This document shows positions 1 through 64,000 of a DNA stretch of 64,000 bases, piece after piece. The notes beneath the pieces were generated by a model that saw only the letters and a program-made list of their open reading frames with translations, was not told the origin of the DNA and did no database searches. Source of the stretch: Pseudoscleropodium purum. Lineage: Eukaryota; Streptophyta; Bryopsida; Hypnales; Brachytheciaceae. How positions within the stretch are numbered: position 1 is the first letter of the stretch; the number at the start of each line of letters is the position of its first letter. The translations under genes and the position numbers were made by a program. The stretch covers positions 496,001 through 560,000 of the forward strand of contig OZ017803.1 in NCBI GenBank assembly GCA_963969395.1, read 5' to 3'.

Positions 1-741
1 GTTTCCAAACAACGTTAAATGCTTTCCTAAAGACTCAAGTGGACACCCCCGATTGCAGACGAAGCAAGCTCCCGCGTGCACAACGCTCCCACCTTTCCAA
101 CGACGCCCGCAGTAGAAAGTACTCGCTGCCCCCACGCCGGCTTTAGCCCCACGCGACGCCCCTACGCACTCCCAAATCACTCACAATCCGATTCCCGAAC
201 TAAATCCATCGGCGCTGGCAATGAATTCGTCCTTCCAGTTGCAGCTGCGCACCCAAAAGAAATGGAAAAAAAATTCAATCGGCGCCTTCATCACTGTACT
301 GCCTCATGAATTCCACGGTTTCCATCAATCTTAGAATTGCAACAGTGTTCTCAATTCATCACCACAGTCCCGAATTGGAACACGCGAAGCATCCCTTCGT
401 TGTTGAATATTAAGGCTACTATCGGGTGGTTTCCTGTTTTGGGTTGCTCCTGTTGAAGCTCCATCTTGTTTGGTTGGTTGTGGGGGTTGTGTCGTGTTGC
501 CATTGTCATCAGACTCCGGCATTTTCGCTATTTCGGCTCCTCATCCATCTCTGTTTGTTTGGGGTAGTCCGTGAGCTCCAAGCTTCATCGTAGATCCATT
601 GTTCTTGTTGTATATAGACCATGCCGTTTCTCATTGCAGCGTCTTTGTTGGGATGTGGTGGTGGTGGTGGAATTCGGTAGCGGAGGACGGGTCGTTTGGT
701 TCGATTGTTGGGAAATAGGGTTTAGGGTTTAGTAGTGATTT

Positions 742-903
742 GAGTTCGGTTTGCTCTTTGTTCGAGGGTGGTCCGATCTTTGGAATTTGTGTGTGTGATC
801 GTGAGTTTGGAGATCTTGAGTTTGGTTTGCTCTTTGTTTGAGGTGGAGCCGATCTTTGGAACTTGTGTGTATAATCTTGGATTTGGAGACCTTGAGTTTG
901 TGG
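742..903 (+). repeat. 76-bp tandem duplication in the leader of the first small-protein gene
   Basis: Two diverged copies of a unit of about 76 bp (TTTGCTCTTTG at 750 and 826, GATCTTTGGAA in each copy) end immediately before the ATG at 906. The unit is unrelated in sequence to the minisatellite in front of the paralogue at 16698. The reading frame through it is open and in frame with the gene, so an upstream start at 768 cannot be excluded, but the predicted extension is hydrophobic and not conserved in the paralogues. Confidence 0.7.
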
Positions 904-905
904 CC

Positions 906-1271
906 ATGGGGATGTGCGCGATTCGTGGACCGCTTGTTTTAGACGCCGCGGAGGGAGTAGACGAAGTGGAACCGAGTTCCCCGCGGAGCTGCACCACCAT
1001 GAGCACGAGCTACACGGGGTTTGGAAGCGCCACATCGCAAGATCTTGACGACATTGCGGAAGCGGTGTCTCAGTTTTACGAAGACGGCGCGATTTGGCAG
1101 CGCACGATTCCGCGAGGCCTACGTTGCAAACCTCTCTCATTTGCAGGCGCCATTCTATATGACGTGAACGGCAACCTTCTCACGATGCCGCAGGAGGACG
1201 ATCAGGAGATGGATGAGTATTTCAGCCCCCAGCGGAATCTCGCCGAGGTGGAAGAAGACTTTCGGAACTGA
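906..1271 (+). CDS. Small plant-specific protein, MGMCA/WQRTIP family (copy 1)
   Basis: This is a 121-residue intronless protein of unknown function. The start was chosen at ATG 906 because all three paralogues in this window begin MGMCA there. Order of features: N-terminal MGMC (Gly2 and Cys4 would suit myristoylation plus palmitoylation, an inference), an acidic stretch followed by SPRS and a Ser/Thr run at about residues 26-36, then the conserved block IWQRTIPRGLRCKPLSFAG at about 69-87, followed by ILYDVNGN, and an acidic tail. From memory, flowering plants have small uncharacterised proteins with the same WQ(R/K)xIxxGxxCxPLxFSGVIxYD core; I know no assigned reaction. The base composition is more GC-rich than the surroundings, as expected for a real exon. 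The two sister genes lie at 16698 and 25073 on the same strand. Confidence 0.85.
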   Translation: MGMCAIRGPLVLDAAEGVDEVEPSSPRSCTTMSTSYTGFGSATSQDLDDIAEAVSQFYEDGAIWQRTIPRGLRCKPLSFAGAILYDVNGNLLTMPQEDDQEMDEYFSPQRNLAEVEEDFRN

Positions 1272-3555
1272 TGGAAATCCTATTTCAACCCTTAGTTACT
1301 TCTGAAGTGGATCGATCTGTAGATTACATTCAGTGATCCATTTCTTTTGAGATCCCGAATTAGATCCTGCTGGGGCTTCCATAATCGCAGTTGACATTCA
1401 ACTGGGAATCTGGATTCAATTCGTCAGCAATTGAATGTGATTCAATACACCGAACGACCAAGATTTGAGAACGTGGAGTTTGATTAGGATTCTTCTTTAC
1501 CGATTTTCTTTTGTACATGAGGAGAGATTGATGTAGGTTACGGATTTTTTGCTGCAGATTAACATTTTCACGACATAAATATTTCAACGCATGTACGTTT
1601 CATTCAATTTATAATTGGATTCGGCATCGGGAGTGGGTGTCCTGCACAACCACAGACTACGGTATCCGAGTTTACAGTATGAACTGTGAAGTCTTCACTT
1701 CACTTACACGTAGAACCTGTGCCCAGATCTGGAGTTTGTGTTGCAATTATTATAGGCAATTAGAGTTTTTGACCTGGCAATCGAGAATGGTCTTAAATGA
1801 GTTCATTACTACGAGTTGTGCGTCAACATATATTGTTTGAATTTGGAGGATTGGCAGAACTGGTCAGGTACCCAACATTGTTTTTACGTCAACATTGGAA
1901 TCTTATGTTCGTCAGGAACGCTGTAACGTACTCCTTCTTGGCGTCGTCATCAGTTGATGAGACTGGGAGCCAGAAGAAGGAAGATGTTATTACCGTCCAT
2001 TAAGTCTTTCTTCAATGTTGGCTTTCGAAGGTCTGCGTGAGTGGTATCCGCAGATTCTACAGTAACTTTCCGCCACTGGACGAAAGTCACTAAACAACTG
2101 ACGCATCTTGTGATGACGCCGGCTTCCGCGTCTCGAACGTGCGAGAGAAGCAGAGCGGGGACTGTAGTTTGTGTAAGATAAGCTTCGTCAGTAGCTGCCA
2201 TTCCAGAGCTAGTGCAGTTGCTAATGGCGTCTTGACCTATTCTAGAGCCTTTACTTTTACTGGAGGAACAGGTAAGGGAAACCAGCCTAGGACAGGCAGA
2301 ATGACTGGTTTGCCCTGCTGGCATTGTTGCAATTTTCTTTTCTTTTTCCTCCATATAAAGATAAATGTGAGAAATGGGGAGAGCAATTGAAATTTTCTTT
2401 ATTAGACAAAGTATGAATTTGTTATGAATTTTTGAAGTGTATTGCCCTATTGACCTAAAAGACTACCCCAAAACCCAATTTAAAGAGTATCTACAATGGT
2501 CATCTTACTCACCTATAGTAGTCACAATATTTCCTAATATGCCAAAGTATGAAAGCCTAAAACATTCACTTCATATGATGAATTTACACTAAAAAGGTAG
2601 TTCTTATTGTTGTAGTTATTAATCACTCCATTACCATCTAATCCAAGACATTGATTCTTGACACTAATTCAACCTAATGTAGTCCACATCTCATTATTGA
2701 AAGAAGTTTGTTGTAGGTTAGTGCAAGACAATAGCAATGACAATGACAATGAGTAGAAAAGAAACGTACCAAACTAGCCAATTCATTAACCAACCCCCAT
2801 TTGTGCAAAAAAAATAAGAGTTGTTGATTTTTTTTTTAAATTACGACCCCCCCTCCTAATTATTGGTCTCTTCCAAAACCAAGAGATACAAATACAATAC
2901 TTTGATACAAATATGGATAGTCTAATACATATATGGATACATATACATATTGAGATACACACTTGGAAAACATATATCTCATATTCATTGGCAAGCAACT
3001 TGACTTTCAGAATTATAAAGAGGGGGAGGGGAGGTAGGGTTTATTGAAAAAAAATGAATTTGAATTATTTCTCAATTGATTGTAGGAGGGTAAATAAAAT
3101 GAATTAAAAGGGAACAAATTTTAAGCTCATTGTCATTGTGATAGTTTGACAATTTGTCACAATGACAATGAGCCCAAAAGAGATACTAAGTGTTTGATAC
3201 ACATAATTGTGATGGGCCATTCTATAGATGTTTGTCGTATCAGATCAAATTTTTTTTTTTTAATTTCAAAGTTAGACTTGCCTTAAATGGTTGCTTATAA
3301 AAAATGCACATTCCAAACAAGCTTGGCTACACTTTACAAGTAGGAAGTCCAAGGCTCATCAAGTGTGCCTCGCATTGACTCATCAAGTTTGTACTCCAAG
3401 TTGCATAGCTATTTGGAAACAAGGAATAAATCTCCTTGCCCTTGCCTTTCATGTGTAGTATAATGGCTGTTTTGTTGAGTAGAAAATAGTGAGTTATGTG
3501 AATCAAGTCACTACAAGCCAAAATGAGATCCAACCAAACATGGACATGTGGAAAT
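1272..3555. other. Intergenic, no gene recognised
   Basis: The first kilobase or so is moderately GC-balanced and may contain the 3' UTR of the upstream gene. After about 2400 the sequence becomes AT-rich, with short simple-sequence tracts such as the (GATACA/ATATGG)-type run at about 2885-2965. The short open frames have no protein character. Confidence 0.5.
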
Positions 3556-3559
3556 GGGG

Positions 3560-4615
3560 CATGCTTAAGAGAGTAGTGCTTTTATTTGGCAATTTGTTGT
3601 CAAATTGCACCAAAATAATTGACTCTATACCAAAGACCTTAGAACATAAGCAGTAAAATTTTAGATGAAATCACCAAAATTATAAAAATTTATTGGATAG
3701 AATCGCTAGAGAATGGATGAAAACAAAATTATAGATATGTGATATGTGTTAAAGTGGTATTTTCTATTCAATATGTGGATGAATGTTGAAATTTCAAGCA
3801 TTACAATAACATTTAATATTGCCAATTTGGCACTTCATAAAAAATGAAAAAAACAAAACCCTGCAACAGAGCATTTCACCCTAGAGGAATGTGTGACTAG
3901 GAGTAATTTGGCCAAGCCCACTCAATGATTTTGCTCTAACATGGCCACAATGGGACTCTTCTTGATGGTCTGTCCCTTCTCCTACCATTCTAGTCAAGTT
4001 TGGTTAAGCTTGGTGAGTAAAAGTGGCAATGCTCTATGAACGGAGAAACTACATTTGGAGAGTAGTTTTGCATGGTTGTCCGTCAAATTGAAAGCAACCA
4101 AAAAATTAAAATTCAATGCTAAAAATATTGTTTGGAAGAGCTAGAAAGTTGCCTCTCCCATTTTTTACAAGCCTCTTTCTAAAATTTTGCTAACTAAGTA
4201 TTTTAATTCTTCTCTTACAAATATTACACCCATCCATTTGAAAATGTTAAAAAGTACTATCCAAAAGTTGGAAAGTTGCCTCCCCCATTTTTTCACAAGC
4301 TTCTTCCTAATATTTTACCAACTAACTCTTTTGAGACTTATTTTGCAAACAAGGCTTTTTTTCATTTTTCTTATATAGTGGAAGAGTGGCTATATAAAAT
4401 GTTATAGTGGTGCTCCAAATTTCAATATTCATCCACATATTGGATAGAAAATATCACATTAGTATATATCAAATAATTATCTATAATTTTGGTTTCATCC
4501 ACAATTTGGCGATCACAAAAAACTTCATGGTTTGTTCTCATTTTTTAGCCAAATTATCTTTTACTAGTGCAATTTGGCACTTTAAAGCCAAGAAAAAGCC
4601 CTGCTTACAAATATT
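3560..4615. repeat. Foldback-like repeat element
   Basis: Sequence at about 3560-3840 recurs as a diverged reverse complement at about 4370-4610. A shared landmark is ATTCATCCACATATTG(G/A)ATAGAAAATA, seen at 4427-4452 and inverted at 3755-3780. The loop contains two direct copies of about 115 bp (CCTCxCCCATTTTTT at 4153 and 4280). A direct repeat of CAATTTGGCACTT is also present at 3818 and 4570. This resembles a decayed non-autonomous foldback transposon; no clear target duplication was found. Confidence 0.5.
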
Positions 4616-5495
4616 GCACACTCCATTTCCATTTCAAATTCAGTACTTCCTTTTGTCTTTTCTCTCCAAGTTTGGCCACGTTTGGTACACGGAAGTCTGT
4701 TGCGCGGCCTATCTTAGTGCGCCTACAAAGTAAAGCTGAGGCTTGCTGCCGTTATTGCAGGTAGAAAAAACTGATGCCGGTTCTCTCTCTCTGTTTCTCT
4801 GATTCTCTCTGTTTCTCTCCTGCCATGATTTCAGTGTCCTCGATCGTGACGAATTCCTCAACGTGCAAAAAATGGCATGGATCCACACAATCACAAACAT
4901 GCTCACTCACTCTCACTTTCATGGGTGCTGCATGTGTCCCACTCATCAGCTGCAGAGCATCTTCACGTCCTCGTTCCGGCCCTCACGAATCGGCAGACCT
5001 TTTTTCTTACATGGCTAGCTAGCGCGCTGCTGCAAAGTCCCTGAGCCGGCAGGAAGACTAGCTGATGATGAACAACCTTCCACGTTCATTCCGTCTGAGG
5101 ACGGAGATTCCTTCAGTCGATCAATTTCCTGCCGCTAGCTAGCTAGATCTAGAGAGTAGAGACGCACTCACGTCTTCAAGCTATAGTTTGGATAAGTTGA
5201 AGTATTTCAAACTGGAAGCTAGCTATTCCATCACCGGCCCTGAGTCCAAACTCGTGCAGATCGATCTTTCAAGCTGTTCCCAGATTTGGAGATGCTACGG
5301 CTTTGTCATGAGATCAGTCTGCACATGGATGGCGCAGCAAAAACGCACGCGGTTCACCCGTCGCAGGGCGGGGAATGCGGCTTCTGTCTGTCTCTGTGAT
5401 TCCTCTCGTTTTGTGGAACAGACTGCGTGACTTCAGGTGTAACAAAGAAGGAGAGTTTCAATAACAAATCAAGAAGAAAAGTGAATTCATTCCTA
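4616..5495. other. GC-balanced single-copy stretch without an assignable gene
   Basis: The composition is more balanced than the flanks. It holds a TC-rich microsatellite at 4781-4820 and CTAGCTAGC-type runs near 5010-5160. It may contain regulatory or degraded genic sequence; open frames on both strands lack recognisable domains. Confidence 0.35.
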
Positions 5496-5497
5496 TA

Positions 5498-5795
5498 GTA
5501 GTCTGCTCTAAATGCACCCATGTTCTAAAAGCAATCATGACACAAAGGTACATTTTGCTTTCTTCAATGTACTAGAAGTGTACATTTCAAGAGGTGGTCG
5601 CTTTTAGTGATCACTGCATTTCAACTTCAAAAATTTGTAACTAATTCCACAAAGGTCCTAAAAACATGAAACAACTTAGGTCAGATGCCATTTTCATTTT
5701 CTTCCTCTAAAAATTTGCTGAAAATTGTTTCAAGGAGTTTAGCTCCCCCCCCAAAGGCAATCAGCTCTTAAATGTTCGCTTTATGAGCAGACTAC
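5498..5795 (+). mobile_element. MITE-like element, family GTAGTCTGCTC (copy 1)
   Basis: About 298 bp bounded by the inverted termini GTAGTCTGCTC (5498) and GAGCAGACTAC (ending 5795). The interior matches the copy at 28855-29135 over its whole length, including GTGTACATTTCAAGAG and AATTGTTTCAAG(G/A)AGTTTAGCT. A third, inverted and interrupted copy is at 19853-20364. No coding capacity; the target duplication is not clear. Confidence 0.7.
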
Positions 5796-6109
5796 CTTAA
5801 TTGCATGTTAACCCTAGAGCATTGGATTGGTCACCTTGGAAATTATCCTTTTTTTTTGTCCTAACATGAGGATCATTTTGCTTCAAAAAATCCAAGAGCC
5901 GACTCATTGGAGGTCTAACTAATGTATTAAAGGAGACGACCCATTTCCGATTAGCATCCCATTCTCACAACTTAGGTTGTTGCATTTTAGATTAGCCATG
6001 ATGTAAGTGACATCTCATGTACAATAAAAGTAGAAGAAATGTTCAGGAGGTGTACATTGAAAGCATAAAATGATCACAATGTGTACATTGAAAGCCATAA
6101 AGATCATTG

Positions 6110-6350
6110 ACATCAGTTTTGTAATGAACCTATGGTTGGACATTGGTTTGCCTGTAGATAAAAAATGGGACAAACATAGTCTTCACAAAAAGAAATTATG
6201 GTAATTTTGTTTTTGAAGGAAAAATGTCAAAATTTTTGAAATCCTTCTTCAATCTATTTCTCTATATGGGGAAATTTTTTCCTCAACCTTCCTTGTGCCA
6301 TAGATAGGCTAAATTGCTTAAGTGGTTGGAAATAGATCATCATCTTGATA
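6110..6350 (+). repeat. Dispersed repeat R1, copy 1
   Basis: Shares blocks with 13555-13805 and with 27540-27700 plus 28416-28515, such as AATCTATTTCT(C/G)TA and TGCTTAAGTGGTTGGAAAT. The order of the blocks is conserved in all three copies. No coding potential was seen; probably a fragment of an old transposon. Confidence 0.5.
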
Positions 6351-6699
6351 TACAAGACCTCCCCTTTTCACACAAAATTTCAAGGATGAACACTTGTACT
6401 TTTGTCTTACATAGGAGGATTCTCTATCATTCATCGGACCTTTTTAGGCCATTGTGTTATTATAAGGTTCACCCACCTACAATGTTGAACATAAAAAGTG
6501 TCCGGTGAATGACTTTCAAGGAAACTATAGAAACGAAAGATGCACCAAATTCTTGAGTACAATTAGATCATTTTATGATGGATTACCTTGGTGATATTCT
6601 TTGTTCTTCCAAGTGTATACATTTAGAAATAGGGGAATTACAGTAACTTTCTTTTGAAATCCTATAAGTTGAATTCATTACACTTGATTAACCCCTATT

Positions 6700-7400
6700 A
6701 GTAAATGCTCGAGGTACCAAATTTGGGTGTCAACAAAACTTTGAAGTTAAATAAAAACTAACCAAGTCACTATTATTTGTAGTTTATATTTTTGAAAATT
6801 TCTTTTTGAAGTCTAATTTTAGCATCAAAAATCTGATTTTGAAAAAGAATCAATATGATTTTTCTATTCAAGATTTTCTTGCAAGGATGTCTAGTGTAAT
6901 CTTGACTTTTTGTAGTATTGAGAGCTTTTGGAAATGAGCCTTAAATCCATTGCAATCTTTACTTTTTGTAGTATTGAAAGCTTCTAGAAATGAGCCTTAA
7001 ATACACTAGGGAAATCATGCTTTTCAAAGAAAAATTCTCATTAGAAATTCATTAAAAAAATTGTAAAAGAGATTTTGAAAAGTCGTAAATTGATTGATGT
7101 TATGTATGTTATGTCCTTTAACCTCATGTTTGGAGGGGCTCAATTTTTTAGATAAGAAATCCCAAAAGAAGATTGAAAGACTTCAAATCACTTTCGCAGT
7201 TTTAACACCCTCGTGACCAAACATTATAATCTTTCAATCCGTAAATGGTATTAGTGTGTTTTCTTTTTCTATATGATCTCTTGCATGTCCAGTTTGACTT
7301 AGTGTGGTTACAACTCAAAAAAATTGATACAACTTGTCAAATGTTGACTTTTTGTTCAATTTAGAGCAAATTCCTAGAAGCTAAAAACAATGCCTTGGGC
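6700..7400 (+). repeat. Left arm of a 3.7-kb inverted repeat
   Basis: Diverged reverse complement of 9765-10370. Paired landmarks include AATTTAGAGCAAATTCC (7360) with GGAATTTGCTCTAAATT (9771), and the segment with GATTGAAAGACTTCAAATC (7171) with GATTCGAAGTCTTTCAATC (9958). The arms enclose a tandem array, giving a foldback-transposon or inverted-duplication layout. Confidence 0.6.
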
Positions 7401-7904
7401 TGATTTAGGGTTAATTTCAGTTCAGCGACTCTGGAGGTAACGTAGAGTTTGCTTCGGAGCTATTGCTTCAGGCTTTTCGCATGTTTTTTTTAGGGTTTAG
7501 GACCACGTGCCACCACCATGTGGGAAGCCCAAACTTTTTAACTTTGTCATTTGGGTTTGCTTCAAAAATCTTGTGAGCTTGTTCAAAAAATAAAAATATA
7601 AAAAATCGTGTGAGCTTCTTAACTTTGACTTTAGGGTTTGTTTAAAAAATCTTGTGAGATGTGGAAGGAACTGGGAAGGGAGGAAATCCTGCAGTCTTAC
7701 TTTTATGCTTGGAAACTCGGAAAATGGGAAAATTTTCTTATTTTATTTTTTAAGAGGGTCCATCTACTGAAACAAGCAGAACTTAGGTTTTTGACAAACG
7801 TGGCCAAGAGGTGACAAGATTTCCAAGGTAGCATCTTCTTGAGTGTTGGTACCTTCTTGCTTTTTGTCCGTCTCTCTTTTTTCAACTACTGCAATTTTAT
7901 TTAT

Positions 7905-9370
7905 TTATTTATTTATTTTGTGGTGGTAGAGGGGTCTAGGAAGTCAAAGCTTCAACTTGGTTTGTTTTTTATCCTGCTCTTGGGCAAGTCGGTAAGGGCC
8001 ATGGAGGACGGATTCACCCCTTGTTGCAACAGCCAAGGGTAATTGTAAAAATATGCCCCGGAATTTTGTATTTCTTTACCTCTCCTTTGAAATCAAAATT
8101 TCCAAAATTTATTGTGTTGTGGGCTAGAAAGTCAAAGCTTCAACTTAGGTTTTATCATACTCTTGGGCAAGTCAATAAGGGTCATGGAGGATAGATTGAC
8201 CCCTTTATTACCCCAACCAAAGGTAATTGTAAAAAATTGTTCCGTATTTTTGTATTTCTTCACCTTTTTTTTAAAATCAAAATTTCCAAAATTTATTATG
8301 TCTTGTGGGTTAGAAAGTCAAAGCTTTAACTTGGGTTTTTCATCTTGCTCTCAAACAAGTTGGTAACAGGACTATTTTTGGAACAGTGTCCCCTTTGTTG
8401 GCTTCATTCTAGAGGCCAATTTCTGGAGGGATGAAGCCAGAGAGGTCAAATTTCTAACAGTCTAGCGAAATTTTGCCAAAAAATAAAAGCCCTAGTTGGT
8501 AAGGGACATGGAGGAAGGATTGACCCTTCATTGCCCTAGCCAAGGGTAATTGTAAAAAATTGTTTCCTTATTTTGTGCCGGGTATTTTTGGTATTTCTCT
8601 ACTTCTCCTCATGAATTTGGGGCCTTTGGTTACAAATATGAATTCTAAATTTCCAAAATTTATAGCATGTTGTAGGTTAGGAAGTCAAAGCTTCAACTTC
8701 GGTTTTTTCATCCTACTCTATAGCAAGTTGGTAAGGGACAGGGGAGATGGCCCCCCTCATTGCTCCCACTAAGGATAATTGTGAAAAATTGCCCCCTATT
8801 TTGTGCCATGTTTTTTTTGTATTTCTTCAAATCTCATTTGAAATTTGGGGCTTTGAATAACAAATATGAATTCAAATTTTCCAAAATTTATCATGTGTTC
8901 ATTGTGTTGTCTACTAGGAAGTCAAAGCTTCAACTTGGGCTTATTCATCGTACTCTATAGTGAGTCAGTAAGGGCTGGGGTGTGTGTGACCCCACCTCAT
9001 TGCTCTAGCTCTCAGTAATTGTAAAAAAATTTCTCGCGATTTTGTGCCGCGATTTTTTGGTATTGTTCACCTCTCTTCTGGAATTCAGAGCCTCTAATTA
9101 CAAATATGCATTCAAAAATTCAAAAATTTATCATATGCTGTGGTCTAGGAAGTCAAAGCTTCAACTTGGGTTTTTCATCCTTCTCTTCAGCAAGTTGGTA
9201 AGAGATAGGGAAGATTGAACGTACTTCATCGCTCCAACTAGGGGTGATTGTAATTAATCCTTTTTTGTACCACTTTTAAAAAAAATTCTTGACCTCTCCT
9301 CTGAAAATTGGGGGCCTCTAATTACAAATATGAATTCGAATTTCCAAAATTTATCATGTGTTGTAAATTA
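7905..9370 (+). repeat. Degenerate tandem array, unit about 185-240 bp
   Basis: At least six copies of a unit starting AG(G/A)AAGTCAAAGCTTCAACTT, at about 7937, 8126, 8311, 8679, 8917 and 9147. The rest of each unit includes GGTAAGGG-CATGGAGGA, TAATTGTAAAAA and TTCCAAAATTTAT. The spacing drifts from about 186 to 238 bp through indels. No protein is encoded consistently across units. It lies in the loop of the flanking inverted arms. Confidence 0.75.
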
Positions 9371-9764
9371 AAAAAATTCAATGTTTTCCCAGGTGTAAAA
9401 CACAAGGTAATGCGGAAGAGGGGCAACTCTCTTTGGCCTTTGGTGAGTTAGTCTTGACATTGAATATTGTTTATATTGAGATTTGAGATGAACAATGATC
9501 CTTATTGGTAGTAGCATCACCGATTCGTTGCATCAAGTTGAATTGGACATCCAAAATTGGTGCAAAATATTTGCCCCAAATTTTCATCCCAAATCTCCAA
9601 CAATGGGGCCATCTCTTGTATTAAATGCAAATTGTGTCAAAATTTCATTCATCATGTTTTCATCCACGCATTTTTCAATCATTTGTTCTTGCTAAACCCT
9701 AATGATTGACTTCCAAACATCTTCATGATTCTTTAACTCCTACACACCTAAAGCATTTTGTGAG

Positions 9765-10370
9765 ATTTTTGGAATTTGCTCTAAATTGAATGAAAAAACA
9801 ACATTTTGATAAGTTATATCAATTTTTTTGAATCATAACCATACAAATTTACACTAGACATGTATGAGAGCACATGGAAAAAATAGAACACAACAATATG
9901 ACTTAAAGGTTAAAAGATTATGACGTTTGATCATCAGGGTGTTAAAATTGTAGAAGCGATTCGAAGTCTTTCAATCCTCTTTTTGCATGTCAAATATGAA
10001 ATTGAAGTCACCAAAAAAATAGAATTTAAAGGAAATAACATGCATAACCCCAATCAATTTATGTCTTCTCAAGATCTATTCTACAATTTTCTTAAATGAA
10101 TTTCCAGTGTGATTTTTTTTTCAAGATCATCTAGTGTATTTGAGGCTCATTTCTAAAAACCTTAAACACTAAAAATCAAGATTTGCGATGGACACCTTTT
10201 GTTGGCACAAAATCTTTGATAGAAAAATCATAACCATTCATTTTCAAAATCAAATTGTTGACACTAAAACTAAACTTAAAAAAAATGTATTAGAAATAGT
10301 AACTTAGCAAGGTTTTATTTAACTTCAAAATTTTGTCAACACTTGAATTCAATGCTTTGGGCATTTAGGA
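9765..10370 (-). repeat. Right arm of the 3.7-kb inverted repeat
   Basis: Inverted counterpart of 6700-7400. The similarity includes the TGAAGTTAAATAAAA-type block near the outer end (6755 and, inverted, about 10325). Divergence is high enough that the pairing is old. Confidence 0.6.
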
Positions 10371-12435
10371 ATTAGTGCTAGCCAAGTTTCTACACCAAGA
10401 AGTTGCTAGATTCTTGACCTTTGAATTAAATGTACAACTATTTACATATAAAATATCATAATAATTTAATAGTATAAAAATACATGTATCTTAGGGACAC
10501 GAGTGCTACAAATTTTTTGTGATTGTTGGACATTGCACCTAGAAGATCATGCTATTTAATTTGTATCAAGCATATATCATACATGAGAAAATGAGATTGC
10601 TTTGATTCAATGACTAATAAATCCGAAGGAATATCTTCAAAAGTGGTTACAAATTGGTTTAGCAATATGTTAATACTTGACAACTCAAAAATGATAAATC
10701 AAACACATGTCTTATTGTCCTATAAAATTTTCATGATATTTTCGAGTCATTATTGTTCATGACAAACAATACTCTCGAGAGAATTAATTATGCAATGAAA
10801 GAATACTTTGAATATGAGACTAGAAGACATAGAGATCTGTAATAATTTGATGGACTCACCTCATGGAAAGTTGAATAGCTATTGAATCATATGGTTCTAT
10901 TTCTCTCTCTAGTCATTATTTGTGACAAAAATAATAAATCATCTTCTCTTTATCATTTTCCTTCTTCAAAAGTTGATGAGACCAATTGTTTCTTCATGAC
11001 TAAAATACTTATACTTTTGGTCAATTTATCTCTTATAAAACCATAAGTACATAAGGCAATCACTTCTATACAATCATGTATTTTGAGAGTTTTGTAGGTC
11101 CAAATCATAATCTGATTTTTGCATAATGATTGCACAAAGAGTTTGCACTTTTTTTTAAGTGTATTGCATTAGGATTCTATGCAAAATGGATTTCTAAGTA
11201 TCCAATGATTATATAATGATTGTCTAGGCATTGAAAGGCTTGTATGTCCTTGTAGGCTTGATGAAACCTTTTTGGTGTTGTTGAATTGCAACAAGCTCTT
11301 TATTCTTTTCTTGATTAGGAGGATGTAAATTTCTTCAACATATCTTTAAATGTGAGTTTTAGATTATCTAGACTTTGAACCTTCATAAGTTTTGCACAAT
11401 GGGTATTTTGTATATGGTAACTACATCTAATAACATACACATCTTGACTTTAGGAATATACACCACTTCAATATGAGACCTCTTGTTGATTTAAAGCATA
11501 TACCAATAAAACTTCAATTTTTGCAATTTAACATGTACCTCATATGTGTTTCTGTTGGCTAAAATCCTCTTTCATTTGTTTACAAGAATGTTGTAGAATC
11601 TGACCATGCTACTTAAAAAAAATATCGGTTCAACTTCAAATGCCATATTTGAGCATGATCACTTGCTTACATTCAAATAATGGATTTGGGGTTTTATATG
11701 CTAGAATTAGGTAATCATTGTTAGAAAATTTAGGGTTTTAAATACATCCTATATCTTGGAATTGGTTACATGTTGATTGTTCTCTCTATGACATTCATTC
11801 TTCAAGTAGGTACACTTAAAAGAATATGTTATGCACCTTTGACTTTACACACACTAATTTTACGAAGTTGAGTAGAACATATGCTCATTGCTAAAAGCAA
11901 TTGATTGCATCAATTTATCTTATTAGTGATGTGATGGAAAATTAGTGACATTTGCAAAGCTTGTGTCAATATCTAAAAAATTGTAAAAATCAAGACAATA
12001 CAATAATATTTAAGCTTGCACTAATTTTAGATAATGTGACTTTGGTAAGCTAGACTAATAATGATATTTAATATTACCTAAACTACTTGATTTGAAAATG
12101 TTGTAAGTTTTTGTTTGTAATTGAATATTTTTACTAGGATCATAAACTTTTAATACTTCTGTATGTTGAAGTCAGATTTGTTAGACCCTATACGAAATCT
12201 TTTCTTTTTTGGTTGAATATCCTTTTGTTAATTAGATTCAAAAATTTTGGAATTTTGTTTCACAACATTTACAATATTTTGTGGCATTTAGCTACAAGGT
12301 TGTCACCAGTCCTCACAACTTTGTTGTGGTACTCAAGACTTTGTCAAATCTATCTTGATGTTTTGTAGTAAAGTACCATGATATTTGTGGCTTATTAAGG
12401 ATCCTCATAGCTTAACATGATACTCATGGCTTAGG
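10371..12435. other. AT-rich spacer, nothing recognised
   Basis: Long AT-rich sequence with no open frame of convincing protein character and no terminal repeats that I could pair. Confidence 0.5.
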
Positions 12436-12438
12436 GCT

Positions 12439-12773
12439 GCTTCACACATGGGCTCAAGGTTGAGAGTCCGTCGGTCTCCACCAATCAAATTTCTAGAAAA
12501 CCCCGATTTTGGCCTCTTGACCCTTCACACAAGGTGGCACAGTCCAAAGTCCATCGCCCTCCAAAGTGCCTACATGGAAGCCCAAGCTCCTACATGGCAA
12601 TGGCCTCATGATGGATTCTTGACCAAAGTTTGGGTTGCCACTTTGTGGCGACCCAAACTTTGGTCGAGAGTCCCGTTAAATTGCCCATTTATTGCCCATT
12701 TCTTTGGACTCTTGTCCAAAGTTTGGCCATGAACTTCCATGGCCTCTCAACTTGGTCGGCCCATGTGTGAAGC
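12439..12773. mobile_element. MITE-like element with internal cruciform
   Basis: Perfect 15-bp terminal inverted repeats GCTTCACACATGGGC (12439-12453) and its reverse complement (12759-12773), followed inward by related TTGAGAG sequence on both sides. Inside is a strong hairpin: GACCAAAGTTTGGGT (12621-12635) pairs with 12651-12665, and GCCAC/GTGGC pairs within the loop. The element is much more GC-rich than its surroundings. No clear target duplication was found. Confidence 0.75.
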
Positions 12774-13554
12774 ACTCCTTATATTGTATTGTCTTGATGT
12801 TTTGTAGCAAGAGCTCATAGCTTTATTTGAATATTCATTGCTTATTTAGTACTTGTTGTTTATTTTTCATTTTTCATTGTTCATTGTTTTTTTTTTTGTA
12901 GATTCATATTATTTTCATTAATATTTCTACAATATCCAATTGTGCCACATTATAATTTTCAGAATTTCATTGCATGTCATATTTCATTTTATTTTGAATG
13001 TTTTTTAATGAATTTGAACATAGGGTATTCAATGATGAAGATCACTATAATCATAGTTGGTAAAATTACTCATCACACATAAAAACTAATAGCATTTTGA
13101 AATCAATTAGTATAGGTAATACAAAATATCATTGTTCATGTAGTGTCCTATACATTAATATAATAATTTAATTGCACCTAATTAGTTTGACCCTAGGTTT
13201 TTAAAATGAACCCCTACATATTCTTACCTCAATTGTATTGCTTCTATTCATAAAAACCTAAGGTTGCTTTAGGATACACCTATTTTTAGTAGTTTGAAAA
13301 TTCATAGTTTATTCATAGGATGTCCCAAAAATGTAGAAGAAAATCTAAAATACTCACTGGCTTTGAAGTTCCCTCAAGATCGATAAAAAATTTATAGTAG
13401 CTAATCCATTTTTGATCACCTTCTATTTGGTTATATAGATTGCTTTTTTTTTTTTATCAATTGAAGATGAGCAATGAATAATTATGGCGTAGTTCCCAAC
13501 ATTGTTGTGGCACATTATGATTGGTTGCAAGATTTTCAATATTGCAATCTGCCC

Positions 13555-13805
13555 TTAGTTGATTTTGCAATCAACTTGTGGTTGGAAATAGAATGACCTA
13601 TATGACCAACATAGGTCAAACAAAATCTTCAACTAAAAAAATTCATAGTAATTACGTTTTGAAAAATAAAATTATGAAAAATGAGGGAATCTTTCAATTT
13701 TCAAAACTCTGTTTCTATACACTAAAAAATTTCCCCACTCAAGAAACTTGCACTTTGGATATGCGTAATTTGCTTAAGTGGTTGAAAATGGATCAACTAC
13801 CTTAG
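13555..13805 (+). repeat. Dispersed repeat R1, copy 2
   Basis: Colinear with 6110-6350 and with the split copy at 27540-28515. Shared blocks include ATAAAATTxTGAAAAAT and TGCTTAAGTGGTTGxAAATGG. No coding signal. Confidence 0.5.
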
Positions 13806-13891
13806 GAAAATTCATAATTGGAACCATGCTCAATTCCTTATTAAGATGTATTCAGGTGTACACAAAAATAGTGACTAAATTAGGTGGCCTT

Positions 13892-14281
13892 AGAGCATCG
13901 CCACCATTATACGGAAAATTTGACTCACCAAATGTCTCATTACGGGCTCCACAAATATCTTGTATGGATTCCCCGTGCCAAGTCCCCACTGTGAGACACA
14001 ATATCAAAGACATGTAGGCTACTATTCATGAAACTATTATTGCGTGTCCAATGAGTTGTTGAAATGGTAAGATCTCAACCAGTGAATTCCAAATTGGGGG
14101 GGGGGGGGGGCATAGAAAGAGTGATGAGCAACACGAGAGGATTCCGTGCCAAGCTCATAGTTTGGCGAGCCCGGGCTCTTGTATACCGTTGGGTGAGTCA
14201 ACAGTGTGGTAAAAAAAAGGAGCTCGGGCCCGACCATTTGCCTTTTGGCCATCTCTTCAGTGCCACGGTGCGGATGCTATT
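13892..14281. mobile_element. MITE-like element with a 15-G tract
   Basis: Starts AGAGCATCGCCACC and ends with a sequence whose reverse complement reads AGCATCCGCACC, an imperfect terminal inverted repeat (10 of 12). The interior is GC-rich relative to the flanks and contains an uninterrupted run of 15 G at 14096-14110. No coding capacity. Boundaries are approximate. Confidence 0.5.
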
Positions 14282-16080
14282 AACAATTAGCCAGATTGCC
14301 TTACCCCAAGAAAGTTACTTTACTTTACAAACCATCAAAGTCAACAAATACTTCTCCAGATATTTCCATTTGTACATATAGGTACAAATTACGGTGCAGT
14401 TAACCTTCAATTAACTTAGTGTAGGTTTGCAAATTGAGCAACCCAATGCCCAGAACTTCAGACTCTTCTTCTGTGACCATCCGTCGATCTCCAAACCTCT
14501 CATTCTGTGCAGCAAGCAAACCGAGGTCGGTTCACTGTTCATGAAACAACAGTACTCTTGATTCTCGAAGACTGTAACGCAGTTTCCGAAGTGCATGCAT
14601 CGACAGATTTCAAGGCATTCACCGAACCCGGAATTCAAGCGACGGAGGTTTATTACAACCCACCACCGACTTCCAAATCGAAGACCAAATTGCTGGGAAG
14701 GCGCGGCGGGAGACACGAAACTAATTTGAAGACCAAATTGAAGGGAGCCAGGGCCGGCATTGAAATCATGCAAATCAGTAATGAAAACTTAAGTCGGTGG
14801 TTGGGAACCGTTACCAACTCAACACGAATGTTAATGGAAGCACAATTAAGGCGTGGCCGGTCCGCTGTGAACTGAATCAGGTGAAAGCTCAGCTACAGAC
14901 CCTCAGTCATGCTTCCGAGTTCAATGGAATCACAGCAAATTTTATGCCTCTATTTAAGCAAAAAATCTCTTATCAGACTCTGTTTAACCTCCGTCGTTTT
15001 GGTTCATGTCTGCTTTACGGTGTCGATCTGACAAGAATGAGCATTTATGAAGATGAGGAATTGTAGAAAGTCACTTAGTTTTGCATCCCGAAATTGAGTG
15101 TTCAATTTGATTAAATTATATATATCAAAATTGCAACGTGTTACAGGTTTTAAGCTTTTTTTAGCTCACTTCTACTTGCACTTATTAATGTAGATTCAAA
15201 TTTTATGTTGGTTGGTTTTGCCCATGTAATGTAAAGTCAACCTGTAACTACACCCAATTCCAACCTACCTGAACATATTCTTGGCTACAATATGCACCTT
15301 TTGAGCCTAGGATTGATTGTAGGTACATCTGTTATGAACTCTACGAAAATTCGTCGTTCATTCATACAACATCCACAAATACTTGCTTAGAAAATCATGA
15401 ATCTCTTTCAAAAACTAATAATTTTTCTTATAGCAGGACTCATTCTTACAAGTTTATTCTGACTTCTTTAGGTGTAGCTCTCCATTAGGATGAGATCCTT
15501 GACACTTTCGAAAAGGAAAGTGTCATTGGAGTCGTATCGCAACTAACTCTGTTTTATTCTTGTATCATTTCATCGAGAACATGGTTAGAAGCGACGCATC
15601 TAAAACTAAACTGAGGCTTGCTTGAATCACATTGAAAATCGGTGGGATATGACACATGTAACGACACAGATGTTATTAATTTAAAATACAAAAGTTCACA
15701 CTGCAATTCGTCGGTGATGGTATGATCTCTTCTTACGCGGTTTTCCAAAAATAGTATTAATCAATCACCACGGCAGAATAACTCGGCATTTGATAATATC
15801 AGCTCCTGGGGACACAAATTACGAAGCTGACCATCGACAAAAAAGTTATAAACTGGAAGAAGCCAGGCATGAAACCCAGAGTCTTCGCTCAGGCTCTCGC
15901 CATTGGACCGGTTTCATCGATTCGAGGCAGCAACTCAGTACGTGAGTAAGCAGTCCGAAAGCCAGAAACGCCACAAAGGAAGTCATCACTCCCACCGTGC
16001 AATCGCAAATTTCAAGAGGGGGTTAACAGAAGCTAACTTACCTCCATGAAAGCTCCGCCATCTGAGTTCGAGTTGTGAGA
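14282..16080. other. Spacer and probable upstream region of the second small-protein gene
   Basis: Mixed composition. Open frames at 14411-14773 (-) and 14507-14875 (+) overlap each other and neither shows a domain, so I do not call a gene. The stretch nearest the minisatellite probably includes promoter and leader sequence. Confidence 0.4.
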
Positions 16081-16087
16081 ATCGGGC

Positions 16088-16690
16088 CGCAGCGACCTCG
16101 TAGGACTGTCTGAGTTGGAGTTGCGAGAGGAATTGCTGGCTGGTTTGCAAGAATTGGGCTGCAGCGACCTCGTATCACCGCCCGATTTGGAGTTGCGAGA
16201 GGGCATTGGCGTTGGATTTGTGAAAATCGGGCTGCAGCGACCTCGTATCACCGCCCGATTTGGAGTTGCGAGAGGACATTGACGTTAGATTTGTGAAAAT
16301 CGAGCTGCAGCGACCTCGTATCTCGCGTGATTCAGATTTGCGAGAAGAATTGCTGGTGGATTTGCAAGAATCGGTTGCAGCGACCTCGTACCACCGCCCG
16401 ACTTGGAGTTCTTTTCCAACGTTGGCCACCGACCCTCGTTGTGAGAAGATCGAATTTCTGGTGGATTTTCAAGATTTGGGCAGCAGCGACCTCGTACCGC
16501 TACCCGAATTGGAGTTGCCAGAGAAATTGCCGGTGTATTTACCAGAATCGAACTCTAGCGACCTCGTATCTCGCCTGATTCCGATTTGCGAGAAAATTGC
16601 TGGTGGGTTTGCCAGAAGCGAGCTGCAACTCCCTCGTACCACCACTCGATTCGAGTTGCGAGAAGAATTGCTGCTGGATTTGCAAGCATC
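16088..16690 (+). repeat. Minisatellite of about 72 bp in the leader of the second small-protein gene
   Basis: About eight diverged units with landmarks CTGCAGCGACCTCGTA (about 16088, 16160, 16232, 16304, 16376, 16481, 16553, 16625) and GAGTTGCGAGAGGAATTGCTGG. Most spacings are 72 bp, one is 73 and one about 105. The array ends eight bases before ATG 16698. From ATG 16260 the frame runs open through the array into the gene, giving a possible 146-residue repetitive extension of roughly 24-residue units (motifs such as LREELLVDLQES). Confidence 0.85.
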
Positions 16691-16697
16691 GATTAGA

Positions 16698-16991
16698 ATG
16701 GGGATGTGCGCCATTCGGGGTGTGGTGGTGAATACCGTTGAAGACGAGGACACTTCGCCGAGAAGCATCACAAGTAGCAGCAGTTGTGTGAGCAGCTGTT
16801 CCCAAGAATTGGAGGTCGTGGATTTCGAGCCTGCTGTAGCGCTCTGGCAAAGGACAATCCGCAAAGGCAGACGCTGTCGCCCTCTCTCCTTCTCGGGACT
16901 CATCATTTACGACGCTTCCGGCAATCAGCTGGAACATAGTCCGCGTCAGCCACGGGAGAATCGTGATGATCGCACCGAGCTCGTCGATTGA
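16698..16991 (+). CDS. Small plant-specific protein, MGMCA/WQRTIP family (copy 2)
   Basis: A 97-residue protein of unknown function. Start at ATG 16698, aligned with the MGMCA start of the paralogues at 906 and 25073. It begins MGMCAIRG like copy 1, then has an acidic DED, the SPRS motif and a Ser-rich run, and the conserved block ALWQRTIRKGRRCRPLSFSG (about residues 48-67), followed by LIIYDASGN. The C-terminus is short, charged and not conserved. An in-frame ATG at 16260 would add 146 repetitive residues encoded by the minisatellite; I prefer the short form because the other two copies lack such an extension. Gly2/Cys4 suggest membrane anchoring (inference). Confidence 0.85.
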   Translation: MGMCAIRGVVVNTVEDEDTSPRSITSSSSCVSSCSQELEVVDFEPAVALWQRTIRKGRRCRPLSFSGLIIYDASGNQLEHSPRQPRENRDDRTELVD

Positions 16992-19850
16992 AAACCCGAA
17001 ACCCATGATTGCAATCCTTTCTCACAATGACGGGCAACTCATTGAATTTGATGTAAAAATTTGGCTGTGACATTGCTTTAGTAAGGTTTGCAGGTAATTT
17101 GGACTTCACGGGTAGCGAATATGGAGCTTTTTTTTTCCTGCGAAATGTACCGTAGTTTCCCGATTTCGAGCTCGACTGGATGAGAGATTAGAGTCTTCTC
17201 CCTGGAAGCAGAGATTTTACTTTTTAACTTTTTGTTGTCTTTGCTGCAATCGAAGAGAGTTTGCTGCGAAAGCACGAGCATATATTAGCGAAGTAGAGAT
17301 TTTGCTTGGAAGTGTAAACATGCTTGAGGTAGAATAGAGCTTGATGATGCACAATTTTGATGATGGTATAATTTGTATAGCTTACTTCGGAGAATTTGAG
17401 AGCGGACACTGCTTCGGTGTCTCTTGAGCTCGATCTACTTGTAATGTTTACTAGTTTTCCAATATGCGTGCGCATATGGATATGTAAATGAATGCAGTAC
17501 GCGTTTGAGTTTTGGTTGGAAATATACAAAAGCCGTTGCAGATATTTGTGAGAGTGAAGGAAGTTTGCCAGTGTGTGGAGGGATATCACTCTTACTACTT
17601 GTTGGTGCAAATTCGTGGCATTTGTTGTAGACTTGAAGATCATCGGTAAGGAAATTACACCTAAAAGCATTCCCAAATGCATCCTAGCATGGCTGTTGGG
17701 TCTTGTTCGTGATCGAAAGAGGATTTCAGAGTGATTTCTTTTCGCTTGTGTTTTTAGGATGAACATAAACTAGGAATTTTTGAAATGTTGATTAAGGTGT
17801 GCTCGAAGCTGATCATGATCCTTCATGTTCAGAAGGTGTACATTATAGGCACACGTGTAGGAGTCGAATTTTTCATTAGGCTTGCAATTAGGTGTGGTTA
17901 GTCGATTTTATCACCTGTTTATTAGGCTTCAGTAAGCAAATTATTTGAGGTCTTGCTGGTTTTGACTCCCCCACATGGTAAGTAAACCACATTTCTCTTC
18001 CAAGTATTGATCAAAATCAACAATCGAACTTAGCGTTCTTTTTACTTCGCTTCACTTCACCCGAGTGTGAAAATCAAGACTCTTTCGTTTAGCTCCTCAA
18101 TCGATTTTCCTCCATTTTACCTTTTGGAATTTCGCACGCTGTTCAACAGCTCTCTTTGTAGAAGGTCACCAGCTACGCAATAGATCCACAAAACTTCAGT
18201 GAATCCAGATGATATCTACTCATTTGCGCCTGTAAGCTTGTCAGTATATCAGCACCCTGGGTTCCATAAATTGCTGCTACGAATGATGTTCCTGCACTTG
18301 TGTATCACCATGATGTTCGTTGGGAACTTGGGATCTGAAATTTGGTCGGTGGCGCAAAAAGCTTCCGCATCAGGGTTTGACCAGAGCATTGAGCATTACT
18401 TCCACCTCATTCTCAAAGCTATATACGTAGGTACAATGTTGAGTGTCTCTTGCAAGACTGCAACATTATTGAAGATGCGTGTGTACTTCAAGTGTCGTAA
18501 TTGTTTAGTGGCCACGCAGGACAGATGAAAGCTTAACTTATTCTTTTATATCCCAGCAGCAAGCATTAACATTCAGGCATGGGCTGTGTATCAGCAGCTT
18601 TCGCAGTGAGATAGCGTCAAGGAGGAAAGGCAAACCAACCTCCTGTTTTGGCTGTTTGGCGTCGAGAACAAAAAGAATCTCTGCAAGAGTTAGAACGGTA
18701 GCTCTGCCACACGTTTCACTCGCAAATGCACCCTCTGCTCCAAAACTTTTCTTGAAAGCTTGTGCAGTAGGTAAGCTCACGGAGACTCGAGAGTTACTGT
18801 GGAAGAACCAAAGTAACGTTCCTCAAATTTTACGCTCTGAAACTGACCAACGTTACACTCAAAATCTCTTCACCATGAAAACACACGGCTTCCTCTAAAA
18901 ACGAAGCTCTAGAATATTCTATATATTTGTCGCACCCGCCTCGACCCTACATTCACAGTCACCACATTTTAAAACAGTGGAAGAAGCATCTGAACGTGGT
19001 TTCGTTTTTCAACATAGCATCTGAACGATGGGTTGTTGAATCTTGTGGCACTTGGCAATTGCAAAGAGGATTCCACATTCTTTTAGCAAAGACTTTTTGG
19101 ACATCTCGTAAAGTAGAAACGTATTCTTTTACTGGTGGTGAAGTTTTTTTGCAAGCGCAAGTTGCTGGAAAGTTATGATGAGGGCGACTGAGCTGTTTCG
19201 GGAGACTTTTTTCACAGTCAAATTGTGAGACTCGTAGGGTCATAATCTCACCTCAACCACAGTTTTTTGTTTGCTCACTATAATGAGTCGATCTGCCAAA
19301 AAGCATCTTGTGTGCTCTCATTGTGTTCAGAAAGATGTCATTCACATGGAGCCATCAGTGTGTTACAAAATGCACAGCTGTGTTGAGCAGACTCAAACAA
19401 TAGCTTCGATTTCTGCCGTTAGTACCGTTAGTACCCGTCTGAATTAGTTCCAGACACTGACGGAGCAAACGGAGCTTGAATGTGTTTGGGATGATGAGTG
19501 CGTGACGACGGTAGTTATTGTCTCTCGCATATGCCAAAGTGTCAAGTTAAGATTTTTTTTTTATCACAAAATGCTTTTTGGCAGAAATAAAATTTACAGT
19601 AACATTCTTCCTTAAACATTACCCACGTGGGGGTCGGTGGTTTTGTAGCCAGTCTGTATTGTCACGCTGGCTGCCAGCACCTTTTCATACAGTAGGGACC
19701 GGCCATGGAACGAAAATTTGCATCAATTACTTCATCTCTAGCTCACATGAGATTTTGTTCCTTTGCCCCCACCTTTTTTTTCTCAAGTTTTAAAAAACTA
19801 AAAAATTAACTAAGTGACTGAAAAATAATTACATTCATGCAAAGTATTTG
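16992..19850. other. Unassigned region
   Basis: Composition is fairly balanced. The first few hundred bases are probably the 3' UTR of the gene ending at 16991. Open frames at 17224-17766 (-), 18199-18528 (+) and 18538-18780 (-) have no recognisable domain and no homologue in the window. A spliced gene cannot be ruled out. Confidence 0.35.
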
Positions 19851-19852
19851 AG

Positions 19853-20364
19853 GTAGTCTGCTCTTAACTTTTAAACGCCAAAGGGGTGACCCTTAAAATC
19901 ATCTTTTTCTATTACCTTGTGAATCACTAGCCTCCAAAACTAGGAAAGTAGTCATTGCAAGTCGAACTATTGTAGAAGATCTTCCCTTTCCAAAACAAAT
20001 TTTGAGGATGAATAGTTGCTCTTTTGTCCTATACAGTTTGATTCCCTGTCATCCATTGGACACAAAATGTCTGCCTTGGTATTCAAGGATTAAAGTGACC
20101 TTTTAATAGTTGATTGCATTTTGGGGGGAAGCTAAATTCTTTTAAAAAAATTCAAAAAAATTTGGTAGGGAGAAAAATGAAATTGGCATCTAACCCAAGT
20201 TGTTTCATATTTTTTGGATCTTCATGGAATTAGTTGTAAATTTTTGAAGTTAAACTGTAATGGGGACTATTGTAAAAGTGTTGACTTCTTGAAATGTACA
20301 CTATTGGTACACTGAAGAAAGAAAAGTGTACCTCCACGTCATGATTGCTTTTAGAGTAGACTAC
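19853..20364 (-). mobile_element. MITE-like element, family GTAGTCTGCTC (copy 3, interrupted)
   Basis: Starts GTAGTCTGCTCTTAA and ends GAGTAGACTAC. Its right half is the reverse complement of the interior of copies 5498-5795 and 28855-29135 (GAAATGTACAC, AATTAGTTGTAAATTTTTGAAGTT). The extra 200 bp or so near the left resemble dispersed repeat sequence near 6360-6480, so the copy is either a longer version or carries an insertion. Confidence 0.6.
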
Positions 20365-21099
20365 TTTACGACTAATAAAAATTCAATGCAATCAGGATCC
20401 CCAACAAAGTTTGTCAAACTAGAGGCCTTATATATCTCAAGTTGGACATGATTGCTTCATGTTAGAAATCTTGGAGTTTATACATAACATTGTTAACCAA
20501 TCTAAACCATCTCCCTTTGAAGATTGGAAGAATCCCTCATTGGATCAATAGGACTAAATTTTTCTTAATTTGTAGACTAAATCATTCGCTGGTTGGAAAG
20601 TTGCAATGTTAAGGAATTTGCTTTCTGGGGGAGCAAAAGGGATCCCTTTTGATGGTAGTCAATAATGTTATGATACAATATAACGAATCCTTTAACAACG
20701 CAACATTCCTGTAATATATTTATATAATTATTGTACATAATACAATGGTTAGAAATTAGAAATGTGTTCTACCCAATATAAAATTTGCCTTATAGTAAAA
20801 ATAACAAAAATGCAAGTCCAATTAAAGACCATTTTGAATGAAGAGTTTGTTGTTGTTGGGGTAATTTGAAAACATTTAAAAAAAGTAGTACTACTAGTGA
20901 TCCGGGGGGGAGTTGTATTAATACTAGGTGGTGAATATTACTAAAATTTATGTTTTTTTCACTGTAAAGAACACACAATTTTTTGTTACATCAAACTGTA
21001 AATGCAGCATGTTTTTGCAAACAAGAGGATGTTAGAGATTTAAAGGCAATGGGTGATAGAATTGGAATAGATATTGCAGTGAATTGTACATGTCAGTGA

Positions 21100-22320
21100 A
21101 AAACAATGCTATGTTAGGAAAATCAAGTACATTCAATGAGACATCCAAAAAAACATCAACATGTTTTTTTGTAATGTTCCAAAAAACATAACAAAATTAC
21201 ATCATTAGGGGTTTATAGTTTGACTATGGATAAGTTTGTAGAAGATACTTAGGGTTGAGGTAAAACACTAACCAAAGTTGAAAAAAACAAGGTAAGGGTA
21301 GACATATGATAGTTTTTTTGCAAAAAATTAAATATAAAATGGCACTTGATGTAGTCTCCTAAGAGAATGACGTTAGCACACTTCAATACCATCTAAGAAT
21401 TAAATTTTTTTTTCACATCATCTAAAACATCAACTAAAACGTTAAGATGTTTTTTGAGACATTAACGAAGACATCAACTAAGACGTTTAAATGTTTTTTT
21501 AGACATCAACTAAAACAAAGTTGTGTTTATGAGGATGCTCATGTTTAAAATTATATTTTTCATACAACTCCAAAGTTCTATATATCCCATATGGTTTGTC
21601 TTCCCTCTTACAACCCATTGTTATAAACAACCTTATTTTCTCACATCAATATATTCACAATAATTGACTTTTCAAGTCAAATATGATATATATATATATA
21701 GTATAATGTATTTTGTATGGTGTATAATATATATTGTATAATGTATGGCATATTTTGTATGGTATGTGAATGTTTTAGTTGACATTGCAAAATGTTTAAA
21801 CATCTAAGTTGATGTCTCAAAAAATTGAGACATATTCATCAAGTATGTCCAAGAAGATGTTGTTTGTCATGTCTTTATGTCTCCATAGACATGCTGTAAC
21901 ACATGGTGGATGCTACATGAAGTTCAAATAAATTATTCTCAAATCACTATTGACGTTTACAAAACCATATGCACGTTACAACAAATGTCCAAATTGACAA
22001 GGCCCAATGTATTGATGACGTCAGCAAAGGCCCAAATGAAAAAGTTATTGATGTGGCATTTCTTGCCTTATTGGCACTGACGTGGAGGTCAAATAGCAAC
22101 CACATGGCAACTTTTCATGACCTTCAAAGTTCATGTTTTTTGTGATGTCTTCTAAAATTTCCTTGAAATCAAACCATATATTTTTTTTTAAATTTATGTT
22201 TTTTGGCATATCTAACTTGACACATGTTTTGGGACATCCTTGTTAACATGGTTGACGTTCAAATTGATGTACTTACTATGTTTTTTTGCTTATTATAAAA
22301 AACGTAGGTTTCTTATAGTG
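21100..22320. mobile_element. CACTA-like transposon remnant (right end)
   Basis: TTTCTTATAGTG at 22309-22320 is the reverse complement of CACTATAAGAAA, the typical terminus of plant CACTA (En/Spm) elements. The sequence inward is rich in short repeats around ACATCAAC / GTTGATGT and GACATC in both orientations (21130-21180, 21425-21510, 21770-21840, 22225-22275), as expected for a subterminal region. I did not find the matching left terminus, and no transposase is visible, so this is a remnant or non-autonomous copy with an approximate left edge. Confidence 0.45.
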
Positions 22321-23439
22321 TTTAGAATGGTCAATTTTACATTTTGAGTCCTTTTCTAGCTAATTCAAGGTCCTTCATTTCAAATATAAAATCATCAAAA
22401 ATTCTAAATCTTGTCATCTTTAGTCAAGGATAAGTTATTACATTTTCTCCAAGATAGCAATTTGAAACAAAGCTTCAAATTTCTCCCCTCCAAGGAACCT
22501 TCGTATGTAGCACTTCTTGAGAGTAATCTTAGTTCGACTAGCCATGCTTCAAAGGCATGAGTTGGGGTAGCTAGATGTATTGTAATTGGATAATTGCAAA
22601 GAATACCTCATTGACCTATTTTCCATTACACATTCAATGTGGAGGTTGTTTTGTGCCATAAGTATTGCAAAAATGATTGAATGAACACAAAATTCAAAAG
22701 TAAGCTTCCTATAGCAATAGAAAATGCATTTGAGTTTTTTCAAAATTAATTCAATAGGTGTAATTGAATTTTGAATATACATCATATGTACAGTTGGGTG
22801 TTTTTTAGTACTATCGAGTATTTTTTTTGACGAGTTACATTGTCAAATTTAGTAGGTGAAGTCTTCTAGTAGAAATACACCTTCTCAAGAGAGGGATTTC
22901 CAAAAACATGTTCCAAGTGTGTTTTGCATTAGCTTAAAGTATGCTATACTCAAGTTGAATTTATGATGAATGCAATTTTTTTTTAGTTCTAGCTTTGATC
23001 TTCCTTCTTTGCTCTTAAATGGCAACAATGGAACACTTTTAAAATAAAATTTTCAAGTGTATTTTCTAATTTAAAAAAATAAAAATATGGAAGTCTCATT
23101 TTCTAACATAAATTGCAGCCCATGGCTCAAAATAGTATTTTAGGCTCATACACAGAAAGACTCAACAATGTTAGCTAGTGGAGGCCCATAGCACCTCCTA
23201 TTTGTCAATGTGAATTGTTTTTATGATGAAGATTGAAAGTATTGCCATCCATCCTTGTCATCCAATGATAAATGTTTGAGTACATGCTAAAATTGTAGAT
23301 TTGAAATCTAGTTGACCATCCAGATTTCATATTCCCTACCCTCAATAGTACTAAAGGTGAGTTAAGTGACTCATAGTACAGAGTACAAAAAGTACTAAGA
23401 GGTTGAAAATTTAAAAACGCAATACATAATAGAATTATT
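22321..23439. other. AT-rich spacer, nothing recognised
   Basis: No open frame with protein character and no paired repeat ends seen. Confidence 0.45.
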
Positions 23440-23740
23440 TCTTGCAATCACCCAATTCAAGTTAAGGTAGGTACACCCAAATTGCCATCTATCCTATGTG
23501 TACATCTCTAAAGTAAGTTTTGTACCTATGTGGAAAAAATGCTTTTAGAATCAAACTTTATTTCTTAATAACTTTTGCATACAATATCCAAATACCACGT
23601 TCAATGGTGTGTTGGAACCTCCTTTCACTTGCCAGCAAGATCATATGAAAATCTGACCAGTCTCATAATAGCAAATAGGCTCTGCAGCAAAAAATGTCGG
23701 TTTTGGGAGTACCTTCGTTACAGCAACTTTCCAGTGAAGA
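23440..23740 (+). repeat. Left long inverted repeat flanking the third small-protein gene
   Basis: Diverged reverse complement of 26190-26480. Shared landmarks are TGTACATCTC, CACCTATGTG, CATAACTTTTGCAT, TATCCAAAT, TTGGAACCTCCTT and ACCTTCGT, all in inverted order on the right. The arms are about 300 bp, enclose about 2.4 kb and contain the gene at 25073-25384. The layout resembles the long terminal inverted repeats of Mutator-like elements, but outer ends and target duplications are not defined. Confidence 0.55.
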
Positions 23741-25072
23741 AATTTACTCCACCATAGCCGGTTTTCCTTGCTACTGAGAGAGGTGATACGTACCAAAGCT
23801 CATTACGAATCATCTGACCGGAAGGAGACAGCCATTTGTTTACACACAAAACGACAAGTTCTACAGTAACTCAACCTCAAGTTGCCATGAGCGACCAGAG
23901 ATCCTGAAGTCCAATTCTCGTGAGGATCCGTGACTCCAGTCCAACGTGCACAATAATAAACAAATTAAACCGCCGCTAATCTGGAATTTCAACAAAGCGA
24001 ATCGTGTCAGGGGCCTACGATTCAAGAATCATGGCCAGGCGGTCCAACAGAATTGGACCCCGCCTCTCCCTTTCGTTTTCTAGGTTTTTTCCATGGACCT
24101 TCCCTTCCGGATCTTCCCTTCAAGTCTGCAAGAATTCGATGAAATCATGCGATCCAGGGCCGGGGGGAATCGAAACGATCCACGTACAAGTGCACCATTC
24201 CGAACCGCCAATATAATCTTCTTAGCTTCCATTCCATTTGCATATGTAAAGGTTGTTGGCTTCTCCGGGACGGAAGGATGTCGATCTACAGTGCCTTGGT
24301 AAGGTTTCTATAATTAGTGACGATTTTGTCAAGGGAAATAGCGCACAACTGTTGGACCAGAGACCGAGTCGCCTCGACGAGAATTCGAGGAAGAGAGAAC
24401 ATGCTATTAATCGATCTCATGCTAACTTAATTGATTAATCTCACGCTAAACTTAATTAGTTAATCTCAGGCTTCAAGTGTGTATGCCAGTCTGTTAGGGT
24501 GGTCCAAGTCAAACATTACGACCGGGTTCAGTTCGGGTGGGTTTCCAAAAAGCAAATCAAAGGGGAAAAATCAATGAGAAACTAAACGATCACCATCGAC
24601 AATCAGGTCGTCAGGCATGGTATAGGTCGTAATGACGTGCGTGCAGCAGGCTTTCATTGATGTACGTGCTTGCTTCCTTTGTAACTAGTCTCTAGCTGAT
24701 GAGCCATTGATCGATAACTTACATATAAACGCAGCTGTTCTTGGTGCTCTCCTCTCAATGCTGATCGGCATCTCCACTTCCTGTAGTCGAATTCGATCTC
24801 CTTTTGCTTCTTGATCGAGAACCGCTCCAATCAGTTTCCAGTTTTGTCCCTTCGATTGGATACCTGCTTTCTCAGTCCCACAGAGAGCTGAGTAGGATAC
24901 ATTTTCATTACTTAGATCGGATGGAGTTAAACTCAAGCTTCGGAAACTAGCTAGTAGCAGCCACAGACTAGTATCTTCGACTCTATTCTTCCACTGTGAT
25001 ACTTAGCGCCTTCGATTCGGTTCCGAGATTCTACTGCTTAGCGAAACCTGGAGATTGAGATATCGAGCAGCA

Positions 25073-25384
25073 ATGGGGATGTGTGCCATGTACAATTTTT
25101 GCAAGTACGGTCCGCGTCCACTGCACTCCACCCACGAGCTGGAGTACGACGACGACTCGCCTCGAAGTGGCAGCAGCAGCAGTGATGGAACCCTAATGCT
25201 AGGGACTGGTAATACAAGGCGTAGAACTAAAAGCATCGACCAGCAATCCGCGCTTTGGAAGCGCACCATCCCCAAAGGCCGGCGCTGTGAGCCTCTGGAT
25301 TTCTCGGGACTCATTCTGTACGACGAGCACGGCAACCGTCTGGATCAATTCACACCCAGTGAGCGCCCACCGTTGGGCGCGTAA
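25073..25384 (+). CDS. Small plant-specific protein, MGMCA/WQRTIP family (copy 3)
   Basis: A 103-residue protein of unknown function. Start at ATG 25073, aligned with its paralogues; an in-frame ATG at 25055 would add only six residues. It reads MGMCAMYN, then the acidic and Ser-rich region with SPRS (about residues 30-41), a basic RRRTKS, and the conserved block ALWKRTIPKGRRCEPLDFSG (about 64-83), followed by LILYDEHGN. Of the three copies its core looks closest to the flowering-plant consensus as I remember it. It sits between two inverted 300-bp repeats (23440-23740 and 26190-26480), so it could have been moved by a transposon. No tandem repeat is seen in its leader. Confidence 0.87.
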   Translation: MGMCAMYNFCKYGPRPLHSTHELEYDDDSPRSGSSSSDGTLMLGTGNTRRRTKSIDQQSALWKRTIPKGRRCEPLDFSGLILYDEHGNRLDQFTPSERPPLGA

Positions 25385-26189
25385 CTGCACCATCGAGGAC
25401 TGGAAATCCTCTCAGTTCTACGCATTCCAGCGTTCAGGGACGCAGCACTGACAATACCATTCGAGCTGCAGGAGACGGTGTGTATTCTATGGAGAGAGTG
25501 TACTAGTAGCGTACATTTCAGGGAATGGTGTCCCGGTAGTTACTGTCCTTCTTGATCAGAGCTTCTGGTACAATTGATTGACAAACTGAAAACGAGAGCG
25601 AACTGAATTGGTGGCGCTTCGGTGCTTGCATTTTTGTATTTAGAGAATCAACTTACGGTACATGAAAATGCTCACAAATAGAAATTAAACCCAGAATGTA
25701 CTCGGAGGTGTTTTTGCAATGCCTGGTCTAGTTGGATCACGATTGACAGGGGTTTACTTTAGAGACTCGGACAAGGTTTTTAGCGTGGCTACGTTAGCTG
25801 GGGTTTTGTACTAGTGATGAACTTGCCCTGGCTATGGAGCCAGACTTTTGTACACTACGTTGGGAACTAAAGGAGATTAATTCCCGTTTCAATGGTACAC
25901 AGATGATGGTGTTGGCGTTTTGCGGAAGCTTCAGAATTGTGTCAACTTTGGAGACTCTAAGAAGAGAATTAGCAGGAGTTGCCGGTAGTTATACTTGTGT
26001 TTGGGCTCTGGTTCCTTCAACTTAGAAGTGTTGTGCTTGTGTTTGAGGTGAGCTTGAGCATTGCATCATTGGTATTGACAAATCGTGATCTGTTGTGCCA
26101 TTGTTGGATGTGTCAATTTATTGAATAGTCTGTGATTGAGTCCTGTTTGCTTGGTTTTCACTTGGGCAAAATAGTATGTGAATGTGTTT

Positions 26190-26480
26190 GAGTGATACGA
26201 AGGTGGGTACCTTAAAAACGCCACTTTTTGCTACTGTACCGAGTTACTATTAGACTAGTCAAATTTTCATATTTTTTTGTTGGCAAGGGGAAGGAGGTTC
26301 CAACGCATCAAAGAATACAACATTTGGATACCACATGCAAAAGTTATGAAGTCTAATTTTTTTTGGGTACATGTTTCAAAATCATTTCTTTCACATAGGT
26401 GCATATTGATTTTTGGAGATGTACATAGAGTGATGGCGGTGATTTTGGGTCAATGGTGCATTTGGAGATGTTCACCTTAT
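26190..26480 (-). repeat. Right long inverted repeat flanking the third small-protein gene
   Basis: Inverted, diverged copy of 23440-23740. The inner end reads GATACGAAGGTGGGTACC, matching in reverse the GGTACC(T/C)xCCTTCGTTA-like sequence near 23710-23725. Confidence 0.55.
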
Positions 26481-26798
26481 AGGACTTCATAGTAAAAGGA
26501 TTGAAATTGTTGATTGGCATCTGTCCCTAGTGACAATACACTAATAGCGTAAAATTAGTTTTCTTTAGCCATATTTTGGCAATTGAATGATTGGAGTGAA
26601 AACCTTCTTGAATGATTTTTATTGAGGTAGGAGATAAAAAAGACCTAATCCATCTCCTATAGACCTTTCTTATCAAGTGCAAATCATCCTTTTGTATGAC
26701 TATCATCTTGAAGCTCTTGTAGGAATAGTCACTCTATAGTAGCCAACCCATTGAGAATGACCCCTTATTTTGGCAACATGAGTTGTTCTATTTTTGTG

Positions 26799-27498
26799 TA
26801 GGGTAGTTGCAAGAAAGAGTGTCCATTTTTTGTAGCATTTTGCCAAAACTATAGTTTTGCACTCAATACTATTAGTAGTGTAAGTACTACAAAACAAAAC
26901 AATCTCAACTATTGATCAAAAAAATCGACGGCTAAAAGTACCGTTTTGAGTACTATGAGTATTGAAATAGTGTTGTTTGAAATAAAACTTAGATTGTTAC
27001 AAAAAATAGATACAATGAGGTAAAAATTAATAATAAATAAAAAATTATGAACCAAAAAAGTTTTAAAATTAGCAATTTGTGAGGACTTGATGGTAATCAG
27101 ATTTCATCAAAAATGAAGCCAGAACCATCTTCATTGTTAAAAAGTGTGTGGACAACATAAAATAATGTTTTCATAAATTCTTTTGGGTCAGCATATGCCT
27201 CTCTAGTGTGAGAATATTTCACTAAAATTTAAGCTCTACATCATTAATTATGGGTACTCCACAATACTAAAAATCCCTAAATCGCAAAGTGTTACAAATT
27301 AGCTAAATTGAAATTTAATTATAAACTTTTTTTTGAATTTTTTTGAAAAATAACAATTCGCTTCATAAATAAGTTGGTCATCTTCAATAAAAAAATTCAA
27401 ATACATTGGCTTCATTAGCCAAATTTTATTGCCAAATTAAACTCCGCAATTCAAAATGTGACAAAAAATAGGACCACGCTTTCTTGCAACTACCCTAT
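26799..27498. mobile_element. MITE-like element, family GGGTAGTTGCAAGAAA (copy 1)
   Basis: Terminal inverted repeats GGGTAGTTGCAAGAAAG (26801-26817) and its exact reverse complement (27479-27495), each flanked by TA, compatible with a TA target duplication of Tc1/mariner type. The interior is about 95 percent simple AT-rich sequence without coding potential. A second family member lies at 27701-28415. Confidence 0.75.
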
Positions 27499-27539
27499 AG
27501 ATAGAGAAGAATAAATGATTAGTTATGGTGCACATATGA

Positions 27540-28515
27540 TACATTTTGATTGGCTATATGATTCTCAATTTTGCAACCAACCCTTGGTTGGATAAAGGAC
27601 GACCTTTATGAGTTATTTGGAACAAATAAAATCTTCACTTAGAAAATTCATGGCAATTTTTTTTGGGAAATAAAATTGTGAAAAATTATAGAATACTTGA
27701 GTAGTTGTAAGAAACACTTGTTCTTTTTGACTCAAAAAGACCCTAGTATTAGTCACAGTACTATGACTTTTGGAATAAAATTTTGAAAAATTAAATTAAA
27801 AATGGATAGTTTGTAAAGGATTCAAAATAGGATGTGTGTGAAATTTCATGCCTAGAAAAATTTATTTCCAAAAGTTATACACAACAAAAGAGTGATGAAA
27901 AATATAGAAAAATAGATATTTTTGAATTTTTTTTTTATAAATAATTCAAAATTCAAATAATTCAAAGAAAAAAATTCCATTTTTTCTAATTTGAAGATGT
28001 TCCTCTTCAATCATTTTGCATCTTTGGCAAATAAAAACTGTGCTTTCTACATGTGTACCTACATAGTGCACTTTGAGTACATATAGAAGATGGATAATTT
28101 GCTGTTTTTAGAAAACTTATCATGGGTTTGTGTAATTTTAGTATAACTCTTTAAATCCCAATTTTGAATTTCAAGGTTGTATTTTTGGGTAGGAAATAGT
28201 ACTAAAACCCCCCTAAAATGGCTCCCACTTGGGGGTAATTTAAATATAATAAAAAAATTTAAAAATTTAAAAATATTGAATGTCTAAGACTACTACATGT
28301 ACACTCCCTTCAAATTTCATAGAAAACAAACATATGACGCAAAAGTTATAAGCCCAAAATCACATGTTCAAGACCAAGGGAACAAAGAATAAGACAAGTG
28401 TTTCTTGCAACTACCCCCTTTTTAAATCTATTTCTGTACATAGGGGAATTTTTTCACTCAACATACCTACACTCCAATTATGCTCAAATGCTTAAGTGGT
28501 TGGAAATGGGTTAGC
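27540..28515 (+). repeat. Dispersed repeat R1, copy 3, split by an insertion
   Basis: The left half (27540-27700) and right half (28416-28515) together are colinear with 6110-6350 and 13555-13805. The break coincides exactly with the ends of the 27701-28415 element, which gives the order of events: repeat first, insertion later. Confidence 0.6.
27701..28415. mobile_element. MITE-like element, family GGGTAGTTGCAAGAAA (copy 2)
   Basis: Begins GTAGTTGTAAGAAACACTTG and ends with its near-perfect reverse complement CAAGTGTTTCTTGCAACTAC. It interrupts dispersed repeat R1. The first 16 or so bases match the ends of the element at 26799-27498, but the interiors differ. Confidence 0.75.
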
Positions 28516-28854
28516 TACCTTAGCAACATGTGACCAACAATACAAGATCCAAGACAAGACAAGTAGTGTTCACCAATATGTACCCAAAATAATAGTATTC
28601 CTAATGTTTCATAGAACTAACTAAAAAATAGTGAATTATATACTAAGAGTATGTTCGCACTTGGTGTGATAGGTGATAATTGCAATGTGAATCTGGTTCA
28701 AAAGTACATCTAAATTTGATCTTTAAACCCTTACTAATTACACTCATTAACACCACTAACACTAAGTGAGAACATACCTTAAATATAACACATAGCTAAG
28801 AGCAAAGTGCAACTCAAACCACTGAAATAGGTTAAGGTAGGGTGCAATAAAAGT

Positions 28855-29135
28855 GAATTGGTTCTAAATGCACCCTCTACCATAGAGGTACATTTTTCTT
28901 TCTTCAATTTACAAGAGGTGTACATTTCAAGAGAGGTACGCTTTTAGAGACCATTGCATTTCAATTTCAGATATTTGTAACTAATTCCAAGAAGGTCCAA
29001 AAAATATGAAATGACTTAAATGACATGCCAATTCCATTTTTTTTCCTATGAAAATTTATAGAAAATTGTTTCAAGAAGTTTAGCTTCCCCCAAAATACAA
29101 TCAGCTCTTAAAAGGTCACTTTAAGAGCACACTAT
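28855..29135 (+). mobile_element. MITE-like element, family GTAGTCTGCTC (copy 2)
   Basis: Near full-length match to 5498-5795: same order of TCTAAATGCACCC, AGGTACATTTT, GTACATTTCAAGAG, AATTTGTAACTAATTCCA and CAATCAGCTCTTAAA. The terminal inverted repeats are degraded here (GAGCACACTAT at the right end), which suggests an older insertion. Confidence 0.65.
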
Positions 29136-29469
29136 CTAACTTAGGGAAGTGTAGCCACATCACTACACAGGCAAGAGTACTAGCCAAGAGTAGTAGAGGA
29201 AAAAGCATCCTTGCAAATATGCGGAGACAAGAGAACTGAGCTCAAGGTTACTCATACTGATCTCTTAAGCACACTCTTTTCAAAGTTACGGAACTCTCAG
29301 TTTAAAATTGTCAGGTCACGGAACACCAGTGAGGACCTGCCAATTAGGAAAGAAAAACATTCAATTCTAGTTCACTTGCGAAAACCAAACCTACATTTGC
29401 TTATTCGTGAACAGAACTTAAGCATACGAGTGAGTCCAAAGCCAAAGGCTCTGAGAGGGACCTTAAACC

Positions 29470-31670
29470 CTAAACCGGAACTGTTGAACCCTTGGGAACT
29501 CCAACAGGTTTTTGCGCCGCGAGGTCGTTGGCAGCGTCGGCTAGCGCTTTCCACGAGAGCGACACGATGTTTTTGATGTGCTCGGGAGGACCCATGTCGC
29601 CCTCGGGAACGTATGTGGCCACCCACACGGCCGTGGCGGTGCCGTCGCGGGGTCCGTCCTTAAATTGCATGGTGGCGGACATGTGACGGTAGCGCGGATC
29701 GCCCTTGAGCACCGTGTACCCCATCATCTTGCTCGCGTGGTCGAAAAGGTCCACGCGCTCCGTCATTTCGTCAGCAAAAGGGATGGCTGGGGATGCAGAA
29801 AAGGCAACCAAAACAAAGGGCACAATGTCAGAATGGTGCAGGAGCTCGAGGAGTGTTGGAAAGCTCATTCAATTCTGGAGATTGATTGCATCATGGTAAT
29901 GTAGGACTCTGGAATCGCAGGTGCGAGCAGGACAGAAAACTAATCTAGTTCGATTTGGAGCTAGTTCATGCTGATGCAGAGTTTTTGAATTTGCAGATGG
30001 GAGCAGTAGCGCGACGACAGAAAACCTAATTCGATCTGGGATCATGTCATGCCGATGTGGGGTTTTGCATTCGTAGGTGGAAGCAGGAGCGCGTGGACAG
30101 GAACCTAATTTTATTTTCGAGATTACTTCAGGGTTTTGAAATTCACCGTCTGAGCTTATTTACGACAACATGGTTCTGACGACATCCCCATTTCATCATA
30201 GGTGTCGTTCTAAGTTGCTGTCCCTGTTAGTGAAATGTGGTGTGGCAGAGTGGAATTGACTGAGAGAGGAGGCGGATTCGAAACTATTCTGCTCGCTCTT
30301 CTTCATTGCACTCACGAATCTGATTTAGACTATTTGATGCAACCACTTGAGATTCAAGGAAATCATTTTAGCCGGTCTAAGGTCAAAGTGCATTGCTACA
30401 CGATCTTTTTGACTCTGATGATCTTCTAGCGTACTAAGAATGAACGACCGCAAATTTGAGGGCAGGGAACCCACAGCATGATCGCGAAGATTCTAAAATT
30501 GGATTCTGCATATAATTGGGTACCCAAATTCAAAAAATGGAAGGTTCTGATTCTTGGTTGTAAGATTGAAAGTGCTACTTGCATTGACAGAGTGTCCAGT
30601 GAGAGGCAATCAAGGTCACAATTCACGAACAATTGGAGGGAGAAAGGAGTCCATTACCAGGTCCCATCTTGACGACACGAATGCTCCCCGGCCCGCCATG
30701 GCCCTGGACCATAGTGGTAGACACGAAGAACTGCGGCAAAGCCTTGCACAGAATTTCGTCTGCATTCCTGCACGCTCCCCAGATCGCGTCCGGGGTTGCC
30801 TCCAGCGTCTCCGTGTGCGTGAACGTCTTCCTGCTGTTCACAGCTCGCTCGAACGCCTTCATCACCATCGTGGCGATGGCTTTGACGTGCTCGGGAGGGC
30901 CCGCTTCTCCCACCGGTTCATACTTCGCCGTCCAGGTGCCTGCGGTGGTCCCGTCCTTCTGCTGTGCGAATTGCATCTCGGCGCTGAAGCTGCTGTAGCT
31001 TTTGTCGCCCTCCAGCACCGTGTAGCCCAGCGTCTTGGTGGCGTCGTCGAACTTGTCCATGCGCTCCTTGACGCGGCCCGCATGCTTAATCGCTGCGCAG
31101 AAAATCCACATTTGCGTCACCTCAAGCTAGCACATGTAAGCCATATTCGTGAGAGAAATTTCAGAGAGATCGCTTTGAGGTGCAAGAGCCGAACTCTCTT
31201 GCGATCAACTTTCAGAGTGGGACGTTGTAGATTACTCTCGAGACCACTCCCATTTCCATTCCAACATCAGTCGCCGTAGACGCTGAGTAGTAAGTCGTGC
31301 TTACACCCAACTTGCTAATTGAAGTCCAGCCAATGAGCATTGGAAGAGACGACTTGCTGTTGCTAATCAACAGGGTTTAGTCAACAAGAGACGGAATCAG
31401 GCACTGAACACCATCTAGCTCAATTACATGAGATCACTCACTCAAATTCATCTGGAATTGGAAGATTGCAACAAGAATGGCGGCGTACGTACCGGGACCC
31501 ATGGTGATGACACGAATGCTTCCAGGCTCGCCATGGCCCTTCTCGAATTCGCTCTTGGCGAAATACTCTGGCATTTGGTGGCAGAGAATCTCGTTCGCAT
31601 GCCTGCAAGCCTCCCAGATGTCATCCGCGGAGCACTGGAGGATCTCGGTGTGCGAAAGGGTTTGAGACAT
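29470..31670 (-). CDS. Tandem two-domain Bet v 1 / PR-10-like protein (three exons)
   Basis: Predicted exons on the minus strand: 31493-31670, 30658-31092 and 29470-29786, total 930 nt, 309 residues plus TAG. Intron 1 (400 nt) and intron 2 (871 nt) both have GT..AG borders, are both phase 1, and both interrupt the glycine of the same MGPG motif. Domain 1 is residues 1-147 and domain 2 is 148-309. Each has a DxIW near its start, a glycine-rich loop (GHGEPGS at 45-51, GHGGPGS at 192-198), a (L/M)GYTVLxGD strand, an xMQF strand and a GPPEHxK C-terminal helix. Exon 2 runs without a stop or a methionine from the end of domain 1 into the start of domain 2, so this is one fused gene, not two neighbours. 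Bet v 1-fold proteins bind hydrophobic ligands in the cytosol; the ligand here is unknown. ATG 31670 is the first in-frame ATG. Confidence 0.85.
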
Positions 31671-31811
31671 GATTTTATGCTGCAGCGTTTCTAATCTGGC
31701 AGAGCTCAATGCGAGAGGAGCGATGGATCCTTCAATTGGAAGAAGTGCAGTGAAGATCGAGCTTAGTGTGGTTGTTGCGGTGTGATTGTTGTGAACGATC
31801 GGAGAGCTTTT

Positions 31812-31821
31812 TGCATATAAC
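31812..31821 (-). promoter_or_regulatory. Putative TATA box of the Bet v 1-like gene
   Basis: On the minus strand the sequence reads TGTTATATGC, about 145 nt upstream of the ATG at 31670. It is the best TATA-like match in the proximal promoter; the transcription start is not known. Confidence 0.4.
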
Positions 31822-31966
31822 AGCTTGGATCGGAATTTAGTTTGACGGGTGACGACTACTGGGCTGACCAAGTACGGAGTATTAAACCAGTCCGGATTGA
31901 CAACGAGACCTTGCGGACTCCAGATCAGGCAAGCGCCCGTCGTATCTTCGAGGGCGACCAGCTAAT

Positions 31967-31989
31967 TTGACTTGGGGTTGACTTTGACT
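31967..31989 (+). promoter_or_regulatory. Cluster of three W-box-type TTGACT motifs
   Basis: TTGACT at 31967, 31978 and 31984, three copies within 23 bp, about 300 nt upstream of the start codon of the Bet v 1-like gene. TTGAC(C/T) is the binding core of WRKY factors in either orientation, and PR-10 genes are commonly WRKY-regulated. Function here is inferred. Confidence 0.5.
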
Positions 31990-31999
31990 CTGTTGGAGT

Positions 32000-34380
32000 T
32001 CAGTGGAGTCGTCAAGAAGTTCTTTTTTCGCAAAACCCCCGACTTGAACCGCTAGGGGGGATATTCTCCCCGGAATGATTTCTTCACAAACGACCCTGCG
32101 TGGGTACCACGTGCTCTCCCGGAGTCCCGGAAGTCACCACGTCACGACGGCTGCAGTCGACTGCAGAGCAGCTGATCTGCTACTCAGCTGCTAGTTGCAA
32201 GATTGTTCGATAAGGATGCATTTTTAAAGATAAACTTTGTGGCGGAAACCAATATGAAAAATATGCCTGTACTGTGCAAGTTGCCCTTCTTTGAGCAGAT
32301 GGTGTGGAGAGGATGAAGTTCGTTATCGAAGTTATAAGCTTATTAGTAGCGAGCTACCACCTTCTTCACGACAAGTTTCTCCCAGACTTGGTTCCCAGTT
32401 ATGCACGAGTTTTCAGTTTCCAGCATACGGAGAATGCCATTCAATTCCCGGTTTACCATCCTCCACCAAAACGATCTGGGAAACTGCAGATAGATATGGT
32501 TGTGCGGGAAACAAACAATCATCTCCCGGTGCGCTGGAACTCCTTACAAAAGTTTCACACGAAGGCTCGTTGGTGTTAAAATGCTTGCTGTGGTTTCATT
32601 ATGATTCAAAGAGCATGTTATTTTTCTAGTTTCGTGATCCTTTTTGTACATTAATATATGCTGTTAAAAATACTAGTGTTCCATTGTTGTTTTGAAGATG
32701 ATAACTTCTTCAAATTAAAGTGCCAGTTAGACAATCGAGGCTATCTATACGTGCCGAGACATATTCGAAGACAGCAGTGAAGTTCAAGGATATTGAAGCT
32801 CAAATACTATTGTTTGGGAGTGAGAGGTTTGCACATTGGACTTCTTTTTGGTCTTACACCGCTATCACGTTCCTTCTTTGAGAGTAGTCACAGCTCCTTC
32901 GAGAAGTTGATGTGGGAAAAGAGGAGCCAATGAGGAGTTGTAGTGCATGAAGGTGTGACACTACTTGTGCAGCTTTGCTACAAGGAAAATGAAAATTGAA
33001 GAACATAGGCGGCTCGAAACATAGGTGGTGCAGTCACATGAATGTATGCCGCGTAGAACACAAGTGGTGTAGGCGGCACAAAACTCAGACACAACTCAAG
33101 TTGGAAGTTCCCTGATAAATTTCTTCAAATGAGTTTCTTCAACTTTGGAGGTGAAGAATGGTCCGGTTCAATTAACAGGGAATGGGTGCTCCACAATCCA
33201 CTCACAATCAATAGGAAAGTGGCATGTCTCAATTCTCCATTAATTGAATCTTGAGTATAGAAGGTGCGACTATCCTAATTATTATTCTACTGCTAGTTAA
33301 ACCAATTGATTGCCTTTGGATTCTAGATATGATCTAATTAAGGTGCATCTTGGCTTAGAAGACAGAAATTCCTATAATGTGTCATGTGAGAATGTGGCAT
33401 ACACACTATTAGTACTTAAACTAATCTGATTAAACCAATTTCCAATTTAACCCTTGAGTGTCCAATATGTGCTTACTAAAATCTAGACCCTTTTGAATTC
33501 ATTCCAATCAAATGATCACCTAAAAAGAGATTTGCATAAATTGACCATATTGATTGGTAGTGGAGACAAACCTAGAGCTCCACGAAGAGGGACACGTCCT
33601 TGAGCACATCCTTTGACAATACCATTGAAAAGATTATAATAGTCAAATAAGAAAATCTGTCAATTTAAGAGGCTAAATTTGAGGCATTGGGGCACTCAAG
33701 GATTAAGCCATGCAAAAAGTGTTAACAAATGATTATTCACCTTGATGTTTCTTGTTCAAGACTTTTAGATGTACATTCATCTTTGGTTACTACTTGTGTA
33801 TATATACACCATTCTTGTGGTTTAGCATTATCTCTTTAGTAGATTGATTAAGGTAATTACATCTAAAATTGCATGAATAAGCTTTGTGGTATAACCAATA
33901 TGCTCTAGAAAATGAACAACAATTTTTGCACATTGTGAAAGGATTATGAATCAATTTACAAGAGGTTCCATAATTTTTGGAAGTATTGTGAATTAGTTTC
34001 AAAATTTCAAAGATGCAAGATATAGGGTGCTAAAAGTGTCATATAGATGATGCCAAAATGCATTTGATGCACATGAAGAAATGACACTAGAGAGAAGTTA
34101 AAACAACAAAAAATGTACCCTAATTTGGCCACTTGTAAGGTTGTCACCTCTATAGTACTATTAATAAAGATACACATTACTCAAAATTCACCTTACATTT
34201 GTCACATTTGTCCTTGTCATGTGCACCATTGTGGGCATCCTCCCTATTTAATTTTCCTTCAAAAATAGGGGTCTATTTTGAAAAGTGGTCAATTTTCAGT
34301 ATTAGTCTATATTTAGTTTATTTCTTCAATCAATATCATTTGTTTTGATTATGTGATTAGTCTCAATATCTATGATTTAG
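32000..34380. other. Spacer, nothing recognised
   Basis: About 300 bp of GC-balanced sequence continue from the promoter and then grade into AT-rich DNA. The open frame at 32291-32629 has no domain. The region just before 34388 should contain the 5' LTR of the copia element, but I could not match it to a 3' LTR. Confidence 0.4.
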
Positions 34381-34387
34381 TTTAACA

Positions 34388-35981
34388 TGGTATGAAAGTG
34401 ACTTTGAGAACCTTGAAAGTTAGTTGTGTAGATCTATGATCTTTCTAAGCTACTTAGCATGGTAGTATGTTCGAAAGTACGAAATGCACTTTTTTTTGTG
34501 TACAATTGAAAACAACATTATATTTCATCTTCTTGTTGTGTCTTCCAATTGTCTTTTCTTCCTATTGTCATTATACCATGTCTAAAGATAACATAGTATT
34601 AGAAGAAGCCTAATCAGTAGGATTGTTCAATTTCCACCAATGGAAATATATGATAACGTGGATAACAAAGAAGAAAAAATTATGGTCAATTTTCTTAGAT
34701 GAGACATCCATCTCCAAGCAAAATGATCTACATGACACAAAGAGCGATGATTTAGAAGAGGATAGAATAGAATATCTAATGTACATCATGATTATGTTGA
34801 TCAAACCAACTCTTCTATCTCAACTAACGAAATATCAAGAGCCAAAACACCTATGGGAATCACTACGCAGATTGTTTGAAATTGCCAATGACAATAGGTT
34901 ATTTGATTTAAGAAATCTTCAAGCTCTCATTCCTTTCTCCTAAGGTGTAGGTGGAGAAGTCTATTTCACCTAGTTCAAGCAAATCCTAGCATATTTGTCT
35001 ACCACTAGTGTCAAAATTGATGATTTTGATCTTGTTCAAATTGTTATGAAATCTTTACCTAACAACTTTGACTACTGGCTATAGAACTATTCTAACTCAA
35101 GAAACTTTCCAACTTTGGATCAACTAAAAAGCTCACCTTATGCTTGAAGAAAGCAAGAAGCAATCTAAATTGGAAGGCAAGAGGTCCGATATTCCACAAG
35201 GTGCAAACACCAAAGCTCTATACTTTTAAGGCTATGCAATATCATTGATAGGGACCACATTACAACTTCAAAGCTTCAATCCAATAGAATCATGGAGGCT
35301 CGATCCAACACTAGATATAACAATTGAAGAATTGAATGTTCTATTGTAGGCAATATTGTCACTCAAAAGATATGTGCCTCAAAAAACTTGCTAACATTCA
35401 GAAATCTAAAACCGAAAGGAGACTAAAACTCAATAACATTCATTCTGCTAACATTTTGTGTGATGAAAGAGATTGGCCAAATCCTAAAATGTGTAGATGA
35501 TCAATATCACTAAACCACTAGATGATGGAAATCATGAGGTATTTAAAGCTACACTTTCTTCAATGGAACTGAACAATTTAGATTTGGATTGGTATTTAGA
35601 TTTGGGGGCTACTCAATATGTTACTAGCAACTTTGATAATTTTTTTGATTTAGGAGAATGATTGGCAATGTTAAAACTGTTGGTGGATAGAATCATCCCA
35701 TTCAAAGAAGAGGAATTGTACGTTATACTTTACCATTTGTAGAAATAAAGTATGTTCATGGTTTTTTGTACATGCTTGGATTGAAGAAAAATTTGCTTTC
35801 AATAGGTTCATTTATTGATAGAGGTATGATTACATGTCTTGATGAGCACAAATACATTTGTTATGATGAAACCACAATCAAATTGTAGCATAGGGAGGGC
35901 ATAAGTAATAAGTAGAATGGTCTTTAGAGATTTGCAACTTACAATTTGGACATTATTGTTGAAATTGCCAAATTGATATTG
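34388..35981 (+). mobile_element. Decayed Ty1/copia element, left part (gag, protease)
   Basis: TGGTATGAAAGTGAC at 34388 resembles a degraded initiator-Met tRNA primer site (TGGTATCAGAGC). Downstream, 34623-34943 encodes a gag-like segment (EPKHLWESLRRLFE, then NRLFDLRNLQAL). At about 35590-35640 a protease-like DLDWYLDLGATQYVTSN is readable, with the usual SGA reading LGA. At 35740-35830 the pre-integrase stretch GFLYMLGLKKNLLSIGSF is clear. Frameshifts and stops separate these blocks, so it is a pseudogene. It continues at 42731. Confidence 0.8.
35977..35981 (+). repeat. Target-site duplication of the chromovirus, left copy
   Basis: TATTG, identical to 42731-42735 directly after the right LTR. 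Five bases is the normal length for Ty3/gypsy insertions. Confidence 0.9.
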
Positions 35982-36175
35982 TGTCACGGACGTGCCATAC
36001 CGGGCCTTATCCAGTAGTTTCGTCCCTAATAGAGTCTCCACCGCCTTTGCAATAAGGATGCCTCTTAAGAACCTTCTCAAAAACGGTGGCCTAGTGTACA
36101 AGTTGTTTCCAATGATTCTAGTAGATTCCAATAGTCTTCATTAGTTTCTATTTGTTTTCGGAAGCTTCCATAAGC

Positions 36176-36383
36176 TTCTGGAAGGTTCTACTTAGTTCTA
36201 CTAGTTTTTGGAAGCTTCCACAAGCTTTCGGAAGGTTCCATTTGGTTCCACTAGTTCCCGGAAGCTTCTACAAGCTTCTAGAAGGTTCCACTAGATCCTC
36301 CTAGTTTCCGGAAGCTTCCACAAACTTCCGGAAAGACCTACGAATGTTTCCAAAGGTTTCCAAGGCCTTATTCCGGAAGGTTC
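36176..36383 (+). promoter_or_regulatory. Array of perfect heat-shock elements in the left LTR
   Basis: Perfect three-unit heat-shock elements TTCnnGAAnnTTC occur at 36176-36188, 36276-36288, 36306-36318 and 36371-36383. There are also several two-unit GAAnnTTC sites (GGAAGCTTCC near 36160, 36210 and 36250) and a TTCnnGAA at 36326. The last perfect site ends 11 bp before the TATA box. This arrangement is expected of a heat-inducible promoter bound by HSF trimers. The same array is repeated in the right LTR. Confidence 0.8.
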
Positions 36384-36393
36384 CTTAGTCTAG

Positions 36394-36401
36394 TATAAAT
36401 A
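36394..36401 (+). promoter_or_regulatory. LTR TATA box
   Basis: TATAAATA immediately downstream of the heat-shock element array; the U3/R border should lie about 30 bp further on. The right LTR has the same sequence at 42505-42512. Confidence 0.75.
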
Positions 36402-36654
36402 GAGAGTTGAGGGCCATTGTCCCTCACTCTCTTCAACACCAGTTGTACCCAGTCATTCTTTGACTTCATATTATCAATACATCTTCTAGTTTTCTCATCT
36501 TGAAGCACGTTCTGAGTCATGTGTGAGGAATCCCTTTACTTCTAGCTTGTTCTTGTCTTTGTTTGAGGTATCCCCTCAAATTTGATCTTGGTTCCGTCCA
36601 AGAGTTGCCGTCCGCAATAGTTTGAAGAGAGTACATCTTTCTCTAGTTCTTTTT

Positions 36655-36668
36655 GATATCAGAGTCTA
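36655..36668 (+). other. Possible displaced primer-binding site
   Basis: TGATATCAGAGTC is close to the initiator-Met tRNA primer-binding consensus TGGTATCAGAGCC. It lies about 36 bp downstream of the LTR end instead of directly next to it, so either the true site is another sequence or this family has unusual spacing. Confidence 0.35.
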
Positions 36669-37017
36669 CTCTTGCAAGATAGAGCATGGATTACCCCTCT
36701 TCTTCAAAGAGTTGTGACGCCTTAGAGGTTGTGGATTACCCACTTCTAAGCTAATATTTTCCTTTTAGCCAGTCTTCATGAGAGTTAGTACATGGACTTG
36801 AATCGTCTTCCTATTTCTACAACTCCAATTACTTTAGAAGTACGTTTTCTATTCAGGTCAAAGGCCGAACTAAGAGATATCATCATTCGAGAGCGAGGCG
36901 AAGAATTCTACTTGAATTTTTTGAGATCTTCACTTCTTGTAGTCATCCCAAGAGTACACGACGCAAAGATTTGTTACTTCATCTACTTGTAAGTCTTCAA
37001 GAAGTACTTTATCTGAG

Positions 37018-37995
37018 ATGGGTGACGTTTCTGCTATCTAGATGAATGACGTCTTGGCCATGCTGCAGTAGTTGCAGCAAGAAAACGCCAATCTGCGAAA
37101 TACTTTGGAACAACTTCAAGTTGCCCACGCTCTAGTCCATATTTCGGCACCAGCGACAAATCCAATTCTGCCGGCGCCAAAGGAGCCTCGAGTAAGTTTG
37201 CCAGACAAGTTCGATGGGAACCGAGCAAAATTTCGAGACTTTGTGAATCAAATTCGACTTGTTTTCCGCCTTCAACCCCAAAAATATCCAACCGCAGAAA
37301 TATAAGTTGGGCTCATTGGAACCTTGCTTACCGGAACTGCGTTATCGTGGTTCTCGCCATTGTTGGAAAAAAATTCTCTACTTTTGGCAAACCTCGATCA
37401 ATTCTTAGAAGAATTCAATAATACTTTTGGAGAAAATGATCGAGCCCTCATAGCAACAACAAAACTTCGAACTCTACAACAACGATCGCGTACAGCCTCA
37501 ACATACGCTGCAGAATTTCGACAACTCGCTTGCGACGTAGAGTAGGACGACAACGCTCTCATCAGCGCGTTTCGATGGGGACTGCGTGACGACGTAAAAG
37601 ACTTGCTATTGAACTTGCCCAGACTGACCACTCTATCTGAGGCCGTGACTCAAGCAGTTAATTGCAATAATCGACTGTTTAAGCGCCGACAAGAGCAACG
37701 ATCAACACCTGAATTTTATCGAGCAGAGTATGCAGCTCCAACTCGCCAAACATCTTCAAGTGTGTCAATGCCAGAGCCCATGCAAATCGACGCCTCAAGA
37801 GTCAAGAGATTGACTCAAGAAGAAAAAGATCGACGTCGAAAGGAAGACTTATACATGTATTGTGGAGGAAAGAACCACCGCGCACACAACTGTCCTGCGA
37901 AGGTTGCAGTTTCAAAGCCGCACAAATTTCGATACACCTCAAGCACTTCCGAGCCGAGATGCGAAGAAATGAACTCGGGAAACGACATCAGCTAG
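37018..37995 (+). pseudogene. gag: Chromovirus gag, interrupted by four stops
   Basis: Starts at ATG 37018 (MGDVSAI). The frame continues to 37995, broken by TAG 37039, TAG 37069, TAA 37303 and TAG 37543. It has a coiled-coil-like N-terminus, the retrotransposon gag core (LPDKFDGNRAKFRDFVNQ, then TALSWFSPLLEKN) and a C-terminal zinc knuckle. In the knuckle the first cysteine is replaced by tyrosine (YMYCGGKNHRAHNC), which a TGC to TAC change would explain. All four stops are one C-to-T change away from glutamine codons. The capsid would package the element RNA. Confidence 0.85.
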
Positions 37996-37997
37996 CC

Positions 37998-40900
37998 ACA
38001 ATAGGGACCGTGCGACTGGCAGATATTGTCAAGTCATCAGGTCCTATCCTATCCTCTAAAGCCTCTCCATGTTTTGATATTCCACTTAAAATAGATTTTT
38101 ATCCGCATATCATAGAGGTCAAAGCCCTGCTAGATTCCGGAGCCTCTGCCTGTTTTATTGATAAAGACTTTGTAGAACAACATAACCTTCCTGTAATTCC
38201 TAAAAAATATTCTGTTGCAGTAGAAGTTATCGATGGTAGACCCTTGATCTCGGGAGATGTCACACATGAGACTAAACTCTTAGACATCAGCCTAGAAGGA
38301 CATCAAAGCACCGTTGTTTTCAACGTCATCAGTTCCCCTTCTAATCCTCTCATTTTAGGCCTTTCTTGGCTAGATAAAAATAATCCTGATATAGATTGGA
38401 ATAAGCGAAAGCTAACGTTCCAAACTACACCTAGATATCCTGTAGTTGCCCCAAAACTTCATTCACATCAAGTACAAGGGACTAAGGCTAAAACACCATT
38501 GATGGTCGGAGCCCGAGCTTTTATGAGAGTTGTAAAGAAGGGGAATACGTTTGAAGTGTATACAATTCCGATGCCTCAACCCTTTCAAGGATCAACCGAA
38601 TTACCAGCACAATATGAGCAATATCGGGACGTATTTGAGAAGAAGAACGCCGATACACTTCCTCAACATCGACCGTACGATTGCGGCATCGAACTACAAG
38701 AAGGTGCGCAACTGCCATTTGGTCCAATCTACGGTCTCTCCCAAAACGAACTTGCTGCGTTGCGAGATTACCTAGACGAAAATCTTGCAAAGAATTTTAT
38801 TCGGCACTCCAAATCACCGGCAGGAGCTCCTATCTTATTTGTGAAGAAAAAAGATGGTTCCCTTCGAATGTGCGTGGATTATTGTGGACTGAACAAAGTC
38901 ACGATCAAGAATCGGTATCCATTACCGCTCATCTCCGGACTTCTCGATCAGCTTGGCCAGGCAAAAATCTATACTAAGATTGATCTTCGTGGAGCGTACA
39001 ACTTAGTACACATCAAGGAAGGTGACGAATGGAAGACTGCGTTCCAAACAAGGTATGGACATTTTGAATACAATGTCATGCCATTCGGTCTTACCAATGC
39101 ACCTGCTATCTTTCAACAATTGATGAACGATATCTTCCTTGAATTCTTGGACGATTTTGTGGTTTGCTACCTTGATGATATTCTCATCTACTCGAAGAAC
39201 GAAGAGGACCACAAAAAACATGTTCAACTAGTGTTGGAAAAGCTGCGCAACGCTGAACTATACGCCAAGTTCGAGAAGTGCATTTTCCACCAACCCCAAG
39301 TCGAGTTCTTGGGCTACATTGTTTCTGGAGAGGGTCTGTCCATGGATCCAAAGAAGATCCAAACGGTGACCGAGTGGAAGAAACCAGCAACCATTCGAGA
39401 CGTTCAATGTTTCCTGGGATTCGCAAACTTCTATCGAATCTTCATCCAGAACTATTCCAAGATTGCTGCTCCGTTGACTCGATTGACTTGCAAAGACAAG
39501 CTTGAGTAGAGTACGGAAGCAGGCCAAGCATTTGAAACTCTGAAGAAGGCATTTACAACGGCGCCTATCTTGACACATCCTGACTTTCAAAAGTCGTTCT
39601 TCCTAGAAACGGATGCTTCTGATTTTGCCCTTGGAGCGGTCCTCTCGCAATCTAGCAAAGACGGACGCCTCCATCCTGTTGCATTCCATTCAAGAAAGTT
39701 CATTGCCGCGGAGATCAATTACAAAATCCACGACAAGCAACTCTTAGCTATTGTTAATTCATTTCAAGAGTGGCGACATTTCCTCGAAGGAGCTCAACAT
39801 CCGGTTACAGTCTATACCGACCACAAGAACCTCGAGTATTTCATGTCTGCTAAGGTATTGAATCGACGACAAGCTCGTTGGAATATATCGCTTTCGCGCT
39901 TCTACTTTGTCATCACCTACCACCCCGGTTCCTAGCAAATTCGGTCTGACGCTCTTTCTCGACGAGCGTATCTTGCACCCAAAGAGGGAGACGCAGCTTA
40001 CGATCAGCAACGGTCTACTCTAATCAAGCCCGAACAACTCCAGCTCAAGGCTATGCGCACCACAACTTCGGTAGATACATCGTTTCTCCAAGAAATCCGA
40101 GTGAGTTTGCAATCTGATCCTTTGACCTTGAAACTCAAGAACAATGCTGGTAATCCCAACCTTGGAGAAATCCCAAGAATGGACTCTCAAATTCCTTATT
40201 CAAAGGTTGTAGATTTGGAATCTCCGAACCAACCTACGTCCAGTCCGCAGATCCGTAGATCATATGGAGGTGAGACACTCCGAGATGATTATGATCCAAG
40301 ATTCCAGTTCCAAGATGGGCTGCTATATTATCAAGGATTGCTTTATGTCCCTGAAGGCCCATGTCGGCTCCAAGTGCTCCAATCCCGACACGATTTTCCA
40401 TCGGCGAGACATTTTGGTTATAACAAGACCATAGAGCTCGTATCTCGGGATTTCTGGTGGCCCCAAATGTGAAAGGCCGTTAAAGAATATGTCACGACAT
40501 GTGACACTTGTTCAAGGTCCAAGATTCCTCGTCATCGGCCATACGGACTACTTCAACCATTGCCAATTCCTGAGAAGCCATGGACATCCATATCCATGGA
40601 CTTCATAGTGGATCTTCCGCCGTCCAAGACCTTTGATTCTATTTTTGTTGTTGTCGACCGGCTCACCAAGATGGCGTACTTTATTCCGTGTCACAAGACA
40701 GTTACCGGCGAAGAAACGGCAAAACTCTTTGTAGACAATGTCTACAGAATCCATGGCTTACCAGCCGATATTATCTTTGATCGTGGGACGCAATTCACAT
40801 CCAAGTTTTGGCAATCCTTGTTCAAAATCCTAGGGGTGGAGATCAAATTGTCTTTAGCATACCATCCTCAGACCGACGGACAAACCGAGCGCGTCAACCA

Positions 40901-41648
40901 AGTGTTGGAGCAGTACTTGCGCTGCACCATCAATTACCATCAAGATAATTGGACGGACTTATTGCCACTGGCGGAGTTTGCATACAACAATACATTGCAA
41001 GGGTCTACTTGACAGACGCCTTTCTTTGCAAATTACGGCCATCATCCAAAGTTTGATCAATTCAATCTCAACATCTCAGAGAATTCAGCTGCTACAGATC
41101 TTGCTACCCGACTATTTGATATCCAGAAGCAGATGAAAGAAAAACTTCTTGAAGCCTAGGAGCATCAGAAAACCAATGCAGATAAGTCTCGCAAGCAACA
41201 TCCTTTGATTTCTATTAGAGACAAGGTTTGGCTGCTCCGTCGAAATTTAAAGACTCAACGACCATCTGACAAACTTGACTACCGTCACCTAGGGCCATTT
41301 TCAGTTGCCAAACAAATCAACAAGGTGGCTTATCGATTGGAGCTACCTCCTTCTATGAAGATTCATCCCGTATTTCACGTCTTTCTCCTCGAGCCCTACA
41401 AAGAATCAACACTGCCAGGAAGGATTCAAGAATCTCTGCCTCCAATTGAAATCGAAGGTGAAGAGGAATTTGAAGTTTCAGAGATTCTTGACTCCCGCAT
41501 CCATCGACGACGACTTGAATATCTTGTGCATTGGCAAGGCTACGAAGTCAGCGAAAGAACATGAGAGCTTGCCTCTAATCTCAACAACGCCCCTGAAATG
41601 ATTCAAGAATTTCATCGGCAGTATCCGCAAAAACCAAGGAGCGTTTGA
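37998..41648 (+). pseudogene. pol: Chromovirus pol with C-terminal chromodomain, six in-frame stops
   Basis: One reading frame, shifted relative to gag and overlapping its end, runs to TGA 41646. Domains in order: aspartic protease (LLDSGASACFID, about 38128), reverse transcriptase (CVDY, then YLDDILIYSKN at about 39166), RNase H ([16 protein letters not shown], about 39606), HHCC zinc finger, integrase core (DFIVDLP, then FDRGTQFTSKFW, then the glutamate in NQVLEQYL), and a chromodomain (EFEVSEILDS, then EYLVHWQGY at about 41517) that defines the chromovirus clade. Stops are at 39507, 39933, 40470, 41010, 41157 and 41562. Each fits a single C-to-T or G-to-A change in a codon expected to be Gln, Trp or Arg, so this copy cannot make Pol itself. 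Confidence 0.92.
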
Positions 41649-41775
41649 GTTTAATGCGTCTGGACCAACACCAACACCAAGTTCTGCAAGATTTTTCTTG
41701 GTGCTGGTGCAGATGCAGAGACTTTGAACTAAAACGGTGGTAGTATCGACGAGGTAACAATATACTAGCTCAGTT

Positions 41776-42081
41776 TTGAGGGGACAGGCCTTCGAACTCA
41801 CGTCGGCCGAAAAAGTTGATAACATCGTAATCACCACCTCGCCGATGTCTCATGTTGTCATTCACACGGCCTTATACTTCAGTTTAGCAGCGCTACTATT
41901 TCTTACTGCCGTTGGACTCGCCACCATTCGCCGCCTTTTTGCCGCCAACATTTCGTCTAACGGTATTCTGTACACCGAACATTCTTTCCTTTTGTCGAAG
42001 TCACGTGAAGTCCCACGTGAACATTTTCTTTTCTATTCATGCTATTGGCCCACAGGTGAACTCGTGGAACTCGTTCCTTGA
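41776..42081 (+). CDS. Small open frame with one membrane segment, between pol and the right LTR
   Basis: A 101-residue open frame lies in the 440-bp stretch between the end of pol and the polypurine tract. It has one strongly hydrophobic segment (about residues 32-50, VVIHTALYFSLAALLFL) followed by basic residues. Chromoviruses normally lack a third gene. It could be chance, or 3' leader of the LTR region. I do not recognise a family. Confidence 0.25.
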   Translation: MRGQAFELTSAEKVDNIVITTSPMSHVVIHTALYFSLAALLFLTAVGLATIRRLFAANISSNGILYTEHSFLLSKSREVPREHFLFYSCYWPTGELVELVP

Positions 42082-42092
42082 AGGGGGGGTGA
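42079..42092 (+). other. Polypurine tract of the chromovirus
   Basis: TGAAGGGGGGGTGA directly precedes the right LTR; it is the expected primer for plus-strand DNA synthesis. Confidence 0.85.
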
Positions 42093-42730
42093 TGTCACGG
42101 ACGTGCCATACCGGGCCTTATCCAGTAGTTTCGTCCCTAATAGAGTCTCCACCGCCTTTGCAATAAGGATGCCTCTTAAGAACCTTCTCAAAAACGGTGG
42201 CCTAGTGTACAAGTTGTTTCCAATGATTCTAGTAGATTCCAATAGTCTTCATTAGTTTCTATTTGTTTTCGGAAGCTTCCATAAGCTTCTGGAAGGTTCT
42301 ACTTAGTTCTACTAGTTTTTGGAAGCTTCCACAAGCTTTCGGAAGGTTCCATTTGGTTCCACTAGTTCCCGGAAGCTTCTACAAGCTTCTAGAAGGTTCC
42401 ACTAGATCCTCCTAGTTTCCGGAAGCTTCCACAAACTTCCGGAAAGACCTACGAATGTTTCCAAAGGTTTCCAAGGCCTTATTCCGGAAGGTTCCTTAGT
42501 CTAGTATAAATAGAGAGTTGAGGGCCATTGTCCCTCACTCTCTTCAACACCAGTTGTACCCAGTCATTCTTTGACTTCATATTATCAATACATCTTCTAG
42601 TTTTCTCATCTTGAAGCACGTTCTGAGTCATGTGTGAGGAATCCCTTTACTTCTAGCTTGTTCTTGTCTTTGTTTGAGGTATCCCCTCAAATCTGATCTT
42701 GGTTCCGTCCAAGAGTTGTCGTCCGTAACA
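42093..42730 (+). repeat. Chromovirus right LTR (638 bp)
   Basis: Begins TGTCACGG and ends GTAACA. Contains the same heat-shock elements as the left LTR (42287-42299, 42387-42399, 42417-42429, 42482-42494) and TATA at 42505. Only four differences from the left LTR were seen, all transitions, meaning a recent insertion. Confidence 0.95.
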
Positions 42731-42735
42731 TATTG
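42731..42735 (+). repeat. Target-site duplication of the chromovirus, right copy
   Basis: TATTG, matching 35977-35981. Confidence 0.9.
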
Positions 42736-43085
42736 ATACCATATGAATTTGATATTATCACTTGGGTCACATCAACTTCAATCAATGACATGAGTTTGGG
42801 GCCAAAAATATGGTTATAAGTATTCCACATATGCCAACTCCTAGAAAAATATGTTTAGGATGTCAAGCTAGTAAACAATATAGACAGAGTTTTCTATGGC
42901 AATGCAAGCATTGAGCAACATGGCCTCTTCAACTAGTGCATATTGATTTGTGTGAACCACTACCAATCACTTCTACAAGTGGATCACAATATATTCTAGT
43001 TATTGTTGATGATTATAGTCGCTACATTTGGTTGTACTTTCTCAAAGAAAAATTTGGTACACTTCAAAGCTTGAGGGGGAGACTA
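42736..43085 (+). mobile_element. Decayed Ty1/copia element, right part (integrase start, polypurine tract)
   Basis: Continues the element split at 35981. A pre-integrase LGHINFNQ is readable at about 42753, then the integrase core start HIDLCEPLPI, SGSQYILVIVDDYSRYIWLY and FLKEKFGTLQS (42945-43070). The sequence then jumps directly to a polypurine tract TTGAGGGGGAGAC (43071-43083). Most of integrase, reverse transcriptase and RNase H is therefore deleted. A 3' LTR may start at TGTAGTAG (43090), but I could not pair it with a 5' LTR. Confidence 0.8.
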
Positions 43086-43089
43086 TAAG

Positions 43090-44269
43090 TGTAGTAGAAA
43101 ATGGTGTCATAATAAAAAATAGGGTCAATTTAATTCATTGGAGATAAATTTAGAAACTTATTAGATATACTCTGGGATTGGAAATATGTCACTATACAAT
43201 TTTATATAAAATAGTGTGGTTATAAATCCTTGAATTTAGAAATCAATAGAAAAAGAAGAAGGTGATGGACTTAGGATCCACCCAAAATTGTTTAATAGGA
43301 TCAATACTAGAATACTAATGTTGTACAAAGGATGAATGAAATTTTTTGCACTTTATGTGTACTTTTGAAATCTAGCACATGTATTGCAAGGGAAATGCCT
43401 TTTTGTTTTTATGGGGAAGAATTTGTTGGCACTCTAATAGTTCAATGGTGAAGAAATGGCACTTCTTTGGTTTTAGGATTTGCCTTCATTGGATCCTTGA
43501 CAACCTTTTGAGTTTTTTTGGATAGTGTAGGTGACTCCATTGTCCTCCTTATGCAAGTACAATCTTTATATTTAGGGTTTAGGGTTTAATGTTGCAAGCT
43601 AGATGTTTTTTTAGAAATTTTTTATCCTTGTGCATGTTTGGGAGGGACGGTTGTAGTTTATAGGTATTTATATGGTTCAAGTGTTAGGATACCTTCAGTT
43701 TTGGATTGTGGAGTTTGGCTCAAGGTTTTGATTTATGTTTCTAGAGTTTAAGATTTGATTGACCTTTGATGGTGTTAAAAATGTTGTATTGAAGTGTAGG
43801 TAGAGCAATTTTATTCAATCCTACTACCTTAAAGTACCACAATGAGTAAGACAAGCATAGAAATGGAATTTTTTCACTACCATGCTTTGTATATTCATCT
43901 CTTGATGCTACTACAATTTTGATTATATTTAATTAGAATTTTATATTGCACATCCAATGATTGCTCCTTCATTTCATGTTGTTCTTGGTTAGGGTTTATG
44001 GTTTCAACTTGTTTTGCAAATCTTGTAAATGATACATGGCATGAGGTTTAGAATTTGTTTTCAATTTTTGTTGGAATTCTAGTTCTTTGTTTGTTTGCAA
44101 TTTGTGTTGGAAATGTTATCAATGATCAATGTTGGACTTTTGATGTAATGTTTTTAGTTGCTCTAAATTTCTTTTATACATCCTACAAATGTTAACTTGT
44201 GACCAATTCATGGGATTTACAATGTTTTCCAGGGTCTATTTGACAACTTGCAAAGAGATTGTAGCAAAC
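43090..44269. other. AT-rich spacer, possible copia 3' LTR and flank
   Basis: No gene. A doubled plant telomere-type TTTAGGG occurs at about 43573-43590. The last eight bases (TAGCAAAC, 44262-44269) form the left target duplication of the large hAT-like element. Confidence 0.4.
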
Positions 44270-44282
44270 CAGGGTTGTCAAA
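44270..44282 (+). repeat. Left terminal inverted repeat of the giant hAT
   Basis: CAGGGTTGTCAAA, a typical hAT terminus (CAGGG start). It is followed by a GGACGTCC/GGACGGAC-rich block that also occurs just inside the right end (about 60037-60062). Confidence 0.9.
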
Positions 44283-44423
44283 TCGGACGCTTCAGGGTCA
44301 CCGGACGTCCCGGACGGACGGACAAAACGGATGGACGGACGGACTTGTCCAACCCTAAGCGGACACTTCGGGCAGGAAATTCTGCCCCTAATCAAAATTT
44401 TCCCTACTCCTGACCGGAAGTGT

Positions 44424-44488
44424 TTGACGTGGCTAGCCACGTTGCAATCGGCATGCGCCTTTTTGACGTGGCCAGCCACGTTGCAATC
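44424..44488 (+). repeat. Two subterminal copies of a palindromic motif
   Basis: TTGACGTGGCTAGCCACGTT, followed by GCAATC, starts at 44424 and recurs with one change at 44463. ACGTGGCTAGCCACGT is a perfect 16-bp palindrome. A candidate transposase or host-factor site. Confidence 0.6.
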
Positions 44489-44505
44489 AGCGCGCTGACG
44501 TAGAG

Positions 44506-44582
44506 GCGGGGACGTACTTAGGTTTGGGCGGGGACGTCATGGTGAGGCGGGGACGTACTTCGGTACGGGCGGGGACGTATTC
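44506..44582 (+). promoter_or_regulatory. Left subterminal cluster of the GCGGGGACGTACT motif
   Basis: Four copies starting at 44506, 44528, 44547 and 44569, spaced 19-22 bp, that is about two helical turns. The right subterminal cluster (59784-59925) has the opposite orientation, as expected for transposase binding sites at the two ends. Confidence 0.8.
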
Positions 44583-45283
44583 GTGTCTAGGCGTGTTTGG
44601 GGTTATTCTAAAGTCTTCTATATTATTTCTGAAAAGACAATGCTTTGCTGACCTTTTAATTACTCTACCTACTTTGATCAAAAAAGATATCTGAGTGAAT
44701 GTTTTGGTGCCCCATTTGTTATCCTCTAAAGTAAAATACTTTAATTACCAAACCATTGTTAGTCACTATTTATGGATGATCTCTTTTTTCTCCAAAGGAC
44801 CACACAATTTTATTTCTTGTTTTAAAAAAAAATAGAAAGTGATTGCTTTTATGGCCCCTTGGGCTTTGGTTACCTTAACTCCTGCTTTTGATAGAAAAAA
44901 AAAAGAAGTAGTCAATGCTTACATACACCACTGCTTTTATATTCCAATTATCTACAATTCTATGAATTCATTAAATTATTCATTTCATGAGAAATTAATA
45001 CATTTCACTTTCCTGAGTTTCCTCTTACAAAGTCATGGCTATGGACAAGATAATTCAAATGCATCACACAACATCAAGCTACAAGCAATATATATGCATG
45101 TTTCTTTGCGAAAAACACAAATAATCTGGGATTTCGTCCATACATAATCCGATAACATGACTATGAAAATGAGACTTCCAGACTTTGTCAACTTGTGCTC
45201 CTCTCATATTGTTACCTCACAACTTACTACTCATTCTTTACACATAGGTCATTTTAAGAATTGCCTACATGTCCTACGTGTGC

Positions 45284-48200
45284 TCATGGTTCGCCTACAT
45301 CTTTGAAACGACTTGATCGGCGAACTGCTTGAGTAGAAGGGCCTGCTCGCTCAACATGGCGAATGAGCAAATCGTCGTCATCCGGGGCTTTGTCACAGTC
45401 CTCGTCGTACTCATCATCCCCGTCTGCATAATCTTCACTTCCAACATGTTCATCTCCGTCTGTTTGTTGACCTTCAAACTCTGAGTTCTCATTGCGGACC
45501 TCCGTGATTCTATTTCCACCACTACGGTTCAACCGCAACATTTTGTGTCTTCTAGCATCTGGGTCCTCCGCATCAGAATTTATAACTGGGCCTCCAAGAA
45601 TCACAAATGCTGGGGTTGAGGATGTAGGTCCCGGAGTATAAGTCTGCAAAAATGGCAATACTTGTTGCTCAGCTAACCTGACTCCGACTCCACGATGCGG
45701 ATGTTTGCGAGCTATTGACACTGTGTCTCCATGGTCTCCATCATTGTTTCTTCCTCCACGACCACTACGACCACCACGACCACCACAACCACCACAACCG
45801 CGAGTAGTATATTGACCCACCGCATGGACTACAGTGCTTTCAGAGGGTCTACCATCTGCTCCGATATTGGGAGCATTATCCACTACGACATTTCCATCTC
45901 CCACTGAGCGTAACCCTTCTTGAAAAGATTTGGGACTGGAATTTCCAGATATATTCGGAGAAGAATGTTGCCGAGGGGGCACAAACGTACAATGCTCTTG
46001 CATTGTACTAGGAATTGCTACAGAAGAGGGTGGATGGATACGATCGACTCCTCGAGCGCCTCCTCTGTTCCGTACACGTTGGACATCAAATAGCCTCGGA
46101 ATATTACCAGTTGGTTCAATTATGTCGATGGTCTCGCTTGTCCTTGTATTTTCGAGGCTCGCTCTCAAATGTCTATGTACATCTGCGTTGACATTGTTAG
46201 GTCCGCCCAGCCTGTTGTCGCTTACAATCATTGGAGCATCCTCAATAGGCCCTTCATGGTCTAGAACTGTAGGGTTTGTGCCATTTCCTCCATTTCCACC
46301 ATTTCCACCATTTTCATCATCTCTATTTTCACGATTGTTTTGAGGTGGAGGAATGTCATCATCATTGTCTTCACCGTTGTCGTTGTCGTCATTTTGAACA
46401 TTGTCATCTCCAACTATGGCTTCATCCTCTTCTACAGGAAAAACAAAAGGATCTACTTCATTACCAATTTCATCTTCTTGTTCTTCCTGATGTATAGGAG
46501 ATGGACTAAGACGAGGATTGGGAGCCCAAGGTCCCCAAGCTTCATGACGAATGTTGTCTTCCATATCATCTTCTTCCCCGTAATAGTTTCTTGCTTCTTC
46601 GCGGTGGTCCATGTCTCGCCCCCAACCATGTGGGTTTGCTTGGGGTGCAGGTGGTGGCCGATTCGCTTCCATGTCGTCTTCTTCTTCTTCTGCCGCTAGC
46701 ATAGCATCAAATTCTCGATGGCGGTTAGGTTCATCGACTGGAATGGGTCCAAGTTCATCCGGATCCGAATCCTCTGATACGTTGTTCAAATCATACTAAC
46801 GAACTGGATCTGCTCCAGGTTTTTGACGAAGGACGCGACTGTTGGTATAAATGTACACCAAAGTCTCAGCCTTCTCCACTGCTAGACGATTTCTGTTCCT
46901 GTTGTGGACGAAGGAATACATACTAAAATTTTGTTCACAAGACGATGCTGAACATGTAAGGGCTAAAACACGCTTCGCAATTTTGGACAAGAAGCAATCT
47001 CCAATTGCTTTCCACCATCGATGTGGAAGTAACTTTGCTTCCCGAATGTCCAGTGATGCGTCAGGACTATAGGGTCCTTCACCCTCCACGTATTGCACAT
47101 ATTCTTGTATGACGTCATCAAAACGCACACCCACCACATCCTTCATTTTTTGAACAACCCGATGTAGTGCACGAAGGGCCGTTCCATCTTCCCTTAGAGC
47201 TGGGTTGTCCTTGATATAAGGATTCAACAATGCCCCAGCATAGTGCACGTCGGTAAAAAACATGTTCCACCTCTCCTCAAATGTCTCTTCCATGACCGTA
47301 GCTAGGTGATCCGGAAGGAAGAAAGGACCCTCTCTGAGCTGAAAAACATGTCGTCGCAACCTGTGCATTGTGATCCATGCCTTGCCCATAGCTGGTTCCC
47401 GTCCATCAAACACACGCAAGGCCTTCAAAACGTCTTCCACAATGAACACGTAATTTTTACACCTCTGCCAAAATGTTAAATCATCAATGGTATTCAGTAC
47501 GCACATTGCGTCCCTCTGGTTCTGCGGTCCGTTTTGCCTATTCCGAAGTGCTGCAACATAATTTTGGACTCGTGGTTGTCCTCCCAACTACTCCAAGACA
47601 GGTTTTAGTGTCACCAGTCGTCGCAACATGAGAAAGTGCGAAGCAAAACGAGTTTCAGCCGGTACTACAAGCTGCAAGTTTGGACTCAACTCCCGGAAAG
47701 TTGACATTGTTGCATGGTGATTTCTGATATAATTGCACACTGTCTTTGCCCTTGCTATTAAATCTTTGAAATCCGGCAACTTGGCCCAATCTTCAAGCAA
47801 CAAATCCAATGCATGTGCCGCGCACCCTTGCTTAAAGATGTGCGGATATGTGCGAACTACGTCATCCATTGCACCGAGCATGTTACTCGCATTGTCTGTA
47901 CAAATTTGAGTTACATTATTGGGACCCACTTTCTCGATGAAGGTTTTCAATTGGTCTGCTATATAGACCATTGTCTTGTTCTGCCCTGTAGTGTCGATGG
48001 ACCCCATAAACACATCACCTGCGGGACATGACATCATGACATTCATGAGAGGCCGTCGATTTACATCGTCCCAACCATCCGTGCAAATCGTTACCCCATA
48101 ATTTTTTACTGCAAAACTTGTTTTTGCAGATATCTCATTCTCAATCTGTAGCTTCTTCGGTTCAATCAAGTTTGTTCTCAATTGGTGGTACGAAGGTGGA

Positions 48201-48805
48201 GAATATTCAAATCGTGCCAAAGAAGTTGCCTTGACTGCCTCAATGAAAGCAGGATTTCTTGTAATGTTGAAGGGTACATTTGCCTCATAAAAAAAGCTTG
48301 CCCACTTTTCATCCAACTCTTTCCTCTTTGCAATGTTGAAGGCATCTACCATTTGTTGTTGACGTAATGATCTTGATCTTGTGAAATTCGATGCTGCTTC
48401 ACTGTTTGATGTTGGTAGTTGGTCTTCATTTTCATTTAGAACCTCCAAACGCCTTCTTCCCCCTCTTTCTCCTTCATTCCGAGCATGTTCGTTTATATTT
48501 TCCGTGGCAACATTTGGAGTTGCTACGGATGGATCGCTCGGAATTGATTCATCGTCATGTGGGTCCTCCAAATTTGTGCGTTGTGGAAAAAATCCAGCGC
48601 AGTTGGCAAATTTATGTCTCACCGCTCGAGGTATTTTGGAACACACTGCTCGCTCACTTTTTGCTTTATAACCGTAGTGTACAAAAGCACGCTCCCGTTT
48701 GTAAGCCGTTGTCCCGCCACAAAAGACACATGTGACTTTAGATCCATCAATAGAGAAATCATACCACGGTTCCCACTCTCTTGTGGTTTTTCGATTTGTC
48801 GCCAT
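45284..48805 (-). pseudogene. hAT transposase (BED finger, DUF659, dimerisation) with acidic tail, two in-frame TAGs
   Basis: One continuous frame from ATG 48805 to TGA 45284, broken only by TAG 47588-47590 and TAG 46796-46798. N-terminus: BED-type finger region (WEPW, CVFC, FVHYGYK). Middle: DUF659/RNase H core with TDGWDD and CTDNASNMLGAMDD, which supply two of the expected acidic residues, then AAHALDLLLEDW. After the first TAG comes the hAT C-terminal dimerisation region (HRWWKAIGDCFL, SSCEQNFSMYSFVHNRNRN). After the second TAG comes a tail of about 500 residues rich in Asp, Glu, Asn and Gly that ends SRFKDVGEP. The transposase would cut and paste the element through its terminal repeats. 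The stops suggest recent inactivation, or the second TAG is the normal end and the tail is spliced or separate. Confidence 0.85.
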
Positions 48806-49029
48806 CACAACTTACAAGTTGGAACTCCTCACTTGTGCTTGTATTGTCTTCTACAACTTTGTACTTGTAAAAGTAGTTAGCGTCGGTTCCCTACTTGAAC
48901 TGATTTTTACATCACCTCAGCCGAGAACCAAGGCCGCTTTCCACCCAATAAACTCTATCAAGAAGCTCTGAGAGGTCCGAGAATGATGAGGTCCAGGGGA
49001 AAACGTGCCTTTAGTTCTGCCTACTCGTC

Positions 49030-49037
49030 CTTATATA
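49030..49037 (-). promoter_or_regulatory. TATA box of the transposase gene
   Basis: On the minus strand TATATAAG, about 225 nt upstream of ATG 48805 and 34 bp downstream of the motif cluster at 49071. Confidence 0.6.
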
Positions 49038-49070
49038 CTCCCTCCTGGTGGCTGGTAGAATTCCACGTAA

Positions 49071-49535
49071 GGGCGCGGACGTACTATACAAGGGCGGGGA
49101 CGTACTAGAGAGGGGCGGGGACGTACTTGTCAGGGCGGGGACGCTAGGGCGGGGACTCAGGGACTCCCGACTCCCGCACTCCCGACTCCCGCACTCCCGC
49201 CCCAGAAGGCGTTCAGGCGAAGACGTCAGGGCGGGGACGTACTTGTAGGGGCAGAGACGTACTTGTCCGGGCGGGGACGCTAGGGCGGGGACTTAGGGAC
49301 TCCCGACTCCCACACTCCCGACTCCCGCACTCCAGCCCCAGAAGGCGTTCGGGCGAAGACGTCAAGGCGGGGACGTACTTGTCGCTAGGGCGGGGACTCA
49401 GGGACTCCCGACTCCCACACTCCCGATTCCACGCGTCAAGGCGTTCGGGCAGGGACTTCAGGGTGGGGACGTTGGGGCGGGGACGTATTTTTGTATGGGC
49501 GGGGACGTACTCGCGGGGACGCTAGGCGGGGGAGA
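49071..49535 (+). promoter_or_regulatory. Motif-cluster promoter region of the transposase gene
   Basis: About a dozen copies or half-copies of GGGCGGGGACGTACTTG, arranged in roughly three higher-order repeats of about 130 bp that also contain GGGACTCCCGACTCCC-type blocks and AAGGCGTTC. Relative to the gene the motif reads AGTACGTCCCCGC, the same orientation as at the RING gene and its paralogue. Lies directly upstream of the TATA box. Confidence 0.75.
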
Positions 49536-50039
49536 GATTCAAATCAGTTTTGGGTTTCCCTCCTCAAAACCTTCGAGGGAAGACATTTCAAATACTTGTA
49601 CTTGCACTCTACAGCTGCCCCCCATTTTTGCAGATTTCCTAAGATATGAAGTATTCAAGCATTAATTACTCATTCACTACATCATTCTAAATATCAAAGA
49701 TAGATGCTACAAAAAATGCGGTTTTAGTATTTAAGAAATTGTGTATAACAAATCAATTGAAGAAACGTTGAATTCGTCAAAAACGGGAAACATCAAATAA
49801 ATTACGGGTGAATTGGAAAAAAATGACAAAGAGAATTGCAACAACATTAAGGATTGGACAGAAATATGTAGAATCCATAGAGAGACATTGCAACCGGTTT
49901 TTTAAAAGGAAGGCTATACATTTAAAAAGTGGCACAAAAATGGAAGGAAGAAATGAGAGAATAAAAAAATGGTAGAATATATGGGTGTAAGAAATGAACG
50001 GTTTATCGAAATGAAGGTACATGAAGAAGTTAGAGAACC

Positions 50040-50520
50040 AAAAAAAATAACTACGAGATGCATCACATGGAGGAAGACATATAAGTTACAGAATCAAATG
50101 AAAGAAATTTCGGGATAAAAATGTGAGGTGAGACAGATGAGTTAGAGAATGAAATGAAAAAAATAATCGAATAATCATGTAAGGAGAAATAAATAATTCA
50201 GAGAACCAAATAAAAAAATACTGAAATAATCATATGAGGGTAGATAAATAAGTTAGACAAACAAATGGGCAAAAAATTGGAATAACCGTATAGGGGGGGG
50301 AGATAAACAAAAGAAAGACTCAAATAAATAACAAATTGGACTAACCAAGAAAGGGGACATAAACAAAAGAGAGACTCAAATAAATAAAAAATTGGAATAA
50401 TTTAACGACGGGATATAAGCTATAGAAACAAATGAAGAAAATAACGGAATTACCATATATGGGGATATAAAAATGTTTGAGAATCAAATGAAAATTTGTT
50501 GGACTCATCATACAAGGGTT
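50040..50520 (+). repeat. Diverged tandem repeat between the two divergent promoters
   Basis: About eight units of 54-62 bp with the theme ATAAA(T/C)A-AG-GA-ACAAATGAA-AAAATTGGAATAA, separated by G runs. It sits between the transposase promoter and the RING gene promoter; function unknown. Confidence 0.6.
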
Positions 50521-50582
50521 GAAATTGAATGAAATGTGAGCATTTTTTATTGTGTTGTGAAATGGTTCAGGATTTAGGCTAA

Positions 50583-50603
50583 GGGTTTAGGGTTTAGGGT
50601 TTA
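50583..50603 (+). repeat. Three plant telomere-type repeats
   Basis: GGGTTTA repeated three times. Such short runs (telo-boxes or interstitial repeats) are common in plant DNA; here they lie between the tandem repeat and the RING gene promoter. Confidence 0.6.
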
Positions 50604-50794
50604 ACAATTTTTTTTATTTATCCTTTTAACTATTAGTAATGTTAATTTATTTTTCTCTTGGATGATGGGAGCTTCACGGGTCTTTGACAACTCACATGAA
50701 ATAAAAGATGAGTGACATTAAATGCAAGGTACAAGGTAAATCTTCCAAAATCTTTTTTTTTTATTCTAATTTTCTCCACCTACCGCCAGTGACG

Positions 50795-50921
50795 AGTACG
50801 TCCCCGCCTTGGACAAGTACATCCCCGCCCAGGGCAGAAACGTCCCCGCCTATTTTGAGTACGTCCTCGCCCTGACATCGAGTACGTCCCCGCCTTGACA
50901 ACGCGGACCAGCAGTATATAT
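50795..50921 (+). promoter_or_regulatory. Motif cluster and TATA box of the RING-H2 gene
   Basis: Five copies of AGTACGTCCCCGCC (one with ATCCC, one with TCCTC) at 50795-50895, then TATATAT at 50915-50921, about 130 nt upstream of ATG 51051. Same order (motifs, then TATA, then start) as at the other three genes. Confidence 0.75.
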
Positions 50922-51050
50922 GCGCTTCCCCGCCTTTTTAGCAACTGCCTCACAAACTCCCGTGTGCTCCACCTCTAAGCTAGTTGCCTAGGCGTCCTTG
51001 TGAGGTCCTTTTTATATTACGCTCTTTACTTCAACCCAAACCGCCGTGTG

Positions 51051-53261
51051 ATGGACCCTGCAGTGAAGATGACGAAGGCCGAACGAGACAGAACAAGAAA
51101 GAGGACTGGACAGAAGCAACGGAAACGGATGAACGTTTTAAACAATCCGTTGAAGTTGGCATTCAGGGGATGGGAAGATGAACCTGATCCATGGAATATG
51201 GACACTTGTGCCAATTACATTGAATGGTGCCACATTGGCAAGTCTTTTCCCATAGCCCGGCACAACTATCACCGTCGCTTCCACAAGGCCAATTTGAGGT
51301 TCTGTACCGACGACGCATTTAAGAATCGTTGCATTGAAGTCTATCAAGTGTTATACGATAGACCAACAGTGGAACGCAATGAAATTAACCTTTTCATTGC
51401 AAGAGGGGTACATGCAGAGGTCAAGCTAGGGAAGAGGGTGGATTGGTCAACCATCAAGGAGAGAGGTTCCAAAATAAAAGTTCCTCATCCCACCAATGGA
51501 TTGATTCCAATGGGTGTGCGAAGGTACCCTAACGGCGGATTGGGGTTCGTGAGGCCACTAACTGAGTTGCCCCCTAACACATATGTAACCAGTGACTCTT
51601 CTCCTGATGATGACTCTGACGGGACGTGCACTCCACCGCGTGCTCTAGGTAATAGAGTGGAACATCGGGTAAAAAGAAGAAGGGAGAAGGAAATGAGCAC
51701 AGAAGAAGTTGTCTCGGAAGCAGTTTTAAATGACCGACTACAAGATTCAATGGAAGTAGAAGATCTTCGGCTACCAAATGAAGCTGTCGAAAGTGAAGAA
51801 GATACAATCCCAGCCTTAAAGAGTAACCTCAACGAAAAAAGAAAGGAAATTCAAAACTTGTTAGAAGACACTCACAAGTTGAAGGTCGAGATCCAACAAA
51901 AGAACGACGTCATTGACCGACAGTCCCAAGAAATTGCCCGCCTTACAAGAGCTCTACAAGCTGGTAATGTATTCAGCGAAGGCCACGTTGGTGAAGGTCT
52001 GCACAAAGCTGGTCACCCGTTTCACTTTACTGTAGGTGCCGAAGAGCTAGAAGTGCTTCGTGGAAAAAATGTCGAGCTCCAGAAACATTTGGATGCATTG
52101 GTGTCACAGTATTATGAGTGGAAGTTGGCGTGTGTATTTACTGTGGACAAGAACCGACAAATGGGAGCAGAATTGAAGAAAATTGCCAATCATTATGCAG
52201 TGTACAATCAAGAACGTGTTTTTGGCTTAACATCATGGGAACTAATGGATGAGTTATTCTCGGACAAAATGGAGACCAAAGTTGGAGTTGGAAATCAGAC
52301 CATCATTGATTGGCCTCGAAATGGGTGGGATTTTGAAAATGAAAGGTCTGCCCATGTGACTAAACCGAGTACATTGTTGTGGCCAAAACCACCGAGCTTT
52401 GTGTTCGATGGTACACAATGTCCAATGTGTTTGAATGCCTTTGGCCCCGAAGGTGGATTCCAATTGGGCACATGTGAGCATTTGTATCATCCAATTTGTT
52501 TGATTGCATTAATGGTCAATCGAAGGCGTTGCGTACTTTGCAAGGCTCCTTTCCATGAGCGTTTGTACAAGCTATTTGGCTTGTACGAGCATATGCCGCC
52601 AAGCTGGGAATTTGATATAATGAATGCTCCAAATCATCCACAGAAATGGGGAGAAGACCTCATTTGGAATTGGCGTTATAAGTATCACTCTTTAGAGGTC
52701 TCTGGGCTTTCCAACAACTGGGGATGGGAATCAAACCCAACTGAAGTTGTTCGTGTGTGCCACAATTTGATTAAAGGCACGGACGCTATTAGTGAAGGAA
52801 GAAGAAATTTCTTCTACCAATGCTTCAATGGCTATTGGGATGGAAATGAGCATCAATTTCGATTTGGACCACATCCAAAGGGTTGGATTTGGGGCAACGA
52901 CGGACAACGTATCACCGATGACGACGGAGTTCAACTTGTGGATCCTGGTGAATATGTACCTCCTACCGCACGAGAAAGAGTGATGATGTCTGAATCTGAA
53001 TGGAGAGAGCAATTCAAAAATGATGCTGTAGACTTCTTGCTAGAAGAACACAGTCCGGGAACTCGTATAGCTCTTCAAGAACTTCAACAATCTCAAATTC
53101 TGAGGGGCCTACTGGAGGAGGATGGACCAGCAAGACGAACACGCGGTGCAATGCGGCGACTTCGTTTGGACTCCAATGAAGATGATATTCCAATGTCCGG
53201 GACGCATGACACCGAGGCCGGTACAAGTGGTACCGCAAATAGCCTAGTTCATTTGGACTAA
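51051..53261 (+). CDS. RING-H2 / coiled-coil protein carried by the giant hAT
   Basis: An intact 736-residue intronless protein. ATG 51051 was chosen because the paralogue at 56210 starts at the same aligned methionine (MDPAVKMTK vs MDTSPRMTK). Residues 1-166 are the conserved module shared with the paralogue: basic start, then DPWNMDTC, YIEWCHI, FHKANLRFC, FKNRCIEVYQVLY and LGKRVDWSTIKERGSKIKVP. Next is an acidic and basic linker with TPPR, a coiled coil (about 250-310), and a RING-H2 domain with C457, C460, C475, H477, H480, C483, C494 and C497 (Cx2C-x14-CxH-x2-Hx2C-x10-Cx2C). A Trp-rich region and an Arg-rich tail follow. RING-H2 domains usually recruit ubiquitin E2 enzymes, so an E3 ligase role is likely; the substrate is unknown. 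I recognise no named family for the N-terminal module. Confidence 0.88.
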   Translation: MDPAVKMTKAERDRTRKRTGQKQRKRMNVLNNPLKLAFRGWEDEPDPWNMDTCANYIEWCHIGKSFPIARHNYHRRFHKANLRFCTDDAFKNRCIEVYQVLYDRPTVERNEINLFIARGVHAEVKLGKRVDWSTIKERGSKIKVPHPTNGLIPMGVRRYPNGGLGFVRPLTELPPNTYVTSDSSPDDDSDGTCTPPRALGNRVEHRVKRRREKEMSTEEVVSEAVLNDRLQDSMEVEDLRLPNEAVESEEDTIPALKSNLNEKRKEIQNLLEDTHKLKVEIQQKNDVIDRQSQEIARLTRALQAGNVFSEGHVGEGLHKAGHPFHFTVGAEELEVLRGKNVELQKHLDALVSQYYEWKLACVFTVDKNRQMGAELKKIANHYAVYNQERVFGLTSWELMDELFSDKMETKVGVGNQTIIDWPRNGWDFENERSAHVTKPSTLLWPKPPSFVFDGTQCPMCLNAFGPEGGFQLGTCEHLYHPICLIALMVNRRRCVLCKAPFHERLYKLFGLYEHMPPSWEFDIMNAPNHPQKWGEDLIWNWRYKYHSLEVSGLSNNWGWESNPTEVVRVCHNLIKGTDAISEGRRNFFYQCFNGYWDGNEHQFRFGPHPKGWIWGNDGQRITDDDGVQLVDPGEYVPPTARERVMMSESEWREQFKNDAVDFLLEEHSPGTRIALQELQQSQILRGLLEEDGPARRTRGAMRRLRLDSNEDDIPMSGTHDTEAGTSGTANSLVHLD

Positions 53262-55295
53262 GTGCACTTTTGCGTACTTCAAGCATTTGGAAAAATGTAA
53301 ATATATAGCTATGTAAAGGCTGCTAGTTTTTATCTTTTTAGCTACTATTATATGTGTGGAACTTTGTTTGATTACATTGTTGACTTTGTCCAATTTTTCA
53401 ATACCATATTGTGCGACACATATGAAATAAAAATGCTCTTTTTATGACCTACGTATTACTTTCATTTTTAAAGTTTAAGGTGCATACAACTGGAAATGAT
53501 TTCTTGGTAATGCAACTTTAGAATGTTTTTGGTTTCTTGAATCCCTGAGTCCCAGCCCAACGTCCTCGTCCAAGTGTCCAAAGTCGAATCATGACACCTT
53601 TGAAGGAGTTTGGGGGTTTGGGAGTTATGAATTCAAAAAGTCCCATTGTTCCTAAGGGAGACAAATGCATTTTTGGGCAAGTATGTACGGGCTGAATTTT
53701 CGTCCAGATTTTTCACAATGCCTTTTTTCAGAGAAAAAAATTGATAAGCTTCATGGAAATATAATTTTTTTTCAATAGGTGTATGGGAACAAAAATTATG
53801 CCCAAATAAGCTCAAAATAGTGGACAAGAGGCAGTTCGGTCAGCCAAAAAATTTTCAGCATACTTTGAATTTTTTCTGCGGAATTTTTTTTCTCATAGAT
53901 TAAATTTTTGTCTATCTGGAAAGCTTTGATTAATTTCATTTGGATTTGTTATGAGGAAGTTATGGACATTCTAGTTTTTCTGGCAATTACAGCATGTTCT
54001 TGGAAAAAACGACTTGCACAATTCATTTGTCAATGCATGCTTTGCATTTTTTCCAAAAAAAATAAATTTGCGTGGTTTGATTTACTTTGTAGAACAATCT
54101 TCCTATTGGATTAGTGCATTTAATTCCATCTACCCCATATTGATATTTTAGGTTTTCATTTTGTCTAGTACGTATTTCTAGTTACCAATTGTTTTAAGAA
54201 TGAAAATTAAGTTTTCATTTTTTTTTTTTTTTCTTTGGACTCTGAACTCTAATCTCCACTATGAAGATTTAAAGCTCGGAGCTTTGTAGTGCGAAAATTT
54301 TAAGTTGAAAATGTTCAAAGTCAAAAAATCCAGTTGCTCAATGTGTGGAAAAGCTTGCTTTTTCTACTTTAAACGCAAATATCTTGCAATTTATTCAATC
54401 ACAATTTTTGGTTTTTTTCCCACACTAGTTTATACTAGTCAGGTGTAATATCCTACGGTTAGATGTGAAAATAAATGAATTTCAATATTTTCTTAGTCTT
54501 TGCTATAGAAATGGCAGTTTTGAGTGTTTTTGGGCTAGATAAGGCCTTGGCCCTTTAGGGATTACACTTTAACTCACAAAAAACGGGAGCTATTCAATTC
54601 ATAAGGAATGTGCATACAATACAAATACACACCTAAAAAATTAAAATGGCACTGTATACATATGAAATGTCTAAAAGTTTGCAAAAGAGCAAAATGAATT
54701 TCTTATGAATGCAAAAGTTTGACAATTAGATCACAAAATAGAATTAAAAAAGTAAAAAAAGTAAAAATTATATTGAAAGACACATTTCAATGTACACATT
54801 GCTGGATTAGAATTCACGCCCTAATTAATATTTATATGAATTATGTAATTTAATTTTTTTTCTAAATTTTTTATTTATTGCATTAACACCTAATGGACCA
54901 GGGTTATTTTTTAAAAAGACATTGTGCAAAAAGCCAATTTTTGGGTATGTTATTAAAAATTCAAAAATTCAAAAAGAATTGTTTCATAAAAAATTCAACC
55001 AAACATCCTTGAAGTTCAGTACTTTACAAAAGTATGGTCAAGATATGAGATGTTTAAGTAAAAATAAGTATGAACCCTAAACCAACACAATAAATGTATA
55101 TGAAATGAAGCAATCCAATTTTGCAAGTGACACGTCTTTAGCCAAAAATAATTTTTGTATTTTGGATGGGTAATACCGTAGAATATGAATATATTGATAA
55201 AAATTGTCTCATTACATGAGTACAACTGTACAGAACTAAAAAAGAACATGAAAATTTAAAAACCTCGAGATAGCTATGTAATTGGATATTGCTAA
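53262..55295. other. AT-rich spacer inside the giant hAT
   Basis: Two kilobases of AT-rich sequence between the convergent RING-H2 gene and its paralogue. No open frame of protein character. A RING-type cysteine pattern that would complete the paralogue was not found here. Confidence 0.5.
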
Positions 55296-56210
55296 CTAAT
55301 TCCTTGATGTAGCAAGCTCTAAAGCATGTTCCAATCGTGCAATTTCTTGTCTGAGATTGCTGATGACTTGGTTCTTTTCTTCCAACGCCGCCCTCGACGT
55401 GTGCCTGTAATCGTGCAGACGATTAATTTCTTCGTGTTTTTCAGCAAGTTCGTTCCTCAAGGCCGAGATTGTATCATATACATTTCTTCTATTTTCAGTG
55501 GGTTGTGCGTAAACTTCCTTGTGCACTTCATTTTGGATTTCATGTTGAGGTTGAGGATCTCGAGCATATTGTAGGGCCCTCCTCCGCCTACCACGTTGTT
55601 CCCCTTTGGCCGTCAGAGGACGCGGTGGAGTACGTGCTCCATTTGAATCGTCATCCGTCGTAGAATCCTCGGTGTCATCATGAGCTGTAGGGGGATTTAC
55701 GATTGTCTTCAAGTGCCCCAACCCACCTTCGGGAAACGTTAGAACACCCATTGGAATCAGTCCATTGCTTGGATGAGGAACTTTTATTTTGGAACCTCTC
55801 TCCTTGATGGTTGACCAATCCACCCTCTTCCCTAGCGTGACCTCTGCGTGTACTCCTCTTGCAATGAAAAGGTGAACTTCATTGCGCTCCACCTTCGCTC
55901 TATTGTAAAGGACTTGGTAGACTTCAATGCACCGATTTTTGAATGCATCATTCATGCAATATCGCAAATTTGCTTTGTGGAAGTATCGGTGGTAGTGGTG
56001 TCGTTCTTCAGGAAAGGCCTTGTCGATGTGACACCACTCAATGTAATCCGCACACGTGTCCATGCTCCACGGGTCCTGTACTTCCTCCCACCCCTTGAAA
56101 GCAATTTTTAATGGATTTCGTAAAACATGCATCCGCTTCTTCTGTACCTGTCCACTTCTCTTTCTTGTTTTGTCTCGCTCGTTTTTCGTCATCCGTGGTG
56201 ATGTGTCCAT
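55296..56210 (-). CDS. Short paralogue of the RING-H2 protein, lacking the RING
   Basis: 304 residues from ATG 56210. The first 165 or so residues align without gaps to the RING-H2 protein: same DPW-MDTC, YIEWCHI, FHKANLR, FKNRCIEVYQVLY and GKRVDWSTIKERGSKIKVPHP. The middle keeps the acidic run and RTPPRPL, and the C-terminal 60 residues form a similar coiled coil (ISALRNELAEKHEEI, IARLEHALEL). It stops with TAG before any RING, so it may compete with or partner the longer protein through the shared module and coiled coil (inference). The N-terminal module is better conserved than the linker, which argues for selection after duplication. It is divergently transcribed from the kinase gene. Confidence 0.82.
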   Translation of the reverse strand: MDTSPRMTKNERDKTRKRSGQVQKKRMHVLRNPLKIAFKGWEEVQDPWSMDTCADYIEWCHIDKAFPEERHHYHRYFHKANLRYCMNDAFKNRCIEVYQVLYNRAKVERNEVHLFIARGVHAEVTLGKRVDWSTIKERGSKIKVPHPSNGLIPMGVLTFPEGGLGHLKTIVNPPTAHDDTEDSTTDDDSNGARTPPRPLTAKGEQRGRRRRALQYARDPQPQHEIQNEVHKEVYAQPTENRRNVYDTISALRNELAEKHEEINRLHDYRHTSRAALEEKNQVISNLRQEIARLEHALELATSRN

Positions 56211-56339
56211 CGCACGATGTTTGTGCAACAAAAATGACGTGGAATGTGATGTAGGGCCCACTGAGACGCCCAGACAACCAGCTCAGAGGTGGCGCACGAG
56301 GGAGTTCAGAGGGCAGAAAGTGAGGAGGCGGGCACGGCC

Positions 56340-56516
56340 TTTTATACCGGGGAGCGCGGACGTCAAGGCAGGGGCAGGGACGTACTCGCATCCAGGGCGG
56401 GGACGTACTGGGTATAGGCGGGGACGTACTCGCGACAGGGCGGGGACGAACTGGGGGCAGGGCGGGGACGTACTCGCGGGGTGGGCGGGGAAGTGGTTTT
56501 TGCCTTCCCTATATAT
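56340..56516. promoter_or_regulatory. Bidirectional motif-cluster promoter of the paralogue and the kinase
   Basis: About six copies of GGCGGGGACGTACTCG at 56354-56495 lie between two outward TATA boxes: TATAAAA on the minus strand (56340-56346, 130 nt before ATG 56210) and TATATAT on the plus strand (56510-56516, about 150 nt before ATG 56664). One cluster thus serves both genes. Confidence 0.78.
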
Positions 56517-56663
56517 TTTTTTTTTGCTCATTTTGACATTGCCAGGCCTTCACTTTTAGCCTCACGTGTTAGTTCGCGATTTGCGGCCTATACAGTGAGT
56601 CGGAGGGTGCACAGGTGTGGCGCTTTATTTGTACGGGAGATTTTCGAATTTTTTTCGAATACT

Positions 56664-58241
56664 ATGGCTGCATCAGGAAGTGGTTCAACGGGGAAACGCC
56701 CAATGGCCTGGGACTTGGATGTGCCCATCGAAGAAATAGTTGTTGCCGAGCAGAGCACTCAACCGTCATCATCTTCGAATCCGACATCATCAAGTCATAA
56801 GAAAGTAAAACCGGCGCGACCCGATTGGCCTCCGATAGAGTACACACAAAAGGCACGATCAATAGGTGTGGATTTTTATCGACGACGGAGTTTAGCAATG
56901 TTGGAGAGGGAGTACATCAACAAGAACGAAAATGGTTACCATGAACTCTTGGAGAAGCTACGTTACGAGATTGAAGTGACTATGGAATCATCTGAAGACT
57001 TCAACAATTACCAAGATTATTGGTTAGCTTCGGAGTGGCTTGAAAAAACTGTGAAGGCTTTGGCAACAAATATCGTGACGCAGTGGCGTTACGATGCTAA
57101 TAAAAAGGAGAATAGAACTGACTGGGATGTTGCAGACGAGGAACTTTTTGCAAAACTATCGATGATCGAGACATTTTGCCAAGGTTTTTCAAAATCACGG
57201 GCACGAGGAAAATTACCATGGAAGGAATCGATGGAGAATGCTGTATTGACGCACTGCGTTAGTGGAACGTTTCAGTGGCTTGACAGCTCAATAAAAGTTG
57301 TACAGATGCCGGGATTTACAACGGAAGGAGGGTATGGGACTGTGATGAAGGTGCACATCACAAGACTGAACAACATGCCAATGTGGATGGATTTTGCCGA
57401 GAAACGTCTCAAAGAAGAGAATCAGAAGAAAAAACGTTTGGAAATCATAAATGAGGCTGGAGGATGTCCCGTGAAGCATCCGGGCATCATCAGACTTTCG
57501 TATTTGAATCCCAAAACAATGGCCGGTTATTCGTTGTGGTGGAATGGTGGATCTTTGGCAAGTTTTTGGAAGAATATGGACAACAAGGTTTCTGAGGTGC
57601 TGGAAATCGAAGACATTGTTAAGCAACACGACTCAGAGCTAAGCAAAGCGCAACTGGAATGGGTTGCAACGTATAGGAAAAATCGCGTTGCATTGGCGTT
57701 GTCCTTGCTTGTGACAGTCTGGAAATGTCACAATGAGAACTACATGCACAACGATTTATCTCCATCCAATGTGTTGCTACATTTTGACCCTTGAAAGAAG
57801 AATAGAATATACATTGGTATATGTGATTGGGGAATATCAAGCCGAGTTGTGGAGAAGGAGCCATCAAAATATGGCTATGACAGCATGGAAAAGCTAGCAA
57901 AAGTGAAGCAGGTGAAAAAATTTGTTGCTCCAGAATTGTTCTATGTATACGGAAGTATAGGTTCAGAGAACTCGCTGGAAGTGATGCAACGAAGGCATTT
58001 GTATAGTGTAGCAGCTGATACATATTCTGCAGGATGGATAGCACAAAAGATTTGGAATGAGGAGTGGGATTCCCAGTACTTCGTTAAAGAAAAATGCATG
58101 AATTATGCATTACTTAAAACACATCTTCAAAGCTTGCAGAAGGAAGATGTGAATGATCGGGCAACTATAGGAGATGTTTTGGAGACATTGAGAAAACCAC
58201 CGTACGGTTGGCTAATGCCAGAATGTTGTTATCGTAGATAG
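56664..58241 (+). pseudogene. Protein kinase carried by the giant hAT (one or two in-frame stops)
   Basis: Start ATG 56664 (MAASGSGS). The frame is open to TGA 57792 and continues in the same frame to TAG 58239. The N-terminal 220 residues are of unknown function. The kinase domain has a glycine loop (GGYGTV, 222-227), a candidate lysine (K247 in FAEKRL), the catalytic loop HNDLSPSNVL (362-371), then directly after the TGA a DWG metal-binding motif (388-390), the APE motif (VAPEL) and the alpha-F DTYSAGW. All key catalytic positions are present, so the ancestor was probably active; HND and DWG replace the usual HRD and DFG. The TGA fits a CGA arginine codon with C to T. Past TAG 58239 the frame stays open through an Arg/Gly-rich stretch (RRGGRRRRGYEGR), so that stop may also be secondary. 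Confidence 0.78.
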
Positions 58242-59783
58242 GAGTTTAGAGGTCGTATATATTCTAGAAGAGGTGGTAGAAGAAGAAGAGGTTATGAAGG
58301 ACGTAGTGTAAGTTCTTTGAACATGCTTTATGTACTCGGAATTATCCGAGAATTATATTATTTTAAAAAAGTAAAAATTTTCTGACACTTGCGTTTACCT
58401 TAATTACTTAATGTTTTGGAGTATTTTTTTACTATAAACATTCCAAAATTGCCATTTTTACTGCGAAGACCAAAATGTAATAAAATAAAAGAATTAAACA
58501 CATATAACGGTAGGATTTTGCAGTATGCTAATTTAAAAAGATGTGAAATGAATTCCCGATATTTTTGCTTGGAAGATTGGGAGATATGGACAGTTTGAAA
58601 GTTGAAACAAATAGGATTACTTTATTTCATTGGAGGGTATAATGTTGGCTAAAACTAAAACAATACTTATTCCTGCAAAGAATTAAACAAGTGTGGGCTT
58701 CCTTTAAAAAAGTGTGAGCTTTGTTTTGGAAAAAATTTGTAGAATACAAAAAATTGGGAGTATTACAGTCAAAAGTTCTAATCTTGGAGGGAGGGAGTGA
58801 ATTGGAGAATTAAGAAAAATTTCAAAGCATGTGGATTTCAGTTTGGAGAGTCTTTATGGAAAGAAAAAAATGGAAATGTTGGGGACTTCCGGACTTGGGG
58901 TTTAGGTTTGTTGAGTCTTTCTGGAATGCAAAACAGAAAAAAGAGGGTTTAAGTTTAAGATTTTAATTTTTTAGGGATTTGTTGGATTGAATTTTTTGGG
59001 GGGAGTACGTGGGTTTAGATTTGGTGGAAGTTGGTGGAAGATTCAAAAATTTCGGAGTGTGTGGGACTGTGGATTTATTGTTAGAGGGACTTGATGCAAT
59101 GGAAAAAGATAGGGAGGGTTTGTTTTTGCATTTGGCTAAAATTGATGGATTAAAAAAATATTTGGGAGTGTGTTAGTTTAGGTTTAGAAGGGCGTGGAGT
59201 AATAATTTTTTTTGGGGGGGGATTACAGTTTAGGTTTACCAAAGACTTCATAAATTTTTACCATATGATTTCAGTCAAGTAAAGTATAAGATCCTACAAT
59301 TAGATTCTATTTTTTATTTGTTTGTTTGTTTTGTTAGATGAATGCAACAGAAGGGGCAATTTTGAGTGGTTTTGGACAAATAAATGATCTTGGTCCTTTA
59401 GGAGTTAAAATGTAAGATATAAAAGTAAGAAGACTATATTCAATTAGACAAGATGTTTCACCATTTCTAAGTATATGAACTAGGTGAAAAATGGCTAAAT
59501 GAAGATCCAACATTATCCCATGAACGTCCAGAGTCATCTCTAGAATTGAGAATTTTGGAAAAAACCGTTATAATGTGTGGTTTCAAATAATATTTCGAAA
59601 GTCTTATACAAAGGAAAGTTATAGATTTAGAGTTTTAGATTCCATCCATACGGTTAGATTCATCAATGTTATCTCCATTATTTTTTTACAAATTTTGAAA
59701 GGGGAAATCTAAAATTCCTTCTAAATTCAATTACAAGCAAAATATTATCAATTTTTCAGTCAAATTTGTTGGATTAGATTTGA
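58242..59783. other. AT-rich 3' region of the kinase gene inside the giant hAT
   Basis: The first 140 bases continue the kinase frame in Arg/Gly-rich form. The rest has no convincing open frame; it contains G-rich and T-rich runs near 58860-59230. Confidence 0.45.
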
Positions 59784-59925
59784 AATACGTCCCCGCCCTG
59801 AAATATGTCCCCGCCCAGGAGTACGTCCTCGCCCTAGAATACGTCCCCGTCCTAGAATACGTCCCCGCCCAGGAGTACGTCCCCGCCCTAGAGTACGTCC
59901 CCGCCCTAGAATACGTCCCCGCCCT
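59784..59925 (-). promoter_or_regulatory. Right subterminal cluster of the GCGGGGACGTACT motif
   Basis: Eight near-tandem copies of (A/G)(A/G)TACGTCCCCGCCCTAGA, spaced about 18 bp, in inverted orientation to the left subterminal cluster at 44506. Confidence 0.82.
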
Positions 59926-60071
59926 AATGCCACGCTGGACGCCACGTGTTGACGATTTTCGTTTCCATTGGGTGATTTTTCATCCGCTAAAAGTCAGTTG
60001 CCCGTTGACCATTTCGGACGGACACAACTTCAATCGGACGTCCCGGACGGACGGACGGTCTGTCCGACCAG

Positions 60072-60084
60072 TTTGACAACCCTG
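60072..60084 (-). repeat. Right terminal inverted repeat of the giant hAT
   Basis: TTTGACAACCCTG, exact reverse complement of the left 13 bp; followed by the right target duplication TAGGAAAC (60085-60092). Confidence 0.9.
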
Positions 60085-60092
60085 TAGGAAAC

Positions 60093-62273
60093 ATGGAGGT
60101 GTTGTGTAACTTGTGTTGGCCCTCGAAGAAGGAGAAATTTGACTTGTTGGAGATGTTCTGCAATGTCTGATTGGAGTCCTTTTCAACATTGTAGATTATC
60201 CATATAGCTTGTGACAATTTTAGATGAAGGTCCTTTCTATTTTTTCCCTTCAATAGTTAGTTTTCATGATCCTTGTCTTCATTAGCATCTAGTATTTTAC
60301 ATACTTTTAGGACCCATCTTGAAATTGTAGTTTTGGGGATGTTGCACACATATTTTGTAGTTTTGGAATATAGACAATATGAACAAAATGTTGATATTGT
60401 AAATGTGTATTCATCGGTTGGGCATGGACTTGTTATGAATGTGCATTTGAATATAAATGCAATGCTTGATCTTTTTCTAGAATTAATTATTTACTTCTCT
60501 TGTATTAATTTGAATGTAGTCTTGGTACTTGGCTTTGTAGTGTTTGCAAATTCAATGTCTTCTTGCATTTGATCTTGTATGTTGGGAGCTTGCTTTTGTT
60601 GCTTTGGTCTTCCATGTATGCAAGTTTTGGATTTCAATGGGTACATTCTATTTTCTCTTTGTTTGCATGTTTTCATTTTAAGTGTATGGAAGTGCAAAGT
60701 TTCATAGTTTTGTTTTGGGTGGCACTTGCAATAGCAAGCACCCTAGTGACCCTACATCATTTTTTGTGTCTAGTGTGAATTTGCATGACATGGAATGATT
60801 GATGCTCACATAGTTTTTTTTCCAATGTGTAGTATTTTGTTTAGTATTTGGTAGTCCTACAATGTTGGAAAAAAAACAAGGTGTTTAAAAGTATCCCTTG
60901 GTAGCTTTTTTTCTAAAAATAGGGTGGAAAAAAATACCTATAAGCACATAAATACCACCCACCCCCTCCCCACCCCCCCAATAAGATACCCCATTCTCAC
61001 ACGTGGTTCCTAGATGTATGTGGGTGAATACTCCCCACGAGCTTCAAAGCTTCTAAACATTCAAAATTATAATCAAACTTCAATTACATAGCCCAAAAAG
61101 ATCACTATTGATTTTTAGAAAACTACATGAGTTAAAAGATAGGGTCTATTTAATTCAAAAGGAAAAAAATTATATAATATATAGGGCTACTATAGGGTTC
61201 ATGAAATGCTATATAGTCTATTATACATAAATTAGGCTATGTAAAAACATCATGTAGTAAGAATTTTTATTATTAAGTTAGCTTTAACAAATAGGGGTTG
61301 TGCAAATTTTTAATAGTATAGTGAGTATAGATGTGGATAGATAATTTCATGTGGATGTTAAAATAGACACAATTAGAGGAATATACAATGAAGGGTAATT
61401 GATTGAATTTGTGCCACAGTACCAATAGTGTATGGTGTATATCAAAAAAATTAAGTGTAATTATAAGACATTGACTATAAGTATAAAAAAATTGTCACAT
61501 TGCACAAGTAGGAAGGTTTACTTTAGTAGGTTCAACAAACTAAAAATTTTACAATACAAGGATAGAGTTTATATTCCATTTAACTTGAATCTTTAAAACT
61601 ATATATATTACACACTCATATTAAATGGGATATTCATGGGATAGATTCAAGTGGGGCTTTTGAAGTGTTCAATGATAAACTTGTTATTAACCAATAAAAA
61701 ACTAAACTTTTAAAAGATGAAAGGTCCAAAATTTCTAATTTTTGATGCATTGTCCAAAATAATAAATTAAAAAATGAATTCCGACTATATAAAAATGTAT
61801 TAAGAAATAAGGCAATGTGTAGAAAAAATTTCAGTCTATTTGTTGACATGGATTGAAAGATTATAACTTTTGAAGCAAAAAAAACCCACTTTTTTCAATC
61901 TTGCAAAACATGATAAGTAGACTTTAAGCCCTCTTGGAATAAAATTTTTGCTCTACAAAAAATGATGATATTAACTATTCATAAGCATATGTTGTTAGGC
62001 TCATTTATGAAAAAGAATTCAAAAGCAAATATAGAGTCTAGTTTACTTTAAATCAATTTGCAATGAAAGGAGGTATAGTGCATTAGCAATATACTAGTCA
62101 TTTTTTTGATGGTTTTCTGTGCAATGAGAAAATTTTCTATTTAAAATTTAAGTGGTAGAAAAATTAGAGAAATAAATATGGAATATGTGGAAAAAATTTC
62201 AGAAACTTTGACATTATAAATTGCAAGATAATAGGGCTTGAAGTTAGAAGAAAATGGTAGAAAAAGTTCTTGA
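60093..62273. other. Spacer, nothing recognised
   Basis: AT-rich, with a C-rich run at about 60957-60980. Open frames near 60273-60778 are hydrophobic on the plus strand and look like chance reading of T-rich DNA. Confidence 0.45.
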
Positions 62274-64000
62274 CACTACAAGAATATAGGCATTCTATGA
62301 CTACGTAAATGACTACGTTTTCAGTCATTTCGGACATATATGATTGCCTGTGAAAATGGGGCTCCGTAGTCATTGTGGACGAGTCCTTTAGGACATGACT
62401 GCATTCTTAATATCACCATCCGTCATCGTACAAGGAAAGTTTTGGATGAATTATTCCTACGTGGCCTCTGACGTGTTCAGGTCTGCATGACGTGGCACTT
62501 GGGTTCGTTAGTCATAGTGTAGTCATTTTTTAGTCCCACTGTAGTCGAGTTCTGATGGTGGGCCCCACTTAGTCCACATGGCAATTGCTGGTAGGCGGTT
62601 CAATCCAATGTTCAGACGTTCAGATGGACAACAAGTTCTGGTGTAGTTATTCCCTAGTAGGGATTCAGTTGAACTACGGTCATGTCATTGTGTATTGTTG
62701 CAATTGCAACTACAGCTTAGTGAAGTGGTAGTTAAACAATAGTCAGTCTCCTATGCTTAAGTGCTACTGCAGTTGCACCTGAGTTGCATCTCAATTATAT
62801 TTCAATACTAGGGTTGACAACGTAATGAAGCTTAGAAGCTGTTTTAGTACGATGTGGTTGTATAGCTCAGCATTTGCTTTCATGAAAATGATAGAAAATT
62901 GATAGCCAAGTAAGCCAACCAACATGAGAACTATTGAGAAGAAAAATAGTTGTACAAGCAATGGATGCACATACCATTATAAAATGGAAGACAACTAAAG
63001 CATTTTGTCAATGTCTACATCCATGATTGCATTTCTCTGAATTATTACACACAAGGTTTTGTGAGAATTCAAGGCATTGACCACTCTAAAATCAAAATAC
63101 GTGCCCTCTTCCTTTAGAAGTACGACAATTATGTACTATAGAGGGCTATCAGTCTTGCATGCAAATGTTACACTACACTTACACCAGCAGCGAAGTAATC
63201 TCATGGGTTCAACTTTATGTACTTGGAATCCCAAATGACGTTTCCACCTTGAACGTCGTGCATTACTTCTTGGTCAGCCTCCGGCTTGGGAAACATCAAC
63301 GACACCTTCAGTTGCGAAACCTCCCGCACGTCCACTCTAAACCAACCATCCGGAATGAGCATGCCATGGAACTTATCTATCCCTCCTATACCGCTAATTC
63401 TTCCCAAAGCCACCTTCTACCGAGTGGATCGTGGATTGACGAGGTACACATTGTCATACAAGCTGAGCTGAAAGATAGATTTGTTTTGTTAGATACAGGA
63501 AGTACTCCTGCCCGTGGGACCTTCAAAACATACTTCTCATTGCCAATGTAGTCACTCATACAATAAATAACTGAAAATTGACTAACAACTTCCCCAGTTG
63601 AGTCACATATGAGGACTGGATGAGGATAATGCAACTACCAAATAACTAGGCAGTCATTCCTAAGTCATACAATTGAAACAACATTGACCTCAGCCTTCTA
63701 ATTCCCTGAATGAAATTTGTGTACTCCAACACATTCAGGCTTCAATATCTCACCTTTTTTTTGGAAGAGTCACGGTTCTTGTCCTCTGCCGCTGTCGTCT
63801 TTGCCCTTGTCTCTCTTTTCCGTGCCTTCAACAAACACACACAAATTTTTTGTTAGAATTGAAAACAATTAGAAGGTGAGGGGACACGAATGAGCTTGAA
63901 CCTTGTGGTCCACAAGTCCCCTCACCTTCCTCTATAAGCACATTGTCACTAAGATCTGAATTCTGTGTCAAATCATGCCCTTGAACTGCATTGTTCTGCA
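62274..64000 (+). mobile_element. CACTA (En/Spm) transposon, left end, runs off the window
   Basis: CACTACAAGAAT at 62274 is a canonical CACTA terminus. The next 450 bp carry many short TAGTCAT / GACTACG motifs in both orientations (62300-62400, 62508-62550, 62680-62745), typical of subterminal transposase binding sites. The remainder includes a minus-strand coding segment at 63201-63413. The other end lies outside the window. Confidence 0.7.
63201..63413 (-). pseudogene. CACTA-associated coding fragment
   Basis: A 70-residue minus-strand open frame reads GMLIPDGWFRVDVREV, later LMFPKPEAD and VQGGNVIWDSKYIKL. The pattern (P-G-xRVxV, about 20 residues, then a P-P-EA, then GxxVxW..Y) resembles the C-terminal domain found in plant CACTA TNP1/DUF8039-type proteins, from memory. 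It is probably one exon of the transposon's accessory gene. A further open frame at 63386-63634 (-) may be the preceding exon. Assignment is tentative. Confidence 0.4.

Follow-up and report, generated by a model that had tools for sequence, protein, structure and literature searches.

A 16-kb multi-gene hAT transposon in the moss Pseudoscleropodium purum carries a RING protein gene, a RING-less paralogue and a protein kinase gene

The hAT transposons Ac/Ds, Tam3 and Hermes each hold a single gene in less than 5 kb. Among other plant DNA transposons, VANDAL elements encode a Mutator-type transposase, and we know of no RING or kinase gene in them. To our knowledge, the ways in which plant transposons evade silencing have been detailed for only a few systems. 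In the passages considered from work on Arabidopsis VANDAL elements, those with VANC anti-silencing proteins have element-specific short motifs in tandem noncoding arrays that vary between copies, and VANC contains a DUF1985 domain (PMC5735166). DNA transposons with accessory genes are also described in the passages used from a study of rust fungi, which report a TET-carrying hAT7 and IS3EU families that hold transposase, TET/JBP and alpha-kinase genes (PMC12730594).

We analyzed a window of 64,000 nucleotides from P. purum (contig OZ017803.1, positions 496,001 to 560,000), in which positions 44270..60084 are one copy of a genuine multi-gene hAT transposon. The hAT traits found in it (8-bp duplication, short terminal inverted repeats, catalytic residues and dimerisation domain), together with inverted repeats starting CA, a DDE transposase with CxxH and subterminal repeats, are shared with Ac/Ds, Tam3 and Hermes, the last of which was obtained as a match in our comparison. 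Unlike these, the element is 16 kb long and has four genes, a long acidic transposase tail and promoter arrays. Variable noncoding motif arrays and accessory genes beside the transposase are common to it and to VANDAL as described in the passages considered (PMC5735166), whereas DUF1985 gave no Pfam match (E ≤ 1) in the seven frames scanned. As far as the passages used describe them, hAT7 and IS3EU differ from it in being fungal, in their 7-bp or 6-bp target-site duplications, in the TET/JBP dioxygenase and in an alpha-kinase that belongs to another kinase family, and a word search of those passages found no mention of a RING gene (PMC12730594). TET/JBP likewise had no Pfam match in the seven frames (E ≤ 1), and the duplication is 8 bp, not 7.

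The initial annotation of this locus had read perfect 13-bp hAT-type ends and an 8-bp target duplication matching at 7 of 8 positions, and both were borne out. The left terminal inverted repeat, CAGGGTTGTCAAA, lies at 44270..44282 on the plus strand and its reverse complement at 60072..60084 on the minus strand with 0 mismatches; these two are the only exact matches in the window, where five matches with up to 2 mismatches were found against 2.5 expected. The flanking TAGCAAAC (44262..44269) and TAGGAAAC (60085..60092) are identical at 7/8 positions. Just inside the inverted repeats lie CGGAC/GGACG repeats, at 44289..44345 on the left, where the first 120 bases contain 15 of these pentamers, and at 60007..60068 on the right, where the last 120 bases contain 13.

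The four genes named initially, a DUF659 hAT transposase, a RING protein, its RING-less paralogue and a protein kinase, were likewise recovered. The transposase is one frame of ~1,170 codons on the minus strand (48805 down to 45284), broken in the decayed window copy by two in-frame TAG codons, and ends in an acidic tail of 487 residues (pI 4.5). Pfam identified DUF659 (E 1.1e-37) and Dimer_Tnp_hAT (E 1.8e-9), the dimerisation domain PF05699 scoring 37.7 bits against a cut-off of 21.4. Across the query and the 52 relatives among P0057-P0115 longer than 850 aa, D243, D304, C328 and H331 are present in 53/53 rows and E624 in 52/53; we take these to be the catalytic D, D, E and CxxH of hAT, and the alignment shows a full hAT catalytic set. 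The N-terminal region gave no Pfam BED match, with C26 and C29 present in 40/53 rows and H43 in 44/53. The kinase gene (56664..58241, plus strand; 525 codons and stop) contains one in-frame TGA in the window copy, and in an unbroken copy the kinase domain scores 36.5 bits, above the Pfam cut-off of 31.7. Lys, Glu, catalytic Asp/Asn and APE-type motifs are present and DWG replaces DFG; in alignment A2, composed of 17 of the 25 kinase matches and the query (18 rows), K247, E264, N369, D388-W389 and A422-P423 are invariant and D364 is found in at least 90%.

The RING gene is open over 736 codons (51051..53261, plus strand) and encodes a basic N-terminal domain, coiled coils, a RING finger at residues 456-498 and a C-terminal part. 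The finger of the single window protein falls under the Pfam cut-off (23.9 bits vs 27.3), and a profile of the family matched the solved RING of RNF24 (E 9.2e-8); Foldseek matches were weak (best E 0.35). At the eight zinc-ligand positions expected of a RING, the window protein has C457, C460, C475, H477, H480, C483, C494 and C497, and among the relatives (25 rows) C457, C460, C475 and C494 are invariant, H480, C483 and C497 are present in at least 90% and H477 is not kept in all. Alignment A1 leaves out P0025-P0031, and A3 leaves out P0008, P0011, P0019, P0023, P0025 and P0027-P0029. The paralogue (55296..56210, minus strand; 304 codons, open) has the same N-terminal domain and coil and no RING. 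This domain, with a pI of 10.1 in the RING protein and 9.6 in the RING-less protein, found no match in the PDB; from its charge, we would guess that it binds DNA.

A search of the host assembly (313 Mb) found 30 copies with both ends, each inverted repeat with at most one mismatch. The 30 copies have these two ends in common and each sits at a target site of its own, which places the ends beyond chance, and we rule out a chance origin for them. The duplications match at 8/8 positions in 24 copies, at 7/8 in four, including the window copy, which is atypical for the family in this respect, and at 2/8 in two. Copy length exceeds 17.1 kb in 11 of the 30, and nested elements are present within some copies. 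The transposase, RING and kinase genes lie inside 30/30 copies and the RING-less gene is present in all 11 copies read at length, ten of which were read besides the window copy and are collinear with it. The mobile unit proposed initially, with several full-length copies of one gene set, is therefore what the genome holds. The RING and kinase genes, which might have been confined to this locus or have lain in host positions, were found within elements almost throughout the young family (RING 30/30, transposase 30/30, kinase 30/31), and no transposase-only element with these ends was seen among the best 40 of 74 left-end and 40 of 1456 right-end candidates scored. These comparisons show, at the level of sequence, that the whole unit is mobile. 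A false unit, produced by nested insertions or by segmental duplication between unrelated ends, would suit the nested elements and the long copies, but 28/30 copies with their own 7/8 or 8/8 duplication at 30 different targets, and the collinearity of the ten others with the window copy, rule it out to the point that we give it practically no credence.

Site searches show arrays of a 15-bp motif, GGGCGGGGACGTACT, in the two divergent promoter regions and at both ends of the window element. Four sites (≤3 mismatches) form a left subterminal array at 44504..44581 (plus strand) and eight a right one at 59784..59924 (minus strand) with 18-base spacing. The divergent transposase/RING promoter region has nine sites on the transposase side (49071..49511, plus strand), in an array whose length varies between copies, and four on the RING side (50795..50895, minus strand); the divergent RING-less/kinase promoter region has six (56372..56497, plus strand). 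The genome contains 290 exact sites, and 0 of the reversed control; among the matches listed, 100/100 lie inside elements. The ten other copies have 25-32 sites each, counted in sequences that are incomplete at the left, so that the left array is partly missed.

The gene set extends beyond this young family. A complete older relative of ~16.5 kb, with different ends and an 8/8 target duplication, unites kinase, RING and DUF659 transposase genes in one unit, and pieces of old-family transposases are 45-68% identical. As a divergent family has these three genes between its own ends and within its own 8-bp duplication, nested insertion, one alternative raised initially, fails to explain the gene set and was dismissed. 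At the divergent RING loci, counted from matches below 70% identity only, 19/21 have a divergent kinase head-to-head, against ~0.003 expected per locus. In the older family, a version of the motif core with one base changed occupies three of the four equivalent positions; a motif array is lacking at one end of the older element. Environmental contigs, mostly short, yielded 31 RING, 25 kinase and 64 transposase relatives, the full-length ones at most ~60% identical; one named transposase relative, P0115, is from the moss Ceratodon purpureus. The RING-less gene is absent from the complete older element and was seen in the young family only, so it looks like a later duplicate of the RING gene that lost the RING. 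These relatives show the gene set to be old rather than a one-off capture, with the RING protein and kinase as long-standing members of the lineage. Capture in a single copy is rejected.

Gene capture is frequent among plant transposons, and within the recent burst the accessory genes decay neutrally, as they would if they were host genes captured by chance and now passive cargo. A comparison of synonymous and nonsynonymous changes among recent-burst copies found no purifying selection for any gene. Stop-free genes remain for the transposase over its full length in 7/30 copies, for the kinase over its full length in 7/31 of the matches listed, for RING in 19/30 of the matches listed (in one of which the match stops at residue 730 of 736) and for RING-less in 9/11 copies read. 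Nevertheless, the retained head-to-head RING-kinase pair, the same set of three genes in the older family, the ligands and catalytic residues kept in full-length RING and kinase relatives, and the lack of a close host RING or kinase gene among the matches listed make passive cargo improbable. The C>T decay of copies is biased to CG and CHG, which indicates that they had been methylated. For the motif-array, decay and selection comparisons, copies with a gene length at least 30 bases off were left out, which kept 10 (transposase), 11 (RING), 11 (RING-less) and 9 (kinase) of 11 copies. We consider it rather likely that the window copy is a member of a four-gene family, amplified recently, of an old cut-and-paste hAT lineage that carries accessory regulators, a judgment that takes in the regulator functions proposed below.

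Roles for the accessory proteins can be suggested from their domains. The RING protein would be a putative ubiquitin ligase acting at the element's own DNA, to which either its basic N-terminal domain or the transposase would recruit it; its targets, to be removed or marked, would be proteins that restrict the transposase or keep the element silent. The kinase may work in the same circuit, and the RING-less copy, with the targeting domain and coil, could compete with the RING protein and so damp its action. On this basis we tentatively propose a plant hAT lineage with sequence-specific, ubiquitin-based counter-silencing, in which the RING protein would be recruited to a family-specific motif in promoters and ends with a kinase partner, a decoy found in the youngest family would set the level, and motif and recruiter would change together between families. 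Self-limitation is another possible reading that we hold with reserve: the arrays would bind transposase, and the RING, RING-less and kinase proteins would tune its amount or activity, keeping copy number bearable. Arrays bound by transposase are known from Ac, and by TnpA from Spm. Self-limitation fits arrays that are found not just in promoters but also close to each end, the acidic tail as a plausible target of modification and a number of young copies of just ~30, but the ends also bear another repeat (CGGACG) as a possible transposase site.

Since this hAT element carries an ubiquitin-ligase-like gene, its shortened copy and a kinase gene besides the transposase, it may be a parasite that brings its own regulators. 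A transposase here travels with an ubiquitin-ligase-like protein and a kinase, kept together across divergent families, and the motif arrays that travel with it differ by family. The parts are separable (one DNA motif, a putative targeting domain with or without RING, one kinase and one transposase), and the moss host places haploid genetics at hand. Finally, what is annotated in such genomes as RING and kinase gene families may belong to transposons.

The element at window positions 44270-60084 had been described in the initial annotation as carrying perfect 13-bp terminal inverted repeats, an 8-bp target-site duplication (TSD) matching at seven positions, and four genes encoding a DUF659 hAT transposase, a RING protein, a RING-less paralogue of the latter and a protein kinase; all of these features were confirmed on rereading of the window. 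The young-family element is mobile as one unit. As the annotation had anticipated for a mobile unit, a search of the 313-Mb assembly (52 contigs, the window being C47:496001-560000) using the element end and proteins identified at least 30 two-ended copies, each with the transposase, RING and kinase set. The left 371 bases as query yielded 30 left ends (best 40 of 74 candidates scored), each adjoined by a right end, with one extra right end on contig C43 (best 40 of 1456 scored). Across these 30 copies, with both junctions read, the TSD matched at 8/8 positions in 24, at 7/8 in four, including the window copy, and at 2/8 in two (C48:662665 and C49:5096075), and no two target sites are alike. 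Element length ranges from 15,815 bases, in the window copy, to 34,301 (median 16,558), with 19 of 30 below 17.1 kb. Among the matches listed, 30/30 young-family RING genes, 30/30 transposases and 30/31 kinases lie inside the 30 element intervals, one set each, and the one kinase outside them belongs to an incomplete copy at C43:12.56 Mb. All 11 copies read at length contain the RING-less gene. Because only the best-scoring candidates were evaluated (transposase, 40 of 1125; RING, 61 of 1624; kinase, 82 of 1321), each of these counts is a minimum, and some short derivatives may have escaped.

The partial copy (C43:12562678-12566047) retains a young-family right end (84%) and kinase (96%), with neither left end nor RING among the matches listed and no terminal repeat in the 103 bases examined. 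In the copies at C44:72589-94228 and C41:24152849-24172333, the kinase region is split by a nested element of 3.3 kb that ends in TG...CA and contains a long frame, 93% identical between the two; the C44 copy also holds a shorter 1.9-kb relative of it at another place.

By the features tested, the young-family element is a hAT transposon; for an N-terminal BED-type zinc finger the Pfam scan gave no match, and C26 and C29 occur in 40 and H43 in 44 of the 53 aligned transposases. hAT transposases make 8-bp staggered cuts, and transposition by such an enzyme here is shown by the TSDs together with the conserved residues. The transposase (~1,170 codons) has D243, D304, C328 and H331 in 53/53 aligned sequences and E624 in 52/53, followed by an acidic tail of 487 residues (pI 4.5); the one named plant relative among those of its listed matches that were read, P0115, is from the moss Ceratodon purpureus. 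The RING protein consists of an N-terminal domain (pI 10.1), coiled coils and the RING, in which C457, C460, C475 and C494 are invariant in 25 aligned sequences, H480, C483 and C497 occur in at least 90% and H477 is variable. Profile comparison matched the RING to solved RINGs (E 9.2e-8); Foldseek gave weak E-values (best 0.35, probability 0.95). The N-terminal domain is predicted to adopt a confident fold (mean pLDDT 84, pTM 0.76) with no match in a PDB search, and the RING-less paralogue comprises this domain (77% identical) and a coil. The kinase keeps its catalytic residues across 18 aligned sequences, with DWG in place of DFG, and its best match among solved structures is CDK13 (E 0.0014).

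The young family expanded in a recent burst, and its copies are now decaying under methylation. Among aligned copies, 426 variant sites are confined to a single copy, compared with 43 shared ones, and ~84% of these private variants are C>T or G>A, with C>T rates of 2.2% at CG, 2.0% at CHG and 0.38% at CHH. Stop and frameshift positions vary from copy to copy; the RING gene lacks stops in 19/30 copies and the RING-less gene in 9 of the 11 read, and the transposase and kinase are stop-free over full length in 7/30 and 7/31, respectively. For each of the four genes the synonymous counts are consistent with neutrality, so evidence of function has to come from the older divergences.

The RING, kinase and transposase gene set is old. 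The matches listed include 44 divergent kinase loci and 21 divergent RING loci, the latter mostly with stops and in pieces of 31-62% identity. Of these RING loci, 19 have a kinase in head-to-head orientation no more than 12 kb away, compared with an expectation of ~0.003 per locus. Three RING-kinase loci (C42:18.97, C45:21.81 and C45:22.36 Mb) are 94-96% identical in DNA. The second belongs to a complete old-family element of ~16.5 kb (~C45:21.804-21.820 Mb), which ends in CATGGTTGTCATA and its complement, is flanked on each side by GTACTATG, and contains the head-to-head kinase and RING genes and a broken DUF659 transposase, with no second, RING-less gene seen. Old-family transposase pieces, including the tail, are 45-68% identical to the young-family protein. 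The other two loci showed no transposase within the stretch examined. By coordinate reading, divergent transposases at C45:12379222 and C40:10835846 lie ~6 and ~25 kb from a RING-kinase pair on the expected side and strand, and that at C1:20667664 adjoins a kinase; the other three of the six listed are placed otherwise or more distantly from RING or kinase.

With the young element inverted, its gene order is kinase, RING-less, RING, transposase, compared to kinase, RING, transposase in the old element, so that the RING-less gene occupies the place of the old RING gene. The simplest reading is that the RING gene was duplicated and the original copy then lost its RING domain. Phylogenetic analysis of the N-terminal domain places P0001, a related protein from the database searches, in one cluster with the RING-less protein and the RING proteins of both families (support 96/98) and does not fix the order.

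A 15-bp motif, GGGCGGGGACGTACT, occurs at 31 window sites with up to three mismatches, every one within the element, close to its two ends and in the two divergent promoter regions. Genome-wide there are 290 exact sites and none for the reversed control; the 100 listed all fall within 11 of the 30 elements, although the elements jointly account for 0.18% of the genome. Array length varies from copy to copy. In the old family, each of the two promoter regions carries an array, as does the end next to the transposase, with none at the kinase-side end, and the core is GTCCGCGCCC in 9/14 sites versus GTCCCCGCCC in 21/24 young-family sites; both cores are absent from the remaining 48 kb of the window. 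Just inward of the right array, window ~59602-59790 has 85-87% matches at eight other genome places lacking motif array and element end, perhaps another element family.

Elsewhere in the window, an LTR retrotransposon with reverse transcriptase and protease frames (35982-42392) has two identical 300-base repeats (35982-36281 and 42093-42392) and is a young insertion. A Bet v 1/polyketide-cyclase-like frame (30626-31126, minus strand) is flanked by similar-looking frames without a Pfam match (29470-29868 and 31434-31961). This gene, the preference of C>T changes for CG and CHG sites and the Ceratodon purpureus relative of the transposase identify the host as a plant, probably a moss. The frames at 744-1271, 16224-16991 and 25007-25384 share an MGMCAI-like N terminus and resemble one another over a C-terminal stretch, without a match in a Pfam scan, and two of them are 72% identical in DNA (repeat family D19). 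Irregular direct repeats spaced ~180-550 bases occupy 7987-9352 (families D4, D5, D7, D10 and D11).

A literature search turned up no hAT element carrying RING and kinase genes, and a word search in the main text of a 2026 review on plant gene capture (PMC13317346) found none of the terms hAT, RING, kinase, ubiquitin, bryophyte and moss. DNA transposons bearing accessory genes are already known, among them TET-carrying hAT7 and alpha-kinase-carrying IS3EU elements of rust fungi (PMC12730594) and VANDALs, whose variable motif arrays and accessory VANC proteins are paralleled by the arrays and accessory proteins here (PMC5735166). The most likely site of action of the accessory proteins is the motif of the element itself, to which the RING protein would be recruited, with the kinase as its probable partner and the RING-less paralogue as a putative competitor. 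Their target may be host silencing or the transposase; the resemblance to VANC proteins and their variable motif arrays (PMC5735166) inclines us towards anti-silencing.
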